From the IMG/VR virus record IMGVR_UViG_3300009430_000002, positions 1 through 44,627 of that record: a stretch of DNA of 44,627 bases. One strand, 5' to 3'. The stretch comes from a virus. A program made the translations under genes and the position numbers. Below the pieces are notes generated by a model. It saw only the letters and a program-made list of their open reading frames with translations, searched no databases and was not told the origin of the DNA. Every line of letters starts with the position of its first letter. The stretch's first letter is position 1. Positions 1 through 44,627 of the stretch are shown piece by piece.

Positions 1-100
1 GCCGGAGCCGGGGCAGGCGGTGCTGCCATCGGGGGTGCTGCCGCAGGGGCCGGAGCCGGGGCAGGCGGTGCTGCCATCGGGGGCATCTGTGCGAGGCCAA
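1..100. repeat. Terminal direct repeat, left copy
   Basis: Bases 1-100 are identical to 44528-44627. A 100-bp exact overlap is what a circular contig closed by an assembler looks like, so the unique length is 44,527 bp. A true short terminal repeat cannot be excluded from sequence alone. The overlap lies inside a reading frame that stays open on both sides, which favours a circular or circularly permuted map cut within a gene. Confidence 0.95.
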
Positions 101-173
101 CAGACAGGGCGTCCAGACAGACACGCGCCTTTGCGTAGTCCGCTGGATCGGAAGGGTCGAACATGATTTGCAT
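1..173 (-). CDS. Pro/Ala-rich repeat protein, N-terminal part (continues at 44627)
   Basis: This is the 5' part of a gene broken by the contig ends. The ATG at 173 has a good ribosome binding site (TTGAGG, 7 bases upstream). The frame runs off the left end and continues in phase at 44627, giving a 140-aa protein. The unique N-terminus reads MQIMFDPSDPADYAKARV, then about ten more residues lead into the Pro/Ala repeats. It follows the SNF2 helicase gene after 44 bases and precedes the DUF2800 nuclease gene, so it belongs to the replication/recombination operon. I do not recognise a family for the N-terminus. Confidence 0.8.
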   Translation of the reverse strand, partial: MQIMFDPSDPADYAKARVCLDALSVGLAQMPPMAAPPAPAPAPAAAPPMAAPPAPAP

Positions 174-217
174 GGGAGTTCCTCAAGGTTGCGTAAACAT
201 GTTTTACTGCCGGGTAG

Positions 218-1588
218 TCAGACGGTCAAGGGGCTGGCAGTCATCGTGATCCCCTCAATCTGGGCGATACTCGCCGTCTTGTCCCGCACGATGCGGTTTA
301 CGACGGTATCAATCGAATTGGCAAGCGTGATGAACCGGGCGTGGACGTTCTGCCGCTGCCCGTAACGGTGTACACGCTTGATAGCTTGCGCGTTGCCTGC
401 GGGCGACCAATCGCTTTCCAGCATGTCGATTTCATACGACGAGGTGAGCGTCAAGCCGACACCGGCCACCTTTATGTTGCCGACGAACACGTGGCAGTTC
501 GGGTCGTTCATGAACGACTGCACCGCTGCCTGTCTGTCAGCCTCGCGCGTGTCACCATAAGCCGTCACCACGCCGTAGCCGTGCTTGCGCAGGTAGTTCG
601 CCACGTGCAGTAGTGGTTCGGTGTGCCAGCAAAACACGACACGTTTGGTAGGCAGCGCGTCGAGTTCGTTCTTCAACAGTTCGGCGTATGGAACAGCTTT
701 GGCCTTTCCAACAAGACGTCGTACGATGGCGATGTACTCTGCGTTCAACTGTTCAATGTTGCCGTTCTGGATAGCGTCAACGACGCGCTTCTCTAGATCA
801 GGATACGCGTCGAGTGCCTTTTGCAAGTCGAACATGTTGCCTTCAAGCAGCATTTCTTTCAGGAAGATGGGCGGCAACGTCATGCCCACGTCGCCGTGCG
901 TGCGGCGAATGCTGTTGTTGTAGATCAACTGTTGCAGTATAGGTCGCATGTCGTCGCGTACGAAGTGACGCGCGCTGTACGTTCCTACTTGGCGATCAAA
1001 GAACGTCTTGATAAACGTCACCGCGTCCATGTCGATTGCACGGGCGAACCGCAGGAACGTGTAAATGTCCAGCGGGTCGTTCGACATTGGCGTGCCTGTC
1101 ACGTGGTAGCCGTGTTCTGCGAACAGCGATATACTGTCCAGCCCGCCCGCTTCGTGTCCTAGTATGGCGCGTGTGCGGTTTGCGTTTTCGTTCTTAAGGT
1201 AGTGCGCTTCGTCCAGCGCAAGGAAGTCGATAAACTCGCCACGTTTTACAAAGTTCGGTGCCCACTTCGTCGCTTGTTCGTACGACGTAATCAGCACGTC
1301 GAACCGCCCGCGCGACCACGCGATGTAGTCGTGTATCGTGCGTCCCTTGCACAGCTTACGTTCGTACACTGAAAACTTGCGAAACTCATTTATCCAGTTC
1401 TCGCGCAGCATAGCCGGGCAGATGATGATCCCGCGCTTGGCTTGCAGCCGGTCCACCGTGCCTATCGTGGTAGCTGTCTTACCGATACCCATTTCGTCGT
1501 GCAGGCCAAAGCGTTCGCGCGTCGCCATAAGGTCGGCTGCGGTGGCCTGATAGTCGAACAGCGGCAGGGGTTGAGTTGCGATCTTCAT
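218..1588 (-). CDS. SNF2-family DNA helicase/translocase
   Basis: A 456-aa superfamily 2 ATPase of the SNF2 type. Visible motifs: I DEMGIGKT (31-38), II DEAH (126-129), III TGTP, V GVGLTLT and VI QAIKRVHRYGQR near residue 425. Family members translocate on duplex DNA; phage versions are thought to remodel forks, anneal strands or migrate branches, like T4 UvsW. The ATG at 1588 is chosen because it overlaps the upstream stop as ATGA; a longer start at 1633 would add 15 residues overlapping that gene. Upstream lies a 54-aa ORF and then a RuvC-like resolvase, so branch migration and resolution are adjacent. The size is small for SNF2 proteins, with little beyond the two RecA-like lobes. Confidence 0.92.
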   Translation of the reverse strand: MKIATQPLPLFDYQATAADLMATRERFGLHDEMGIGKTATTIGTVDRLQAKRGIIICPAMLRENWINEFRKFSVYERKLCKGRTIHDYIAWSRGRFDVLITSYEQATKWAPNFVKRGEFIDFLALDEAHYLKNENANRTRAILGHEAGGLDSISLFAEHGYHVTGTPMSNDPLDIYTFLRFARAIDMDAVTFIKTFFDRQVGTYSARHFVRDDMRPILQQLIYNNSIRRTHGDVGMTLPPIFLKEMLLEGNMFDLQKALDAYPDLEKRVVDAIQNGNIEQLNAEYIAIVRRLVGKAKAVPYAELLKNELDALPTKRVVFCWHTEPLLHVANYLRKHGYGVVTAYGDTREADRQAAVQSFMNDPNCHVFVGNIKVAGVGLTLTSSYEIDMLESDWSPAGNAQAIKRVHRYGQRQNVHARFITLANSIDTVVNRIVRDKTASIAQIEGITMTASPLTV

Positions 1589-1749
1589 TCGTACCGCGCC
1601 ACCCATCCTTGACGCGCGTCGCGGGCGAACCATACCTTTTCCAGATAGCAGCCGTGCAGCGACATTAGGTCACGTACGAAGTCGGCGCGCGCCGCTTCTT
1701 CCTCGCGCGACCATGACGCGCGTTTGAACTTCACACTGTGTAGTCTCAT
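1585..1749 (-). CDS. Small unknown protein, 54 aa
   Basis: A short basic and charged protein (MRLHSVKFKRASWSREEEAA at the start, DARQGWVARYE at the end). It is coupled on both sides: the resolvase stop (1751-1753) lies one base upstream of its ATG, and its own stop overlaps the helicase ATG as ATGA. That tight packing supports it as a real gene. No family recognised. Confidence 0.6.
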   Translation of the reverse strand: MRLHSVKFKRASWSREEEAARADFVRDLMSLHGCYLEKVWFARDARQGWVARYE

Positions 1750-1750
1750 G

Positions 1751-2329
1751 TCAAGCCCCTGTATCAGCGGCGCGGTATGCAAGTCGCAACTCTACGCCGG
1801 GTGTGTTTTGCAGTGTCGGTAATATAACGTCGCCACCGAACTTGGCAATCATCGCAGCTTCGGCGCGGTCGATTTTCTTGCCGCCGTTCGGTCCACGAAA
1901 CTGTTGCCTGTCGTGTGGAAAGAGTTCGTCAGCCCGTGCGAGGATAGCCGTGTCGTCAGCCTTGCTCTTGCCGGGCACGTTGAGCATTTGCTTCCATGTT
2001 TGCGGCGGTACAGTTTCAATCACGATGCCGCTGTAAAACGCCGCCATGTACGTAATGCCCACGCCGTAGCCAAAGGCGAAGCCCGCCGACGCACTCTGCC
2101 CGGTGCGCCCGCCGACGGCTTCCATGACGACAAGTTCAACGTCCATCAGTACGTACGTGTCGAACATGTCGGCGATGGCGAGGGCGTCGATCCTTGGCCG
2201 TTTCTTTTTGCCGACTGTTTGGAACCACGTCGGGGTGTCGATCACGTCGCCAACGAGCGTACGCGTCTTCGTGTTGTACACGGCAAACGCGCCGCTACTG
2301 CCGGGGTCAATTCCAAGGACCAAGGTCAT
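1751..2329 (-). CDS. RuvC-like Holliday junction resolvase
   Basis: A 192-aa RNase H-fold nuclease. The N-terminus carries the RuvC signature GIDPGSSGAFAV with catalytic Asp8. The second acidic residue is Glu70 in VVMEAVGG, and the C-terminal acidic pair lies in KIDRAEAAMIAKF (Asp164, Glu167). RuvC-type enzymes resolve four-way junctions formed in recombination-dependent replication and clear branches before packaging. Length is close to the usual ~170 aa plus a short tail. ATG at 2329 is preferred over TTG at 2332. The 5' end overlaps the upstream gene by 23 bases. Confidence 0.88.
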   Translation of the reverse strand: MTLVLGIDPGSSGAFAVYNTKTRTLVGDVIDTPTWFQTVGKKKRPRIDALAIADMFDTYVLMDVELVVMEAVGGRTGQSASAGFAFGYGVGITYMAAFYSGIVIETVPPQTWKQMLNVPGKSKADDTAILARADELFPHDRQQFRGPNGGKKIDRAEAAMIAKFGGDVILPTLQNTPGVELRLAYRAADTGA

Positions 2330-2651
2330 CAAGATACTTTCTCATATCAGCGTCGAAGCCGCGTTGCACAGTGCCGGGCATCAGCGTACGTTCGTCGGCG
2401 ATAACAATCTCACTCGCGACCACGTGTACGTAGAAGTGTCCCGGTCTGTCTTCTGGAATGTCGGGGTCAATTTCGCACGCGCTGTACACGATAGACAGCG
2501 GCAGTTGGACTTGCTTCGCCTTGCGTTCAAGCGCCATGTAGATTGGGTCTTGAAGGCTGGCAGGCCAGTCGTCAATCTTACCGTCCACATAGCCGCTGAT
2601 AGACTGGTATATCTGAAACGTACGTATCTGCGAAGTCTTCGCGTCGGTCAT
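2307..2651 (-). CDS. Unknown protein, 114 aa
   Basis: Starts at the ATG at 2651, directly behind AGGACAGAAGCC, the recurring start module of this genome. The start overlaps the stop of the 154-aa gene as ATGA. The product (MTDAKTSQIRTFQIYQSISG at the start) is mixed alpha/beta with an acidic middle (ACEIDPDIPEDRPGHFYVHV). No known motif is visible. It overlaps the resolvase gene by 23 bases. Its place upstream of resolvase and helicase suggests a DNA-metabolism accessory, but nothing in the sequence proves that. Confidence 0.7.
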   Translation of the reverse strand: MTDAKTSQIRTFQIYQSISGYVDGKIDDWPASLQDPIYMALERKAKQVQLPLSIVYSACEIDPDIPEDRPGHFYVHVVASEIVIADERTLMPGTVQRGFDADMRKYLDDLGPWN

Positions 2652-3112
2652 GGCTTCTGTCCTGTTTGCAAGCTGTCCAACCATCTATCCCATTCGGTTC
2701 GCGACACGACTTGCGTGTCGAGCGTGTCGGGGTTTAACTTCGCGTCGTCAATCGCGTACGCTGATAGCGGCTTCGCTTTAGTTGCACGCTGCACGCCGCC
2801 TGCTTTCATCACGTCGCGTGCGTGGTCCATAATAGCAGCGTTTCCGTTACTCACGATACACGCGCTGCAATACGGCGAACCGTACACCATGGACGCGCCA
2901 CCGTGGCAGTCGTTGCCGCACATGGTGCAGTCAGTGCGATCCGACGGCGCGCCGCCCGGCGTCGGTACGCCGTTAGGTGCGCGCGACTGTCCGTGCAATT
3001 TGCCGAATACGAGCGACGCCATGCTGTCGCGTTCCTCAGTCAACGTCGCAATCTGCAACCGCAACGCGTCATTCTCTGCACGTAGTGATGCGATAAGATC
3101 AGCGTCGTCCAC
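2648..3112 (-). CDS. Coiled-coil zinc-ribbon-like protein, 154 aa
   Basis: The GTG start at 3112 follows an AAAGG site 8 bases away. Residues 1-35 (ASLRAENDALRLQIATLTEE) form a short coiled coil. The middle has a Cys4 pattern, CTMCGNDC plus CSAC, that could bind one zinc. The C-terminus WLDSLQTGQKP ends in the GQKP peptide that is the read-through of the next gene's ribosome binding site. A coiled coil plus zinc knuckle suggests a protein or nucleic-acid adaptor. No named family recognised. It overlaps the upstream 112-aa gene by 14 bases. Confidence 0.7.
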   Translation of the reverse strand: MDDADLIASLRAENDALRLQIATLTEERDSMASLVFGKLHGQSRAPNGVPTPGGAPSDRTDCTMCGNDCHGGASMVYGSPYCSACIVSNGNAAIMDHARDVMKAGGVQRATKAKPLSAYAIDDAKLNPDTLDTQVVSRTEWDRWLDSLQTGQKP

Positions 3113-3437
3113 GGGGTGAGCCTTTCGGTTCTCGGTCGGTCATCTGTGCAATGCGTGCGGCGCGCTTGGCTACGTCCTTCTGCAACGCGCGTGTAAGTTC
3201 CATACGTATCGCCAGTAAAGCCCCTAGCCGCTGGCCGACGTGTTCCCTGATCTTGAACCACACTTCGTCGCGGTCGAGTTCAACCAACTTGTGCCGGTGG
3301 TCCAGTAGCGGTTCAAGTTCCGCATAAGGCACGTCGATATTCGCGGCCAACACACGCGGTGGTTCGTCCAGCGCCTTGCATATGCGCCATAGGAACGTGT
3401 CATCTTTGGCGGGTGGCGGTCCTGTCCGGCGAGGCAT
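3099..3437 (-). CDS. Unknown basic helical protein, 112 aa
   Basis: ATG at 3437 with AGGA 5 bases upstream. The product is helical and charged (WRICKALDEPPRVLAANIDV, LDRDEVWFKIREHVGQRL), ending in an Arg-rich tail (GSPRGRR). The segment around residues 18-50 has the spacing of a helix-turn-helix (alanine-asparagine turn, PYAELEPLLDHRHKLVELD), so a small DNA-binding protein is possible but not demonstrated. It overlaps its neighbours on both sides. Confidence 0.65.
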   Translation of the reverse strand: MPRRTGPPPAKDDTFLWRICKALDEPPRVLAANIDVPYAELEPLLDHRHKLVELDRDEVWFKIREHVGQRLGALLAIRMELTRALQKDVAKRAARIAQMTDREPKGSPRGRR

Positions 3438-3570
3438 TGGCTTCCTGTTTGCGCTTAAGGCAGTAGTCGTCGGGGTCTTCGTCCTTATCCCCGCGCAGGT
3501 CGCATACAGCGCAATACCACGTACCGTCGCTGTACACCTTCACCGCGCAGGGGAAGGCAAGCCCTAGCAC
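3400..3570 (-). CDS. Small Cys-containing protein, 56 aa
   Basis: GTG at 3570 lies one base after the stop of the small membrane protein gene, so reinitiation is likely. The product has a single CAVC pair (KVYSDGTWYCAVCDLRGDKD) plus further Cys residues, compatible with a half zinc ribbon. An acidic segment and a basic C-terminus follow. No family recognised. The 3' end overlaps the next gene by 38 bases. Confidence 0.5.
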   Translation of the reverse strand: MLGLAFPCAVKVYSDGTWYCAVCDLRGDKDEDPDDYCLKRKQEANASPDRTATRQR

Positions 3571-3571
3571 G

Positions 3572-3718
3572 CTAGGACCGTACGAAAAAGCCGAGCGCGC
3601 ACGCGGCGAACACCGCGAACATGGTCCAGCCCGCCACGCCACCGAACGAAAGCAGCAGCGCCAGCCCCACGCCGTAGCACGCCAGCCCGGCCATGACGTT
3701 AAACGTACGACGTGCCAT
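3572..3718 (-). CDS. Small membrane protein, 48 aa, two transmembrane segments
   Basis: The ATG at 3718 overlaps the upstream stop as ATGA. The product starts MARRTFNVMAGLACYGVGLA and is almost entirely hydrophobic. It carries two predicted membrane helices (about residues 8-25 and 28-46) and ends FFVRS. A tiny two-helix inner-membrane peptide in an early operon could modulate the host envelope, but the role is unknown. The longer in-frame extension upstream lies inside the 361-aa gene and is not supported. Confidence 0.6.
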   Translation of the reverse strand: MARRTFNVMAGLACYGVGLALLLSFGGVAGWTMFAVFAACALGFFVRS

Positions 3719-4803
3719 CACGATACCGCCATGGCTTCGGTTCCGTCCATCGTCGCGAGTGCCTGCAACAGCAGGTTCGTACGTGCGACAAGTTCGCCCC
3801 GGATCAGCTTGGTCTGGTCGTTGTCGGGCACGAACGCCGACTTGTTCTTGGCGTAGTTGACGAACGTCGAACGTGACACGCCAAGCTGTTCCGCCATGCC
3901 GGTTTCGCTCACGCCGCACGTCTTCAACGCTTCCAAAACCGAACCGTCGAGTTGACCGGGTGCGGGTTCCCCTGCCGTGGCCTTCGGGGTGCGCGGTGCG
4001 CGAGGTGCCCGTGCCGGTGTCGGTCCCGCGCTGACAGAAGTCAGCTTTTTCGTCAGGTCGTCAGCCGGGTCCTCGAATTCCAGCGCCGCAATCTGCAACG
4101 TGTTCACGTCGTTCATGTCGATGCCGAGACGCGACGCCGCAGACTGCACAAGCGTTTCGTCTTCGTCATCGAAGATGGTTTCCATGTCTTCGTAGACGGC
4201 CATCACGTTGAAAGCCGTGCCCACGTGCATCTTGATCTTGACCAAGACGTTTTCGATAGCGTCTGCCATGTTCGTCAGTTCCTTTTGTTGCGTTTGTGCA
4301 GTCTGCACCGCGTCGGCGAGTGCAGCAAAATCCGTCGCCACGATACCCGCGTTCGCAAGGATTTGCGCAGGCGTCTTGTCGAGTGTCAGCGTCTTCCAGA
4401 TTTCCTTGGCGGCACTGGTGGCCAAGCGTTGCGGGCCGTCCTCTGCCCACACTTGGCTGTCAATCGTGTTGGTGCCAAGCCAGTTCTGCGACAAGCCCTG
4501 TTCGTATTCTTGGAACACGGTTTCCACAATGTCGTCCAGCCCGCTTTCGTAATCGTCGCGCGCCCTGTCGCCTTCCTCGCCGCCCGGCAATGCGTCGTAA
4601 CGCCCGTTGACGGCTTCGTACTGTGCCACCGCGTCGCTGACAGATATGTGGATTTCGTACTGTAGCTTATCCATCACGATCTTCTGCACCGTACGCACGG
4701 CGGCTTCAAACAGCGCGGGTTCCGCCATCTGGTGCGCCTTGGGCATCTTGGCGACTTCGGCGATCACCTGCGATTTGTCAGGCAGGAAGGTGGATAAGTA
4801 CAT
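3718..4803 (-). CDS. Unknown protein with C-terminal helix-turn-helix, 361 aa
   Basis: ATG at 4803 with AAAGGA 7 bases upstream. Residues 1 to ~255 are acidic and helical, with no recognised fold. About 256-285 is a Pro/Ala/Arg linker (PTPARAPRAPRTPKATAGEP). The last ~75 residues contain a helix-turn-helix: VLEALKTCGVSETGMAEQLG followed by VSRSTFVNYAKNK. The layout, a large acidic body tethered to a DNA-binding head, fits a transcriptional or nucleoid-acting regulator. It lies downstream of a hairpin (4949-4986) and leads a coupled set of small genes. It could also bind the origin or act on host DNA. Confidence 0.75.
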   Translation of the reverse strand: MYLSTFLPDKSQVIAEVAKMPKAHQMAEPALFEAAVRTVQKIVMDKLQYEIHISVSDAVAQYEAVNGRYDALPGGEEGDRARDDYESGLDDIVETVFQEYEQGLSQNWLGTNTIDSQVWAEDGPQRLATSAAKEIWKTLTLDKTPAQILANAGIVATDFAALADAVQTAQTQQKELTNMADAIENVLVKIKMHVGTAFNVMAVYEDMETIFDDEDETLVQSAASRLGIDMNDVNTLQIAALEFEDPADDLTKKLTSVSAGPTPARAPRAPRTPKATAGEPAPGQLDGSVLEALKTCGVSETGMAEQLGVSRSTFVNYAKNKSAFVPDNDQTKLIRGELVARTNLLLQALATMDGTEAMAVS

Positions 4804-4948
4804 GACGCGTCCTTTGTTTAATTTGCCCCGGCAGGTTGGCCCTGCGTCTTTCCGTGGGAGGAGGTACGGACTGTTTTGCGCCCGGCTGATCAGGTCCGGG
4901 CAATGTCTAAACTACGGGGACGTGAGCGCAACACTTCTGTCGCTTGGG

Positions 4949-4986
4949 GTGCAGCCCTGTCCACCCTCACAGGGACAGGGCTGCAC
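4949..4986. terminator. Perfect 14-bp hairpin between early genes
   Basis: Arms GTGCAGCCCTGTCC (4949-4962) and GGACAGGGCTGCAC (4973-4986) are perfect complements around a 10-base loop. It sits in the 198-base gap between the 143-aa gene and the 361-aa gene. There is no T-run on either strand, so it may be a factor-dependent or partial terminator, an RNA processing site or an mRNA stabiliser. Confidence 0.6.
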
Positions 4987-5001
4987 TGCCACGCGACAGC
5001 G

Positions 5002-5433
5002 TTACGCGCTGGCAGGCGCGGTGCTTCCTTCGGTGGCGGTCGGGGTGGGCGCGCCCGCGACGGGTTCCGGTTCGATGCGGAACACGCGGACACCACGGCC
5101 CATCTGGTCGTCGTTGACGGTGCGAAGCGCGAACGCGTAACCCGCATTCTTCTTCGCGAAGCGGCGCGTCAGGCCGGACAGGCGGTTCGTGACACCCTTG
5201 GCCTTTTCCTTGAACGTCTTCTCGCGTTCGGCGGGGTCGGTCACGGTGTCGGGCACGGTGACGGCTTCGAGGAACGAAGCGCCAATGGGCATCGCCATCA
5301 GCTTTTCGGCGTCGTCCGACTGCTTGGCCGCAGTGCGCGCCGCCGTCGGGATAGCAAAGCCGGTGTCAAAGGTGAACTTGCCGACGGAAACGGTCGCGAT
5401 TGCGGCGGCAGCGGGTGCGGGGGTCTTGGCCAT
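5002..5433 (-). CDS. Unknown protein, 143 aa
   Basis: ATG at 5433 with AAAGGA 8 bases upstream. It has an Ala/Pro-rich N-terminus, then a basic segment (EKTFKEKAKGVTNRLSGLTR, RFAKKNAGYAFALRTVNDD), then a strand-rich part (GRGVRVFRIEPEPV) and a Pro/Thr/Ala tail. The basic helix followed by an RTVNDD-GVRVFRIE strand pair suggests nucleic-acid binding. I do not recognise a named family. A candidate promoter lies just upstream (5467-5495) and a strong hairpin just downstream, so it may be a separate unit made in larger amounts. Confidence 0.75.
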   Translation of the reverse strand: MAKTPAPAAAAIATVSVGKFTFDTGFAIPTAARTAAKQSDDAEKLMAMPIGASFLEAVTVPDTVTDPAEREKTFKEKAKGVTNRLSGLTRRFAKKNAGYAFALRTVNDDQMGRGVRVFRIEPEPVAGAPTPTATEGSTAPASA

Positions 5434-5466
5434 CTGGATCGTCCTTTTGTTGATGGTAGCGTTACG

Positions 5467-5495
5467 TTGGTAGCCCGTACAGTCTGCCGTGTCAA
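5467..5495 (-). promoter_or_regulatory. Candidate sigma70-type promoter for the 143-aa gene
   Basis: On the minus strand TTGACA (5490-5495) is followed by a 17-base spacer and TACCAA (5467-5472). A second, weaker TTGACG-17-TACCAA lies just upstream, overlapping the end of the 46-aa gene. The -10 matches only three of six consensus bases, so this is tentative. Confidence 0.4.
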
Positions 5496-5529
5496 CGTGC
5501 TTATCTGTCCGGTCATGTACGTTGGTAAA

Positions 5530-5670
5530 CTAGTTTTCGTGCGTCGTCAAGCACTCTTTTTCGTCGCAACGTACAGAATTTTCGCCGATCAGCAGCACGC
5601 CAAACATGACGCCGAACAGCAGCACGGCGAACAGCACGTCGCCAAGTATGTTACGGATACGTCCACGCAT
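5530..5670 (-). CDS. Small single-pass membrane protein, 46 aa
   Basis: ATG at 5670 with AAGGA 8 bases upstream, 11 bases after the previous stop. The product has a basic N-terminus (MRGRIRN), one strong membrane helix (ILGDVLFAVLLFGVMFGVLL) and a polar Cys-containing tail (SVRCDEKECLTTHEN). The positive-inside rule predicts the N-terminus in the cytoplasm and the Cys pair outside. Function unknown. Confidence 0.6.
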   Translation of the reverse strand: MRGRIRNILGDVLFAVLLFGVMFGVLLIGENSVRCDEKECLTTHEN

Positions 5671-5681
5671 TGTTTCGGTCC

Positions 5682-6023
5682 TTATGTTGCGGTGAAGTCG
5701 TTGATTAGTTGTTGCAGCTTGTCGAGGTACGGGCGCGCTGCCAGTACACACTGCTTGCACGTCGCCGGGTTGTCAAGCTGCGTCACAAACCGCGCCAGTT
5801 CTTCCGTCACGAGTGTGTCGAAAGCAGCGTACAAGTCTGCCACCGCGCCCTTGCGCAACGGTTGGTGCATTGATCGCGTCACGGCCAAGCCGTCAACGTC
5901 ACGACGTATCGCAGCGAAAACACGGGCGCGGGGGTGCCCAAACGTCCAGACAGTCAAGCCGTAACGTGTGCGCTGCGGCATCCATCGGAAGTGGCTAAAG
6001 TTCGGCGTCTTCGGTGCGGTCAT
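5682..6023 (-). CDS. Unknown protein, 113 aa
   Basis: ATG at 6023 overlaps the upstream stop as ATGA. The product (MTAPKTPNFSHFRWMPQRTR at the start) has an aromatic/basic first half and a helical second half with one CxxC (NPATCKQCVLAARPYL). No family recognised. It is part of the coupled small-gene run. Confidence 0.65.
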   Translation of the reverse strand: MTAPKTPNFSHFRWMPQRTRYGLTVWTFGHPRARVFAAIRRDVDGLAVTRSMHQPLRKGAVADLYAAFDTLVTEELARFVTQLDNPATCKQCVLAARPYLDKLQQLINDFTAT

Positions 6024-6484
6024 TTCTCGCACTCGTCTTTCACGGCGTCTTGCATCACGTCCCATATCGTCGGGTCAATATTCGACAGTTCGTCATACAG
6101 AACGTACATGCCTTTGTTGCCACGCGCCGCCTGCACTATCCGCCCGGTCACAGTCACGTCACCGTCGGGCGATCCGGGGTCGATACCTATCACGGTCGCG
6201 GCGTGCCCGTTCGCTTCACGCCAGCGTCGTATAACGTACTCGTCGTGTTCCGCTTGCGTCATCTTCTCGCGCACTTTGTACGTCTTGCCGTTGCGCCACT
6301 CCAAACGCCAAACCTTATGCCCATCTTCAACGTGCATAACGCCGTTGCTCTTTACGTGGTGCGCAGACGGCTTAGACCGGCTGTCACGCCTTTTGTTGTT
6401 AGACGTCCAAGGGTCATACTTCGGCGTCGTTTTATCGCGCCGGTTCTTCTCCGACACGTACCACGGCGAAAGCTTTGAACTCAC
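6020..6484 (-). CDS. Unknown basic protein, 154 aa
   Basis: The GTG at 6484 is preceded by GAGGACAGAAGCC, the recurring start module of this phage, which decides the start; the longer frame upstream lacks such a site. The N-terminal half is very basic (SEKNRRDKTTPKYDPWTSNN, KRRDSRSKPSAHHVK) and probably unstructured. The middle has WRLEWRNGKTYKVREKMTQA, and the C-terminal half is strand-rich with IGIDPGSPDGDVTVTGRIVQ. That IDPG string recalls RuvC/RNase H folds, but the other acidic residues are absent, so no nuclease function is claimed. Confidence 0.65.
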   Translation of the reverse strand: MSSKLSPWYVSEKNRRDKTTPKYDPWTSNNKRRDSRSKPSAHHVKSNGVMHVEDGHKVWRLEWRNGKTYKVREKMTQAEHDEYVIRRWREANGHAATVIGIDPGSPDGDVTVTGRIVQAARGNKGMYVLYDELSNIDPTIWDVMQDAVKDECEK

Positions 6485-6511
6485 GGCTTCTGTCCTCACT
6501 GTTCCTAGTGA

Positions 6512-6531
6512 CGTGGCCCCGCAAGGCCACG
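6512..6531. terminator. Short GC-rich hairpin after lipoprotein gene
   Basis: CGTGGCC (6512-6518) pairs with GGCCACG (6525-6531) around CCGCAA. It lies between the lipoprotein stop (6541) and the next GTG (6484). No T-run follows, so termination may be weak. Confidence 0.4.
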
Positions 6532-6540
6532 CTTCGAGGA

Positions 6541-6807
6541 TCAGCACGCGAACGTGTGCAGCCCTGTCATGCTGTCGATCTGCACGAAACCGACGTACGA
6601 CGGCCCGCCCTTATAGCCCGCGTGCGTGGCCGCGCAGTAGTCACGCGCGGTGCGGTAGGGCAAGCTGTCGCGGTAGGCCGCGCCGAAGTCCCACGGCACG
6701 CCCTGCACCGTGACGGTCGTCTCGTTCTTCGCGGAAAGCGTCGGTTCGGGCGTCCTGATGCACGCGGACAGGGTAAGGGCTGCGATAAGCAGAAGACACG
6801 TCTTCAT
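6541..6807 (-). CDS. Predicted lipoprotein, 88 aa
   Basis: Starts MKTCLLLIAALTLSAC: a basic residue, a hydrophobic core and a lipobox LSAC with the lipidated Cys at residue 16. The mature part is about 70 residues with two further Cys that could form a disulfide (DYCAATHAGYKGG and a terminal HTFAC). Small phage lipoproteins of early operons include superinfection-exclusion proteins such as T5 Llp, while those near lysis genes are outer spanins. This one is in the early block, far from lysis genes, so receptor masking or exclusion is the more likely guess. It lies one base after the secreted-protein gene. Confidence 0.75.
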   Translation of the reverse strand: MKTCLLLIAALTLSACIRTPEPTLSAKNETTVTVQGVPWDFGAAYRDSLPYRTARDYCAATHAGYKGGPSYVGFVQIDSMTGLHTFAC

Positions 6808-6808
6808 C

Positions 6809-7039
6809 TTAGCAGTCCCCGTTGCACGGCGGCGGCGGGACGATCACCACGGGGGCGCTGTCCTTGTCGCGGCACAGGATCAGGCAGGCGACGGTCAGCG
6901 CGCCCACGATCACGAGCGGGTTGACCTTGGCGCGGTCGCCCGCCACCTCGGTATCGTAGCGTTCTTCGATCACCGGCCCGCCCGCGAAGGACGGGACGGC
7001 GGTAAGCAGAAGACAGGTGGTCAGCATAAGGTTCTTCAT
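6809..7039 (-). CDS. Predicted exported membrane-anchored protein, 76 aa
   Basis: ATG at 7039 with AGAAGGA upstream. Residues 1-19 form a signal peptide ending PSFA before GGPVIEERYDTE. A second hydrophobic segment (VNPLVIVGALTVACLILC) is a membrane helix, followed by a short Pro-rich, Cys-containing tail (PPPPCNGDC). It is paired with the lipoprotein gene, one base apart, so the two probably act together in the envelope. Similar small secreted proteins with this AGGP cleavage context occur in Rhodobacterales, a weak pointer to the host. Confidence 0.65.
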   Translation of the reverse strand: MKNLMLTTCLLLTAVPSFAGGPVIEERYDTEVAGDRAKVNPLVIVGALTVACLILCRDKDSAPVVIVPPPPCNGDC

Positions 7040-7080
7040 GGGTTCGATCCTTCTCTAGTCGCGCTGGATTGCACGGGAAG

Positions 7081-7098
7081 GGCGCGCCGGGACGCGCC
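7081..7098. terminator. GGCGCG/CGCGCC hairpin
   Basis: GGCGCG (7081-7086) pairs with CGCGCC (7093-7098) around CCGGGA, in the 73-base gap between the 76-aa gene ending at 7113 and the exported-protein gene starting at 7039. The same arm pair is used in the hairpin at 8277-8296. No T-run. Confidence 0.4.
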
Positions 7099-7112
7099 TA
7101 GCCGGTACAGTC

Positions 7113-7343
7113 CTAAGCCATGGCCATGTAGTACCGCAACTCTACGCGCAGCATTCCGGCCAGCGCGTCACTGTCGTCGCCGATCACCCCGGCAGTGGCT
7201 TCCATGCTTTCCGCCAACGCCCGGAAATAGGTCGCTAGGCCGGGTGCGTTTAGACGCGACAGCGCCGCCTGTCCGAGCGTCGCGCCAAGGATCAGCGTGT
7301 GCAGTTCACGCGTCGCGTCGTTAATCATCACCGGGTGTGTCAT
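7113..7343 (-). CDS. Unknown helical protein, 76 aa
   Basis: ATG at 7343 overlaps the upstream stop as ATGA. The product is Ala/Leu-rich and probably all-helical (HTLILGATLGQAALSRLNAP, YFRALAESMEATAGVIG). No motif or family recognised. Last gene of the coupled run that begins at 8191. Confidence 0.65.
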   Translation of the reverse strand: MTHPVMINDATRELHTLILGATLGQAALSRLNAPGLATYFRALAESMEATAGVIGDDSDALAGMLRVELRYYMAMA

Positions 7344-7567
7344 TGCTTCATTGCCCTTTCCAGCCCCATCACGGCGCGCTGATACATGTCTTCGTCAACG
7401 TGCACTACCTTAAGCAATGCGCTACGGTTGTACACGCGGTGAAACGCCACTTCCGCCGCACGTCGCGTACTGTACAGCGAAACGATTTTCAGTTCAAGCC
7501 TGTTTATTATCGCCGCGCGCTGCACGTCCTTTGCAGACGTCGGTGCATTCGGGTTGACGTCGATCAT
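7340..7567 (-). CDS. Unknown protein, 75 aa
   Basis: ATG at 7567 is preceded by AAGGACAGAAACC and overlaps the upstream stop as ATGA. The product is helical and basic (SAKDVQRAAIINRLELKIVS, RRAAEVAFHRVYNRS). No family recognised. Confidence 0.65.
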   Translation of the reverse strand: MIDVNPNAPTSAKDVQRAAIINRLELKIVSLYSTRRAAEVAFHRVYNRSALLKVVHVDEDMYQRAVMGLERAMKQ

Positions 7568-7764
7568 GGTTTCTGTCCTTGTTCCTCTTGCCAGCGTTCT
7601 TCTGCCTTACGCAGAATGTCGGTCACGCTGCCTTGCGTACGCCACCATATCGTCAGCACGCGTACCTTCGTAAAGTGCCACGTCTCGCCGTTGAACCGCG
7701 CGCAGTGGAACACCGTTTCGTCGCCGCTTTCATAGCTGCGGATGATATGCCAATGGCCCGTCAT
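7564..7764 (-). CDS. Unknown protein, 66 aa, ends GQKP
   Basis: ATG at 7764 with AGGATGGAAGCC upstream, overlapping the preceding stop as ATGA. The first half is strand-rich and aromatic (HWHIIRSYESGDETVFHCAR, NGETWHFTKVRVLTIWW); the second half is a charged helix ending GQKP. Those last residues are the translated ribosome binding site of the next gene. Confidence 0.65.
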   Translation of the reverse strand: MTGHWHIIRSYESGDETVFHCARFNGETWHFTKVRVLTIWWRTQGSVTDILRKAEERWQEEQGQKP

Positions 7765-7955
7765 GGCTTCCATCCTGCGAACTCGCGGCAGAGGTGTTCC
7801 GCGTACGTCGGATCAATTGCGACGTTATGCCGCTGACGTATTGTTTCGATAAGGTTGGCGGGGCCGTGATGCCCGAACCGCTTCGCGTCGCTGATAAGCG
7901 CAGCGTCAAGCCGGTCTTTAGCAGCTTGCGTCTTCTGTTTCGCCGTGTACCTCAT
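7761..7955 (-). CDS. Unknown protein, 64 aa, ends GWKP
   Basis: ATG at 7955 with GGAG 8 bases upstream, overlapping the previous stop as ATGA. Basic and helical (MRYTAKQKTQAAKDRLDAAL), with NLIETIRQRHNVAIDPTYAE in the second half. The end GWKP again overlays the start site of the next gene. Function unknown. Confidence 0.65.
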   Translation of the reverse strand: MRYTAKQKTQAAKDRLDAALISDAKRFGHHGPANLIETIRQRHNVAIDPTYAEHLCREFAGWKP

Positions 7956-8191
7956 GCCGGTATCTCCAATGCGTAGATTTCTTGCGGGCGCAGCGTTTCA
8001 ATCTGCGTCATGACCCATGCGCCCGGCTTGGGCGCAAGCGGCGTGCCCACGTCGTACAGCGCGAGGGGCTGGCCAGCAATCCAAGCGTCAAGGATTGCAA
8101 GCGCGGCGGGTTCGTCTTGGCGCGCGAGTTGTTCGAACGTCAGCAGCGGCGCGGATAAATCCTGCACGCGTTCTGTGTTTAATTCGGCCAT
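7952..8191 (-). CDS. Unknown protein, 79 aa
   Basis: ATG at 8191 sits behind AGGACAGAAGCC. It is the first gene after the promoter at 8235-8263 and starts the coupled run. The product is acidic (MAELNTERVQDLSAPLLTFE, QDEPAALAILDAWIAGQPLA). The longer frame to 8263 would cross the promoter and is not supported. Confidence 0.7.
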   Translation of the reverse strand: MAELNTERVQDLSAPLLTFEQLARQDEPAALAILDAWIAGQPLALYDVGTPLAPKPGAWVMTQIETLRPQEIYALEIPA

Positions 8192-8234
8192 GGCTTCTGT
8201 CCTATTTGCGGGTTGCGAGGGTCGTTTTCTTTTA

Positions 8235-8263
8235 CTAGTACACGTGTAGTGCGTCACTGTCAA
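8235..8263 (-). promoter_or_regulatory. Sigma70-like promoter for the small-gene run
   Basis: Minus strand: TTGACA (8258-8263), an exact 17-base spacer and TACTAG (8235-8240), about 44 bases upstream of the ATG at 8191. The -35 is a perfect match and the -10 is four of six. It lies directly after the hairpin that ends the VWA gene, so it restarts transcription after a stop. Confidence 0.65.
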
Positions 8264-8267
8264 ATGG

Positions 8268-8304
8268 TCTAATTAAGGCGCGCCTTGCGACGCGCCCGAT
8301 TAGA
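8268..8304. terminator. Two-part hairpin after the VWA gene
   Basis: TCTAAT (8268-8273) pairs with ATTAGA (8299-8304), and inside it GGCGCG (8277-8282) pairs with CGCGCC (8291-8296). It begins 5 bases after the VWA stop. The symmetry is similar on both strands; the minus-strand 3' arm is followed by ACCATTTG rather than a long T-run. Confidence 0.55.
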
Positions 8305-8308
8305 TCAC

Positions 8309-9520
8309 TTAGGGCAACTGGATTGCTTCGCCCCACTTCGGGAACTTGCCGCGCTTCCCGTAGCGCGCCCAAAGCGTAGGTACGCCAGTATCCTTGACGT
8401 CGCGCGGAAAGTCGCAATCCGTAAAGCAAATGACGGCTTGTGCGTCGCGTGCTGCGTCAAGCGCGGGCTGCATGTTCGTACCGCCGCCACCCTTAAGCTT
8501 GACGTTCAACGGTTCGCCCGGTTCAAGCGTGTACTGCGCTACAATCTTGGTATCGCAGAGAATGACTTGCACCTCGTTTGGCCTAACGTCATCAATCGCG
8601 GCTTGCAGTTCGGACAGGAACGCCGCAAGCGTCGCGGGATTGCACGTGCTGCCAGACACGTCAAAGATAGCGACAAGCGCGCCCATGGCATCGGGAACGT
8701 TGCCCGGCAGATACGTACCGGAATGCACGTGCCGACGGTTCGGACGGTGCCACTGTTGCGTCACGCGTGCCGTGCTGTCTACGAACCGCCGCAGAACTTG
8801 CCGCCAGTCGATTGCAGCTTTCTTAAGTTCTGCGGCGGCAAGCGCGCCCATGGCGCTACCTTTGCCCGATGCCTTGGCCACGTTATGCGCCTGCTGCACC
8901 TTGGCCATGGTTTCCAGTTCTGCGGCGGCAAGCGCGGCAGTGTCATGAGGTGCATCCGCGTCTAGGACGTCACCGGGTCGCGACGGCTTGCCTTGGCCCG
9001 TAGCGCCGCTGGGCGCGCCCTGCGGCGCGCTTTGAGGCTGTCCGGACTGTTGACCCTGCGGCGCTTGGCTAGGCGCGCCCTGCGGATGTCCCTTGCCTTG
9101 GCCGTTGTCCTTCCCGTCGGCTTGCAGCTTGGCGTAGATATCCTCTGCCGACATGCCGTCAAAGCCTTTGCCGACAAACCCGAACTTGGCGACCTTGAAA
9201 CCGTCCTTTTCCAACTGCGGATCAATCGCATAGTCGCAAGCCATGTTCCACTGTTTCGGATCACGGTTGCCGCGCCGCGTGTGGTGCAAGTTCGCGACAT
9301 GTGCAACCTCATGAGCCACCACGCCGCGAATAGTTTCGTCGTCTTCACTCTCGACAAACGACGGATTGAAAAAGATAGACTTTCCATCTGTCGCCATTGT
9401 GTCGATATCGTCGCGCTGTACGAATTGCATTGAAAGCGCCATTGTTGCGTAAAATGGCGCATTCATTATCATATGGGCGCGCGCCCTAGATAGTTTCAAT
9501 TCGGCGGGTGTTTGTGCCAT
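8309..9520 (-). CDS. VWA-like domain / putative metallopeptidase protein (DUF2201-like)
   Basis: A 403-aa two-domain protein. Residues ~10-130 are the putative metallopeptidase domain of DUF2201-type proteins, with HEVAH at 70-74 (a zinc HExxH motif). Residues ~139-185 are a Gln/Gly/Pro linker. The C-terminal third is a von Willebrand factor A-like domain with the metal site DVSGS (Asp287, Ser289, Ser291) in ALVAIFDVSGST. Such proteins are partners of MoxR-type ATPases, here encoded 10 bases upstream, and probably act with them as a protein-remodelling machine. ATG at 9520 has AAGGG 8 bases upstream; the longer frame antedates this and is unsupported. Whether the HEVAH site is an active protease is not known. 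Confidence 0.85.
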   Translation of the reverse strand: MAQTPAELKLSRARAHMIMNAPFYATMALSMQFVQRDDIDTMATDGKSIFFNPSFVESEDDETIRGVVAHEVAHVANLHHTRRGNRDPKQWNMACDYAIDPQLEKDGFKVAKFGFVGKGFDGMSAEDIYAKLQADGKDNGQGKGHPQGAPSQAPQGQQSGQPQSAPQGAPSGATGQGKPSRPGDVLDADAPHDTAALAAAELETMAKVQQAHNVAKASGKGSAMGALAAAELKKAAIDWRQVLRRFVDSTARVTQQWHRPNRRHVHSGTYLPGNVPDAMGALVAIFDVSGSTCNPATLAAFLSELQAAIDDVRPNEVQVILCDTKIVAQYTLEPGEPLNVKLKGGGGTNMQPALDAARDAQAVICFTDCDFPRDVKDTGVPTLWARYGKRGKFPKWGEAIQLP

Positions 9521-9530
9521 TGTCGCGCCC

Positions 9531-10535
9531 TTACAGATAAACGTTGGAATTGTCAGACAGCCAACGGATAGCGGCGGCAGTCTTTTCAAGCGTGCTGTCC
9601 CGTGCCGTCGCGTCGCGCATGGCAATGACGCCATATTCGGGCGGCAGTCGGTTGATGTACGTGACGAAAGCGTCAATCGACTGGTGAGTGACACGCCGCG
9701 CCAGCGCACCAGCGAGTGCGTACAGCGTCGCACCGTCTTGCGGGATAGGCGCGCCCGTCGGGTTGAGCAACACGACGTCAGGCGACGGCAGGCGACGCCA
9801 TACTTGCAGAAACGCCAGCAATTCAGACGCGGGACCGGTCCCGACAAGCGACGCAATAACTGGCGTTTCAACGCCAATCGGCAGGGCGCGCTTAAGGTGT
9901 TTCCCGACCATTGCCCACGTACGCGGCGTGTTGTTCACCGATCTGTCGGCTTCAAACTGGCAAAGCAACTCGGGACGGAACCGGATGAACGCCACCAGTT
10001 CGGGCGCGACGTCGTTTGCCAGTGCCCACGTGCACCAGTCGTTAAGGTCTACAACCATGGCCACATGGGCGAAGCGGTTCGCAAGCGCGCTGTTGATCCG
10101 GTTGACGCCAGCGCGATCTTGCAGCCTGTTTCCCGCCGCGACCACGCGCCAACCCTGCGGCAAGTGGTATTCCCCAATCCGCCTGTCGAGTACCAGCGAG
10201 AAAGCGGCGTTCTGCACTGCCATTGGCGCTTGTGGCAGTTCGTCCAAAAACAGAATACCTTGCGCACCGTCGCGGCTTTCGTCGGGCAATTCGCCCATGG
10301 GCAGGAACACGGCTTTTCCGTCGCGCGGTGCGGGAAGCCCGCGCAAATCCACCGCGTCGATAGTCGAAAGGCGCATATCCACCATACGCCAATTGCGCGC
10401 CGCGCTGATCTGACGAATGACGTCAGACTTTCCCGCGCCCGGCTGGCCGGTCAGCAGTACGGGAACGTCGGCATCAATGTGCGCTTCAATCACTTGGCGC
10501 GCTTGCGAGGGTTTCAGTTCAAGTTCGGTTGTCAT
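9531..10535 (-). CDS. MoxR-family AAA+ ATPase
   Basis: A 334-aa AAA+ protein. Walker A is GQPGAGKS (30-37), Walker B is ILFLDE (94-99) with the LPQAPMAVQNAAFSLVLDR helix typical of the AAA_5/MoxR group, sensor 1 is RVVAAGNR, and the Arg region is ALANRFAHV. MoxR ATPases work with VWA-domain partners as chaperones that mature or remodel protein complexes; phage N4 has a comparable AAA/VWA pair. The gene is 10 bases from the VWA gene and is preceded by one copy of the 69-bp direct repeat, which supplies its ribosome binding region. Confidence 0.9.
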   Translation of the reverse strand: MTTELELKPSQARQVIEAHIDADVPVLLTGQPGAGKSDVIRQISAARNWRMVDMRLSTIDAVDLRGLPAPRDGKAVFLPMGELPDESRDGAQGILFLDELPQAPMAVQNAAFSLVLDRRIGEYHLPQGWRVVAAGNRLQDRAGVNRINSALANRFAHVAMVVDLNDWCTWALANDVAPELVAFIRFRPELLCQFEADRSVNNTPRTWAMVGKHLKRALPIGVETPVIASLVGTGPASELLAFLQVWRRLPSPDVVLLNPTGAPIPQDGATLYALAGALARRVTHQSIDAFVTYINRLPPEYGVIAMRDATARDSTLEKTAAAIRWLSDNSNVYL

Positions 10536-10548
10536 GTTAGTTTATCCT

Positions 10549-10617
10549 TTTGCGAGGGTTGCGAAGCATTGGCGCTTCTAAAGCTAGTCGCCATGGCGAC
10601 TAGCCTAGAAACGTCAC
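10549..10617. repeat. 69-bp direct repeat, copy 1, with 22-bp palindrome
   Basis: Identical to 11526-11594. On the minus strand it starts at the stop codon of the DUF3150 gene and ends in the AAAGGA-type ribosome binding site of the MoxR gene. Inside is a perfect 22-bp palindrome (10583-10604) with arms GCTAGTCGCCA and centre CCATGG, extended by TTCTA/TAGAA after a small mismatch. It could act as a dimeric operator, or as an RNA hairpin for attenuation or processing. Confidence 0.9.
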
Positions 10618-11513
10618 GCGCCCATAAAGGACGCCATGGCGTCGGCAATGTCAGCAGCCGATTGTGCGGTTTCAGCCCGCAGCGCGGCATCCTCGCGCAA
10701 GGCTTGTGCGTCATGCCTGACAAGCTTGGCGCGTGCATCCTCGATAGCCTTGGCGATTTGTGCGTCGCCTGTAACGTTCAACATGGGCAGAACGGCCACC
10801 AGTTCCCGCACGTTTTCCACAAGGCTGTCACGGAACGGGTTGCCCTGCTTTCCTGCGGCGGGATCATACGCCGCAAGCTTGTCAGCCATTGCACGTGCAA
10901 CCTTGTGCAGCCTGTCGGCAACGTCTTTCACCGCGTCACCCATGGCCGCTTTGATATCGGCTTGCATGTCGGCTTGCAGCGCCGCAACCGTGTCTTTATC
11001 CAAGTCAACGCGAAAGTCAGCAGCCGACGGCATAGGCAGCGTGTTGACGCGCCATGCAAAGCGTTTGGCGACTTCCCACTTGGAAGGGTAATCCGCCGCA
11101 TTGAACAACCCGCCCAAATCCTCGCGCGCTTGTTCAATGTAGTCAGGATAGCTTGCGAGAAAGTCGGCGACTTCACGCTCAAACGCTTCCCGGTGCTTTT
11201 GCATCTTCGCGCTGTACGTCTTGAAGGCATCAACCGGCATGATCCGCGTGCCGTCTTGCAGCCAAGGCAGCGTGTAAGACGCGTGGTCAACCCGCGCCTC
11301 TGCGGCGATGGCAGCGATAGCGGCAAGCGCGCCGCGTGCCACCAGCGACTTGTTATAGCGTCCCGCGTCGCGCTTGGCATCTTCACGTTGCGCGACGTCG
11401 GCAGTAACACGCTTGTCAAGTTTGCGCGCTGTCCACTGCGATATCGAAAGTTGCACCAGCAGTACGCGGCTTGTCAGGTCTGTGGCGCGGATTGGTTTAA
11501 CTGTCATTTGCAT
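10614..11513 (-). CDS. DUF3150-like protein
   Basis: About 299 aa, mostly helical. The pattern matches DUF3150-type proteins as I know them: a leading LSISQWTARKLDKRV segment, a GRYNKSLV motif, then TLPWLQDGTRIMPVDAFKTY and an FLASYPDYIEQA helix, with long amphipathic helices to the end. DUF3150 genes often sit beside MoxR/VWA genes, as here, and the three probably form one complex. Start: ATG at 11513 or 11507; both lie behind the AGGACAGA-type site. The gene is bracketed exactly by the two 69-bp repeats. Confidence 0.75.
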   Translation of the reverse strand: MQMTVKPIRATDLTSRVLLVQLSISQWTARKLDKRVTADVAQREDAKRDAGRYNKSLVARGALAAIAAIAAEARVDHASYTLPWLQDGTRIMPVDAFKTYSAKMQKHREAFEREVADFLASYPDYIEQAREDLGGLFNAADYPSKWEVAKRFAWRVNTLPMPSAADFRVDLDKDTVAALQADMQADIKAAMGDAVKDVADRLHKVARAMADKLAAYDPAAGKQGNPFRDSLVENVRELVAVLPMLNVTGDAQIAKAIEDARAKLVRHDAQALREDAALRAETAQSAADIADAMASFMGA

Positions 11514-11525
11514 CTGTCCTAGTCC

Positions 11526-11594
11526 TTTGCGAGGGTTGCGAAGCATTGGCGCTTCTAAAGCTAGTCGCCATGGCGACTAGCCTAGAAACGTCAC
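11526..11594. repeat. 69-bp direct repeat, copy 2, with 22-bp palindrome
   Basis: Identical to 10549-10617. On the minus strand it begins at the TGA stop of the 38-aa membrane peptide gene (11591-11593) and ends in the ribosome binding site of the DUF3150 gene. The perfect palindrome is at 11560-11581. Confidence 0.9.
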
Positions 11595-11707
11595 CGTTTG
11601 ATTGCGATGGTTGCGAGGATCACGGCCAGCGTGACGAACAGTGCAAGCGTGGCCGTGGTGAAGTCGAGTTGCAGCGTAGGTGCGACTGATACGAACTTGG
11701 CCCCCAT
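11591..11707 (-). CDS. Small membrane peptide, 38 aa
   Basis: ATG at 11707, two bases after the stop of the 70-aa gene, with a GGGGG run about 9 bases upstream. The product starts MGAKFVSVAPTLQLDF and has one membrane helix (TATLALFVTLAVILATIAI), ending KR. Codon phase and coupling support it, but a 38-aa frame could arise by chance. It directly precedes repeat copy 2 and the DUF3150/MoxR/VWA set, so it could anchor that complex to the membrane. Confidence 0.5.
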   Translation of the reverse strand: MGAKFVSVAPTLQLDFTTATLALFVTLAVILATIAIKR

Positions 11708-11709
11708 GA

Positions 11710-11922
11710 TCACACGCCCCCGTTAAGCTTGGCGATTGCGGCATTGATATCCGCCTGCTTTGCGCCCGACTTGATCACCTTGACGTTGCGCGGCGGCGTG
11801 CCGTGCCAAATGTAATCGGTACGCTCTGCGGTAACGTCGTCCTTATCGTACGCGCCGAACTCTGCGGCCCAAGCGTCGGTTGCCGTGTCCCGTACTGCCA
11901 GTGTGTAGTAGGTGCGTGCCAT
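11710..11922 (-). CDS. Unknown protein, 70 aa
   Basis: ATG at 11922 with AAGGA 9 bases upstream, behind a promoter at 11993-12020. The product (MARTYYTLAVRDTATDAWAA at the start) looks like a small alpha/beta fold, with HGTPPRNVKVIKSGAKQADI near the end. No family recognised. Confidence 0.7.
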   Translation of the reverse strand: MARTYYTLAVRDTATDAWAAEFGAYDKDDVTAERTDYIWHGTPPRNVKVIKSGAKQADINAAIAKLNGGV

Positions 11923-11992
11923 CGTGTTGCTTCCTTGTGTTACGGCCATGCGTGGCCCCTCTGGCGTTGTCGTGTCGTGTCGCCTGCTTCGC

Positions 11993-12020
11993 AGGATAAG
12001 CATATAACACGTGCTGTCAA
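11993..12020 (-). promoter_or_regulatory. Sigma70-like promoter, early block
   Basis: Minus strand: TTGACA (12015-12020), a 16-base spacer and TATCCT (11993-11998), which drives the 70-aa gene at 11922. The -35 overlaps the stop of the 122-aa gene. Confidence 0.55.
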
Positions 12021-12385
12021 TACCCCTTAAGCGTCAAGTTGTGTAGTTTGTCGCTTTCGTCGCACAAACCGTACACATGGGACACGTGATCAAGCGCCAG
12101 CGCAGTCAACTCGCCATCAAGGTACACGTTCCGCCCGTTGTGCGTGATGTACAACCGCCCGTCATACCGCACGCGGCGCGAGTTGTGCGACCCGCCAAGC
12201 CGTATCGCCTCACACAAGATGACAAGACAGTCTGTCCAGCCCTCACCCGCAGCGCGGCGCGCCATGATCCGACCCAATGGCCACGAATAGACACTCTCGA
12301 CATGTTGCACGCCAAGCTGCCAAGGCATTGGCAGGCAATCACGACGGGAACGCCGCGAATTGGGGGAATTGGGAATTAAGGTCAT
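12017..12385 (-). CDS. Unknown basic protein, first gene of the leftward block, 122 aa
   Basis: ATG at 12385 (a shorter ATG is at 12328; neither has a strong ribosome site, the first having GGA 9 bases upstream). The N-terminus is Arg/Pro-rich (NSRRSRRDCLPMPWQLG); the rest is a mixed fold with SRRVRYDGRLYITHNGRNVY. Being first next to the control region it is a candidate immediate-early product, perhaps a host-takeover factor. No family recognised. Confidence 0.6.
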   Translation of the reverse strand: MTLIPNSPNSRRSRRDCLPMPWQLGVQHVESVYSWPLGRIMARRAAGEGWTDCLVILCEAIRLGGSHNSRRVRYDGRLYITHNGRNVYLDGELTALALDHVSHVYGLCDESDKLHNLTLKGY

Positions 12386-12391
12386 TGCAGA

Positions 12392-12844
12392 GTGTCCAAT
12401 TAGGGTTAGTGGCCCTAGATACCCCTAAAAACCGTGTTGTGCTAGTGGTTAGTGTGTCTGCGGCCCTCGGGGGACGCAGTCCACTTGCCCTTGCACTATC
12501 CGGCCTATGTGAATGCTTTTAACATGTTGTACAGTGTGTACAATTAGGCAGAGTGTACAATTAGGGTTCAATTGCATTGGCTGATTGTACAACACTATCT
12601 AATCGGACGAATTGCGGAACGCACTCTACCGCATTCGTCTCATGTGCACGCATTGCGCGACTTATGCAGTGTACACGTTGTACAGATAAGGGTGGATTGG
12701 CCCGATCTGGTGGCCGCAGCGTGTGTAACTGTACGATATGCACGACTAGCACAACGCTAAGTCATTGATATCATTGGCATTCCATTGTCCGATAAGGGTT
12801 ATTATGTCAACAAGGGCAATTTGCACGCATTGTACGACAAGGGT
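12392..12844 (+). repeat. Dispersed TGTnC..AAGGGT motif family
   Basis: Copies: GTGTCCAATTAGGGTT at 12392, GTGTACAATTAGG at 12536, GTGTACAATTAGGGTT at 12553, GTTGTACAGATAAGGGT at 12677, ATTGTCCGATAAGGGTT at 12784, ATGTCAACAAGGGC near 12804 and ATTGTACGACAAGGGT at 12829, plus a weaker GCGTACGATAAGGAC at 13042. All are on the plus strand in the same orientation. The consensus is roughly TTGTMCRATWAGGGT. Repeated same-direction sites in a control region suggest a regulator or initiator binding array. Confidence 0.75.
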
Positions 12845-12937
12845 GGGGGTAGGGCCGGGGGTGGGGGGCGATGTGCGTTTCGCGCGTGAGACCCCGAAAC
12901 GCGCCGTTTCGCCAACACACCCTCAAAAATTATACAA

Positions 12938-12991
12938 GCAGTTTGTACAAATCCGCAGCAGTTTGTACAAATCCGCAGCAGTTTGTACAAG
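12938..12991 (+). repeat. Three 20-bp iterons with TTTGTACAA core
   Basis: The unit GCAGTTTGTACAAATCCGCA recurs at exactly 20-bp spacing, with cores at 12942, 12962 and 12982; the third diverges after CAAG. The core TTGTACAA is a palindrome. Spacing of about two helical turns puts all cores on one face of DNA, as in initiator or repressor arrays. An AT-rich stretch lies immediately upstream. Confidence 0.85.
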
Positions 12992-13101
12992 TTGCCCGCA
13001 AAGTGTGTAACACACGCAGAGTGTACAACGACCGCACCCGTGCGTACGATAAGGACGACGCTTACACAAAGTGTACAACTGGAAAATCGGCCTACGGCGT
13101 A

Positions 13102-13130
13102 TTGACTAGGCGGCAGACGCGCGGTAGGGT
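13102..13130 (+). promoter_or_regulatory. Candidate rightward promoter
   Basis: TTGACT (13102-13107), a 17-base spacer and TAGGGT (13125-13130), then about 20 bases to the AAAGGA site of the first rightward gene. The -10 is weak (three of six), so an activator bound to the upstream repeats may be required. Confidence 0.45.
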
Positions 13131-13161
13131 GGCCTCTCTGTTGCAACAGAAAGGACAGACA

Positions 13162-13821
13162 ATGCCGACGAAAGACGAACTGATTGACGAAGTGGCGACG
13201 CTGAAACAGCAGCTTGCCGATCTGACGGCGGGTGTGGGCGACGTGGCGACCGAACAGGCCCCGGCGCAGAGTGCGGCGGATATGTGGGTGGAGCGTGCCG
13301 GGCTTGGCGTGATGGTTGAGCCGGTGCAAGACGCGGCGGGGCAGAACACGGGGGATACCGATATCTACCTGTACGGAAGCGACGGGATGCCCGCGAACGG
13401 TGTCATCGTTGATGGCGCGTTTGAAGCGGGCGTGTCGATGGCGCGGAAGGCGCAAGGGTCGGGGCACGCGCTGGACGTCGAAGGTGTTGACACCTACACG
13501 TACGACGAGGTGGGCAAAGCCTTTGTGCGCCACGCTGACGGTGAAGCCTTCCCGCTCGAAAAGTGGCAGGTGGACAACGGCGACGGCACGCACAGTGACG
13601 TGGTGGAAGGCAAGCGGTATGTCGTCGTGTCCTCGGGCGTGCTGCGCGAGTTGCAGCCGGGCGACGAAAGCGAACTGGCGGCGAAGGTCGAACAGTTGCA
13701 GCATGACTTGCTGATGGCCAACACGCGCGCCGACGAACTGCGCGAGGCGAACGCCGCCTTGAACCGGCGCTTGGCCCAACCCCTGCACGGGTCCATTGAC
13801 GACCTGCCTGCCGTCGTGTAG
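13162..13821 (+). CDS. Unknown coiled-coil protein, 219 aa
   Basis: ATG at 13162 with AAAGGA 6 bases upstream. The N-terminal coiled coil is DELIDEVATLKQQLADLTAG; the middle ~110 residues are strand-rich (TDIYLYGSDGMPANGVIVDG); the C-terminal coiled coil is SELAAKVEQLQHDLLMANTR and beyond. It is first in the structural block and followed by a strong terminator, so it is probably transcribed as a short, abundant message. It could be a minor virion or assembly protein; no family recognised. Confidence 0.75.
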   Translation: MPTKDELIDEVATLKQQLADLTAGVGDVATEQAPAQSAADMWVERAGLGVMVEPVQDAAGQNTGDTDIYLYGSDGMPANGVIVDGAFEAGVSMARKAQGSGHALDVEGVDTYTYDEVGKAFVRHADGEAFPLEKWQVDNGDGTHSDVVEGKRYVVVSSGVLRELQPGDESELAAKVEQLQHDLLMANTRADELREANAALNRRLAQPLHGSIDDLPAVV

Positions 13822-13884
13822 ATAGGGGGTGTCCTAGCGAGGGACGGGAAGACCCTTCCTGTTGGAAGACTGTCTCATAGACTT

Positions 13885-13911
13885 GGCCACCCTTGACCGG
13901 GTGGCCTTTTT
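13885..13911 (+). terminator. Rho-independent terminator
   Basis: GGCCACCC (13885-13892), loop TTGACC, GGGTGGCC (13899-13906), then TTTTT. It follows the 219-aa gene and separates it from the LamG-like gene. Confidence 0.9.
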
Positions 13912-13949
13912 CGTGGGATACGTTGTGCAGATAACGCAGGGGATAGGCC

Positions 13950-14900
13950 ATGCCTGACTACCCGGTACTTGACGGCACAGGTGAGGTCATCATCGCAGCA
14001 GCGGAAGGACCGGACACCGTGTATCCCGTACTCGACAAGGCAGGCAACGTGATCATTGCCGCAGCCCAAGGCCCGGCAGACACCTATCCTATCCGCGACG
14101 GCGCGGGCAACCCAATCCTGTACGAGTACAACGGGCCGGGCGGCGGCGGGCCGACGCTCGAAGAACAAGTGGCGACCATCATCGGCACGACGAAAGGCTG
14201 GTTGCTGCGCAAGTCGGACATGGCGACACAGTTTCAGGACGACACGGGTCTGACGCCCGTTACTGCACTGGCGCAACCCGTAGGGCGCATTGTGTCGAAG
14301 TACGGCAGCGGGACCGTCATGTTCACGGGCGCGGGGTCAACACGTCCCGTGTACAACGGGGGTTCCGAACTGTATGACAACAGCGACGACATTCTTGCGT
14401 CGCCCGCGCCGCTTGACACGTTGCAGGACGTCGCGAGCGGATACATGTGCATGGCGTTCAAGCCGACGGGCACGCTCGGTTCGGATCAGGTGTACTTTTT
14501 CAGCACGGGCAGCGGCGGAACCATACACCGCCACGCCGGTATCGTTGGTGCGACGGGCACGTTTCAGTTTAGCGCGAAACGCCTTGACGCCGACGCGCTT
14601 ACCAACATCACGTGCGCGGCTGGCGTCATCGTGTCAGACCAAACGCATGTCCTTGAACAAATCAACAACTACGCGACGGGCGCTATCGAAGGATGGGTTA
14701 ACGGCGTGCTTGTCGCGTCGGGTACGATGGCAGGAACGCCGGGCAACAGTGAGAACACCGCTGGCCTCGCCGGGCAGTTTGGGCGATACTCGACGTCCCG
14801 ATTTAGTGGGTACATCGGCGACGTGTGTATGCTGCCGTTCGTTCCGACGACAGAACAGCGCGCTACCATCCGCGCGCTTATGGCAGAGGTGCCGCTATGA
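13950..14900 (+). CDS. LamG/concanavalin-like virion protein, 316 aa
   Basis: The N-terminus has three imperfect repeats of about 27 residues (YPVLDGTGEVIIAAAEGP; YPVLDKAGNVIIAAAQGP; YPIRDGAGNPILYEYNGP). A Gly-rich hinge and a linker follow, then residues ~120-316 have the strand pattern of a laminin-G/concanavalin-like jelly roll (GYMCMAFKPTG, GAIEGWVNGVLVASG, FSGYIGDVCMLP). Such domains on phage particles bind glycans as decorations or adhesins. It precedes the terminase genes, away from the tail fibre gene. The exact location on the particle is unknown. Confidence 0.65.
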   Translation: MPDYPVLDGTGEVIIAAAEGPDTVYPVLDKAGNVIIAAAQGPADTYPIRDGAGNPILYEYNGPGGGGPTLEEQVATIIGTTKGWLLRKSDMATQFQDDTGLTPVTALAQPVGRIVSKYGSGTVMFTGAGSTRPVYNGGSELYDNSDDILASPAPLDTLQDVASGYMCMAFKPTGTLGSDQVYFFSTGSGGTIHRHAGIVGATGTFQFSAKRLDADALTNITCAAGVIVSDQTHVLEQINNYATGAIEGWVNGVLVASGTMAGTPGNSENTAGLAGQFGRYSTSRFSGYIGDVCMLPFVPTTEQRATIRALMAEVPL

Positions 14901-15286
14901 GCATTATCGCTTCGGTGACGTTGGCGAACTCGACGGCGGCGAACAAGACGCTGGCAGATGCCGGTTACGGCGACGAACAATTTTCCATGCCCGCCAGACG
15001 TGCAGGCTTCAAGACAGACGCGACGCGTGTATATTTGTCGCACTTGGCAGACGATCCAGCGTACGAAGCCTTGGTGAAGACGCTGCCAAGCGTGCAGTTT
15101 ACGCAATTCGCGTTTAACGACCGGACGGCGGAGCCTGTACTCGCGGCGTTAGCCGCGCAGAACCTTGAGGCGTTGTCGAAAGAGACAGCCGACGCGGAAG
15201 GTCGCGTTCAGGCGGTCGCGCTGCACGACAAAGCAATCGCTTTCAAGCCGCGCGACGCGAAGGCAACGAAGATTACCCGTACATAA
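14897..15286 (+). CDS. Unknown protein, 129 aa
   Basis: The ATG at 14897 overlaps the LamG gene stop as ATGA, so the two are co-translated. The product (MSIIASVTLANSTAANKTLA at the start) is mixed, with a C-terminal helical segment (VLAALAAQNLEALSKETADA). It probably partners the LamG protein. Its 3' end overlaps the minus-strand terminase small-subunit-like gene by 14 bases. Confidence 0.65.
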   Translation: MSIIASVTLANSTAANKTLADAGYGDEQFSMPARRAGFKTDATRVYLSHLADDPAYEALVKTLPSVQFTQFAFNDRTAEPVLAALAAQNLEALSKETADAEGRVQAVALHDKAIAFKPRDAKATKITRT

Positions 15287-15752
15287 GCTGGTGTAGCAAT
15301 TCGGCGTCTTCGTCCACCAACACCGCGTCTTCGATCTGCGACGGCGCGGGCAACGCGGCGACGGAACGCTGTTTCGCCATGACAAGTGCATCGGTGATAG
15401 CGCGGTCAAGCGACACTTCGTGCTTAATCTCGATCTTGTCGCCGAACCGGCCCGGATCACGTTTTGCCAGAACCCACTTGATATTGTCCGACTGCACCTT
15501 GGCCATTTTGCTGTCGGTGTTGCCGTAGATGGCGTGGGTATCGACGTCAAGCAGCGCGTCCATAAGCGCGTCGTTTCCGCGCTGCAAGGCGTCTTCGTAA
15601 AGTTCCGTCAGCGTTTCGTCGTCATTGACGTACTTTTTGAACGCCGGGATGGACAGGCGCACCATGTCGCAAGCCGCAGTCAGGGTGCGGCCTTGACCGA
15701 TTTGGTCGATCACATATAGTACGGCGTTGTAGTAGTCGTACACCAGAGACAT
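15273..15752 (-). CDS. Terminase small subunit-like protein, on the opposite strand
   Basis: A 159-aa protein with an N-terminal helix-turn-helix-like part (TLTAACDMVRLSIPAFKKYV), a helical middle (ELYEDALQRGNDALMDALLD) and the WVLAKRDPGRFGDKIEIKHE block typical of phage small terminases. The small subunit binds the packaging start and regulates the large subunit. The ATG at 15752 has AAAGGA 8 bases upstream. It is the only minus-strand gene in the rightward block and diverges from TerL across 39 bases. A plus-strand frame in the same place has no recognisable protein and is rejected. Confidence 0.8.
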   Translation of the reverse strand: MSLVYDYYNAVLYVIDQIGQGRTLTAACDMVRLSIPAFKKYVNDDETLTELYEDALQRGNDALMDALLDVDTHAIYGNTDSKMAKVQSDNIKWVLAKRDPGRFGDKIEIKHEVSLDRAITDALVMAKQRSVAALPAPSQIEDAVLVDEDAELLHQLMYG

Positions 15753-15791
15753 AGCGCGGTCCTTTCGCCGCTAAATGTAGGGGTAAACCGC

Positions 15792-17336
15792 ATGGCGCGC
15801 AACAGCGGTTTGAGCATTGCGAAAGAGAAAGAACTAGCGACGTTTATCGCCACGTTCTACGACAACCCCTACGGCTTCGTTATGGCGGTGTTCCCGTGGG
15901 GTGTGCCGACGTTGCCCGACGGATCACCGAACCCGCTTGCCGACAAGAAAGGGCCGGAAGACTGGCAGCGCGACTTGCTGATTGAACTCGGTGAGCATAT
16001 CCAGAACAACAATATCCGCCGCGAGTTCGGCATGGATACAAAGGTCTGGCGGTCTGCCGTCGGATCAGGCCACGGTGTCGGCAAGTCGGCGTTGGTGGCG
16101 TGGGTCATCTATTTCCTTATGAGCACGCGGGTTGACACACGGGGTGCCGTGACGGCCAGTACGCAATTCCAGCTAGAGGATAAAACGTGGCCGGAACTAG
16201 CGAAGTGGCACAATCTGGCGATCAACAATCACTGGTTTCGCTGGACAGCTACGACGTTTAGCTTTGCGGCGTATCCCGAAGACAAGCAGAAGAACTATCG
16301 TACGACGGCTGCGACGGTTAGCGAAACCAACACCGAAGCTTTTGCCGGTCTGCACAACGAAGGCAAAACGGTATTTGTGGTATTTGACGAAGCGTCTGGC
16401 GTGCTTTCGAAAGTGTGGCAAGTCGCCGACGGGGCGCTAACAGACGGTGAAGCGTTCTTCTTTGCGTTCGGAAACATGACGCGGCCTGACGGCGAGTTCG
16501 TGGATTGCTTCGAGAAACATGCTGATCTTTACGTCACAAAGAACGTGGACAGCCGTTCGGTACGACTGACGAACAAGAATGCACTGCAAGACATTATCAC
16601 GAAGTACGGAATTGAAAGCGACGAAGTTCGTGTACGTATTTTGGGTAAGCCGCCGATTACTAGCTTCGACGCGTTCATTCCGATGGAAGCGGTAAATTTG
16701 GCGAAAGCGCGACAGGATTGGGGCGACAACGGCGCGGCGCTGATTATGGGCGTGGACGGTTCGCGTTCCCCTGTCGGCGACAAGTTTCGTATATCGTACC
16801 GCCAAGGTCGCGACGCGCGGTCACTGCCTTCACTAGAGTTTCGCGGTATGAACAGTATCGAAGCGTTTCGTGTCGTATCACGTGAAGCCGACAGAACACG
16901 ACCCGACGCGATTATCGTTGAAGGCACGGGACCGACGACGGGACTTATCGACTTATTGAAACACCGCAAATATCCCGTCATCGAAGTTTGGCCCGGCGCG
17001 CCGTCAAGCATTCCAGCAAAGTATTACAACAACCGCGCTGAATGGTACGACACGCTGCGTACGTGGTTGTGGGATGAAGGCGTGTTGCCGGAACACTGCG
17101 ACAACTTGGCGAAAGAGTTGACGTCTATACGTTACGGTTACAACAAACAGACGCAAAAGATGATCATGGAGAGCAAGCAGGACATGGCTGACAGGGGCTT
17201 GCCAAGTCCCGACGAAGCCGATAGCTTGATGCTCACATTCGCGGCGAGGGTGGCGCGTCGCGACATCAACAAGCTGCACGCCGCCAACACCCGTGGCCGA
17301 CTGGCCAAAGTGGAAGAAGACCCTTTAGGCGAATGA
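15792..17336 (+). CDS. Terminase large subunit
   Basis: A 514-aa packaging motor. The ATPase domain has Walker A in GSGHGVGKSA (91-100), Walker B VVFDE (196-200) and a coupling motif FGNMT near 226. The C-terminal RNase H-like nuclease has Asp322 in LIMGVDGSRS, an acidic Glu377 in IIVEGTGP and a final acidic motif in PSPDEADSLML near 475. It pumps DNA into the prohead through the portal and cuts it. The start has AGGGG upstream. Its stop overlaps the next ATG. Confidence 0.95.
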   Translation: MARNSGLSIAKEKELATFIATFYDNPYGFVMAVFPWGVPTLPDGSPNPLADKKGPEDWQRDLLIELGEHIQNNNIRREFGMDTKVWRSAVGSGHGVGKSALVAWVIYFLMSTRVDTRGAVTASTQFQLEDKTWPELAKWHNLAINNHWFRWTATTFSFAAYPEDKQKNYRTTAATVSETNTEAFAGLHNEGKTVFVVFDEASGVLSKVWQVADGALTDGEAFFFAFGNMTRPDGEFVDCFEKHADLYVTKNVDSRSVRLTNKNALQDIITKYGIESDEVRVRILGKPPITSFDAFIPMEAVNLAKARQDWGDNGAALIMGVDGSRSPVGDKFRISYRQGRDARSLPSLEFRGMNSIEAFRVVSREADRTRPDAIIVEGTGPTTGLIDLLKHRKYPVIEVWPGAPSSIPAKYYNNRAEWYDTLRTWLWDEGVLPEHCDNLAKELTSIRYGYNKQTQKMIMESKQDMADRGLPSPDEADSLMLTFAARVARRDINKLHAANTRGRLAKVEEDPLGE

Positions 17337-17344
17337 GGCAAAGC

Positions 17345-17566
17345 ATGGTAGGACGGCCCAAAATGCCAGCGGTGCAGTACCCCGACCCGCCGCCACCCGC
17401 GCCAGAACGTAGCACGGGCGAGACAGCGGACTTGGCGGCAGAACAGCGGCGCATGTTCTTCAAGCGCGGTGGCCGGGCGTCCACGTTCCTTGGGGCGTCG
17501 GGCGGTGGTCAACCCGCCTCGGTCGCCCTGCGCTTCCTTGGGGCCGCTGGGGCCTCGGGGGGCTGA
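17345..17566 (+). CDS. Small Pro-rich protein upstream of portal, 73 aa
   Basis: ATG at 17345 with GAGG 6 bases upstream; an alternative ATG at 17333 overlaps the TerL stop. The sequence starts MVGRPKMPAVQYPDPPPPAP and has a central RRMFFKRGGRASTFLG motif, ending RFLGAAGASGG. Podophages often carry a small Pro-rich protein with such an RGRASTxL motif next to the portal gene. Its role is not settled; a minor head component is likely. Confidence 0.65.
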   Translation: MVGRPKMPAVQYPDPPPPAPERSTGETADLAAEQRRMFFKRGGRASTFLGASGGGQPASVALRFLGAAGASGG

Positions 17567-17567
17567 C

Positions 17568-19241
17568 ATGCCGTTGGACGCGGATCGTATCGTCAAGCAG
17601 TACGAACAGGCCAAGCAGCTACGCCAGCCGCACGAGCCGGGCTGGCGATCAGCAGCGGCCCACTGCATCCCGGCGCAGTATTCGGCTTGGCTGACAGACG
17701 GTCCTGCCCCTTCGAACTCCAAGACAGAGGCGGCGCGCCGCGTGTCCTACGACACGACAGGTGCGCGTAGTCTTCTGAAATACGCGTCAGTGCTTAACCG
17801 ACTGATCACGCCCGACGGCCAGAAGTGGCACGGGTTGATGGCGTCGGACCCGACGCTGCGCAAGAAAGCGCGCGTGCGTGCGTACTTTGACGAATTGACG
17901 AACTTGCTGTTCAAGATGCGCTACGACCCGAAGGCGCGTTTCAAAATCAGCATGAACGAAGTCTACAAGTCTATGGGCGTGTACGGAAGTGGCCCGGTGT
18001 ACATCGGTGAACGGCGCGTGTCGCTGCACAACCCGGTGGGCGGGTTTAAGTACGTGGCGTGTTCCATGCGCGACGTGTTCTTTTTGGTGGACGACGACGG
18101 CGAGACGTCCATCGTGTTCCGCCGTTTCTGGTTGAACGTACGACAGTTCAAAGAGAAGTTCCCCGGCGTGCCGATGGCCCCTGACATGGCGGCGGAAGCG
18201 TCGAAGCCGTCACCCGACGAAACGCGGTACTTCGAGTTCATTCACTACGTGTGTCGTGCCGACGACTACGACCCGCAGGCGATTGACCGCCGCCGTCATC
18301 CGTGGCACGCGTGCTACGTTGAAGTGAAGGGCAAGACGATTATCGGCGAGGAAACCGGCTACCGTTCCATGCCGTACAAGATACCGCGCACCGAAACCGT
18401 GGCCGGTGACGCCTATGGGTACTCGCCCGCCGTGCTGTCACTGGCGGCGCTTGGCACTGCAAGCCAAATCAAGAAAACCGTCTTGAAGCAAGGCAACAAG
18501 GCGGTTGATCCTGTCATCTTGGCGGCAGACGACAACACGATGAACGGCGAGTTCGATCAACGGCCCGGCGCGGTGAACTACGGCGCTATCGACAGACAGG
18601 GCAGGCAGCTTGTCAAGGCTATGGAAACGGGCAATTTCCGTGTGGCGGAAAACCTGCTTGCCGACGAACGCCGCGACGTCGAAGACAGTTTCTTTGTCAC
18701 GCTGTTCCAAATCCTGACAGAGACGCCGGAAATGACGGCTACGGAAGTCATGGAGCGCACGGCAGAGAAAGCCGCGCTGCTTGCGCCGACGATGGGCCGT
18801 GGCCAAAGCGAACTTATCGGGCCGACTATCGAACGCGAAATAGACATTTGCGACGAAATGGGCAAGCTACCGCAGATGCCGCCCGAACTGGTGGAAGCCG
18901 AAGGCGAATACGAAGTCGTGTACACTTCGCCGTTGGCGCGCAGCATGTACGCCGAAGAAGTCAGCGGCTTCATGCGTTCGGTGGAAATGGCGTTGGGCGT
19001 GGCGAACGCGACGCAGGACATGGAAATTCTTGACCACTACGACTTCGATACGGCGATGCCGGAAATCGCGGAACACATGAGCGTGCCCGCCCGCTGGATG
19101 GCCGACCCTGACAAGATCAAGGCGAAGCGTAAGGGGCGCAACGCGCGGGAAGAACAATCGGAAATGATGAAGAACGCGCCCGCGTTGGCGTCGGCTGCAA
19201 AGACCGTAACGGAAATGGGTGGACGACGTGCCAGAGGTTGA
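17568..19241 (+). CDS. Portal (head-to-tail connector) protein
   Basis: A 557-aa protein of the T7-like head-tail connector family. Its N-terminus is YEQAKQLRQPHEPGWRSAAA, followed by the conserved aromatic/helical body (SVLNRLITPDGQKWHGLMAS, FKISMNEVYKSMGVYGSGPV) and the helical crown with TPEMTATEVMERTAEK. Twelve subunits form the DNA channel at one capsid vertex. The ATG at 17568 follows the small gene's stop by one base; the frame extends upstream to 17469 but that part lies inside the small gene. Confidence 0.95.
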   Translation: MPLDADRIVKQYEQAKQLRQPHEPGWRSAAAHCIPAQYSAWLTDGPAPSNSKTEAARRVSYDTTGARSLLKYASVLNRLITPDGQKWHGLMASDPTLRKKARVRAYFDELTNLLFKMRYDPKARFKISMNEVYKSMGVYGSGPVYIGERRVSLHNPVGGFKYVACSMRDVFFLVDDDGETSIVFRRFWLNVRQFKEKFPGVPMAPDMAAEASKPSPDETRYFEFIHYVCRADDYDPQAIDRRRHPWHACYVEVKGKTIIGEETGYRSMPYKIPRTETVAGDAYGYSPAVLSLAALGTASQIKKTVLKQGNKAVDPVILAADDNTMNGEFDQRPGAVNYGAIDRQGRQLVKAMETGNFRVAENLLADERRDVEDSFFVTLFQILTETPEMTATEVMERTAEKAALLAPTMGRGQSELIGPTIEREIDICDEMGKLPQMPPELVEAEGEYEVVYTSPLARSMYAEEVSGFMRSVEMALGVANATQDMEILDHYDFDTAMPEIAEHMSVPARWMADPDKIKAKRKGRNAREEQSEMMKNAPALASAAKTVTEMGGRRARG

Positions 19242-19596
19242 CGACTTTATTGACGGTGCAGGCGACGAAGACCTGTTCGACCCTCTGGTTGCGAAAGCCG
19301 CAGAGGAACGCCAAGCGGCGGCTGAAAAGTCCGACGCGGCGCGTATCGAAGCGCACATGCGCCGCATGAAACAGGCGTACACCGCCGTATTCGAAACAGG
19401 CAATCCGACGCGCGGCGACATTGAGTTCGTCATGCAGGACTTGTTTTGGTTCGTGCGCGGTGACGAACACTACTTCAAGGATGCCCGGTTGCAGGACGTA
19501 ATGGCAGGGCGAAAACAAGTTTTGCAGCGTATCACCGAATACACCAAGTTGACGTTTGATACGCTGTACCGCAAGTACGCAGAAACGCAAAACTAG
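19219..19596 (+). CDS. Bbp19-like phage protein, 125 aa
   Basis: GTG start at 19219, 23 bases inside the portal gene. The C-terminal ~75 residues match the Bbp19-like pattern: AYTAVFETGNPTRGDIEFVM, then DLFWFVRGDEHYFKDARLQD and MAGRKQVLQRITEYTKL. The N-terminus is acidic. Such genes lie beside podophage portal/scaffold genes; the molecular role is unknown. Family call from the motif pattern only. Confidence 0.7.
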   Translation: MDDVPEVDDFIDGAGDEDLFDPLVAKAAEERQAAAEKSDAARIEAHMRRMKQAYTAVFETGNPTRGDIEFVMQDLFWFVRGDEHYFKDARLQDVMAGRKQVLQRITEYTKLTFDTLYRKYAETQN

Positions 19597-19606
19597 GGAA
19601 ACGACC

Positions 19607-20524
19607 ATGTGGAAGAAGATTGGTTTCATTCAACGCACGTTCGAAGGTGAAGGCGCGGGGGCCGGGGCAGGGGGCGACGCAGCCGCAGCCGCCGCACAGG
19701 GCGTACAAGCGCCGTGGGCCGGGCAGAACGACGTGTGGAAAATTGGCGAGGGCGACGCGGCGAAGGCGTGGCATGACTTCATCCCGGAACCGGAAGCCAA
19801 AGCGCACCTGTCGGCCAAGGGGTACAAAAATCCCGCCGAACTCGCGCTTGCGAACTACAACTTGACGCGCTTGCAGACGGGCGATCCGACGGTCATCGGG
19901 ATGCCTGCTGCCGACGCACCGCCCGAATTGTGGAACCAGTTCTACAACAAGCTTGGACGCCCGGAGAGTGCCGACAAGTACGACTTCAAGTTCCCCGAGG
20001 GTGTCAAACCGGACGACGGAATGCTTGCGTGGGCGAAGCCTGCGTTCTACGAAGCGGGCTTGACGACGAAACAAGCGCAAGCACTGTCAGACAAGTGGAA
20101 CGCGTACGTGATGGACGCGAACCAGAAGTTCACGGAACAGCAGGCGCAGCAGGACCAACAGGCTATCGAAGCGTTGAACGCCAAGTGGGGCGGCGATCTG
20201 GACAAGAACAAGGAAGCTGGACGGCGCGCCATGGCGGCGCTTGGTATCGCACCCGATCTGGTCAACGCTGTCGAACAGCACATTGGCGCAGCGGCCATCG
20301 TTGAACTTCTCGCGACGATTGGCCGGAAGGCCGACGAAGGCGGTTTCACGGCGGGACAGCAAGCCGACCCGAACAACCCGGAGACGTTGAACAAGGAACA
20401 AGCACAGGCGCGTATCACGGCGCTGCAAGGCGACGAAGCGTTCCAGAAGCGTTTCCTCAACAAGAACGATCCGGGACACGATGAAGCTGTGAGGCTGATG
20501 GAACGCCTCTACTCGCGCGTCTAG
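19607..20524 (+). CDS. Scaffolding protein (head assembly)
   Basis: A 305-aa protein in the scaffold slot between portal and capsid. The low-complexity Gly/Ala N-terminus is followed by ELWNQFYNKLGRPESADKYD, KAHLSAKGYKNPAELALANY and a long Gln-rich helix (QKFTEQQAQQDQQAIEALNA). The C-terminus is charged (DEAFQKRFLNKNDPGHDEAV). This matches scaffold-type proteins of related podophages, which direct capsid assembly and then leave. ATG at 19607 has AGGGA 8 bases upstream. Confidence 0.82.
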   Translation: MWKKIGFIQRTFEGEGAGAGAGGDAAAAAAQGVQAPWAGQNDVWKIGEGDAAKAWHDFIPEPEAKAHLSAKGYKNPAELALANYNLTRLQTGDPTVIGMPAADAPPELWNQFYNKLGRPESADKYDFKFPEGVKPDDGMLAWAKPAFYEAGLTTKQAQALSDKWNAYVMDANQKFTEQQAQQDQQAIEALNAKWGGDLDKNKEAGRRAMAALGIAPDLVNAVEQHIGAAAIVELLATIGRKADEGGFTAGQQADPNNPETLNKEQAQARITALQGDEAFQKRFLNKNDPGHDEAVRLMERLYSRV

Positions 20525-20526
20525 GC

Positions 20527-20555
20527 TTGACGGTTATCCGTAGGACGTGTATCCA
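20527..20555 (+). promoter_or_regulatory. Weak candidate promoter before the capsid gene
   Basis: TTGACG (20527-20532), 17-base spacer, TATCCA (20550-20555). A transcript from here would begin inside the terminator hairpin at 20559-20580, lack its left arm, and therefore escape it. Tentative. Confidence 0.3.
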
Positions 20556-20558
20556 GTT

Positions 20559-20585
20559 GGGTAGCCATGCTAGGCTACCCTTCTT
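20559..20585 (+). terminator. Terminator before the capsid gene
   Basis: GGGTAGCC (20559-20566), loop ATGCTA, GGCTACCC (20573-20580), then TTCTT. It ends the upstream packaging/scaffold transcript, at least in part. Confidence 0.75.
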
Positions 20586-20664
20586 CCATTGAGGGCCACC
20601 CCCGGTGAACACCCCTCGTTCCGCTTGGCATCGGTGCGAAACGCAATTCTAGGGGTGAAACCAA

Positions 20665-21600
20665 ATGCCTGAAACGCTTGCCACTTACAGCGTTCCCGAA
20701 CATCACGTGAAGATGTACACGGCGAACGTGACCGCCGCCCTCGCCAAGATGGGCGGTCTTCTCATGGCCTACGTGTCGAACGCTTCGTACAGCGGCGAAC
20801 GCGCGCAGGTTGTGAACTTCCTCGGCCCGGTGGAGTTCGAGGAACGCAACACGCCGTACGGCGACACGAAGGTGACGGAAATCGAACACACGCAACGCTG
20901 GATCAGCGGGACGGAGTACGACTGCGCCATCTTCATCGACCGTCTGGACACGTTGAAGATGATCTACGATCCGACGTCGCCGTACGTCGAACGGATGCGC
21001 GAAGCCGCCGCCCGCAAGATGGACGAAATCATCATGGCGAAGTTCTTCGCCACGGCGCGGACGGGCAAGGACGGTACGACCAACACCGTGTTCAAAGCGA
21101 CGAACACCGTGGCACACGGTGGAACGCGCTTCACCGTCGCCAAGCTGCGCGCGCTGCGCAAGCTGATGAAAAAGCGCCACCTGAACCTGCGGACGGTGAA
21201 ACCGTACATCGCCGTGACGGCTGAACAGACCGACGACCTTCTGGGCGAAGTTGCCGTTGGGTCGAACGACTACAACGCCGTCAAGCCGCTGGTTGACGGT
21301 GAGGTGTCGCAGTTCATGGGCTTCGTGTTCGTGCCGTACGAAGACAACGGCGTGTCCACGAACGGCAAGGGCATCCCGACGAACGCGGTCGCCGGTCCTG
21401 CCACCATCCGCCAGTGCCCGGCGTGGGTGCCCGACGGGATGCACTACGGTTCGTGGGACGGCCTTTCGGTCATCATCAGCCCGCGTCCCGACAAGAACAA
21501 CATCAAGCAGGCGCACGCGACCTTCACGGGCGGCGCGACGCGGCTTGATGAAGACAAGGTGTTCATGGTGGAAGCCGTGGAGACTGGCACGCCGTCGTAA
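20665..21600 (+). CDS. Major capsid protein
   Basis: A 311-aa coat protein directly after the scaffold gene, of the podophage HK97-fold type. Typical segments are YSGERAQVVNFLGPVEFEER, WISGTEYDCAIFIDRLDTLK (the domain that turns over the E-loop and spine) and YIAVTAEQTDDLLGEVAVGS. ATG at 20665 has AGGGG 9 bases upstream. It is flanked by hairpins on both sides, consistent with its own high-level message. Confidence 0.93.
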   Translation: MPETLATYSVPEHHVKMYTANVTAALAKMGGLLMAYVSNASYSGERAQVVNFLGPVEFEERNTPYGDTKVTEIEHTQRWISGTEYDCAIFIDRLDTLKMIYDPTSPYVERMREAAARKMDEIIMAKFFATARTGKDGTTNTVFKATNTVAHGGTRFTVAKLRALRKLMKKRHLNLRTVKPYIAVTAEQTDDLLGEVAVGSNDYNAVKPLVDGEVSQFMGFVFVPYEDNGVSTNGKGIPTNAVAGPATIRQCPAWVPDGMHYGSWDGLSVIISPRPDKNNIKQAHATFTGGATRLDEDKVFMVEAVETGTPS

Positions 21601-21613
21601 GACGTCGGACTAC

Positions 21614-21640
21614 CCGGCGCGCAATGACGCGCGCCGGTTT
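21614..21640 (+). terminator. GC-rich hairpin after the capsid gene
   Basis: CCGGCGCGC (21614-21622), loop AATGAC, GCGCGCCGG (21629-21637), then TTT. The short T-run suggests partial termination, lowering expression of the tail genes relative to capsid. Confidence 0.7.
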
Positions 21641-21690
21641 CACGTGTACGTGCTTCCCACGAACACACATTGTCGAATGGAGACACTATC

Positions 21691-22179
21691 ATGTCTGGTG
21701 CTACTGGCAAAACGGTTGACGCCGCCGAACTCGCGGCTGACTATCGCCGCTATCCGATTGATGACCACGGCAAGCTGCGCTACGCGTACGGCAAGGTGAC
21801 GTCGCCCGTCGGCGGTGTCGCGGCCAACTCGACGCTTGCCCTTCTCTGGCTTCCTGCGGGCCGCAAGCGGCTGATCATGCCGATGTCGTACATCGCTTGG
21901 GGCGTCTTTGGCGCTGGCCGCACGCTGGACGTCGGCTATGACGCGTTCATGAAGCGCCCGCCCGGCGAAGCGGTGGAAGCCGCTGACCCCGACGCGCTGA
22001 TCGACGGGCTTGACGTGGCCGCTGCCGGGCAGCGCCAGTGGGGCCTGACCGCCGCTGCCGTGCCGATGAAGTACGACATGTACAGCTTGAACGAAGTGCT
22101 GATCTACGCGACGGTGTTGGGCGGCACGTTCCCGGCTGGTATCACCGTTGAGGTGCTGCTGGCGTATCTGTACGAATAA
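21691..22179 (+). CDS. Unknown virion protein, 162 aa
   Basis: ATG at 21691 with GGAG 8 bases upstream. It lies between capsid and gp11-like genes, where decoration or head-completion proteins are usual. Sequence: AELAADYRRYPIDDHGKLRY, then strand-rich parts (LALLWLPAGRKRLIMPMSYI, PAGITVEVLLAYLYE). Position suggests a capsid decoration protein; homology not recognised. Confidence 0.65.
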   Translation: MSGATGKTVDAAELAADYRRYPIDDHGKLRYAYGKVTSPVGGVAANSTLALLWLPAGRKRLIMPMSYIAWGVFGAGRTLDVGYDAFMKRPPGEAVEAADPDALIDGLDVAAAGQRQWGLTAAAVPMKYDMYSLNEVLIYATVLGGTFPAGITVEVLLAYLYE

Positions 22180-22197
22180 GCAGAAAGCGACGACGAT

Positions 22198-22764
22198 ATG
22201 TACACCGCGCTTCAAGTCATCAACCTTGGACTTGGCAAGATATCGTCGTCGCGCGTCGAACGTATTGACCCGCCCGGTACATCGCTGGCGCGGTACGTCG
22301 CCGACGGATACCCGACGTGGAAGCGTACCGAAATCGCGAAGCGTCGGTGGGTCTTTGCGACCGAACACAACTACCTTTGCACGCGGACGGAAACGCTGGA
22401 CTTCGGCGACCGTCCATACAAATTCGCGATGGCGAACGATTGCCTGCGTCCTATCCGTACGAAGCGTTCGGAGTGGAAGCAAAGCGGACGGTTCATTCTC
22501 AGCGCCTATGAAGAACTTCGTATCGACTACATCAGGAACGCGACCGAAGCGGAGTTTGACCCGCTGTTCGTGGAAGTGTTGGCGTGGCGCATTGCCACCG
22601 AATGCGTAGAGTATGTGACGCAATCGAACACGAAGAAAGCCGACGCTATCAACCTGTACCGGGACGCGGTGGCGGAAGCGGGACGTGCGAACGCGTACAC
22701 CATAGGCGCGGAAGACAACACGAGCGACGACGACCAATACGCGTTCCTCACGTCAAGGTACTAA
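22198..22764 (+). CDS. Tail tubular protein A (T7 gp11-like)
   Basis: A 188-aa adaptor of the gp11 family, with characteristic LQVINLGLGKISSSRVERID at the start, RYVADGYPTWKRTEIAKRRW in the middle and WRIATECVEYVTQSNTKKAD near the end. It forms the ring between portal and nozzle. Followed after 3 bases by the gp12-like gene, as in T7. Confidence 0.88.
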   Translation: MYTALQVINLGLGKISSSRVERIDPPGTSLARYVADGYPTWKRTEIAKRRWVFATEHNYLCTRTETLDFGDRPYKFAMANDCLRPIRTKRSEWKQSGRFILSAYEELRIDYIRNATEAEFDPLFVEVLAWRIATECVEYVTQSNTKKADAINLYRDAVAEAGRANAYTIGAEDNTSDDDQYAFLTSRY

Positions 22765-22767
22765 ACC

Positions 22768-25557
22768 ATGGCCAAAGCGTCACCCGCTATTCGTTCGTTC
22801 AACGCGGGCGAGTTTTCCGATCTTATGGGCGGCAGGCCCGATCTGGATCGTTATCCTTCGTCGGCAGAAGTGATGTACAATTACATCGCCGCGCCGCAAG
22901 GACCGGCAGTCGGACGTTCGGGAACGATGCTTGTAACTGACGCGGCGCGCCACGACGAATATTCGCGTATGGTGCCGTTTGTGTTTTCCAGCGAAGAAGT
23001 TCGTGTGTTAGAGTTCGCAAGCGACCGTATTCGTTTCTTTAGCGAACAAGGCGGGTTGCAGACTTACGCGGCGGTCGGCGACATGAACGTTACGTCGCTG
23101 CCCGGCTTTCCTATCGTGTTCACGTCGGCCACGCTTGGCGCGAACATCGGTGACGACGTTGTTCTGTCTGGCATGTCGGCGACGTTGGGTTTGAACGGCG
23201 TCCCGCTGCGCGTGACGAACAAGGTAAGCACGACGTACACTCTTGAAGCGTCTTGGCCGCTGACTTACGCGATTGAAAATGGCGACGTGTCGAGAGTGTA
23301 TCACGTGGCGTGTGCATACTCGGAAGCGCAGCGCGAGGCGCTTCGCCCGCTGCAAAGTATCAACGTCGTGTACCTTTTCACGTACGGCAAGCCGCGCAAG
23401 CTGTCCCGGTTCGGCGACTACGACTGGCGTCTTGAAGACTACAATTTTCAGGACGGCCCCTACATGCCGATCAACGAGACGGCAACGAAGCTTACACCTT
23501 CGGCTAGGGGTGACGGCATTGCGACTATGACTAGCAACGTCGCCGGGCCTGACACCGCCGCTGCGTCGTCCGAACGCCCGGCGATAACTGGCACAGTCGG
23601 TTCGCCTGTAAACTTTTTGCAGCGCAACATCACGTATTCACTGCCGACAGGTAACGCGTACAAGGCGTTCGACGGTGACGAAGAAACATATTGGGCTTCT
23701 AACGAACAGCAGAAAGGCATCTTGGAAGTAACGCCTGCTGTGCCGTTTGCGGCTGACGGATACACAATCCATTTGGCGCGTGACAACCAAGACACGACGT
23801 ATGCGTCAAAGGACTACGCACCGTCGAAGTTCGCGTTTGAAGGATGGAACGGAAGCGCGTGGATCGAACTCGACCGGCAAGACGAATATGTGTTGTACGA
23901 CGGAAGCAAGTCGGCGTTCATTCAGATACCAAATACGACGTCCTATTCGAAATACAGGCTGCGCGTACTCGCGTGCTATAGGAACGGATTGATTGAACCG
24001 CGCGTCGCGCGCCTAACAATCCGCAAGGCAGGTGCAACGTTCAATCTTACGGCAGATGCGGTTACGGGCATTAACAACGACCAAGGTTTTCTGGCGACAG
24101 ACGTCGGGCGTCTTATCCGCATTCGTGGATCAGACGGCGCGTGGCGTTCGGTGAAGATTACCGTCGTGGTATCCACAACCGTAGTCACCGTGGAATTGTT
24201 GGGCGAACCGCTTGTAAGCGTCGCCGCGATGCGCGAATGGCGACTAGGTTACTGGTCGAACACGACAGGTTGGCCGCACTGTGCAGAGTTCTTTGACGAC
24301 AGAATTTGGTGCGGCGGATCGACCGCGTTTCCCGACCTGATTGTGTCGTCAGTGACGGGCGGTTACGAAGTGTTTAGCCAAACGGATAGTCAAAACGTGG
24401 TGCTGGACGACAGCGCGATGGTGTTCCGGTTGAACTCACGTAAACTGTCAAGCGTTCGGTGGATTAGCGGCGACGATAAAGGGCTTCTTATCGGTACGGG
24501 TTCGGAAGAATATTCGCTGAAAGGCAAGGGTGGCGACGCGCTGACGGCGCGCAACCCAGATGCCAAGCGCGCCACGCAGCGCGGAAGCGACTTCGTGGAA
24601 CCTGTACGTATTGACAGCCAATTGCTCTACGTGCAGCGCGGTGGCCGCGCCGTACGTGAGTTCGCCTTCGTCTACGAGGCTGACAACTACAAGTCGCCGT
24701 CCATGTCGCAACTTGCGAGCCATATCGGCGCGTTGCCGTTCAAAGAAATGGCGTACGCGCAAGAACCATACAGTATCGTGTGGATGCGGCGTTTTGATGG
24801 TAGCCTTGTCGGACTGACGTACAATCGCGACGAAGGAGTTGTAGGCTGGCACGGCCACAACTTGTCGGGTGGCGTGGTCGAAAGTATCGCCGTGGTGCCA
24901 CAAGCCGACGGTTTGCAAGACGCGCTATGGGCATCCGTGCGTCGTACGATTAACGGCCAAACGCGGCGTTTCATCGAACGTTTGACGCGCTTCTGGGACT
25001 TCAACATGGAAGTCGAAGACGCGCATTTTGTGGATTGCGCGCTACGCTATGAAGGTCCAGAAACGACGGTCATCGCGGGACTGCATCACCTTGAAGGCGA
25101 AGACGTGTACGGTCTGGCAGACGTCAAACCTGTAGGACCGTTGCGCGTTGTAGGCGGTTCTGTCGAATTGCCGTTTGCTGCGTCGTCGGTACTGCTAGGA
25201 CTTGGGTTTGACGCGTACGTTGTCATACCGCGTATCGAAGCGGGCGGCGCGGACGGAACGGCGCAGGGCAAGACGAAGCGCATTCACAGTATCGCGACGC
25301 ACGTATGGCGCAGCTACGGCGGTGAAATCGGCGTGTGGAACCACGAGAAAGGGGACTTCGTTCTAGAGCCGCTTATCTACGAGACGCGTACAGAGTTTAT
25401 CGAAGACGTGGCGCTGTACACCGGAACGTTGAAGCCGATCACCGCCGCGCCCGGTTACGATCTTGACGGGAAGGTGAAGTTCATGCGACCAAAGGAAACG
25501 CCTTTGCCGCTGAATGTTGCGGCGATCATGCCGCAGCTTCACACGCAAGACAGATGA
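22768..25557 (+). CDS. Tail tubular protein B / nozzle (T7 gp12-like)
   Basis: A 929-aa nozzle protein. The start, IRSFNAGEFSDLMGGRPDLD then YNYIAAPQGPAVGRSGTMLV, is diagnostic for the gp12-like family. Residues ~240-400 include a discoidin-like extra region (YTIHLARDNQDTTYASKDYA, FAFEGWNGSAWIELDRQDEY), and the C-terminal part is the beta-propeller (DDRIWCGGSTAFPDLIVSSV). It forms the tip of the tail channel and holds the fibres. Confidence 0.92.
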   Translation: MAKASPAIRSFNAGEFSDLMGGRPDLDRYPSSAEVMYNYIAAPQGPAVGRSGTMLVTDAARHDEYSRMVPFVFSSEEVRVLEFASDRIRFFSEQGGLQTYAAVGDMNVTSLPGFPIVFTSATLGANIGDDVVLSGMSATLGLNGVPLRVTNKVSTTYTLEASWPLTYAIENGDVSRVYHVACAYSEAQREALRPLQSINVVYLFTYGKPRKLSRFGDYDWRLEDYNFQDGPYMPINETATKLTPSARGDGIATMTSNVAGPDTAAASSERPAITGTVGSPVNFLQRNITYSLPTGNAYKAFDGDEETYWASNEQQKGILEVTPAVPFAADGYTIHLARDNQDTTYASKDYAPSKFAFEGWNGSAWIELDRQDEYVLYDGSKSAFIQIPNTTSYSKYRLRVLACYRNGLIEPRVARLTIRKAGATFNLTADAVTGINNDQGFLATDVGRLIRIRGSDGAWRSVKITVVVSTTVVTVELLGEPLVSVAAMREWRLGYWSNTTGWPHCAEFFDDRIWCGGSTAFPDLIVSSVTGGYEVFSQTDSQNVVLDDSAMVFRLNSRKLSSVRWISGDDKGLLIGTGSEEYSLKGKGGDALTARNPDAKRATQRGSDFVEPVRIDSQLLYVQRGGRAVREFAFVYEADNYKSPSMSQLASHIGALPFKEMAYAQEPYSIVWMRRFDGSLVGLTYNRDEGVVGWHGHNLSGGVVESIAVVPQADGLQDALWASVRRTINGQTRRFIERLTRFWDFNMEVEDAHFVDCALRYEGPETTVIAGLHHLEGEDVYGLADVKPVGPLRVVGGSVELPFAASSVLLGLGFDAYVVIPRIEAGGADGTAQGKTKRIHSIATHVWRSYGGEIGVWNHEKGDFVLEPLIYETRTEFIEDVALYTGTLKPITAAPGYDLDGKVKFMRPKETPLPLNVAAIMPQLHTQDR

Positions 25558-25994
25558 CCGACGTAACTTTCACCCCCTTCCGAGCCGGGCACTTGGGTTA
25601 TCTGGTGCCGCAGGCGGGCCAGAGGCGCGATCACGCCGTCTTGCTAGGATCAGGGGCCGCAGAACTGCTGGAAAGCCCTCTGGCGCTCACCGCATGGCAT
25701 CGTTCGGCCTGCCTTGGGATGGCCGGGCTTCTGCCGGTACACCCGCACCGGGCGGTGGCGTGGATGCTCTTGTCAGAATTGGCCGGGCCGCATATGCTGA
25801 CGATAAGTCGTAAGGTTAAGCGCGTCGCTGCCCTCTCACCGTGGCGTAGGATCGAAGTGACGGTTGACGCGACGTTTGTTGAGGGTCAACGCTTCGCGCG
25901 ACTTCTCGGCGCGAAGCTGGAAACGCCGGAACCGATGCGCGCGTACGGGACCGACGGCGAAGACCAATACATGTACGCGCTGGTGAGGGATTGA
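25554..25994 (+). CDS. gp13-like GNAT-fold protein, 146 aa
   Basis: The ATG overlaps the nozzle stop as ATGA. The pattern is GNAT-like (ALTAWHRSACLGMAGLLPVH, AWMLLSELAGPHMLTISRKV, FVEGQRFARLLGAKLETPEP). It lies in the T7 gene 13 slot, where podophages often encode acetyltransferase-like proteins needed for assembly of the ejection core. No acetyl-CoA loop consensus is clear, so catalysis is doubtful. Confidence 0.7.
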   Translation: MTDVTFTPFRAGHLGYLVPQAGQRRDHAVLLGSGAAELLESPLALTAWHRSACLGMAGLLPVHPHRAVAWMLLSELAGPHMLTISRKVKRVAALSPWRRIEVTVDATFVEGQRFARLLGAKLETPEPMRAYGTDGEDQYMYALVRD

Positions 25995-25995
25995 C

Positions 25996-26496
25996 ATGGC
26001 GGCGCTGGCGTCCCTAGCAACGGTCTTCTCTATCGGCGGCACGGTGCTTAGTGCATTCGGGGTCTACCAAAGCGCGCAGGCCAACGCGGCGGCGGCAGAC
26101 TACAACGCGAGAGTTGCAGACCGCGACCGCACGGTGGCCGACCAGAACCGTAAGGCGGTGCTTGATCAATCACGTATCGACGCAGAAGACAAGCGCCGTG
26201 AAAACAGGCGGGTTATGGCGTCTATCCGCGCGTCGTACGGTGCGTCTGGTGTTGAACTTGCAGGGTCGCCGCTTGACGTGCTGACCGACACGGCGCTTGA
26301 ACAAGAGACAGATACGCAGCGTATCGAGTACGAAGGCCGTATTCGCGGGCGCGAGGGCGCGCTTCAAATGCTTGGGCTGTCAGAGAGTGCCGCCCTGTCA
26401 CGCGCTGAAAAACGTAACTACAAGCGCAGCGCGTTGCCGGGCGCGCTTGGCGTCGGTTTTGGCGGCGTCGGCGACGTACTTGCGAGGACTGCGTAA
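25996..26496 (+). CDS. Internal virion protein (T7 gp14-like)
   Basis: A 166-aa protein in the gene 14 slot. The hydrophobic N-terminus (ASLATVFSIGGTVLSAFGVY) can insert into a membrane. The helical body has NRRVMASIRASYGASGVELA, then AGSPLDVLTDTALEQETDTQ, a segment shared by such proteins. On ejection it probably forms the outer-membrane part of the DNA channel. Confidence 0.85.
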   Translation: MAALASLATVFSIGGTVLSAFGVYQSAQANAAAADYNARVADRDRTVADQNRKAVLDQSRIDAEDKRRENRRVMASIRASYGASGVELAGSPLDVLTDTALEQETDTQRIEYEGRIRGREGALQMLGLSESAALSRAEKRNYKRSALPGALGVGFGGVGDVLARTA

Positions 26497-29351
26497 TGCC
26501 ACGTATCCCAACAGTCACTTCGGAAATAGCGGCGCGCAGCGGACGTACCATGCAGGGTATCCCGTCGCCCACGGCGTCGGCAGCGGCGTTCGGTGCGCCG
26601 CAGGCACAAGCTTTGCAGGCGCTTGGAACCGGGCTGCAACAGTTTGGCGCTGGCCTGAAAGCGCGTGAAGACAAGAAACGTGACGAAGACGTTGCGAACC
26701 GCGTCGCGCAATCTGACTTTACGTCGCGTGAACTCGCGCTGCGAAACGAAGTGGGTGCAGACGGCGCGGGGTATCAGGACCGTGTTGTTGAAGAATACAC
26801 CGCGTACGTTGACGAACAGGCAGAACTGATCGAAGACGACAAGGCGCGCGCGGAATACAAGCGTCGCATGATGGGCAATTTGCCGAACGTGTCGTCGCGT
26901 TCTGCGACGTACGAATTTGGCATCGCCGCAGAACACTCTGCAAACCAGTTGAACACGTCGCTTGTCAGCCTTGACAACCGCATCCGTCTAGCGCCCGGCG
27001 ACTACGATACGCTGGTGCAACAGGGTGTTGACGTCATCAATTCTAATTCGAACATTCCGGCCACGGCAAAGGCGGCGGCTGTTGACACGTGGTCGAAGAA
27101 AGCAGCGAAGACGTACTTTGAAGGGCGGCTTGACGCGGCGACTACGGCAGAAGAAGTTGACGCGATTATCGCCGATCTGGGCACGGAAGAATGGGCAACG
27201 AAGCTGTCGGGCGAGGGCCTTGACAATCTGACGAAGACTGCGAAGTCTGCGCGCACCACGATATCGACAAAAGCCGACGCAGAAGCCCGCGCCGCAGTCG
27301 AGTTCCTTGAAGGCCTCGCGACCGACGTTACGATGCTGCTGCCAGAGGACGAAATCCGCGCGGCACAGTCGATGGTAGACAAGTCGGGCAACCCGGTCAC
27401 GCAGGCGCGGATGGCGCGTATCGCACGTGACCAAGAAATTCTGCGCCAAAGCCGGGGACTGCCGCCAAGCGAACAACGTAGCCTTATCGAAGAAACCAAA
27501 GGCAACAGCGGAAGCGTGGCCGGTCTACCGCAAGTCATCGTGACGTCGATTGACGAAGCGGCGACGTCGTACGGCATATCAACGTCGTATCTGGCGGGTA
27601 TGGTGGGGCGCGAGTACGGCAATCAGCTTAAGCCCGGCCCTAACGGGGAAATCGACTACAACGTTAAGAACCTCGCGGGCGCGTCCAGTGCGCAGGGCGT
27701 CGGGCAGATTGTCAACGGGACGATGCTTGCGTTGGGGCGCAATCCGACAAACGTTGCCGTCGTTAAGTCGGTAACGGGTATCGACATGTCTACCATGTCC
27801 GACGCGGAACTTTTGGCGCTGCGTGGAAACCCGAAAGTGTCGATCCTGCTGTCTGCCGCGTACGCGGCGGAGAACGCCGCCATTATCCGCAATGTCACCG
27901 GGCGCGAACCGACAGACGGCGAACTGTACATGGCGCACTTTTTGGGCGGCGGCGGAGTAACGACGCTTTTGAAAGGCATGGCGCAAGACCCGAACCAGAG
28001 TGCCGCTGCGCTTATGCCGGGCGCGGCGTCGGCAAACCCGACGGAGTTCTATCGTCCAGACGGCGGCGCTTTGACGCTGCAACAGCTTTACAACAAGCTT
28101 GGCGGACGTTTCAGCGGAAACACGACGTACGTTGCGTACGGCGACGTGCAGACGCGCGAAGACATTCTAAACCAGACGGAAAAGGCACTTGACGAAAACC
28201 CGATGGGTTTTGCGCAGAGTGTCGGCAACACGATGCTGTCCGACATTTTCACGCCGGAAGGTATGGCGCAGCGCGGCAAGGAAGCGCGCACCGTGGCGGA
28301 TTACTACAGCATTCCAGTCGGCGACATGAAGCCGTTCACGCCGGATGAAGCTTCGCAACTGACGAAGCAAATCCAAGAGGGAACCGCAGACGAAGTGCTT
28401 GCGCTTATGACGCAAGTGCAGAACATGGGCGGTGCCATGGCCGAAGCTGGCATGAAGCAACTTGGCGTCAAAGCCGGTACGTACGGCTACGCAGGCGGGC
28501 TACAACTGAAAACCGGACATGCTGACACGGCGTCGGAAATTGTTCGTGGGCAGAAGCGCATTGACGAAAACCCGGATATCGTCAATAGCATTGGCGCAAG
28601 TGAAACGGAAATGAACAGCGCGTTCGCCACGGCCACGGGTAACGCGCTGTTCGAAATCGCCCCGTCGCAACGGCAGTCCATCTACAACGCCGCAGTTGCT
28701 CACTACGTCGAAACGGTGGTCGCACGTGGCGGCGTCGGAACTTTCGACGCGACGGCGTTCGAAGGCAGCATTGACGCGGTGATGGGCGGGCGCGGTGATG
28801 ACCCGGCAGTGGCGGAAGTCAACGGAGAGAAGACAACTCTGCCGCCCGGTCTGTCTGGCGAAATGATTGAAGAAGCTTTCAGCGTTATGGAAGTTCAAGA
28901 TTGGGCGGCACTGTCTAAGAGCCGCACGCCGCCGCGCTACGCAGACGGTACGGTTGCGGACCCGCGCGACCTGCAAGACGAAGCGACGTTGCGTGCCATC
29001 GGTGGCGGTGAGTACAAAGTCGCGCTTGACGACGGAACCTACCTTGTGACTGGCCAGCCGGGCGCGCCGGGGCGCATGGAAGCGTTCATTCTGGTGCCGA
29101 CACCGGACAATATCAAAGCCGTTGTCGAGAGGAAAACGGCACAAGCGATTGACGAGTTTGGCAGCAACCCGGCTGCGCAGCCTGTCGATCCGGGCAACCC
29201 GGCTGATACACCGGCTGGACAGACGCAACAGGCGGCAGACGTGAACGCGGCGCTGGCCGATGGTGAGTTGACAGCAGACGAGACGTTCGCGCTGCAACAG
29301 AAGTACGGTAACATGTGGGCGTACGACGCAGAAGGCAACCGTATCAAGTGA
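26496..29351 (+). CDS. Internal virion protein with lytic transglycosylase domain, 951 aa
   Basis: Starts at TAATG, sharing one base with the gp14-like stop. The N-terminal ~330 residues are helical core (LQALGTGLQQFGAGLKARED). Residues ~346-500 look like a lysozyme-fold transglycosylase: SYGISTSYLAGMVGREYGNQ (the probable catalytic Glu is in GREYG) and SSAQGVGQIVNGTMLALG. The rest is helical with disordered Pro/Asp stretches at the end. It should open the peptidoglycan during DNA ejection. In T7 that activity is in gp16; here it sits in the first of three large core proteins. Confidence 0.85.
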   Translation: MPRIPTVTSEIAARSGRTMQGIPSPTASAAAFGAPQAQALQALGTGLQQFGAGLKAREDKKRDEDVANRVAQSDFTSRELALRNEVGADGAGYQDRVVEEYTAYVDEQAELIEDDKARAEYKRRMMGNLPNVSSRSATYEFGIAAEHSANQLNTSLVSLDNRIRLAPGDYDTLVQQGVDVINSNSNIPATAKAAAVDTWSKKAAKTYFEGRLDAATTAEEVDAIIADLGTEEWATKLSGEGLDNLTKTAKSARTTISTKADAEARAAVEFLEGLATDVTMLLPEDEIRAAQSMVDKSGNPVTQARMARIARDQEILRQSRGLPPSEQRSLIEETKGNSGSVAGLPQVIVTSIDEAATSYGISTSYLAGMVGREYGNQLKPGPNGEIDYNVKNLAGASSAQGVGQIVNGTMLALGRNPTNVAVVKSVTGIDMSTMSDAELLALRGNPKVSILLSAAYAAENAAIIRNVTGREPTDGELYMAHFLGGGGVTTLLKGMAQDPNQSAAALMPGAASANPTEFYRPDGGALTLQQLYNKLGGRFSGNTTYVAYGDVQTREDILNQTEKALDENPMGFAQSVGNTMLSDIFTPEGMAQRGKEARTVADYYSIPVGDMKPFTPDEASQLTKQIQEGTADEVLALMTQVQNMGGAMAEAGMKQLGVKAGTYGYAGGLQLKTGHADTASEIVRGQKRIDENPDIVNSIGASETEMNSAFATATGNALFEIAPSQRQSIYNAAVAHYVETVVARGGVGTFDATAFEGSIDAVMGGRGDDPAVAEVNGEKTTLPPGLSGEMIEEAFSVMEVQDWAALSKSRTPPRYADGTVADPRDLQDEATLRAIGGGEYKVALDDGTYLVTGQPGAPGRMEAFILVPTPDNIKAVVERKTAQAIDEFGSNPAAQPVDPGNPADTPAGQTQQAADVNAALADGELTADETFALQQKYGNMWAYDAEGNRIK

Positions 29352-31327
29352 CGACGCTTTTCGACGCAAACGAGGACGCACGCACCGTAACCGCAGACCA
29401 AGCGGCTATTGGTCCTTTGGCGGGTTTCTTCGCGTCGTACGAAGCGAGTGCGAACGCGCAGTACAAGACTGCCGCGCAGTACGGTCTAGAATACGCGATG
29501 TACGAACAAGACTGGAAGCAGACGCAGTTGCTGCGCGAAGCTGGCATCGCTGATCCACCGATCTTGAACATGACTGACGCGGCCATTTCCGACGCGTTCG
29601 ACTATGACTTAAGCGGAACGTACACCGACGCGGCGCGCAACGCACGCGGGAAGATTATCGACCCGCAGAACGCAAAGGCGATTGCTGACTACGACAAACG
29701 CATCGCTGAAATTCAGGCGACGCGTCCTGATCTGCATTTGTACAATTCGAAGCAAATGTTTGAAGTCGTGTCGAAGAACGCGCGTGACGCTGAAATCGCA
29801 GACCAAACGCAGCGCCGTACATGGGGCGGCGCGTTCGGTTCGTTCGTCGGCGCGGTGGTCGCGTCTGTCAGCCCGACGACAGACCCGCTAAACTTCGCGA
29901 CGCTTGGCGTCGGCGGCGCTGGTAAAACGGCGGCACGTCGTATACTGATGCAAAGCGGTTCGCAAGGCGCTATCGAAGCGTTGAACCAGATAACGGGTGT
30001 CCAAGAAAGCCGCGAGTTGATGGGCTTGCCAAACGGGCTTATGGACGCAGCGACGCGCGTAGCGGGTGCGGCAGTGGGCGGCGCGGCTATCCAAGGCGTC
30101 GGCGAAGGCGTGGCCGCGCTAGGTAAGCGGTTCTTCCGGTCAACGCCGAATGATCCTGCACCCCCAATCGACGCGGTGGCCGAACCGTCTAAACCCCTTG
30201 CGCTGCCGCCCCCGGATCAGCTTAAGCTTGAAGCCGGGGCCGCACGTATCGAGGCGAACCCCTCTGCTCACGTGGACTACCTAGCGGACGTCGCCCCGCT
30301 GTCAGGCATCAGGGTCGGTAAGACCCGCACGGTTGCCGATCTTAACGAGGTGACAGACGCTTTGGATAAGTGGGACGCGCCGCCCCCGGCCTTCCTGCGG
30401 CCCCGAACCGACGCCGCCGCGTTCGCGCCCGAAATGCAGACGCCGCGTGTGGACGTCGAAGCCGCCGTGACGTCGAACAGCCGGTATCAGGCAGCGCGCC
30501 AGCAAGACCCGCAAGCGTTCGACAGGTACGAAAAGCTGTTGGAGCGTAAAGAGACGTTCCGCCGCTGGATTGACGAACTGGCCACCGGGCGCGACGCTGA
30601 CGTGGCGCAGACTGTCGAAGCAATCGACAACCGCATTGCGTCGCTTGAAGCGCGCTTCCGGTCGGTGCAAGGCATAAAGAACAAGACGAACATCAAGGCT
30701 GAAATAGCAGAAGCACGCGCGGACAAAGAACGCGTGTTGAAACTTAGCGAGCAGAAAGAAACGCCAGACATTGCGACGGTGCGGCGCGAGTTGGCGAAAG
30801 CAGACGAACAGATGCGCGATCTTGCGCCGTTGCTTGGTCGCGCGCACGCCCGCGCACAAGGCGAGTGGACGCCAGACACGGCGCTTATGGACGAAGTGTG
30901 GAGCGCGTACAAACGCGGGCGCAACGATATCGAAGCGCCCGCAAAGAACACGTTGCCAGACTACGACACCGCCGTGACCCTGGCCGATAGAGCGCCCGTC
31001 TTGCGGCGGGCCACGCCCGAACAGACAGGTGCGACTTCGGCGGATACGGCGACCCGCGTCCTGACAGACGAAGCGAAGCTTGTTGACGAAGGATTGGAAG
31101 CGTTTCGCGACACGATTAAGAACTTGTTCGGGAAGGAAGCTGACGGAAAGCTTACCGTCGGAAACCACGAGTTCGACATTGACGCTGATCGTGTGTTCAT
31201 GGAGTTGGACGACGGCAGTGTGAAAGAAGTAAGTGTTCGCGAAATGCTTGAAGCGAACAAAGAAACCGAATACGAACTAGAGGCGCTAAAAACATGTTCG
31301 ATGCCGCGTCGTTCACCGCCTGCGTAA
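29348..31327 (+). CDS. Internal virion protein, 659 aa
   Basis: The GTG at 29348 overlaps the previous stop as GTGA. Hydrophobic segments (WGGAFGSFVGAVVASVSPTT, VAGAAVGGAAIQGVGEGVAA) are separated by long charged coiled-coil regions (ERKETFRRWIDELATGRDAD, AKADEQMRDLAPLLGRAHA). The order after the gp14-like and transglycosylase genes marks it as part of the ejection complex that crosses the periplasm and inner membrane. It overlaps the next gene by 34 bases. Confidence 0.8.
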   Translation: MTTLFDANEDARTVTADQAAIGPLAGFFASYEASANAQYKTAAQYGLEYAMYEQDWKQTQLLREAGIADPPILNMTDAAISDAFDYDLSGTYTDAARNARGKIIDPQNAKAIADYDKRIAEIQATRPDLHLYNSKQMFEVVSKNARDAEIADQTQRRTWGGAFGSFVGAVVASVSPTTDPLNFATLGVGGAGKTAARRILMQSGSQGAIEALNQITGVQESRELMGLPNGLMDAATRVAGAAVGGAAIQGVGEGVAALGKRFFRSTPNDPAPPIDAVAEPSKPLALPPPDQLKLEAGAARIEANPSAHVDYLADVAPLSGIRVGKTRTVADLNEVTDALDKWDAPPPAFLRPRTDAAAFAPEMQTPRVDVEAAVTSNSRYQAARQQDPQAFDRYEKLLERKETFRRWIDELATGRDADVAQTVEAIDNRIASLEARFRSVQGIKNKTNIKAEIAEARADKERVLKLSEQKETPDIATVRRELAKADEQMRDLAPLLGRAHARAQGEWTPDTALMDEVWSAYKRGRNDIEAPAKNTLPDYDTAVTLADRAPVLRRATPEQTGATSADTATRVLTDEAKLVDEGLEAFRDTIKNLFGKEADGKLTVGNHEFDIDADRVFMELDDGSVKEVSVREMLEANKETEYELEALKTCSMPRRSPPA

Positions 31328-33816
31328 GAGACGGGCTTAAGGCGCGCGGCTTCGGCCACAAGCGCATTAAGCAGCTTACGGATCAATTCGACGGTCTGAT
31401 GAAAGGCCACGCCGACGCCGGTAAGGACGTGGGCACGGCTGGCATGTTGGCGATGAAAGACTTGTTCACGCAGCTATCGCGTGAAGCGCAAGAGCGTGCC
31501 AAGCGTAGCGCCGCGATGCTGGCGCAGCAAGCAGACAACATCGCACTCATCAAGGAAGGCGCAGACGCGCCAGTGTCCAAGTTTCTGATGGACGGCAAGC
31601 GCGGTTCAAAGGGTACAGCCATCGCGCGTGCCGCCGTATCCAAGATCGAGCATGACCCGCGCTTTAAGGGCATATCCTACGCCACGGCGCGGGACGTTGT
31701 GCGCGGGCAGTTGTATTCCATCTTCAACGATACGCTTGAAGTCATCGGCAAAGGCGCGTTCGGTCGGCAGAAGGGCAAGGCGCACTTGCCCAACGTCATC
31801 CGAGAGGTGCTAGGCGTATCCACAGGCGACATGCACGCTAAGGCGGTTGCGGACGCGTGGTTGAAGGTTGCCGATCTGACGGTGGACCTGATGAACGCCG
31901 CAGGCGGTACGATGAACAAGTTGTCCCGCTATCTGCCGCAGGCACAGAACGCCGTTCGCGTCGCCAAGGGTGGCCGGGATGCATGGGTAAAGATGCACCT
32001 TGACGAACTCGACTGGAACAAGACGCGCTGGCCCGACGGCAAGATGATTGCGCCGAAGGACCGGCAAGCGGTGCTGGACAAGGTGTACGACACGTTGGTA
32101 TCTGACGGCGCGTCCAAGATTGACGTCAGTGCGTTTCGCGGGCGCGGTCGGGCAGTCGGCAACCTGATCGACCAACACCGCTTCATGCACTACAAGAATG
32201 CGGACAGTTGGCTTAAGGTGCATCAAGCGTACGGTGACGGCAACCCGTTCGATACGATGGTGCGCCATATCGAAGACATGTCGCACAAGATTGCGCTGGT
32301 GCAGTCGTTCGGCCCGAACCCTGAAATGACGGCGATGAACATCGCGTCTATCGTACGCAAGGAAGCGGCGAAGATTGGTTCGGAAGAATTGGCGCACGCG
32401 GAAGCCGTCTTGAAGAACAAGTTCGAACCCATGTTCGAAACGATCATGCGGCAAAACCCGATGGACCCGCACAGCAACTTCGGCGCGCTGGTCACTGGCA
32501 CGTCAAACATACTGACGGCGGCGCAGCTTGGCAGCGCGTCGTTCCTCGCCATACCGGGCGACTTCATGCAGACGGTGGCCGTGCGGGCGTTGAACAACAT
32601 GGGTCTGTTCGACGGCGTGAAGACGTACTTGAACGCCTTGGTCATGGACCCGCTGCGGTCGCTGGCAGACGGTAAAGACTTTCAACGCGTCATCGCGAAC
32701 CAAAGCGGCTTCGTGATGGATCAGGCGGTCATGGCGACGTACGCGGCGTCGCGGTGGTCGGGCGTCGCGACCGTCGGCCCGGCCCTCAGCCGCCACTTGT
32801 CTGAAACAACGATGCGTCTTTCGCTTATGGCGGGCCACACGCGCGCTGCGCGCTGGACGGTGCAATCCGAGTTCATGGGCATGTTGCATCGGGCACGTGG
32901 TACTGACTTCGACAATCTGCCGTTCCGTCAACTGATGCAACGCTACGGCATCACGCGCGACGAATGGGACGTCATGCGCAAGATGCCAGCGTGGGAACCG
33001 CGCACGGGCGTGCAGTTTCTTCGGCCAATCGACGTGCTTAAATCTGACGTGCCGAACCGCGACGCGCTGTTCCGCAAGTTCCAAGGCATGATGTACGACG
33101 AAAGCAAAGCCATGGTGCCAGAGGCGACGATTGAGGGCGGCGTTGCGCTGAAAAGTACGACGCGTCCTGACACGTTGCCGGGCGCACTGCTGTATTCGTT
33201 CAGCATGTACAAGAATTTCCCGATATCGTTCGCGATGATCTACGGGCGTCTTGGCATGATGGCCCCGACGGTGAAAGGACGGGTTGCCTTCTACGCTGGC
33301 CTTGGCGCTGGAATGACGCTGGTGGGTGCGATTGGTACGCAGCTTCGCGAAGTGTCGCGCGGGCGTGATCCTCTGCCGATGGATAACATGGCGTTCCTCG
33401 GCAAGGCGTTCCTGTCAGGCGGCGCGCTTTCGGTGTGGGGCGACTTCCTGTTCAACGGCATCAACGAATACGGGGCCGGGCCGGGCGAGGTGGCGGCGGG
33501 GCCTATCTTGTCTTTCATCGGGGATACGGTTAACCTGACGATAGGTAATACGTTTGAGTTCATGCAGGGCGTGGAAACCAACACGGGCGCAGAAGCCGTC
33601 GAGTTCGCCCGGCGCTACACGCCCGGAACGTCTATCTGGTGGGCACGCCTGATGCTTGAACGCAAGGTGTTCGACCGTCTACAGGAACTCGCGGACCCGA
33701 AGGCGTATTCGAAGTGGAAGCGCCGCGAGACGAACCAGAAGAAAGAGCGTGGCAATGAATACTGGTGGGGACCGGGGCAGGACGAAGCCCGACGCGCACC
33801 GCAATTCGGGGGATAA
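31294..33816 (+). CDS. Internal virion protein, C-terminal ejection component, 840 aa
   Basis: Large helical protein with an amphipathic middle and a hydrophobic C-terminal third (GRVAFYAGLGAGMTLVGAIG, GPILSFIGDTVNLTIGNTFE). The closing segment has TPGTSIWWARLMLERKVFDR and RGNEYWWGPGQDEARRAPQF, which I recognise as a common end of podophage large internal proteins. In T7 the two parts are one protein (gp16). It probably forms the inner-membrane part of the channel. Confidence 0.82.
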   Translation: MFDAASFTACVRDGLKARGFGHKRIKQLTDQFDGLMKGHADAGKDVGTAGMLAMKDLFTQLSREAQERAKRSAAMLAQQADNIALIKEGADAPVSKFLMDGKRGSKGTAIARAAVSKIEHDPRFKGISYATARDVVRGQLYSIFNDTLEVIGKGAFGRQKGKAHLPNVIREVLGVSTGDMHAKAVADAWLKVADLTVDLMNAAGGTMNKLSRYLPQAQNAVRVAKGGRDAWVKMHLDELDWNKTRWPDGKMIAPKDRQAVLDKVYDTLVSDGASKIDVSAFRGRGRAVGNLIDQHRFMHYKNADSWLKVHQAYGDGNPFDTMVRHIEDMSHKIALVQSFGPNPEMTAMNIASIVRKEAAKIGSEELAHAEAVLKNKFEPMFETIMRQNPMDPHSNFGALVTGTSNILTAAQLGSASFLAIPGDFMQTVAVRALNNMGLFDGVKTYLNALVMDPLRSLADGKDFQRVIANQSGFVMDQAVMATYAASRWSGVATVGPALSRHLSETTMRLSLMAGHTRAARWTVQSEFMGMLHRARGTDFDNLPFRQLMQRYGITRDEWDVMRKMPAWEPRTGVQFLRPIDVLKSDVPNRDALFRKFQGMMYDESKAMVPEATIEGGVALKSTTRPDTLPGALLYSFSMYKNFPISFAMIYGRLGMMAPTVKGRVAFYAGLGAGMTLVGAIGTQLREVSRGRDPLPMDNMAFLGKAFLSGGALSVWGDFLFNGINEYGAGPGEVAAGPILSFIGDTVNLTIGNTFEFMQGVETNTGAEAVEFARRYTPGTSIWWARLMLERKVFDRLQELADPKAYSKWKRRETNQKKERGNEYWWGPGQDEARRAPQFGG

Positions 33817-33819
33817 GTC

Positions 33820-35565
33820 ATGGCAGTCGCAAACGAACGAGTAGCACGGCGCTTTGAAGCGATTGTTGCAGACGTTCCGATACCCGTAGACATTGCGGTG
33901 TTCGAGAAAACAGACGTGTACGTGTACTACGGCACGGAAAGTCTTTTCGCCGTACAGAACGTTGACTTCACCGTGACGCTGGACGAAGAAAACTTCAATT
34001 CGTTTACGGTGACGCCGACGGCTTCATTGCTGGCGAAGATCAACGCGCTTATCGCCGCAGACCCGGTGAACGAAACGAACTTCATCACGGTTCGGCGGTT
34101 TATGAATTTCATGACCGACACCTCGCCGGGGGCCGTACGCGACTTGGAATTTCTGTCGCGCGAGTTTGACCGAACGGCGCTACGGTTCGCGCAAATGTAC
34201 GAACAGGCCGTTCGTTCGTTGACGCTTGGTCCGCGCTTTGTGGACACGAACGCTGTTATTGACGAACTTGTAGAAGGCACTGCGCTGATCTACGAAGGCG
34301 GCAAGATCAAAGCGGGACCGAACGCCGCCGACGTGGCCAACGCGCAGCAAAACGCGGCACTCGCGCTTCAATACAAGGAAGAAGCGCAAGCTGCGCGCGA
34401 CGAAGCCGTTGCCAAAGAAAACAGCATGGTGCGCCAGCGCGGCGCATGGTTTAGCGGCATCATCCTTTCGCCGTCGGATCAGTACACTTTCGGCGGCGAA
34501 CTGTACGGTACGCTGACGGCACATATCAGTACCGACGTTGTAGCCGACGTGCTTGCAGGGCGCGCGTTGAAGCTGGTGGAGAAGGGCGCTGCTGGCCCCG
34601 GCACTGGCGACATGCTCAAATCCGAAAATCTTGCTGGGTTGGCGTCGGTCATCAACTCGCTTGTCAACTTGGAGTTCAGCGCCCTTGCCATCGCCTTGCG
34701 TACAGCGGGCGGCGTAGCTGCGCACACGCCGGGCACGAACGCGCAAGGCCAAGGCTTACTCGCAAACAACGTGCTGTTCGCATACTGCGATGCGGTGTCG
34801 TCGCTGTCTGGCGTGACACTGCCCGAACCTGTTGTGAACGAAACAGGGCGGCAGTGTGTTATCATCAACCCTGCGGCGTCCACGGCGGATATAAACGTGT
34901 ATCCGGCAGCGGGCGACAATCTGGAAGGCTTGGCCGCAAACGCCCCGGTGAGCGTACCGCCCGGTTGGCAATTGACCGTGTTGCAGCGCACGACTGCGGA
35001 ATGGGCGTACGTGTTGACGCCGCGCAAAGGCCGCAAGTCCGGCGTCAAGGCACGGTTGCGTATGTCATGCACTCAGCTTGGCGGCACGTACTCGCGTGCG
35101 GGCAACACGGTGACGGTGACGTACGCCGCGCACGGTCTGTCAACTGGTATGAAAGTGCTGCTTGACTTCACGAGCGGTACGGCCACTGACGGGTACTATG
35201 TAGTCACTGTGACCGGCGCGAACACGTTTACTGTGCAGGACGCGGCGTCGGGTGCCACGAGCGGCAACGTGACTATCCGGGCGCGTGTGTTTGACGACGA
35301 GAATGTTTTCAGCGTGCAGAGGGTGGCGCTGGGTCAGTACCTTATCACGCTGGCGACCGCGATGGACAACGCGAACTACGAAGTCGTGGGAACGTCGGTC
35401 GGTATTGTCGGCGTGCCGATTGGCTTCGTGTCGCCGTCGTACGACTTCACGCAGACGACGACGCAGTTCCGTGTCAACACGGCGACATGCAACGTTGGTG
35501 TGTCTAGCGTTGGTGCGGTGCAAATCGCCGACAGCAACATGCTTAACTTGGCCGTGATACATTAA
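33820..35565 (+). CDS. Tail fibre protein, 581 aa
   Basis: The N-terminal ~160 residues match the T7 gp17-type attachment domain (FEKTDVYVYYGTESLFAVQN, FITVRRFMNFMTDTSPGAVR, FDRTALRFAQMYEQAVRSL). A coiled coil follows (AALALQYKEEAQAARDEAVA), then beta-rich shaft parts and an Ig-like repeat (AAHGLSTGMKVLLDFTSGTA, DGYYVVTVTGANTFTVQDAA). The C-terminal ~100 residues are probably the receptor-binding tip. The N-terminus docks on the gp11/gp12 junction. Confidence 0.88.
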   Translation: MAVANERVARRFEAIVADVPIPVDIAVFEKTDVYVYYGTESLFAVQNVDFTVTLDEENFNSFTVTPTASLLAKINALIAADPVNETNFITVRRFMNFMTDTSPGAVRDLEFLSREFDRTALRFAQMYEQAVRSLTLGPRFVDTNAVIDELVEGTALIYEGGKIKAGPNAADVANAQQNAALALQYKEEAQAARDEAVAKENSMVRQRGAWFSGIILSPSDQYTFGGELYGTLTAHISTDVVADVLAGRALKLVEKGAAGPGTGDMLKSENLAGLASVINSLVNLEFSALAIALRTAGGVAAHTPGTNAQGQGLLANNVLFAYCDAVSSLSGVTLPEPVVNETGRQCVIINPAASTADINVYPAAGDNLEGLAANAPVSVPPGWQLTVLQRTTAEWAYVLTPRKGRKSGVKARLRMSCTQLGGTYSRAGNTVTVTYAAHGLSTGMKVLLDFTSGTATDGYYVVTVTGANTFTVQDAASGATSGNVTIRARVFDDENVFSVQRVALGQYLITLATAMDNANYEVVGTSVGIVGVPIGFVSPSYDFTQTTTQFRVNTATCNVGVSSVGAVQIADSNMLNLAVIH

Positions 35566-35582
35566 CAGCGAAAGGATAAGTC

Positions 35583-36098
35583 ATGACGACGAACGTTAAA
35601 CTTCCGAAACTGCCGTGGATCGAAGACCTGAAAAAGATCGAAGGTCTGCACGAGGTGCGCGACAACGCGGCGATACGTGCGTATCTTCGGTCCGACGGCG
35701 GCAAGACGCTTGGCGACCCGAAGAAGCTGCCGTGGTGCGGCGACGCGGTGGACACGTCCATGTTCAACGCACTGCCGAAAGAACCGCGTCCCGGCGCGCT
35801 TGGGAAGAACCCCTATCGGGCGCGGAATTGGGCGCTGTTCGGCGAACGCGGCTTGTACTACGGTTCGGTGCTGGTGTTCGTACGCCAAGGCGGCGGGCAC
35901 GTGGGGTACGCGATGGGCATCACGCGCGACCGCAAACACTATCTGGTGTTTGGCGGCAACCAAGGCGACATGGCGAACGTGAAGCCTATCGCCGTTGACC
36001 GCTGCATCGCGTCGAGGTGGCCAATCACGTCGAACCATCCCAAGGTGCTGTTGCCCTTCCGGGAACTGAACGGGAAGCCTTCGACCAACGAAGCTTGA
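35583..36098 (+). CDS. Endolysin, NlpC/P60-like cysteine peptidase (TIGR02594-type)
   Basis: A 171-aa enzyme with catalytic Cys52 in LPWCGDAVDTSM and His106 in GGGHVGYAMG, as in TIGR02594/CHAP-like phage lysins that cut peptide bonds of peptidoglycan. No signal peptide, so it needs the holin. AAAGGA lies 9 bases upstream. It is followed by the holin-like gene. Confidence 0.85.
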   Translation: MTTNVKLPKLPWIEDLKKIEGLHEVRDNAAIRAYLRSDGGKTLGDPKKLPWCGDAVDTSMFNALPKEPRPGALGKNPYRARNWALFGERGLYYGSVLVFVRQGGGHVGYAMGITRDRKHYLVFGGNQGDMANVKPIAVDRCIASRWPITSNHPKVLLPFRELNGKPSTNEA

Positions 36099-36155
36099 CG
36101 GCCAAGGGTCGCCGGGTTATCTCAACAACACGTACGCAACTTAGGGAACAACGGA

Positions 36156-36377
36156 ATGATCAAGAGCATCTTGCAGAACGTGTTTGCCCGTATCGCGATC
36201 TACGCCACGTCGGCACTGCCCGGCCTGCTGGCCGCGTGGGGCTTGGGCTGGATCAAGATCACCTTCGACGGCGTAGACTGGTTGACGATCAAGTTTTCGC
36301 TGGTCGGCCTGTCAACCATGCTGGCGTCCATGGTCGGCGTGTCGGGTGGCATCTTCGCCAAGTTCGGCACGAAGTAG
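36156..36377 (+). CDS. Holin-like membrane protein, 73 aa
   Basis: Two hydrophobic segments (IAIYATSALPGLLAAWGLG; FSLVGLSTMLASMVGVSGGI) around an amphipathic middle, with a basic end (FAKFGTK). Size, topology and place after the endolysin gene fit a class II-type holin. AGGGA lies 10 bases before the ATG. Confidence 0.75.
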   Translation: MIKSILQNVFARIAIYATSALPGLLAAWGLGWIKITFDGVDWLTIKFSLVGLSTMLASMVGVSGGIFAKFGTK

Positions 36378-36378
36378 C

Positions 36379-36708
36379 ATGTCGCCCGAATTGCAGTGGG
36401 TCATCGGGACGGCCATTGCGCTTCTGGTGCTGGTCGGGGGCGTCATCGCCCGCGACCGTTCGCTGACGAACTGGTTTACCGACAAGGTTGAAAGCGTTCG
36501 TGCGGAAGCCGACAAAGAGGCGAAAGTTCTGCACGAACGTATCAACCGCGTCCGCGACGAATACAGCAAGCGTTCCGATCTGGACAGTTATATCGCGCAA
36601 ATGCAAACTGCGCTTCAAGGTCTGGCGACAGAAGTACGTTCGCACACGACGCAGACGAACACACGACTTGACGCGCTAGTCAACGCGCTGATCAAGAAAG
36701 ACGTTTAG
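36379..36708 (+). CDS. Membrane coiled-coil protein, possible inner spanin or lysis accessory
   Basis: 109 aa, starting one base after the holin stop. An N-terminal membrane helix (WVIGTAIALLVLVGGVIA) is followed by a long coiled coil (VESVRAEADKEAKVLHERIN, IAQMQTALQGLATEVRSHTT). That matches the shape of inner spanins. No outer spanin is nested here, and cytoplasmic topology is also possible, so the role is uncertain. Its 3' end overlaps the convergent zinc-finger gene by 17 bases. Confidence 0.7.
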   Translation: MSPELQWVIGTAIALLVLVGGVIARDRSLTNWFTDKVESVRAEADKEAKVLHERINRVRDEYSKRSDLDSYIAQMQTALQGLATEVRSHTTQTNTRLDALVNALIKKDV

Positions 36709-37003
36709 CCGTAACGTAGAACGTGTCTTCGTGGATGCGGTGGATCATCTTCGTCGTCCGCCGCCGCCCCTCATCTTCCTTCCGCCAAGCTGCGATCACG
36801 AGGTCTTTGCGCCCGGCAAGCTGGTAGCGTTCGAACATCGAGGTCGATTCGAGTTCCGCCATTGTCAGGTCGTACAGCAGCGCCCCACGGGTGGCGCGCC
36901 GGTTGTTGAACTTCTGCTTGCAGGCCGCGCCGCAGAAGTCAGCGCCGTAGGCCCGCGCCTTGAAGGGCTGGCCGCACTCTAGGCATTCGGTATTGACCTT
37001 CAT
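36692..37003 (-). CDS. Small zinc-finger-like protein, 103 aa
   Basis: ATG at 37003 with GGAG 6 bases upstream. The N-terminus is a treble-clef-like Cys4 motif (NTECLECGQPFKARAYGADF then CGAACKQKFNNRRATR), as in small zinc proteins that recognise nucleic acids or proteins. The second half is helical and basic (RKDLVIAAWRKEDEGRRRTT). Last gene of the leftward block. Confidence 0.75.
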   Translation of the reverse strand: MKVNTECLECGQPFKARAYGADFCGAACKQKFNNRRATRGALLYDLTMAELESTSMFERYQLAGRKDLVIAAWRKEDEGRRRTTKMIHRIHEDTFYVTAKRLS

Positions 37004-37040
37004 GGCTTCTCCGATCGACAGGGTTTAATCGGGCAAGATC

Positions 37041-37061
37041 CCGCAGTTTAATCTTCTGCGG
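37041..37061. terminator. Weak CCGCAG/CTGCGG hairpin
   Basis: CCGCAG (37041-37046) and CTGCGG (37056-37061) with a 9-base loop, between the 87-aa gene and the zinc-finger gene. Flanking TAATCG/CGATTA could extend it. No long T-run; low confidence as a terminator. Confidence 0.3.
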
Positions 37062-37076
37062 CCGAAGCCGGCACGA

Positions 37077-37340
37077 TTAGACGCTGCGTTGCAACGCCTT
37101 CGGCAGAGGCACTGACGTGAGGGTGTCGCGGCTTGCGCTAACGAACAGGTCTGGGCTTTGTGTCCTGTCAGCTTCGGCTTGTGACGCCCTCACTACCGCT
37201 TCGATACCATCGGTCATGTCGGTGAACTCGAAAGCGCACGTGACGTCGGTAGTCACGTCGCCGTCAAGCGAGGCAATCCACATGCACACGCCGGGGCGCG
37301 TCGAAAAGTGGATATGCACGATGTAGCGTTCATTGTCCAT
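37077..37340 (-). CDS. Unknown protein, 87 aa
   Basis: ATG at 37340, overlapping the upstream gene by 11 bases. The product (MDNERYIVHIHFSTRPGVCM at the start) is strand-rich in the first half and helical in the second (MTDGIEAVVRASQAEADRTQ). No family recognised. A longer frame upstream has no ribosome site. Confidence 0.65.
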   Translation of the reverse strand: MDNERYIVHIHFSTRPGVCMWIASLDGDVTTDVTCAFEFTDMTDGIEAVVRASQAEADRTQSPDLFVSASRDTLTSVPLPKALQRSV

Positions 37341-37518
37341 CAGGAACCCCCAACACTGCGTCCACCATTTCAGACAGCACAAAGTCGCCGTCTAGCGTGA
37401 ACTCGCCTTCGGTCCACTCTTTCGCGTACTGCCCGCTTTCGTGTTGCTTCAAGAAGTACGCACGCAGCCTGTCCGTCGCGGCGTTGCGGTTTACGTTCTT
37501 AACGAGCATATCTGACAT
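37330..37518 (-). CDS. Unknown small protein, 62 aa
   Basis: ATG at 37518 has GGAG 8 bases upstream; a GTG at 37527 overlaps the primase-helicase stop but is less well placed. Sequence: NRNAATDRLRAYFLKQHESG, then acidic (LDGDFVLSEMVDAVLGV). Function unknown. Confidence 0.65.
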   Translation of the reverse strand: MSDMLVKNVNRNAATDRLRAYFLKQHESGQYAKEWTEGEFTLDGDFVLSEMVDAVLGVPDGQ

Positions 37519-37523
37519 GTGCG

Positions 37524-39488
37524 TCACTCCATAACGATCAGAAGCGTGGCCTTCGCACCTTCGCCCTCACGGCGCGCGTGCAGTGTTCTACCCTTTACTT
37601 GTACAGCAGTTGCGAACAGCCCTTCAAGTCTTTTCTTCACGTCAACGTCGGTTTTATTCGCGTACAGCGGTTCGGTCGCTTTGATCACCGCGACTGCCTG
37701 ACTTATCGTCATGGTAGCTTGTGCGTTAACTGTCATCGTGTCCATGAGGATATCGGCAAGACGCATACGCATGTTACTTGTGTTCTTCTGCATCTGTACC
37801 GGATGGATCACGCCGACGGCATCGCCGTTCGCTAGGTTGACCGTTTCGCGCTTGAACCAGATAGGCTTGTTCGTCGCAAGCGCCAAGTTCATCTTCGCGT
37901 CGTCCAGTCGAACGTACAGGCCACGGTCGGCGTCCTGCATCCCATAGTCTTCGCAATCTTGCTGCGTCGCGTTAAGCAGCGTGTACGCGATGCGCGCTTT
38001 GTACACGATGCCCGATGCACCACGCGCGATATCCATGTTACCTATGCGTTCCTCTTGGCGCGCGCCGTTGCCCTTCGTCGTGTGGTGCGCTATCAGGTTG
38101 CACACGTTGCCTTCACGTGCGACGTGCTTGAACGTCTGCATGACGAAGTTCATATGGACGTTGTTCCCTTCGTCCACCGTGTGCATGTCCACCAGAGGGT
38201 CAGCGCCGAACATGCCCACGTCGGGGTCTGACAGCACGTCGATAAGCTGTCGGTACATCGCGTCGTTACGGTACGGTGTGTTGCTTTGCGCACCGACTAG
38301 CCGCAAGTCAATATGATCCGACGACAGCAGCATGACGTTCTGTCGTACCACGTCGTAGTCAAGCCGGTACTGGATACACAAGGCAAGCAGGCGTCGCGTC
38401 TGTTCGTTCACATCGTCTTCGCCGTTGTAAATCACTGACTTGCATTTGACGTGCGTCTTGAACGTATTGAAGTCGCGACCCACGGCGAGGTGCGCGGCGA
38501 CTGCCAGCACGACAGACGACTTGCCGACACTGCCGGGCGCGAGTAGCAGGGTGTTCTCGTGCAGCATCAGCAGCCGGTCTACCATCCACGGGCGGGGCGG
38601 CAACGATCCGGTGGCCGTGGCGTTCCCAAAGACCGTACCGATCTGGGCGAACACCGACGGCGGGGGCTGGACGCTCACGGTGGCAAAGGTGACAGAGGGG
38701 TCTAGGCGACCGTGGTCCGCCGTCCCGTAGGCGTGGGCGTTTTCGACCTTCCCACGTAGTTCGTCTAAACTCCACGGCGGCACGCAGCGCGGATTGAAAT
38801 ACGTCGCCATAAGGTTGAACGCCGTGTCAACCGACAAGGCCAGTTCACGCACCAGTCGCGCCGCAGTTACGAACGTGGTTTCATCGCCGCGCTGTCCTTC
38901 TATCGCTGGCGGTGCGCTTTCAAGAAAGCGGATACCCGCTTCGATTGCGGCGGGGCTGTCAATCGCTTCTGTTTCGCCCGCGTACGTGCGCGCATACGGC
39001 GGCTGCAATCGCTTCTCGACGGCAAGCGGAACCCATGCCGGTTCGCGGTCTGTGACGACAACGTACGGTACGCCGTCGATTGTCGAACCGGGCGCGACTG
39101 CGAAACCGTTATGACTTCGGATATCGACGGCATCACTGATAGAAATGTTTGCACTATCCGGGCCTTCGAAATAGCAGTGGTATCCGCCACTAGCAGTTTG
39201 AACAACAAGCGTGTCGTACGTTCCACCGAGTTGCATGTATTCATTATGTCCGTCCTTTCCGTTCTTCACGTCAACGTCTACGACAACCATATCCGTACAC
39301 AACGTGCCGATATTGCAGTCGCGTTCAATGCCCAATACGGGGTCGGTCCACATGGCGCGGATTGCGGCGGGGTCTGTCGTCGCGACTGACGGCCAATCGT
39401 CGTGCAGCGGTTCTTTGTTATTCGGCACAAGTGGAAAGACGGGGAAACCCCGCGCAGCCCACGCAAGCGCCGCCTGCAACTTGCTCAT
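37524..39488 (-). CDS. Primase-helicase: Prim-Pol domain fused to RepA-like ATPase
   Basis: A 654-aa fusion. Residues 1-150 are a bifunctional primase/polymerase (Prim-Pol) domain, with metal-binding Asp71 and Asp73 in VVVDVDVKNG and His104 in SGGYHCYF. A middle helical part follows. The C-terminal half is a hexameric RecA-type helicase of the RepA/AAA_25 group: Walker A APGSVGKS (317-324), then VIYNGEDDVNEQTRRLLALC and CNLIAHHTTKGNGARQEER. It would prime and unwind for the phage polymerase encoded upstream, replacing a DnaB/DnaG or T7 gp4 system. Confidence 0.88.
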   Translation of the reverse strand: MSKLQAALAWAARGFPVFPLVPNNKEPLHDDWPSVATTDPAAIRAMWTDPVLGIERDCNIGTLCTDMVVVDVDVKNGKDGHNEYMQLGGTYDTLVVQTASGGYHCYFEGPDSANISISDAVDIRSHNGFAVAPGSTIDGVPYVVVTDREPAWVPLAVEKRLQPPYARTYAGETEAIDSPAAIEAGIRFLESAPPAIEGQRGDETTFVTAARLVRELALSVDTAFNLMATYFNPRCVPPWSLDELRGKVENAHAYGTADHGRLDPSVTFATVSVQPPPSVFAQIGTVFGNATATGSLPPRPWMVDRLLMLHENTLLLAPGSVGKSSVVLAVAAHLAVGRDFNTFKTHVKCKSVIYNGEDDVNEQTRRLLALCIQYRLDYDVVRQNVMLLSSDHIDLRLVGAQSNTPYRNDAMYRQLIDVLSDPDVGMFGADPLVDMHTVDEGNNVHMNFVMQTFKHVAREGNVCNLIAHHTTKGNGARQEERIGNMDIARGASGIVYKARIAYTLLNATQQDCEDYGMQDADRGLYVRLDDAKMNLALATNKPIWFKRETVNLANGDAVGVIHPVQMQKNTSNMRMRLADILMDTMTVNAQATMTISQAVAVIKATEPLYANKTDVDVKKRLEGLFATAVQVKGRTLHARREGEGAKATLLIVME

Positions 39489-39491
39489 GCG

Positions 39492-39770
39492 TCACCTGAC
39501 TGCGCTTAGAGTGTCTAGCCTGTACGTTTGCTTCGTCTTGCCGGGACGAATGACAAGCTTGTCTTCAACCAGTCTTTCGTTCAATCGCTTGATGACCGGG
39601 CCAAGACTCTGCTGCATGTAGCGCACGCCGCCTGCTTGTTTCGCCATGGTGTTCGCTTCGCTTTGCGCGTCGTACACGTAGCCGTATATGACGCGTATCT
39701 CTACGTCGTCACCTTGCGGTGCACGAAACATGACTTCATGCAGTCGTTGTTGCCTGTATGGCAATTCCAT
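39492..39770 (-). CDS. Small winged-helix-like protein, 92 aa
   Basis: ATG at 39770 has AGGGG 5 bases upstream; a GTG at 39782 overlaps the polymerase stop. Central YVYDAQSEANTMAKQAGGVR and C-terminal VIKRLNERLVEDKLVIRPGK followed by TYRL look like a winged helix with its recognition helix and wing. It sits between polymerase and primase-helicase, so a replication or origin-binding accessory is likely. No family recognised. Confidence 0.65.
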   Translation of the reverse strand: MELPYRQQRLHEVMFRAPQGDDVEIRVIYGYVYDAQSEANTMAKQAGGVRYMQQSLGPVIKRLNERLVEDKLVIRPGKTKQTYRLDTLSAVR

Positions 39771-39778
39771 AGTGCCCC

Positions 39779-41956
39779 TCACTTAACGTAGCGTGTATCC
39801 GTCCACGCGCCCACTGACACGGGCAGACCGTCGTACACTGGCTTCTTACGCGCCATTAGTTCCGCAAACCGTTCTTCGGTATGGTAGTTACTGTGTTTGT
39901 CAACTTCGCTCAACAGTTCGTCGTGTACCGTCAGGATCAGCGTGAAGCCTTCCGCTTCGGCGCGGAACATCGCGTCTTTCATCAGGTCCCGTGCCGTGGC
40001 CTGTACGATATTTTCGCACAGAAGCCCGCCGTACAGATAGTACCGCGTCCACTGGTGAGTACGACTGTCGATACCCATAACCGACACCTTGCGGCGCGTG
40101 CGTACGCAGAGTTCGTTGCGGGCGTTGTAGTATTCTTCGTCTTCGACAACCAGACGCGGCGACGGATAGCACAACAGCCGCCCGTCTGGTAGCACGCACC
40201 AGAGGTAACGGCCATCCGAGTAGTATTGAATTAAGCGCGTGTGTTCTGGATACACGACGGTGCCCGGCGCGGCGACGGCGGCGATAACCGCGTCTTGGTA
40301 GTTCCACCACGACTGCACGACGGCGGGATTGGCGGCGCGCCAGTTGTCCACCAGTATCTTAAGCGCGGTCCACTCACGTTCGAACAGCCCGTGTTTCGTC
40401 ACGCCTTTCTGATGGTACTGCGCGGCGGTCGCGTCCCACTGCGCCGACGGCGTGGCGTTGTACACGGGCCACGACAGGTCGAACGGGTTGACGCCGTACG
40501 TCGCGCCCATGGTAATATACGCGCCAATGCTGCCTTGAAAGCCTAGCCCGAGTTCCTGCACCTTGCCTATCTGGCGCTTCTGTCCCTTGCCGACGCTCTC
40601 GACAGGCACGTTGAACGAACGCGCATACGCCAGTTTGTACAGGTCGGGGCCTGTGCCGTTGTCGTAGTCGCGGAACGCTTGCAGCTTCCACGCCTCGCCC
40701 GCTAACCAAGAGTTCACGCGTCCTTCGATATTCGAAAAGTCGCCGCCGACAAACTTCTTGCCGGGGCGCGCGACGAACATGGAACGCAGTGCCTTTGACA
40801 GAATGTCCAGCGGTGCTAGGTCGCCGTACACGATGGCCAAGCCGTCGTATATGTCGCGCGGCGTGTTGCGGCGGTCCTGTATCAGTGCGTGCAGATATTC
40901 GATCTTGCCTGCAAGTACCTTGTCGTCTGGATCAACGCGCGGCAAGTTCTGCGGCTGCACCAGACGCCCGGCCCATCGGCCTGTAGACGCGCCGTGGTAG
41001 TTAAGCATACCACGTATGGCTAGATCACTGCACGTGCACGCCATCATCGCTTTGTACTTGGCGGTGCTAGTCTTCCATGCCGCTTGCCGCAGCTTGATAG
41101 CCTTATACGCGGGTTCGTCGTCACGTGTTTGCGCGAGAAAGATAACGTCGTCAACTTCACCTTTCGCTAGACTGTCGCCGGGAACGCCGCGCGCGTTCAG
41201 CCATGCGATGATCTTCGCGTCGTTCGTGCACTTCGCGACTTCACGGTTCGTGATATCGCGCATGATACGGTCGTTCTGTTTCTTCGCGTACTCTACGACA
41301 CTGGCGCATATCTGCACTGCGTGCATGTCGATAGCGACGCCGCGTTCGTTAATCGTCTGATCCAAACACCACACACGGTATTCGTCTTCGGACAGTGGCG
41401 GTAACATTTCATCCGCTTGCGTTTCCACCACGACGTCAGTAGCGGCGTAGTCCATCAAGCGGCGCACGTCTTGCGGGTCATCCCACCATGTGATCGAACC
41501 GTCGGCATTGAAGCGGCGCGGGCGCGCCATCTTCATCATCAACTTGTGCCCTTCACCGTCCTTACGCATGTCGGTTTCGAGCGCGGTGCCCAAGCCGTCT
41601 AGCGATTGAGGGTGCGCGATAGCGGCGGCACGCGCCATAGTGCAATCTTGCTGTTCGATGCGAATGCGTGGCCAGTGCGGACATATACGCGCGCACACGA
41701 CGTTGTTCCAAATGGTACGCTCAAACGCCGCGTTGTGCGCCGTGACTTTATGCCCGTTGTATATGTGCCAGAGGAGTTCCACCGGATCAGGAAAGCCGGG
41801 TTGCCATTCGTGCATCGGGCCAGTGTTCCCAATGCGCCACCGAAAACCCCACGGCCATGTGTTCGGGTCTTCGGCATAGCGGTACACGCCCGCCGCTTTC
41901 AACTCTGTCGTGCTTCGCGTTTCGAAGTCGATATGTGCGGCGGGCGTGTCGGTCAC
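39779..41956 (-). CDS. Family A DNA polymerase with 3'-5' exonuclease
   Basis: A 725-aa replicative polymerase without a 5' nuclease domain. The exonuclease starts HIDFETRST (Asp10, Glu12). Polymerase motif A is GGDFSNIEGR (Asp406), motif B is RQIGKVQELGLGFQG (Arg461, Lys465) and motif C is VHDE (678-680). At the motif B position equal to E. coli Pol I Phe762 this enzyme has Leu469, and Tyr766 is replaced by Phe473. The GTG at 41956 is chosen, 2 bases after the SSB stop; a GTG at 41992 lies inside that gene. Its neighbours supply primer, helicase and SSB. Confidence 0.93.
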   Translation of the reverse strand: MTDTPAAHIDFETRSTTELKAAGVYRYAEDPNTWPWGFRWRIGNTGPMHEWQPGFPDPVELLWHIYNGHKVTAHNAAFERTIWNNVVCARICPHWPRIRIEQQDCTMARAAAIAHPQSLDGLGTALETDMRKDGEGHKLMMKMARPRRFNADGSITWWDDPQDVRRLMDYAATDVVVETQADEMLPPLSEDEYRVWCLDQTINERGVAIDMHAVQICASVVEYAKKQNDRIMRDITNREVAKCTNDAKIIAWLNARGVPGDSLAKGEVDDVIFLAQTRDDEPAYKAIKLRQAAWKTSTAKYKAMMACTCSDLAIRGMLNYHGASTGRWAGRLVQPQNLPRVDPDDKVLAGKIEYLHALIQDRRNTPRDIYDGLAIVYGDLAPLDILSKALRSMFVARPGKKFVGGDFSNIEGRVNSWLAGEAWKLQAFRDYDNGTGPDLYKLAYARSFNVPVESVGKGQKRQIGKVQELGLGFQGSIGAYITMGATYGVNPFDLSWPVYNATPSAQWDATAAQYHQKGVTKHGLFEREWTALKILVDNWRAANPAVVQSWWNYQDAVIAAVAAPGTVVYPEHTRLIQYYSDGRYLWCVLPDGRLLCYPSPRLVVEDEEYYNARNELCVRTRRKVSVMGIDSRTHQWTRYYLYGGLLCENIVQATARDLMKDAMFRAEAEGFTLILTVHDELLSEVDKHSNYHTEERFAELMARKKPVYDGLPVSVGAWTDTRYVK

Positions 41957-41958
41957 GA

Positions 41959-42900
41959 TTAACCGCCCATCAGGTCGTCGTACTCTGCCCACGACGTGAA
42001 GCCCGCAGGGACAGGTCCACGAGGGTCACCGGCAGGCTGGCCGGGCATCTGGTAGCCCGTCTGCGGCTGCGGCTGGTAGGCCGGTTGCTGGTAGCTGTGC
42101 GGCGGCGCGCCCATGGGCGGCTGGCCGGGGTTGACGTTCGGCTGCACGGGCGGCGCAGCGTACGTCCCGCCCATCGGCGGCGGGGGCATACCGCCACCGG
42201 GCGGCATCCCGCCTTGCTGCGGTCCCGACGGCATGTGGTTCAAGACGCCGGGCGTGATGACCGGGCGTTGGATTGCGCCCTTGACGCCGCCAAACGTCGT
42301 GTTCGGGTCGGGCGCGCCGCCGCCAAACTTCGTATCGTCGCCGATAAGCATCACGCTTTGCAGCCCGAAGGCCACGCCTTTCTTGCGCGGGTCTTTGAAC
42401 GCGTACGGCGACACCGAACAGATAGCCCACACGCCGGGATAAACCTTCGACTGATCGAGTATCGGGTTGCCCATCGTGTCCACGACGCCCGGCTTGAACT
42501 TGCTGGTACACGTCATGAAGATACAGCCGGGCGTGAAGCCGCCGAACTTCATCTTCTCCGCTTGGTCACGGAACGGCGAGTGCAGCCCGTAGTATTGGCC
42601 GTTCTGGTAGTGATCCTGAAACTCGCGCTGGCATACCTTGTAGTATTCTTCATAAAAGATGGTGAAGTCGGCGTACGGGGTGAACAATACCGACGCGCCG
42701 TACTTGGGGTTTTCGATCTTCGCCGACGGTTTCGGCAGTTCGAACAGCGTGTCAAACGCCAGTCGCACGGGGCCTGTCAGGATATCGCCTGTCGGCTGTC
42801 CCGTCTTCGGGTCGATCACGCGTTGCACGGGCACGGCTTGCGACGTCTGCGCAATCCACGCGTCGCCAACAATGCTGTCTTTCACGATAGTCGTAGTCAT
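41959..42900 (-). CDS. Single-stranded DNA-binding protein (DUF2815-like)
   Basis: 313 aa. Residues ~1-215 form an OB-fold-like domain of the DUF2815 type (FDTLFELPKPSAKIENPKYG, GLHSPFRDQAEKMKFGGFTP, YPGVWAICSVSPYAFKDPRK, then VAFGLQSVMLIGDDTKFGGG). From ~220 a disordered Gly/Pro/Gln tail follows, ending in the acidic AEYDDLMGG. A disordered linker and acidic tip are the hallmark of SSBs that recruit partners. Strong AGAGGA site before the ATG. Confidence 0.82.
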   Translation of the reverse strand: MTTTIVKDSIVGDAWIAQTSQAVPVQRVIDPKTGQPTGDILTGPVRLAFDTLFELPKPSAKIENPKYGASVLFTPYADFTIFYEEYYKVCQREFQDHYQNGQYYGLHSPFRDQAEKMKFGGFTPGCIFMTCTSKFKPGVVDTMGNPILDQSKVYPGVWAICSVSPYAFKDPRKKGVAFGLQSVMLIGDDTKFGGGAPDPNTTFGGVKGAIQRPVITPGVLNHMPSGPQQGGMPPGGGMPPPPMGGTYAAPPVQPNVNPGQPPMGAPPHSYQQPAYQPQPQTGYQMPGQPAGDPRGPVPAGFTSWAEYDDLMGG

Positions 42901-42924
42901 TTGTCGTTCCTCTGTGCTGATCTG

Positions 42925-44274
42925 TCAGGACTGTTTAGGTGCGGGTAGTGCAGCGGCGTTGATCTGTGCAAAGGTGTTCTGTACTAGGTTCACCGCTGGT
43001 CGTTCGTCACTGTCGTCCACAAGGGTGAAAGTGCCGTTAGTGTCTTTAAGCGTCAGGAATGCAAACGCTTGCCGTGCATCCTCTGCCGCCAATTTCTTCT
43101 TACCGCGCCCCACGCGTTTCTTGTACGCTTCTACGACTAGCTTTTCAGCCGTCGTGAGCGGCACAAGGCCCGGTCGGAACATGGTTTTAAGCGCGGGGTA
43201 CGCGTCGAACAGCGCGTATATCTGGTGCACGCCGTCTGTCAGGTTGCGTTCGCCAAGCAACGCCGCCAGCTTGTGCGCGACGTCCTTTTCTTCGCCGTAG
43301 TACCGGCGCTTAGGCGCAGCTTCGACAAGCTTCGCGCCGGGGATATGGTGGCCAGCCCGCGCCAGTTCATAGCAGCGGTCGTCAACCGTATCCAGCCATT
43401 TGCGTAGGGTGTGCGCGTGCGCCCGGATCAGGGCAAGCCGATCTAAGTCCAAGAGGTGTGCGGGCGTTAACTCGCGGCGGGCGACGTCCTGTATCTGACT
43501 GAATGCGCTGCCTGCCACGCGCACCGCGCGCAACTCTTGCGCCGGACAGAACGCCGCCGCGTCGCAGAAGCGGCATTGTTCTTCGCCGGGCGTCAAGGGC
43601 GCGTCGGGCTGTTCGGCCTTGGCGATCACGTCGTCAAGTTCGGTCAAGTAGTTCCACAGTTCGAGTGCGTTCGTCTGGTACTCGCGTATCGGTCCCTGCT
43701 TATGGAACGCACGCGGTTGTATGATAACCAAGGTGATATCGTCCAAGTCGGGCACGTCGGCAAGCAGGCCGTACACGATGCCTGCGCCGTACTGCTTAAG
43801 CTGTCGGCAGTTAGGTTCTTTCGTGATCCCTGCGCCGTGCTTGTAGTCTATCACGTACGCTTTGCGCAGTTGCGGAACGTACAGCGCGAAGTCTACGTGC
43901 CCGTCAGCTTCGCCCGGCTTGTTGTTCGTCGGGACGTGTACAAATTCTTCTATCCAAACTTCGGCGTCGGGATATGTTTCCCACAGTTCGTATATGTAGT
44001 TCAATGCGGTGTTGACAGCTAGGTAAAATTCGTTCGTGCCGTCGTCTAGGTCTACGTCAAACAGGTAGCAGTAATCGCGGTGCGCGGTTTCGGCGTCACG
44101 TATGCCGTTCTCTAGCGCCGCTTGAAGTACGGCATGTGCGTTGGTTCCTTCCTGCGCATAGCGGGAAGGTGGGGATTGGGGAACGCGCGCTATAAGGTTT
44201 GACGATCCCAAGCAAAGCGCATTGCGGTCGGCTTGGGATGGACTGTACTTGCGGTGTTCGCGTTCCCCGGTCAC
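42925..44274 (-). CDS. DUF2800-type PD-(D/E)XK nuclease with Fe-S cysteines
   Basis: 449 aa, RecB/Cas4-like. His47 in EGTNAHAVL, Asp128 in GHVDFALY and Asp143-Lys145 in AYVIDYKHG form the nuclease site. Four Cys (Cys21, then 234, 237 and 243 in CRFCDAAAFC) match the iron-sulfur staple of AddB/Cas4-type nucleases. The second half is helical (DVAHKLAALLGERNLTDGVH). It probably resects DNA ends for recombination or degrades host DNA. GTG start, 3 bases after the Pro/Ala gene stop. Confidence 0.85.
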   Translation of the reverse strand: MTGEREHRKYSPSQADRNALCLGSSNLIARVPQSPPSRYAQEGTNAHAVLQAALENGIRDAETAHRDYCYLFDVDLDDGTNEFYLAVNTALNYIYELWETYPDAEVWIEEFVHVPTNNKPGEADGHVDFALYVPQLRKAYVIDYKHGAGITKEPNCRQLKQYGAGIVYGLLADVPDLDDITLVIIQPRAFHKQGPIREYQTNALELWNYLTELDDVIAKAEQPDAPLTPGEEQCRFCDAAAFCPAQELRAVRVAGSAFSQIQDVARRELTPAHLLDLDRLALIRAHAHTLRKWLDTVDDRCYELARAGHHIPGAKLVEAAPKRRYYGEEKDVAHKLAALLGERNLTDGVHQIYALFDAYPALKTMFRPGLVPLTTAEKLVVEAYKKRVGRGKKKLAAEDARQAFAFLTLKDTNGTFTLVDDSDERPAVNLVQNTFAQINAAALPAPKQS

Positions 44275-44277
44275 GGC

Positions 44278-44627
44278 TTACGTCGCGAGGTGCTGCATCA
44301 TGAACGGAATGAACTCTGCGGGCACAGACTGCGCACCCGCGTAGCCATATTCCGCCAACTTGGCCTTCGCGGCTTTCGGCGTGTACTTCACCGCGTACGC
44401 CTGCACCTGAGCGGCCAGCGCCTCGGTCGTGAAGCCGCCAGCGGCGGCAGGCGGTGCAGCCGCAGGGGCAGGGGTAGGGGCAGGCGCAGCCATCGGGGGT
44501 GCTGCCATCGGGGGTGCTGCCGCAGGGGCCGGAGCCGGGGCAGGCGGTGCTGCCATCGGGGGTGCTGCCGCAGGGGCCGGAGCCGGGGCAGGCGGTGCTG
44601 CCATCGGGGGCATCTGTGCGAGGCCAA
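44278..44627 (-). CDS. Pro/Ala-rich repeat protein, C-terminal part
   Basis: Continuation of the gene that starts at 173; full product 140 aa. Residues 30 to about 85 are low complexity: a 16-residue unit, PPMAAPPAPAPAPAAA, repeated about 2.3 times, followed by a degenerate Pro/Ala stretch. The last ~50 residues form a compact, probably helical domain (start FTTEALAAQVQAYAVKYTP, end MMQHLAT). The shape, a small folded domain on a long disordered Pro/Ala arm, suggests a tether or protein-protein linker rather than an enzyme. Its place between an SNF2 helicase and an Fe-S nuclease suggests a recombination or replication accessory role, which is inference. Its stop lies 3 bases before the nuclease GTG, so translation is probably coupled. 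Confidence 0.8.
   Translation of the reverse strand, partial: GLAQMPPMAAPPAPAPAPAAAPPMAAPPAPAPAPAAAPPMAAPPMAAPAPTPAPAAAPPAAAGGFTTEALAAQVQAYAVKYTPKAAKAKLAEYGYAGAQSVPAEFIPFMMQHLAT
44498..44610. repeat. 48-bp tandem repeat, about 2.35 copies
   Basis: Units 44498-44545 and 44546-44593 are identical in sequence, followed by 17 bases of a third. The same units appear at 1-83 through the terminal overlap. The repeat is in frame (48 bp = 16 codons) and encodes the Pro/Ala arm of the junction-spanning protein. An upstream degenerate half-unit (44490-44497) suggests growth by slippage. Confidence 0.9.
44528..44627. repeat. Terminal direct repeat, right copy
   Basis: Exact copy of bases 1-100. About two units of the 48-bp tandem repeat plus a short unique tail lie inside this overlap, so the number of tandem units in the native genome could differ from the assembled number. 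Confidence 0.95.

Follow-up and report, generated by a model that had tools for sequence, protein, structure and literature searches.

Near-identical intercistronic hairpins recur within the genomes of a phage lineage and appear functional

The virus record analysed here (hereafter the window) is 44,627 bases long, and its genes include those for a head-tail connector, terminase, capsid protein, DNA polymerase and primase. It carries two identical 69-bp spacers, which we conclude are a real and functional-looking feature. They are intercistronic hairpins of a kind that, in this phage lineage, is near-identical inside any one genome. Hairpin repeats of their own, similarly placed before other genes in a variable early operon, are borne by at least five related phages. 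By analogy with phage T7, we think it somewhat probable that these hairpins serve the RNase III-type processing, or the stabilisation, of a polycistronic early mRNA.

A self-repeat search of the window confirmed that positions 10549-10617 and 11526-11594 match at 69 of 69 bases, as the earlier note had reported. This pair was the sole long interspersed repeat, barring the 100-bp identical ends and an adjoining repetitive stretch. The identical ends (1-100 and 44528-44627) lie inside a low-complexity coding repeat and suggest that the genome is circular or terminally redundant, or that the assembly overlaps itself. On the minus (coding) strand, each copy begins at one gene's stop codon and reaches the Shine-Dalgarno region of the gene that follows, again in agreement with that note. 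The repeat opens with GTGACG, whose TGA is the stop codon of the DUF3150 gene in copy 1 (10616-10614) and of a 38-aa ORF in copy 2 (11593-11591), and closes with CAAA adjoining the Shine-Dalgarno sequences of the MoxR and DUF3150 genes. Copy 1 therefore forms the DUF3150/MoxR junction and copy 2 lies 5' of DUF3150. All neighbouring genes are on the minus strand: the DUF3150 gene between the two copies (10614-11516; PF11348, Pfam E = 7.3e-07), a MoxR-type AAA ATPase gene 3' of copy 1 (9531-10535; AAA_5, phrog_1297), a DUF2201 metallopeptidase/VWA gene as the third member of the module (8309-9520; PF13203 and PF09967) and the 38-aa ORF (11591-11707), which from its sequence probably encodes a small membrane peptide. 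The papers searched included none on DUF3150 in phages.

The perfect 22-nt palindrome GCTAGTCGCCATGGCGACTAGC was present on the minus strand at 10583-10604 and 11560-11581 (repeat search), as described previously, but it constitutes only the inner stem of a longer, interrupted hairpin (about 10613-10573 in copy 1). This hairpin, CGTTTCTA-G-GCTAGTCGCCATGGCGACTAGC-TT-TAGAAGCG, comprises 18 bp broken near the middle (-25.8 kcal/mol for the hairpin alone), with an inner G+C stem of about 9 bp, a 1x2 internal loop and an A+U-richer outer stem of 8-9 bp. Both spacer copies folded 3.2-3.7 standard deviations better than dinucleotide shuffles. There was no exact match to the palindrome in viral_contigs and no match to the hairpin pattern in genome_contigs, and the only relative of the repeat itself found across all searches, including IMG/VR, was in the nearest neighbouring genome, with none in genome_contigs. 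One match to the hairpin pattern (L006) was discarded as an unrelated contig without DUF3150. Rfam gave no family match for the repeats, the only hit within 9400-12700 being a chance match to mir-759 (E = 3.1) elsewhere in that region.

That nearest neighbour, G002 (IMGVR_UViG_3300045125_000029), is syntenic with the window and about 75% identical to it. Its homologous DUF3150/MoxR element (L005 2383-2453) is 90% identical to that of the window, well above the gene background, and carries a compensated stem change from T-A to G-C. The counterpart of copy 2, 5' of DUF3150 (L005 about 1390-1466), has diverged and largely decayed, with loss of the hairpin fold; the G002 contig carries frameshifts and part of this decay may be error. 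Inside the G002 VWA gene, L005 4387-4408 reads AACCCTCGC followed by GACGTTTCTAGGC, which match the spacer element at its one end and its other; this may be chance or a trace of copying. Contigs from a second metagenome (IMG 3300025106; L016 and L049/L097) are 99.99-100% identical to window positions 312-8572 and 12501-28636 and represent the same phage, the repeat region being missing between them.

Pairing has been maintained under substitution. Across the window/G002 stems and the copies within two further genomes (G014 and G011), aligned using hand-picked stem registers, 9 of 66 stem pairs had changed: five were compensated on both sides, four were one-sided with pairing kept and none was broken. 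Such compensated changes could also come from a protein-binding DNA dyad. Of 16 hairpins folded on both strands, 13 were more stable as mRNA (Wilcoxon, P = 0.008); not all elements of this set are independent, and several hairpins, though not the window repeat, had been selected by folding the mRNA strand. For the window repeat, the values were -25.8 kcal/mol on the mRNA strand and -19.6 on the complement. Its outer stem also contains G-U pairs, together with an internal loop that is asymmetric. The hairpins are not intrinsic terminators, because no U-tract follows them (the next bases after the repeat hairpin are CCAATGC), and no terminator was called at the repeats.

Both spacers lie in a minus-strand operon (1.6-12.4 kb) that combines small variable genes with the DUF3150-MoxR-VWA(DUF2201) module and, from its gene content, is probably early. 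At least six strong intercistronic hairpins occur in this operon; the repeat pair accounts for two of them, and the others are single-copy. A hairpin of -21 kcal/mol or lower occurred in 6 of the 8 spacers of at least 60 nt between 4.8 and 12.0 kb (the exceptions being 5434-5535 and 11926-12016), whereas -20 kcal/mol was reached by only 11.8% of 80-nt stretches drawn at random from coding sequence. The single-copy hairpins, all on the minus strand, are located after the VWA gene (8265-8308; -23.7 kcal/mol, same architecture, two wobble-consistent changes in G002), at 7069-7112, at 6499-6544 (starting at a stop codon; -23.4 kcal/mol) and after the gene at 5002-5433 (4945-4988; -33.7 kcal/mol, two pairs compensated on both sides relative to G002). 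No promoter was called beside the repeats. Between the divergent operons, non-coding GCAGTTTGTACAAATCC-like tandem repeats (12942-12990) may be a replication origin or an operator array.

We then compared relatives defined by a capsid-protein search (30 loci), whose records were searched for DUF3150 and MoxR. By self-comparison, four of these genomes have their own repeated spacers: an exact 90-bp pair in G012 (38808 and 39183), three copies of ~80 bp in G014 (38502, 39065 and 39725; 94.9-98.7% identity) with a diverged fourth near 38045, an 83-bp pair in G022 (34771 and 35220; 96%) and an 84-nt pair in G011 (14478 and 15183; 80%). In all four, the elements span approximately from a stop codon to a ribosome-binding site (RBS) and each contains an interrupted hairpin, while the spacer sequences are unrelated between the genomes. 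Identity within a genome was 95-100% in G012, G014, G022 and the window, whereas most related phages share no recognisable similarity. Genes following the repeated spacers are mostly lineage-specific, but the whole block is variable, so the association is an uncontrolled one. Self-comparison of G015 revealed a 34-bp leader repeat only, and of G023 none. A spacer-long repeat of this kind was absent from T7, BcepC6B, HTVC010P, BUCT708 and BPP-1 and not clear in MW202898; the self-matches of T7 are its promoters, and the MW202898 repeats lie in and around one gene. A candidate pair in G013 (L098 3531-3646 and 4093-4208) was rejected, as the repeats are not spacers. The two are 86% identical, with differences seemingly concentrated at the A positions of one copy, and are probably the template/variable pair of a diversity-generating retroelement.

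These comparisons do not support, in the form in which it was put, the proposal in the earlier note that the repeats bracket DUF3150 as a cassette would. Among the capsid-defined relatives examined, DUF3150 homologues occurred only in G002 and G024. Similar spacer pairs or triplets flank unrelated genes in G012, G014 and G022, all of which lack DUF3150. Conversely, G024 has DUF3150 and MoxR (39-40% identical to those of the window) with different spacers, which hold other hairpins and no direct-repeat pair; this combination of the same genes with unrelated spacers is what the note had named as evidence against its idea. In G002, little is left of the copy before DUF3150. A DUF3150-specific cassette is rejected because the repeats occur without DUF3150 in three genomes and DUF3150 occurs with different spacers in another. 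Judged from the sequences compared, the bracketing of DUF3150 is incidental, the feature having been misattributed to this gene by its position. Identical dyads flanking DUF3150 in Synechococcus phage MinM2 and in G003 at first appeared to support a cassette, but they recur across those genomes. In MinM2 (L040/L041), the palindrome GGTTCAGNCTGAACC has about 16 copies (e.g., 45662, 46574, 47956, 51954 and 52216), many of them between a stop codon and an RBS, including both DUF3150 flanks, and looks operator- or hairpin-like. In G003 (L042-L044, 34125-39181), the palindrome CTTCACAGNCTGTGAAG has at least eight copies, two of which flank DUF3150.

Three roles had been offered for the palindromes: an operator for a dimeric regulator, an RNA hairpin for attenuation or processing, or a recombination site. 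A processing hairpin fits best, given the compensated stems, G-U pairs, preferential folding of the mRNA strand, lack of a U-tract and T7-like layout. The early transcript of T7 is cut at five RNase III sites to give optimally functional mRNAs (PMC4858673). The T7 sites R0.5, R1 and R1.3 lie, like the window elements, between early genes just before an RBS, and when folded alongside they displayed the same plan, with an inner stem of 9-11 bp, an internal loop and an A+U-rich outer stem. An intergenic position upstream of an RBS and a hairpin of ~17-20 bp with an internal loop, both typical of T7 sites, were found in the window (18 bp; inner 9 and outer 8-9). The stems of R0.5 and R1.3 also have much of their sequence in common; however, the T7 sites are not near-identical over whole spacers and do not figure among the T7 self-matches listed. 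RNase III-type processing or mRNA stabilisation is taken as the likeliest role because these sites follow the same plan and the T7 transcript is cut at them. Cleavage is proven for the T7 sites, whereas those of the window are putative, by analogy: we infer cleavage from a position, architecture and maintenance of pairing that were observed directly.

As a recurring element, the closest known kind is the SAS/ESAS of Cluster K mycobacteriophages and Cluster EF Microbacterium phages, whose consensus varies between subclusters (PMC3203893, PMC7302621); in function, the closest are the T7 RNase III sites. Like the window-type elements, which recur as inverted repeats 5' of several unrelated non-structural genes, SAS/ESAS are recurring intergenic inverted repeats directly 5' of a conserved RBS, in non-structural operons and before varied gene families. 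In contrast, ESAS repeats do not support RNA pairing, and SAS are present 11-19 times and share a conserved core of 13 bp, whereas for window-type elements RNA pairing is supported and the 2-4 copies fill the entire spacer. The 13-bp GGGATAGGAGCCC-like sequence by the start codon was absent from the window, where starts are preceded by CAAAAGGATAAACTAACATG and CAAAGGACTAGGACAGATG. The palindromes of Cluster O mycobacteriophages and Cluster EG Microbacterium phages (17-18 bp) are likewise intergenic and genome-specific, but they are short dyads without spacer-long identity, and those of Cluster O are not tied to start sites.

On this reading, the hairpin would be a site of host RNase III-type processing, or one that blocks decay, and would thereby cut or insulate the long early transcript to yield stable mRNAs that are translated separately. 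Two observations sit less easily with this reading. The hairpin of the upstream G002 copy is lost, albeit in a contig whose frameshifts make error possible, and a generic RNase III substrate would not need identity over all 69 bp, the unpaired tail included. The identity of the copies requires a second, evolutionary explanation: within the genome, recombination may have copied the spacer or made its copies uniform (copying or gene conversion), with the outcome that each genome would have its own element before its accessory genes. More tentatively, and as a single joint proposal that we put forward as a minority possibility, the spacer may be a genome-specific, recurrently copied and ready-made expression module. 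New accessory genes would enter the early operon accompanied by a copy of the spacer already resident there, which would process or insulate their mRNA. Recombination would keep the spacer uniform inside any one genome, whereas from phage to phage it would be wholly different.

Similarly unlikely, though credible, is that the repeats mark gene cassettes borne by recombination, the spacers providing homology for the entry, movement and loss of accessory genes and the hairpin being of minor importance. Identity over 69-90 bp is enough for annealing-type recombination, the repeats lie in a hypervariable block before mostly lineage-specific genes, and deletions between intergenic repeats are seen in Cluster O mycobacteriophages (PMC4351075). 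The recombination-site role is possible, but searches that included IMG/VR found no fused-site variant of an integron-like cassette, that is, no genome with a single fused copy lacking the intervening gene. The maintenance of pairing also argues against it, as does the presence of similar but single-copy hairpins elsewhere in the operon's spacers.

We consider it distinctly unlikely that the hairpins act in translational coupling or as an RNA switch, in which a terminating ribosome would open the outer stem, altering access to the next RBS or letting the 3' arm refold. The 5' arm of the outer stem does abut the stop codon, and in G022 the Shine-Dalgarno sequence sits in the outer stem. The freed 3' arm could form a 5-bp mini-hairpin in the window (shuffle P = 0.019) and in G012 (P = 0.039). 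Across ten elements, however, this mini-hairpin showed weak enrichment only, three of them reaching P < 0.05, so that it was rejected as a general feature and is suggestive in those two genomes. In the window, moreover, the Shine-Dalgarno sequence stays free when the long hairpin forms, with weak local pairing only. Binding of a dimeric phage or host regulator to the palindrome as a DNA operator is very unlikely, and less likely than a processing hairpin. The perfect 22-bp dyad and the many short operator-like intergenic dyads of MinM2 and G003 are consistent with an operator, but there are two copies only, with no promoter called next to them, and the G-U pairs, asymmetric internal loop and better folding of the mRNA strand speak against it. 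Finally, a functionless recent chance duplication or assembly artefact, as exact identity and second-metagenome contigs that stop at 8572 and resume at 12501 (leaving the repeats without independent contig confirmation) might suggest, is scarcely credible given the related downstream element and upstream remnants in G002 and the same pattern in four other phages.

This suggests a repeat pair around a single gene need not inform on that gene. Near-identity within genomes, set against no recognisable similarity between most of the related phages, provides a testable case of concerted evolution in a regulatory RNA. By reusing one structured spacer, phages may integrate new genes into a polycistronic operon that is already in place.
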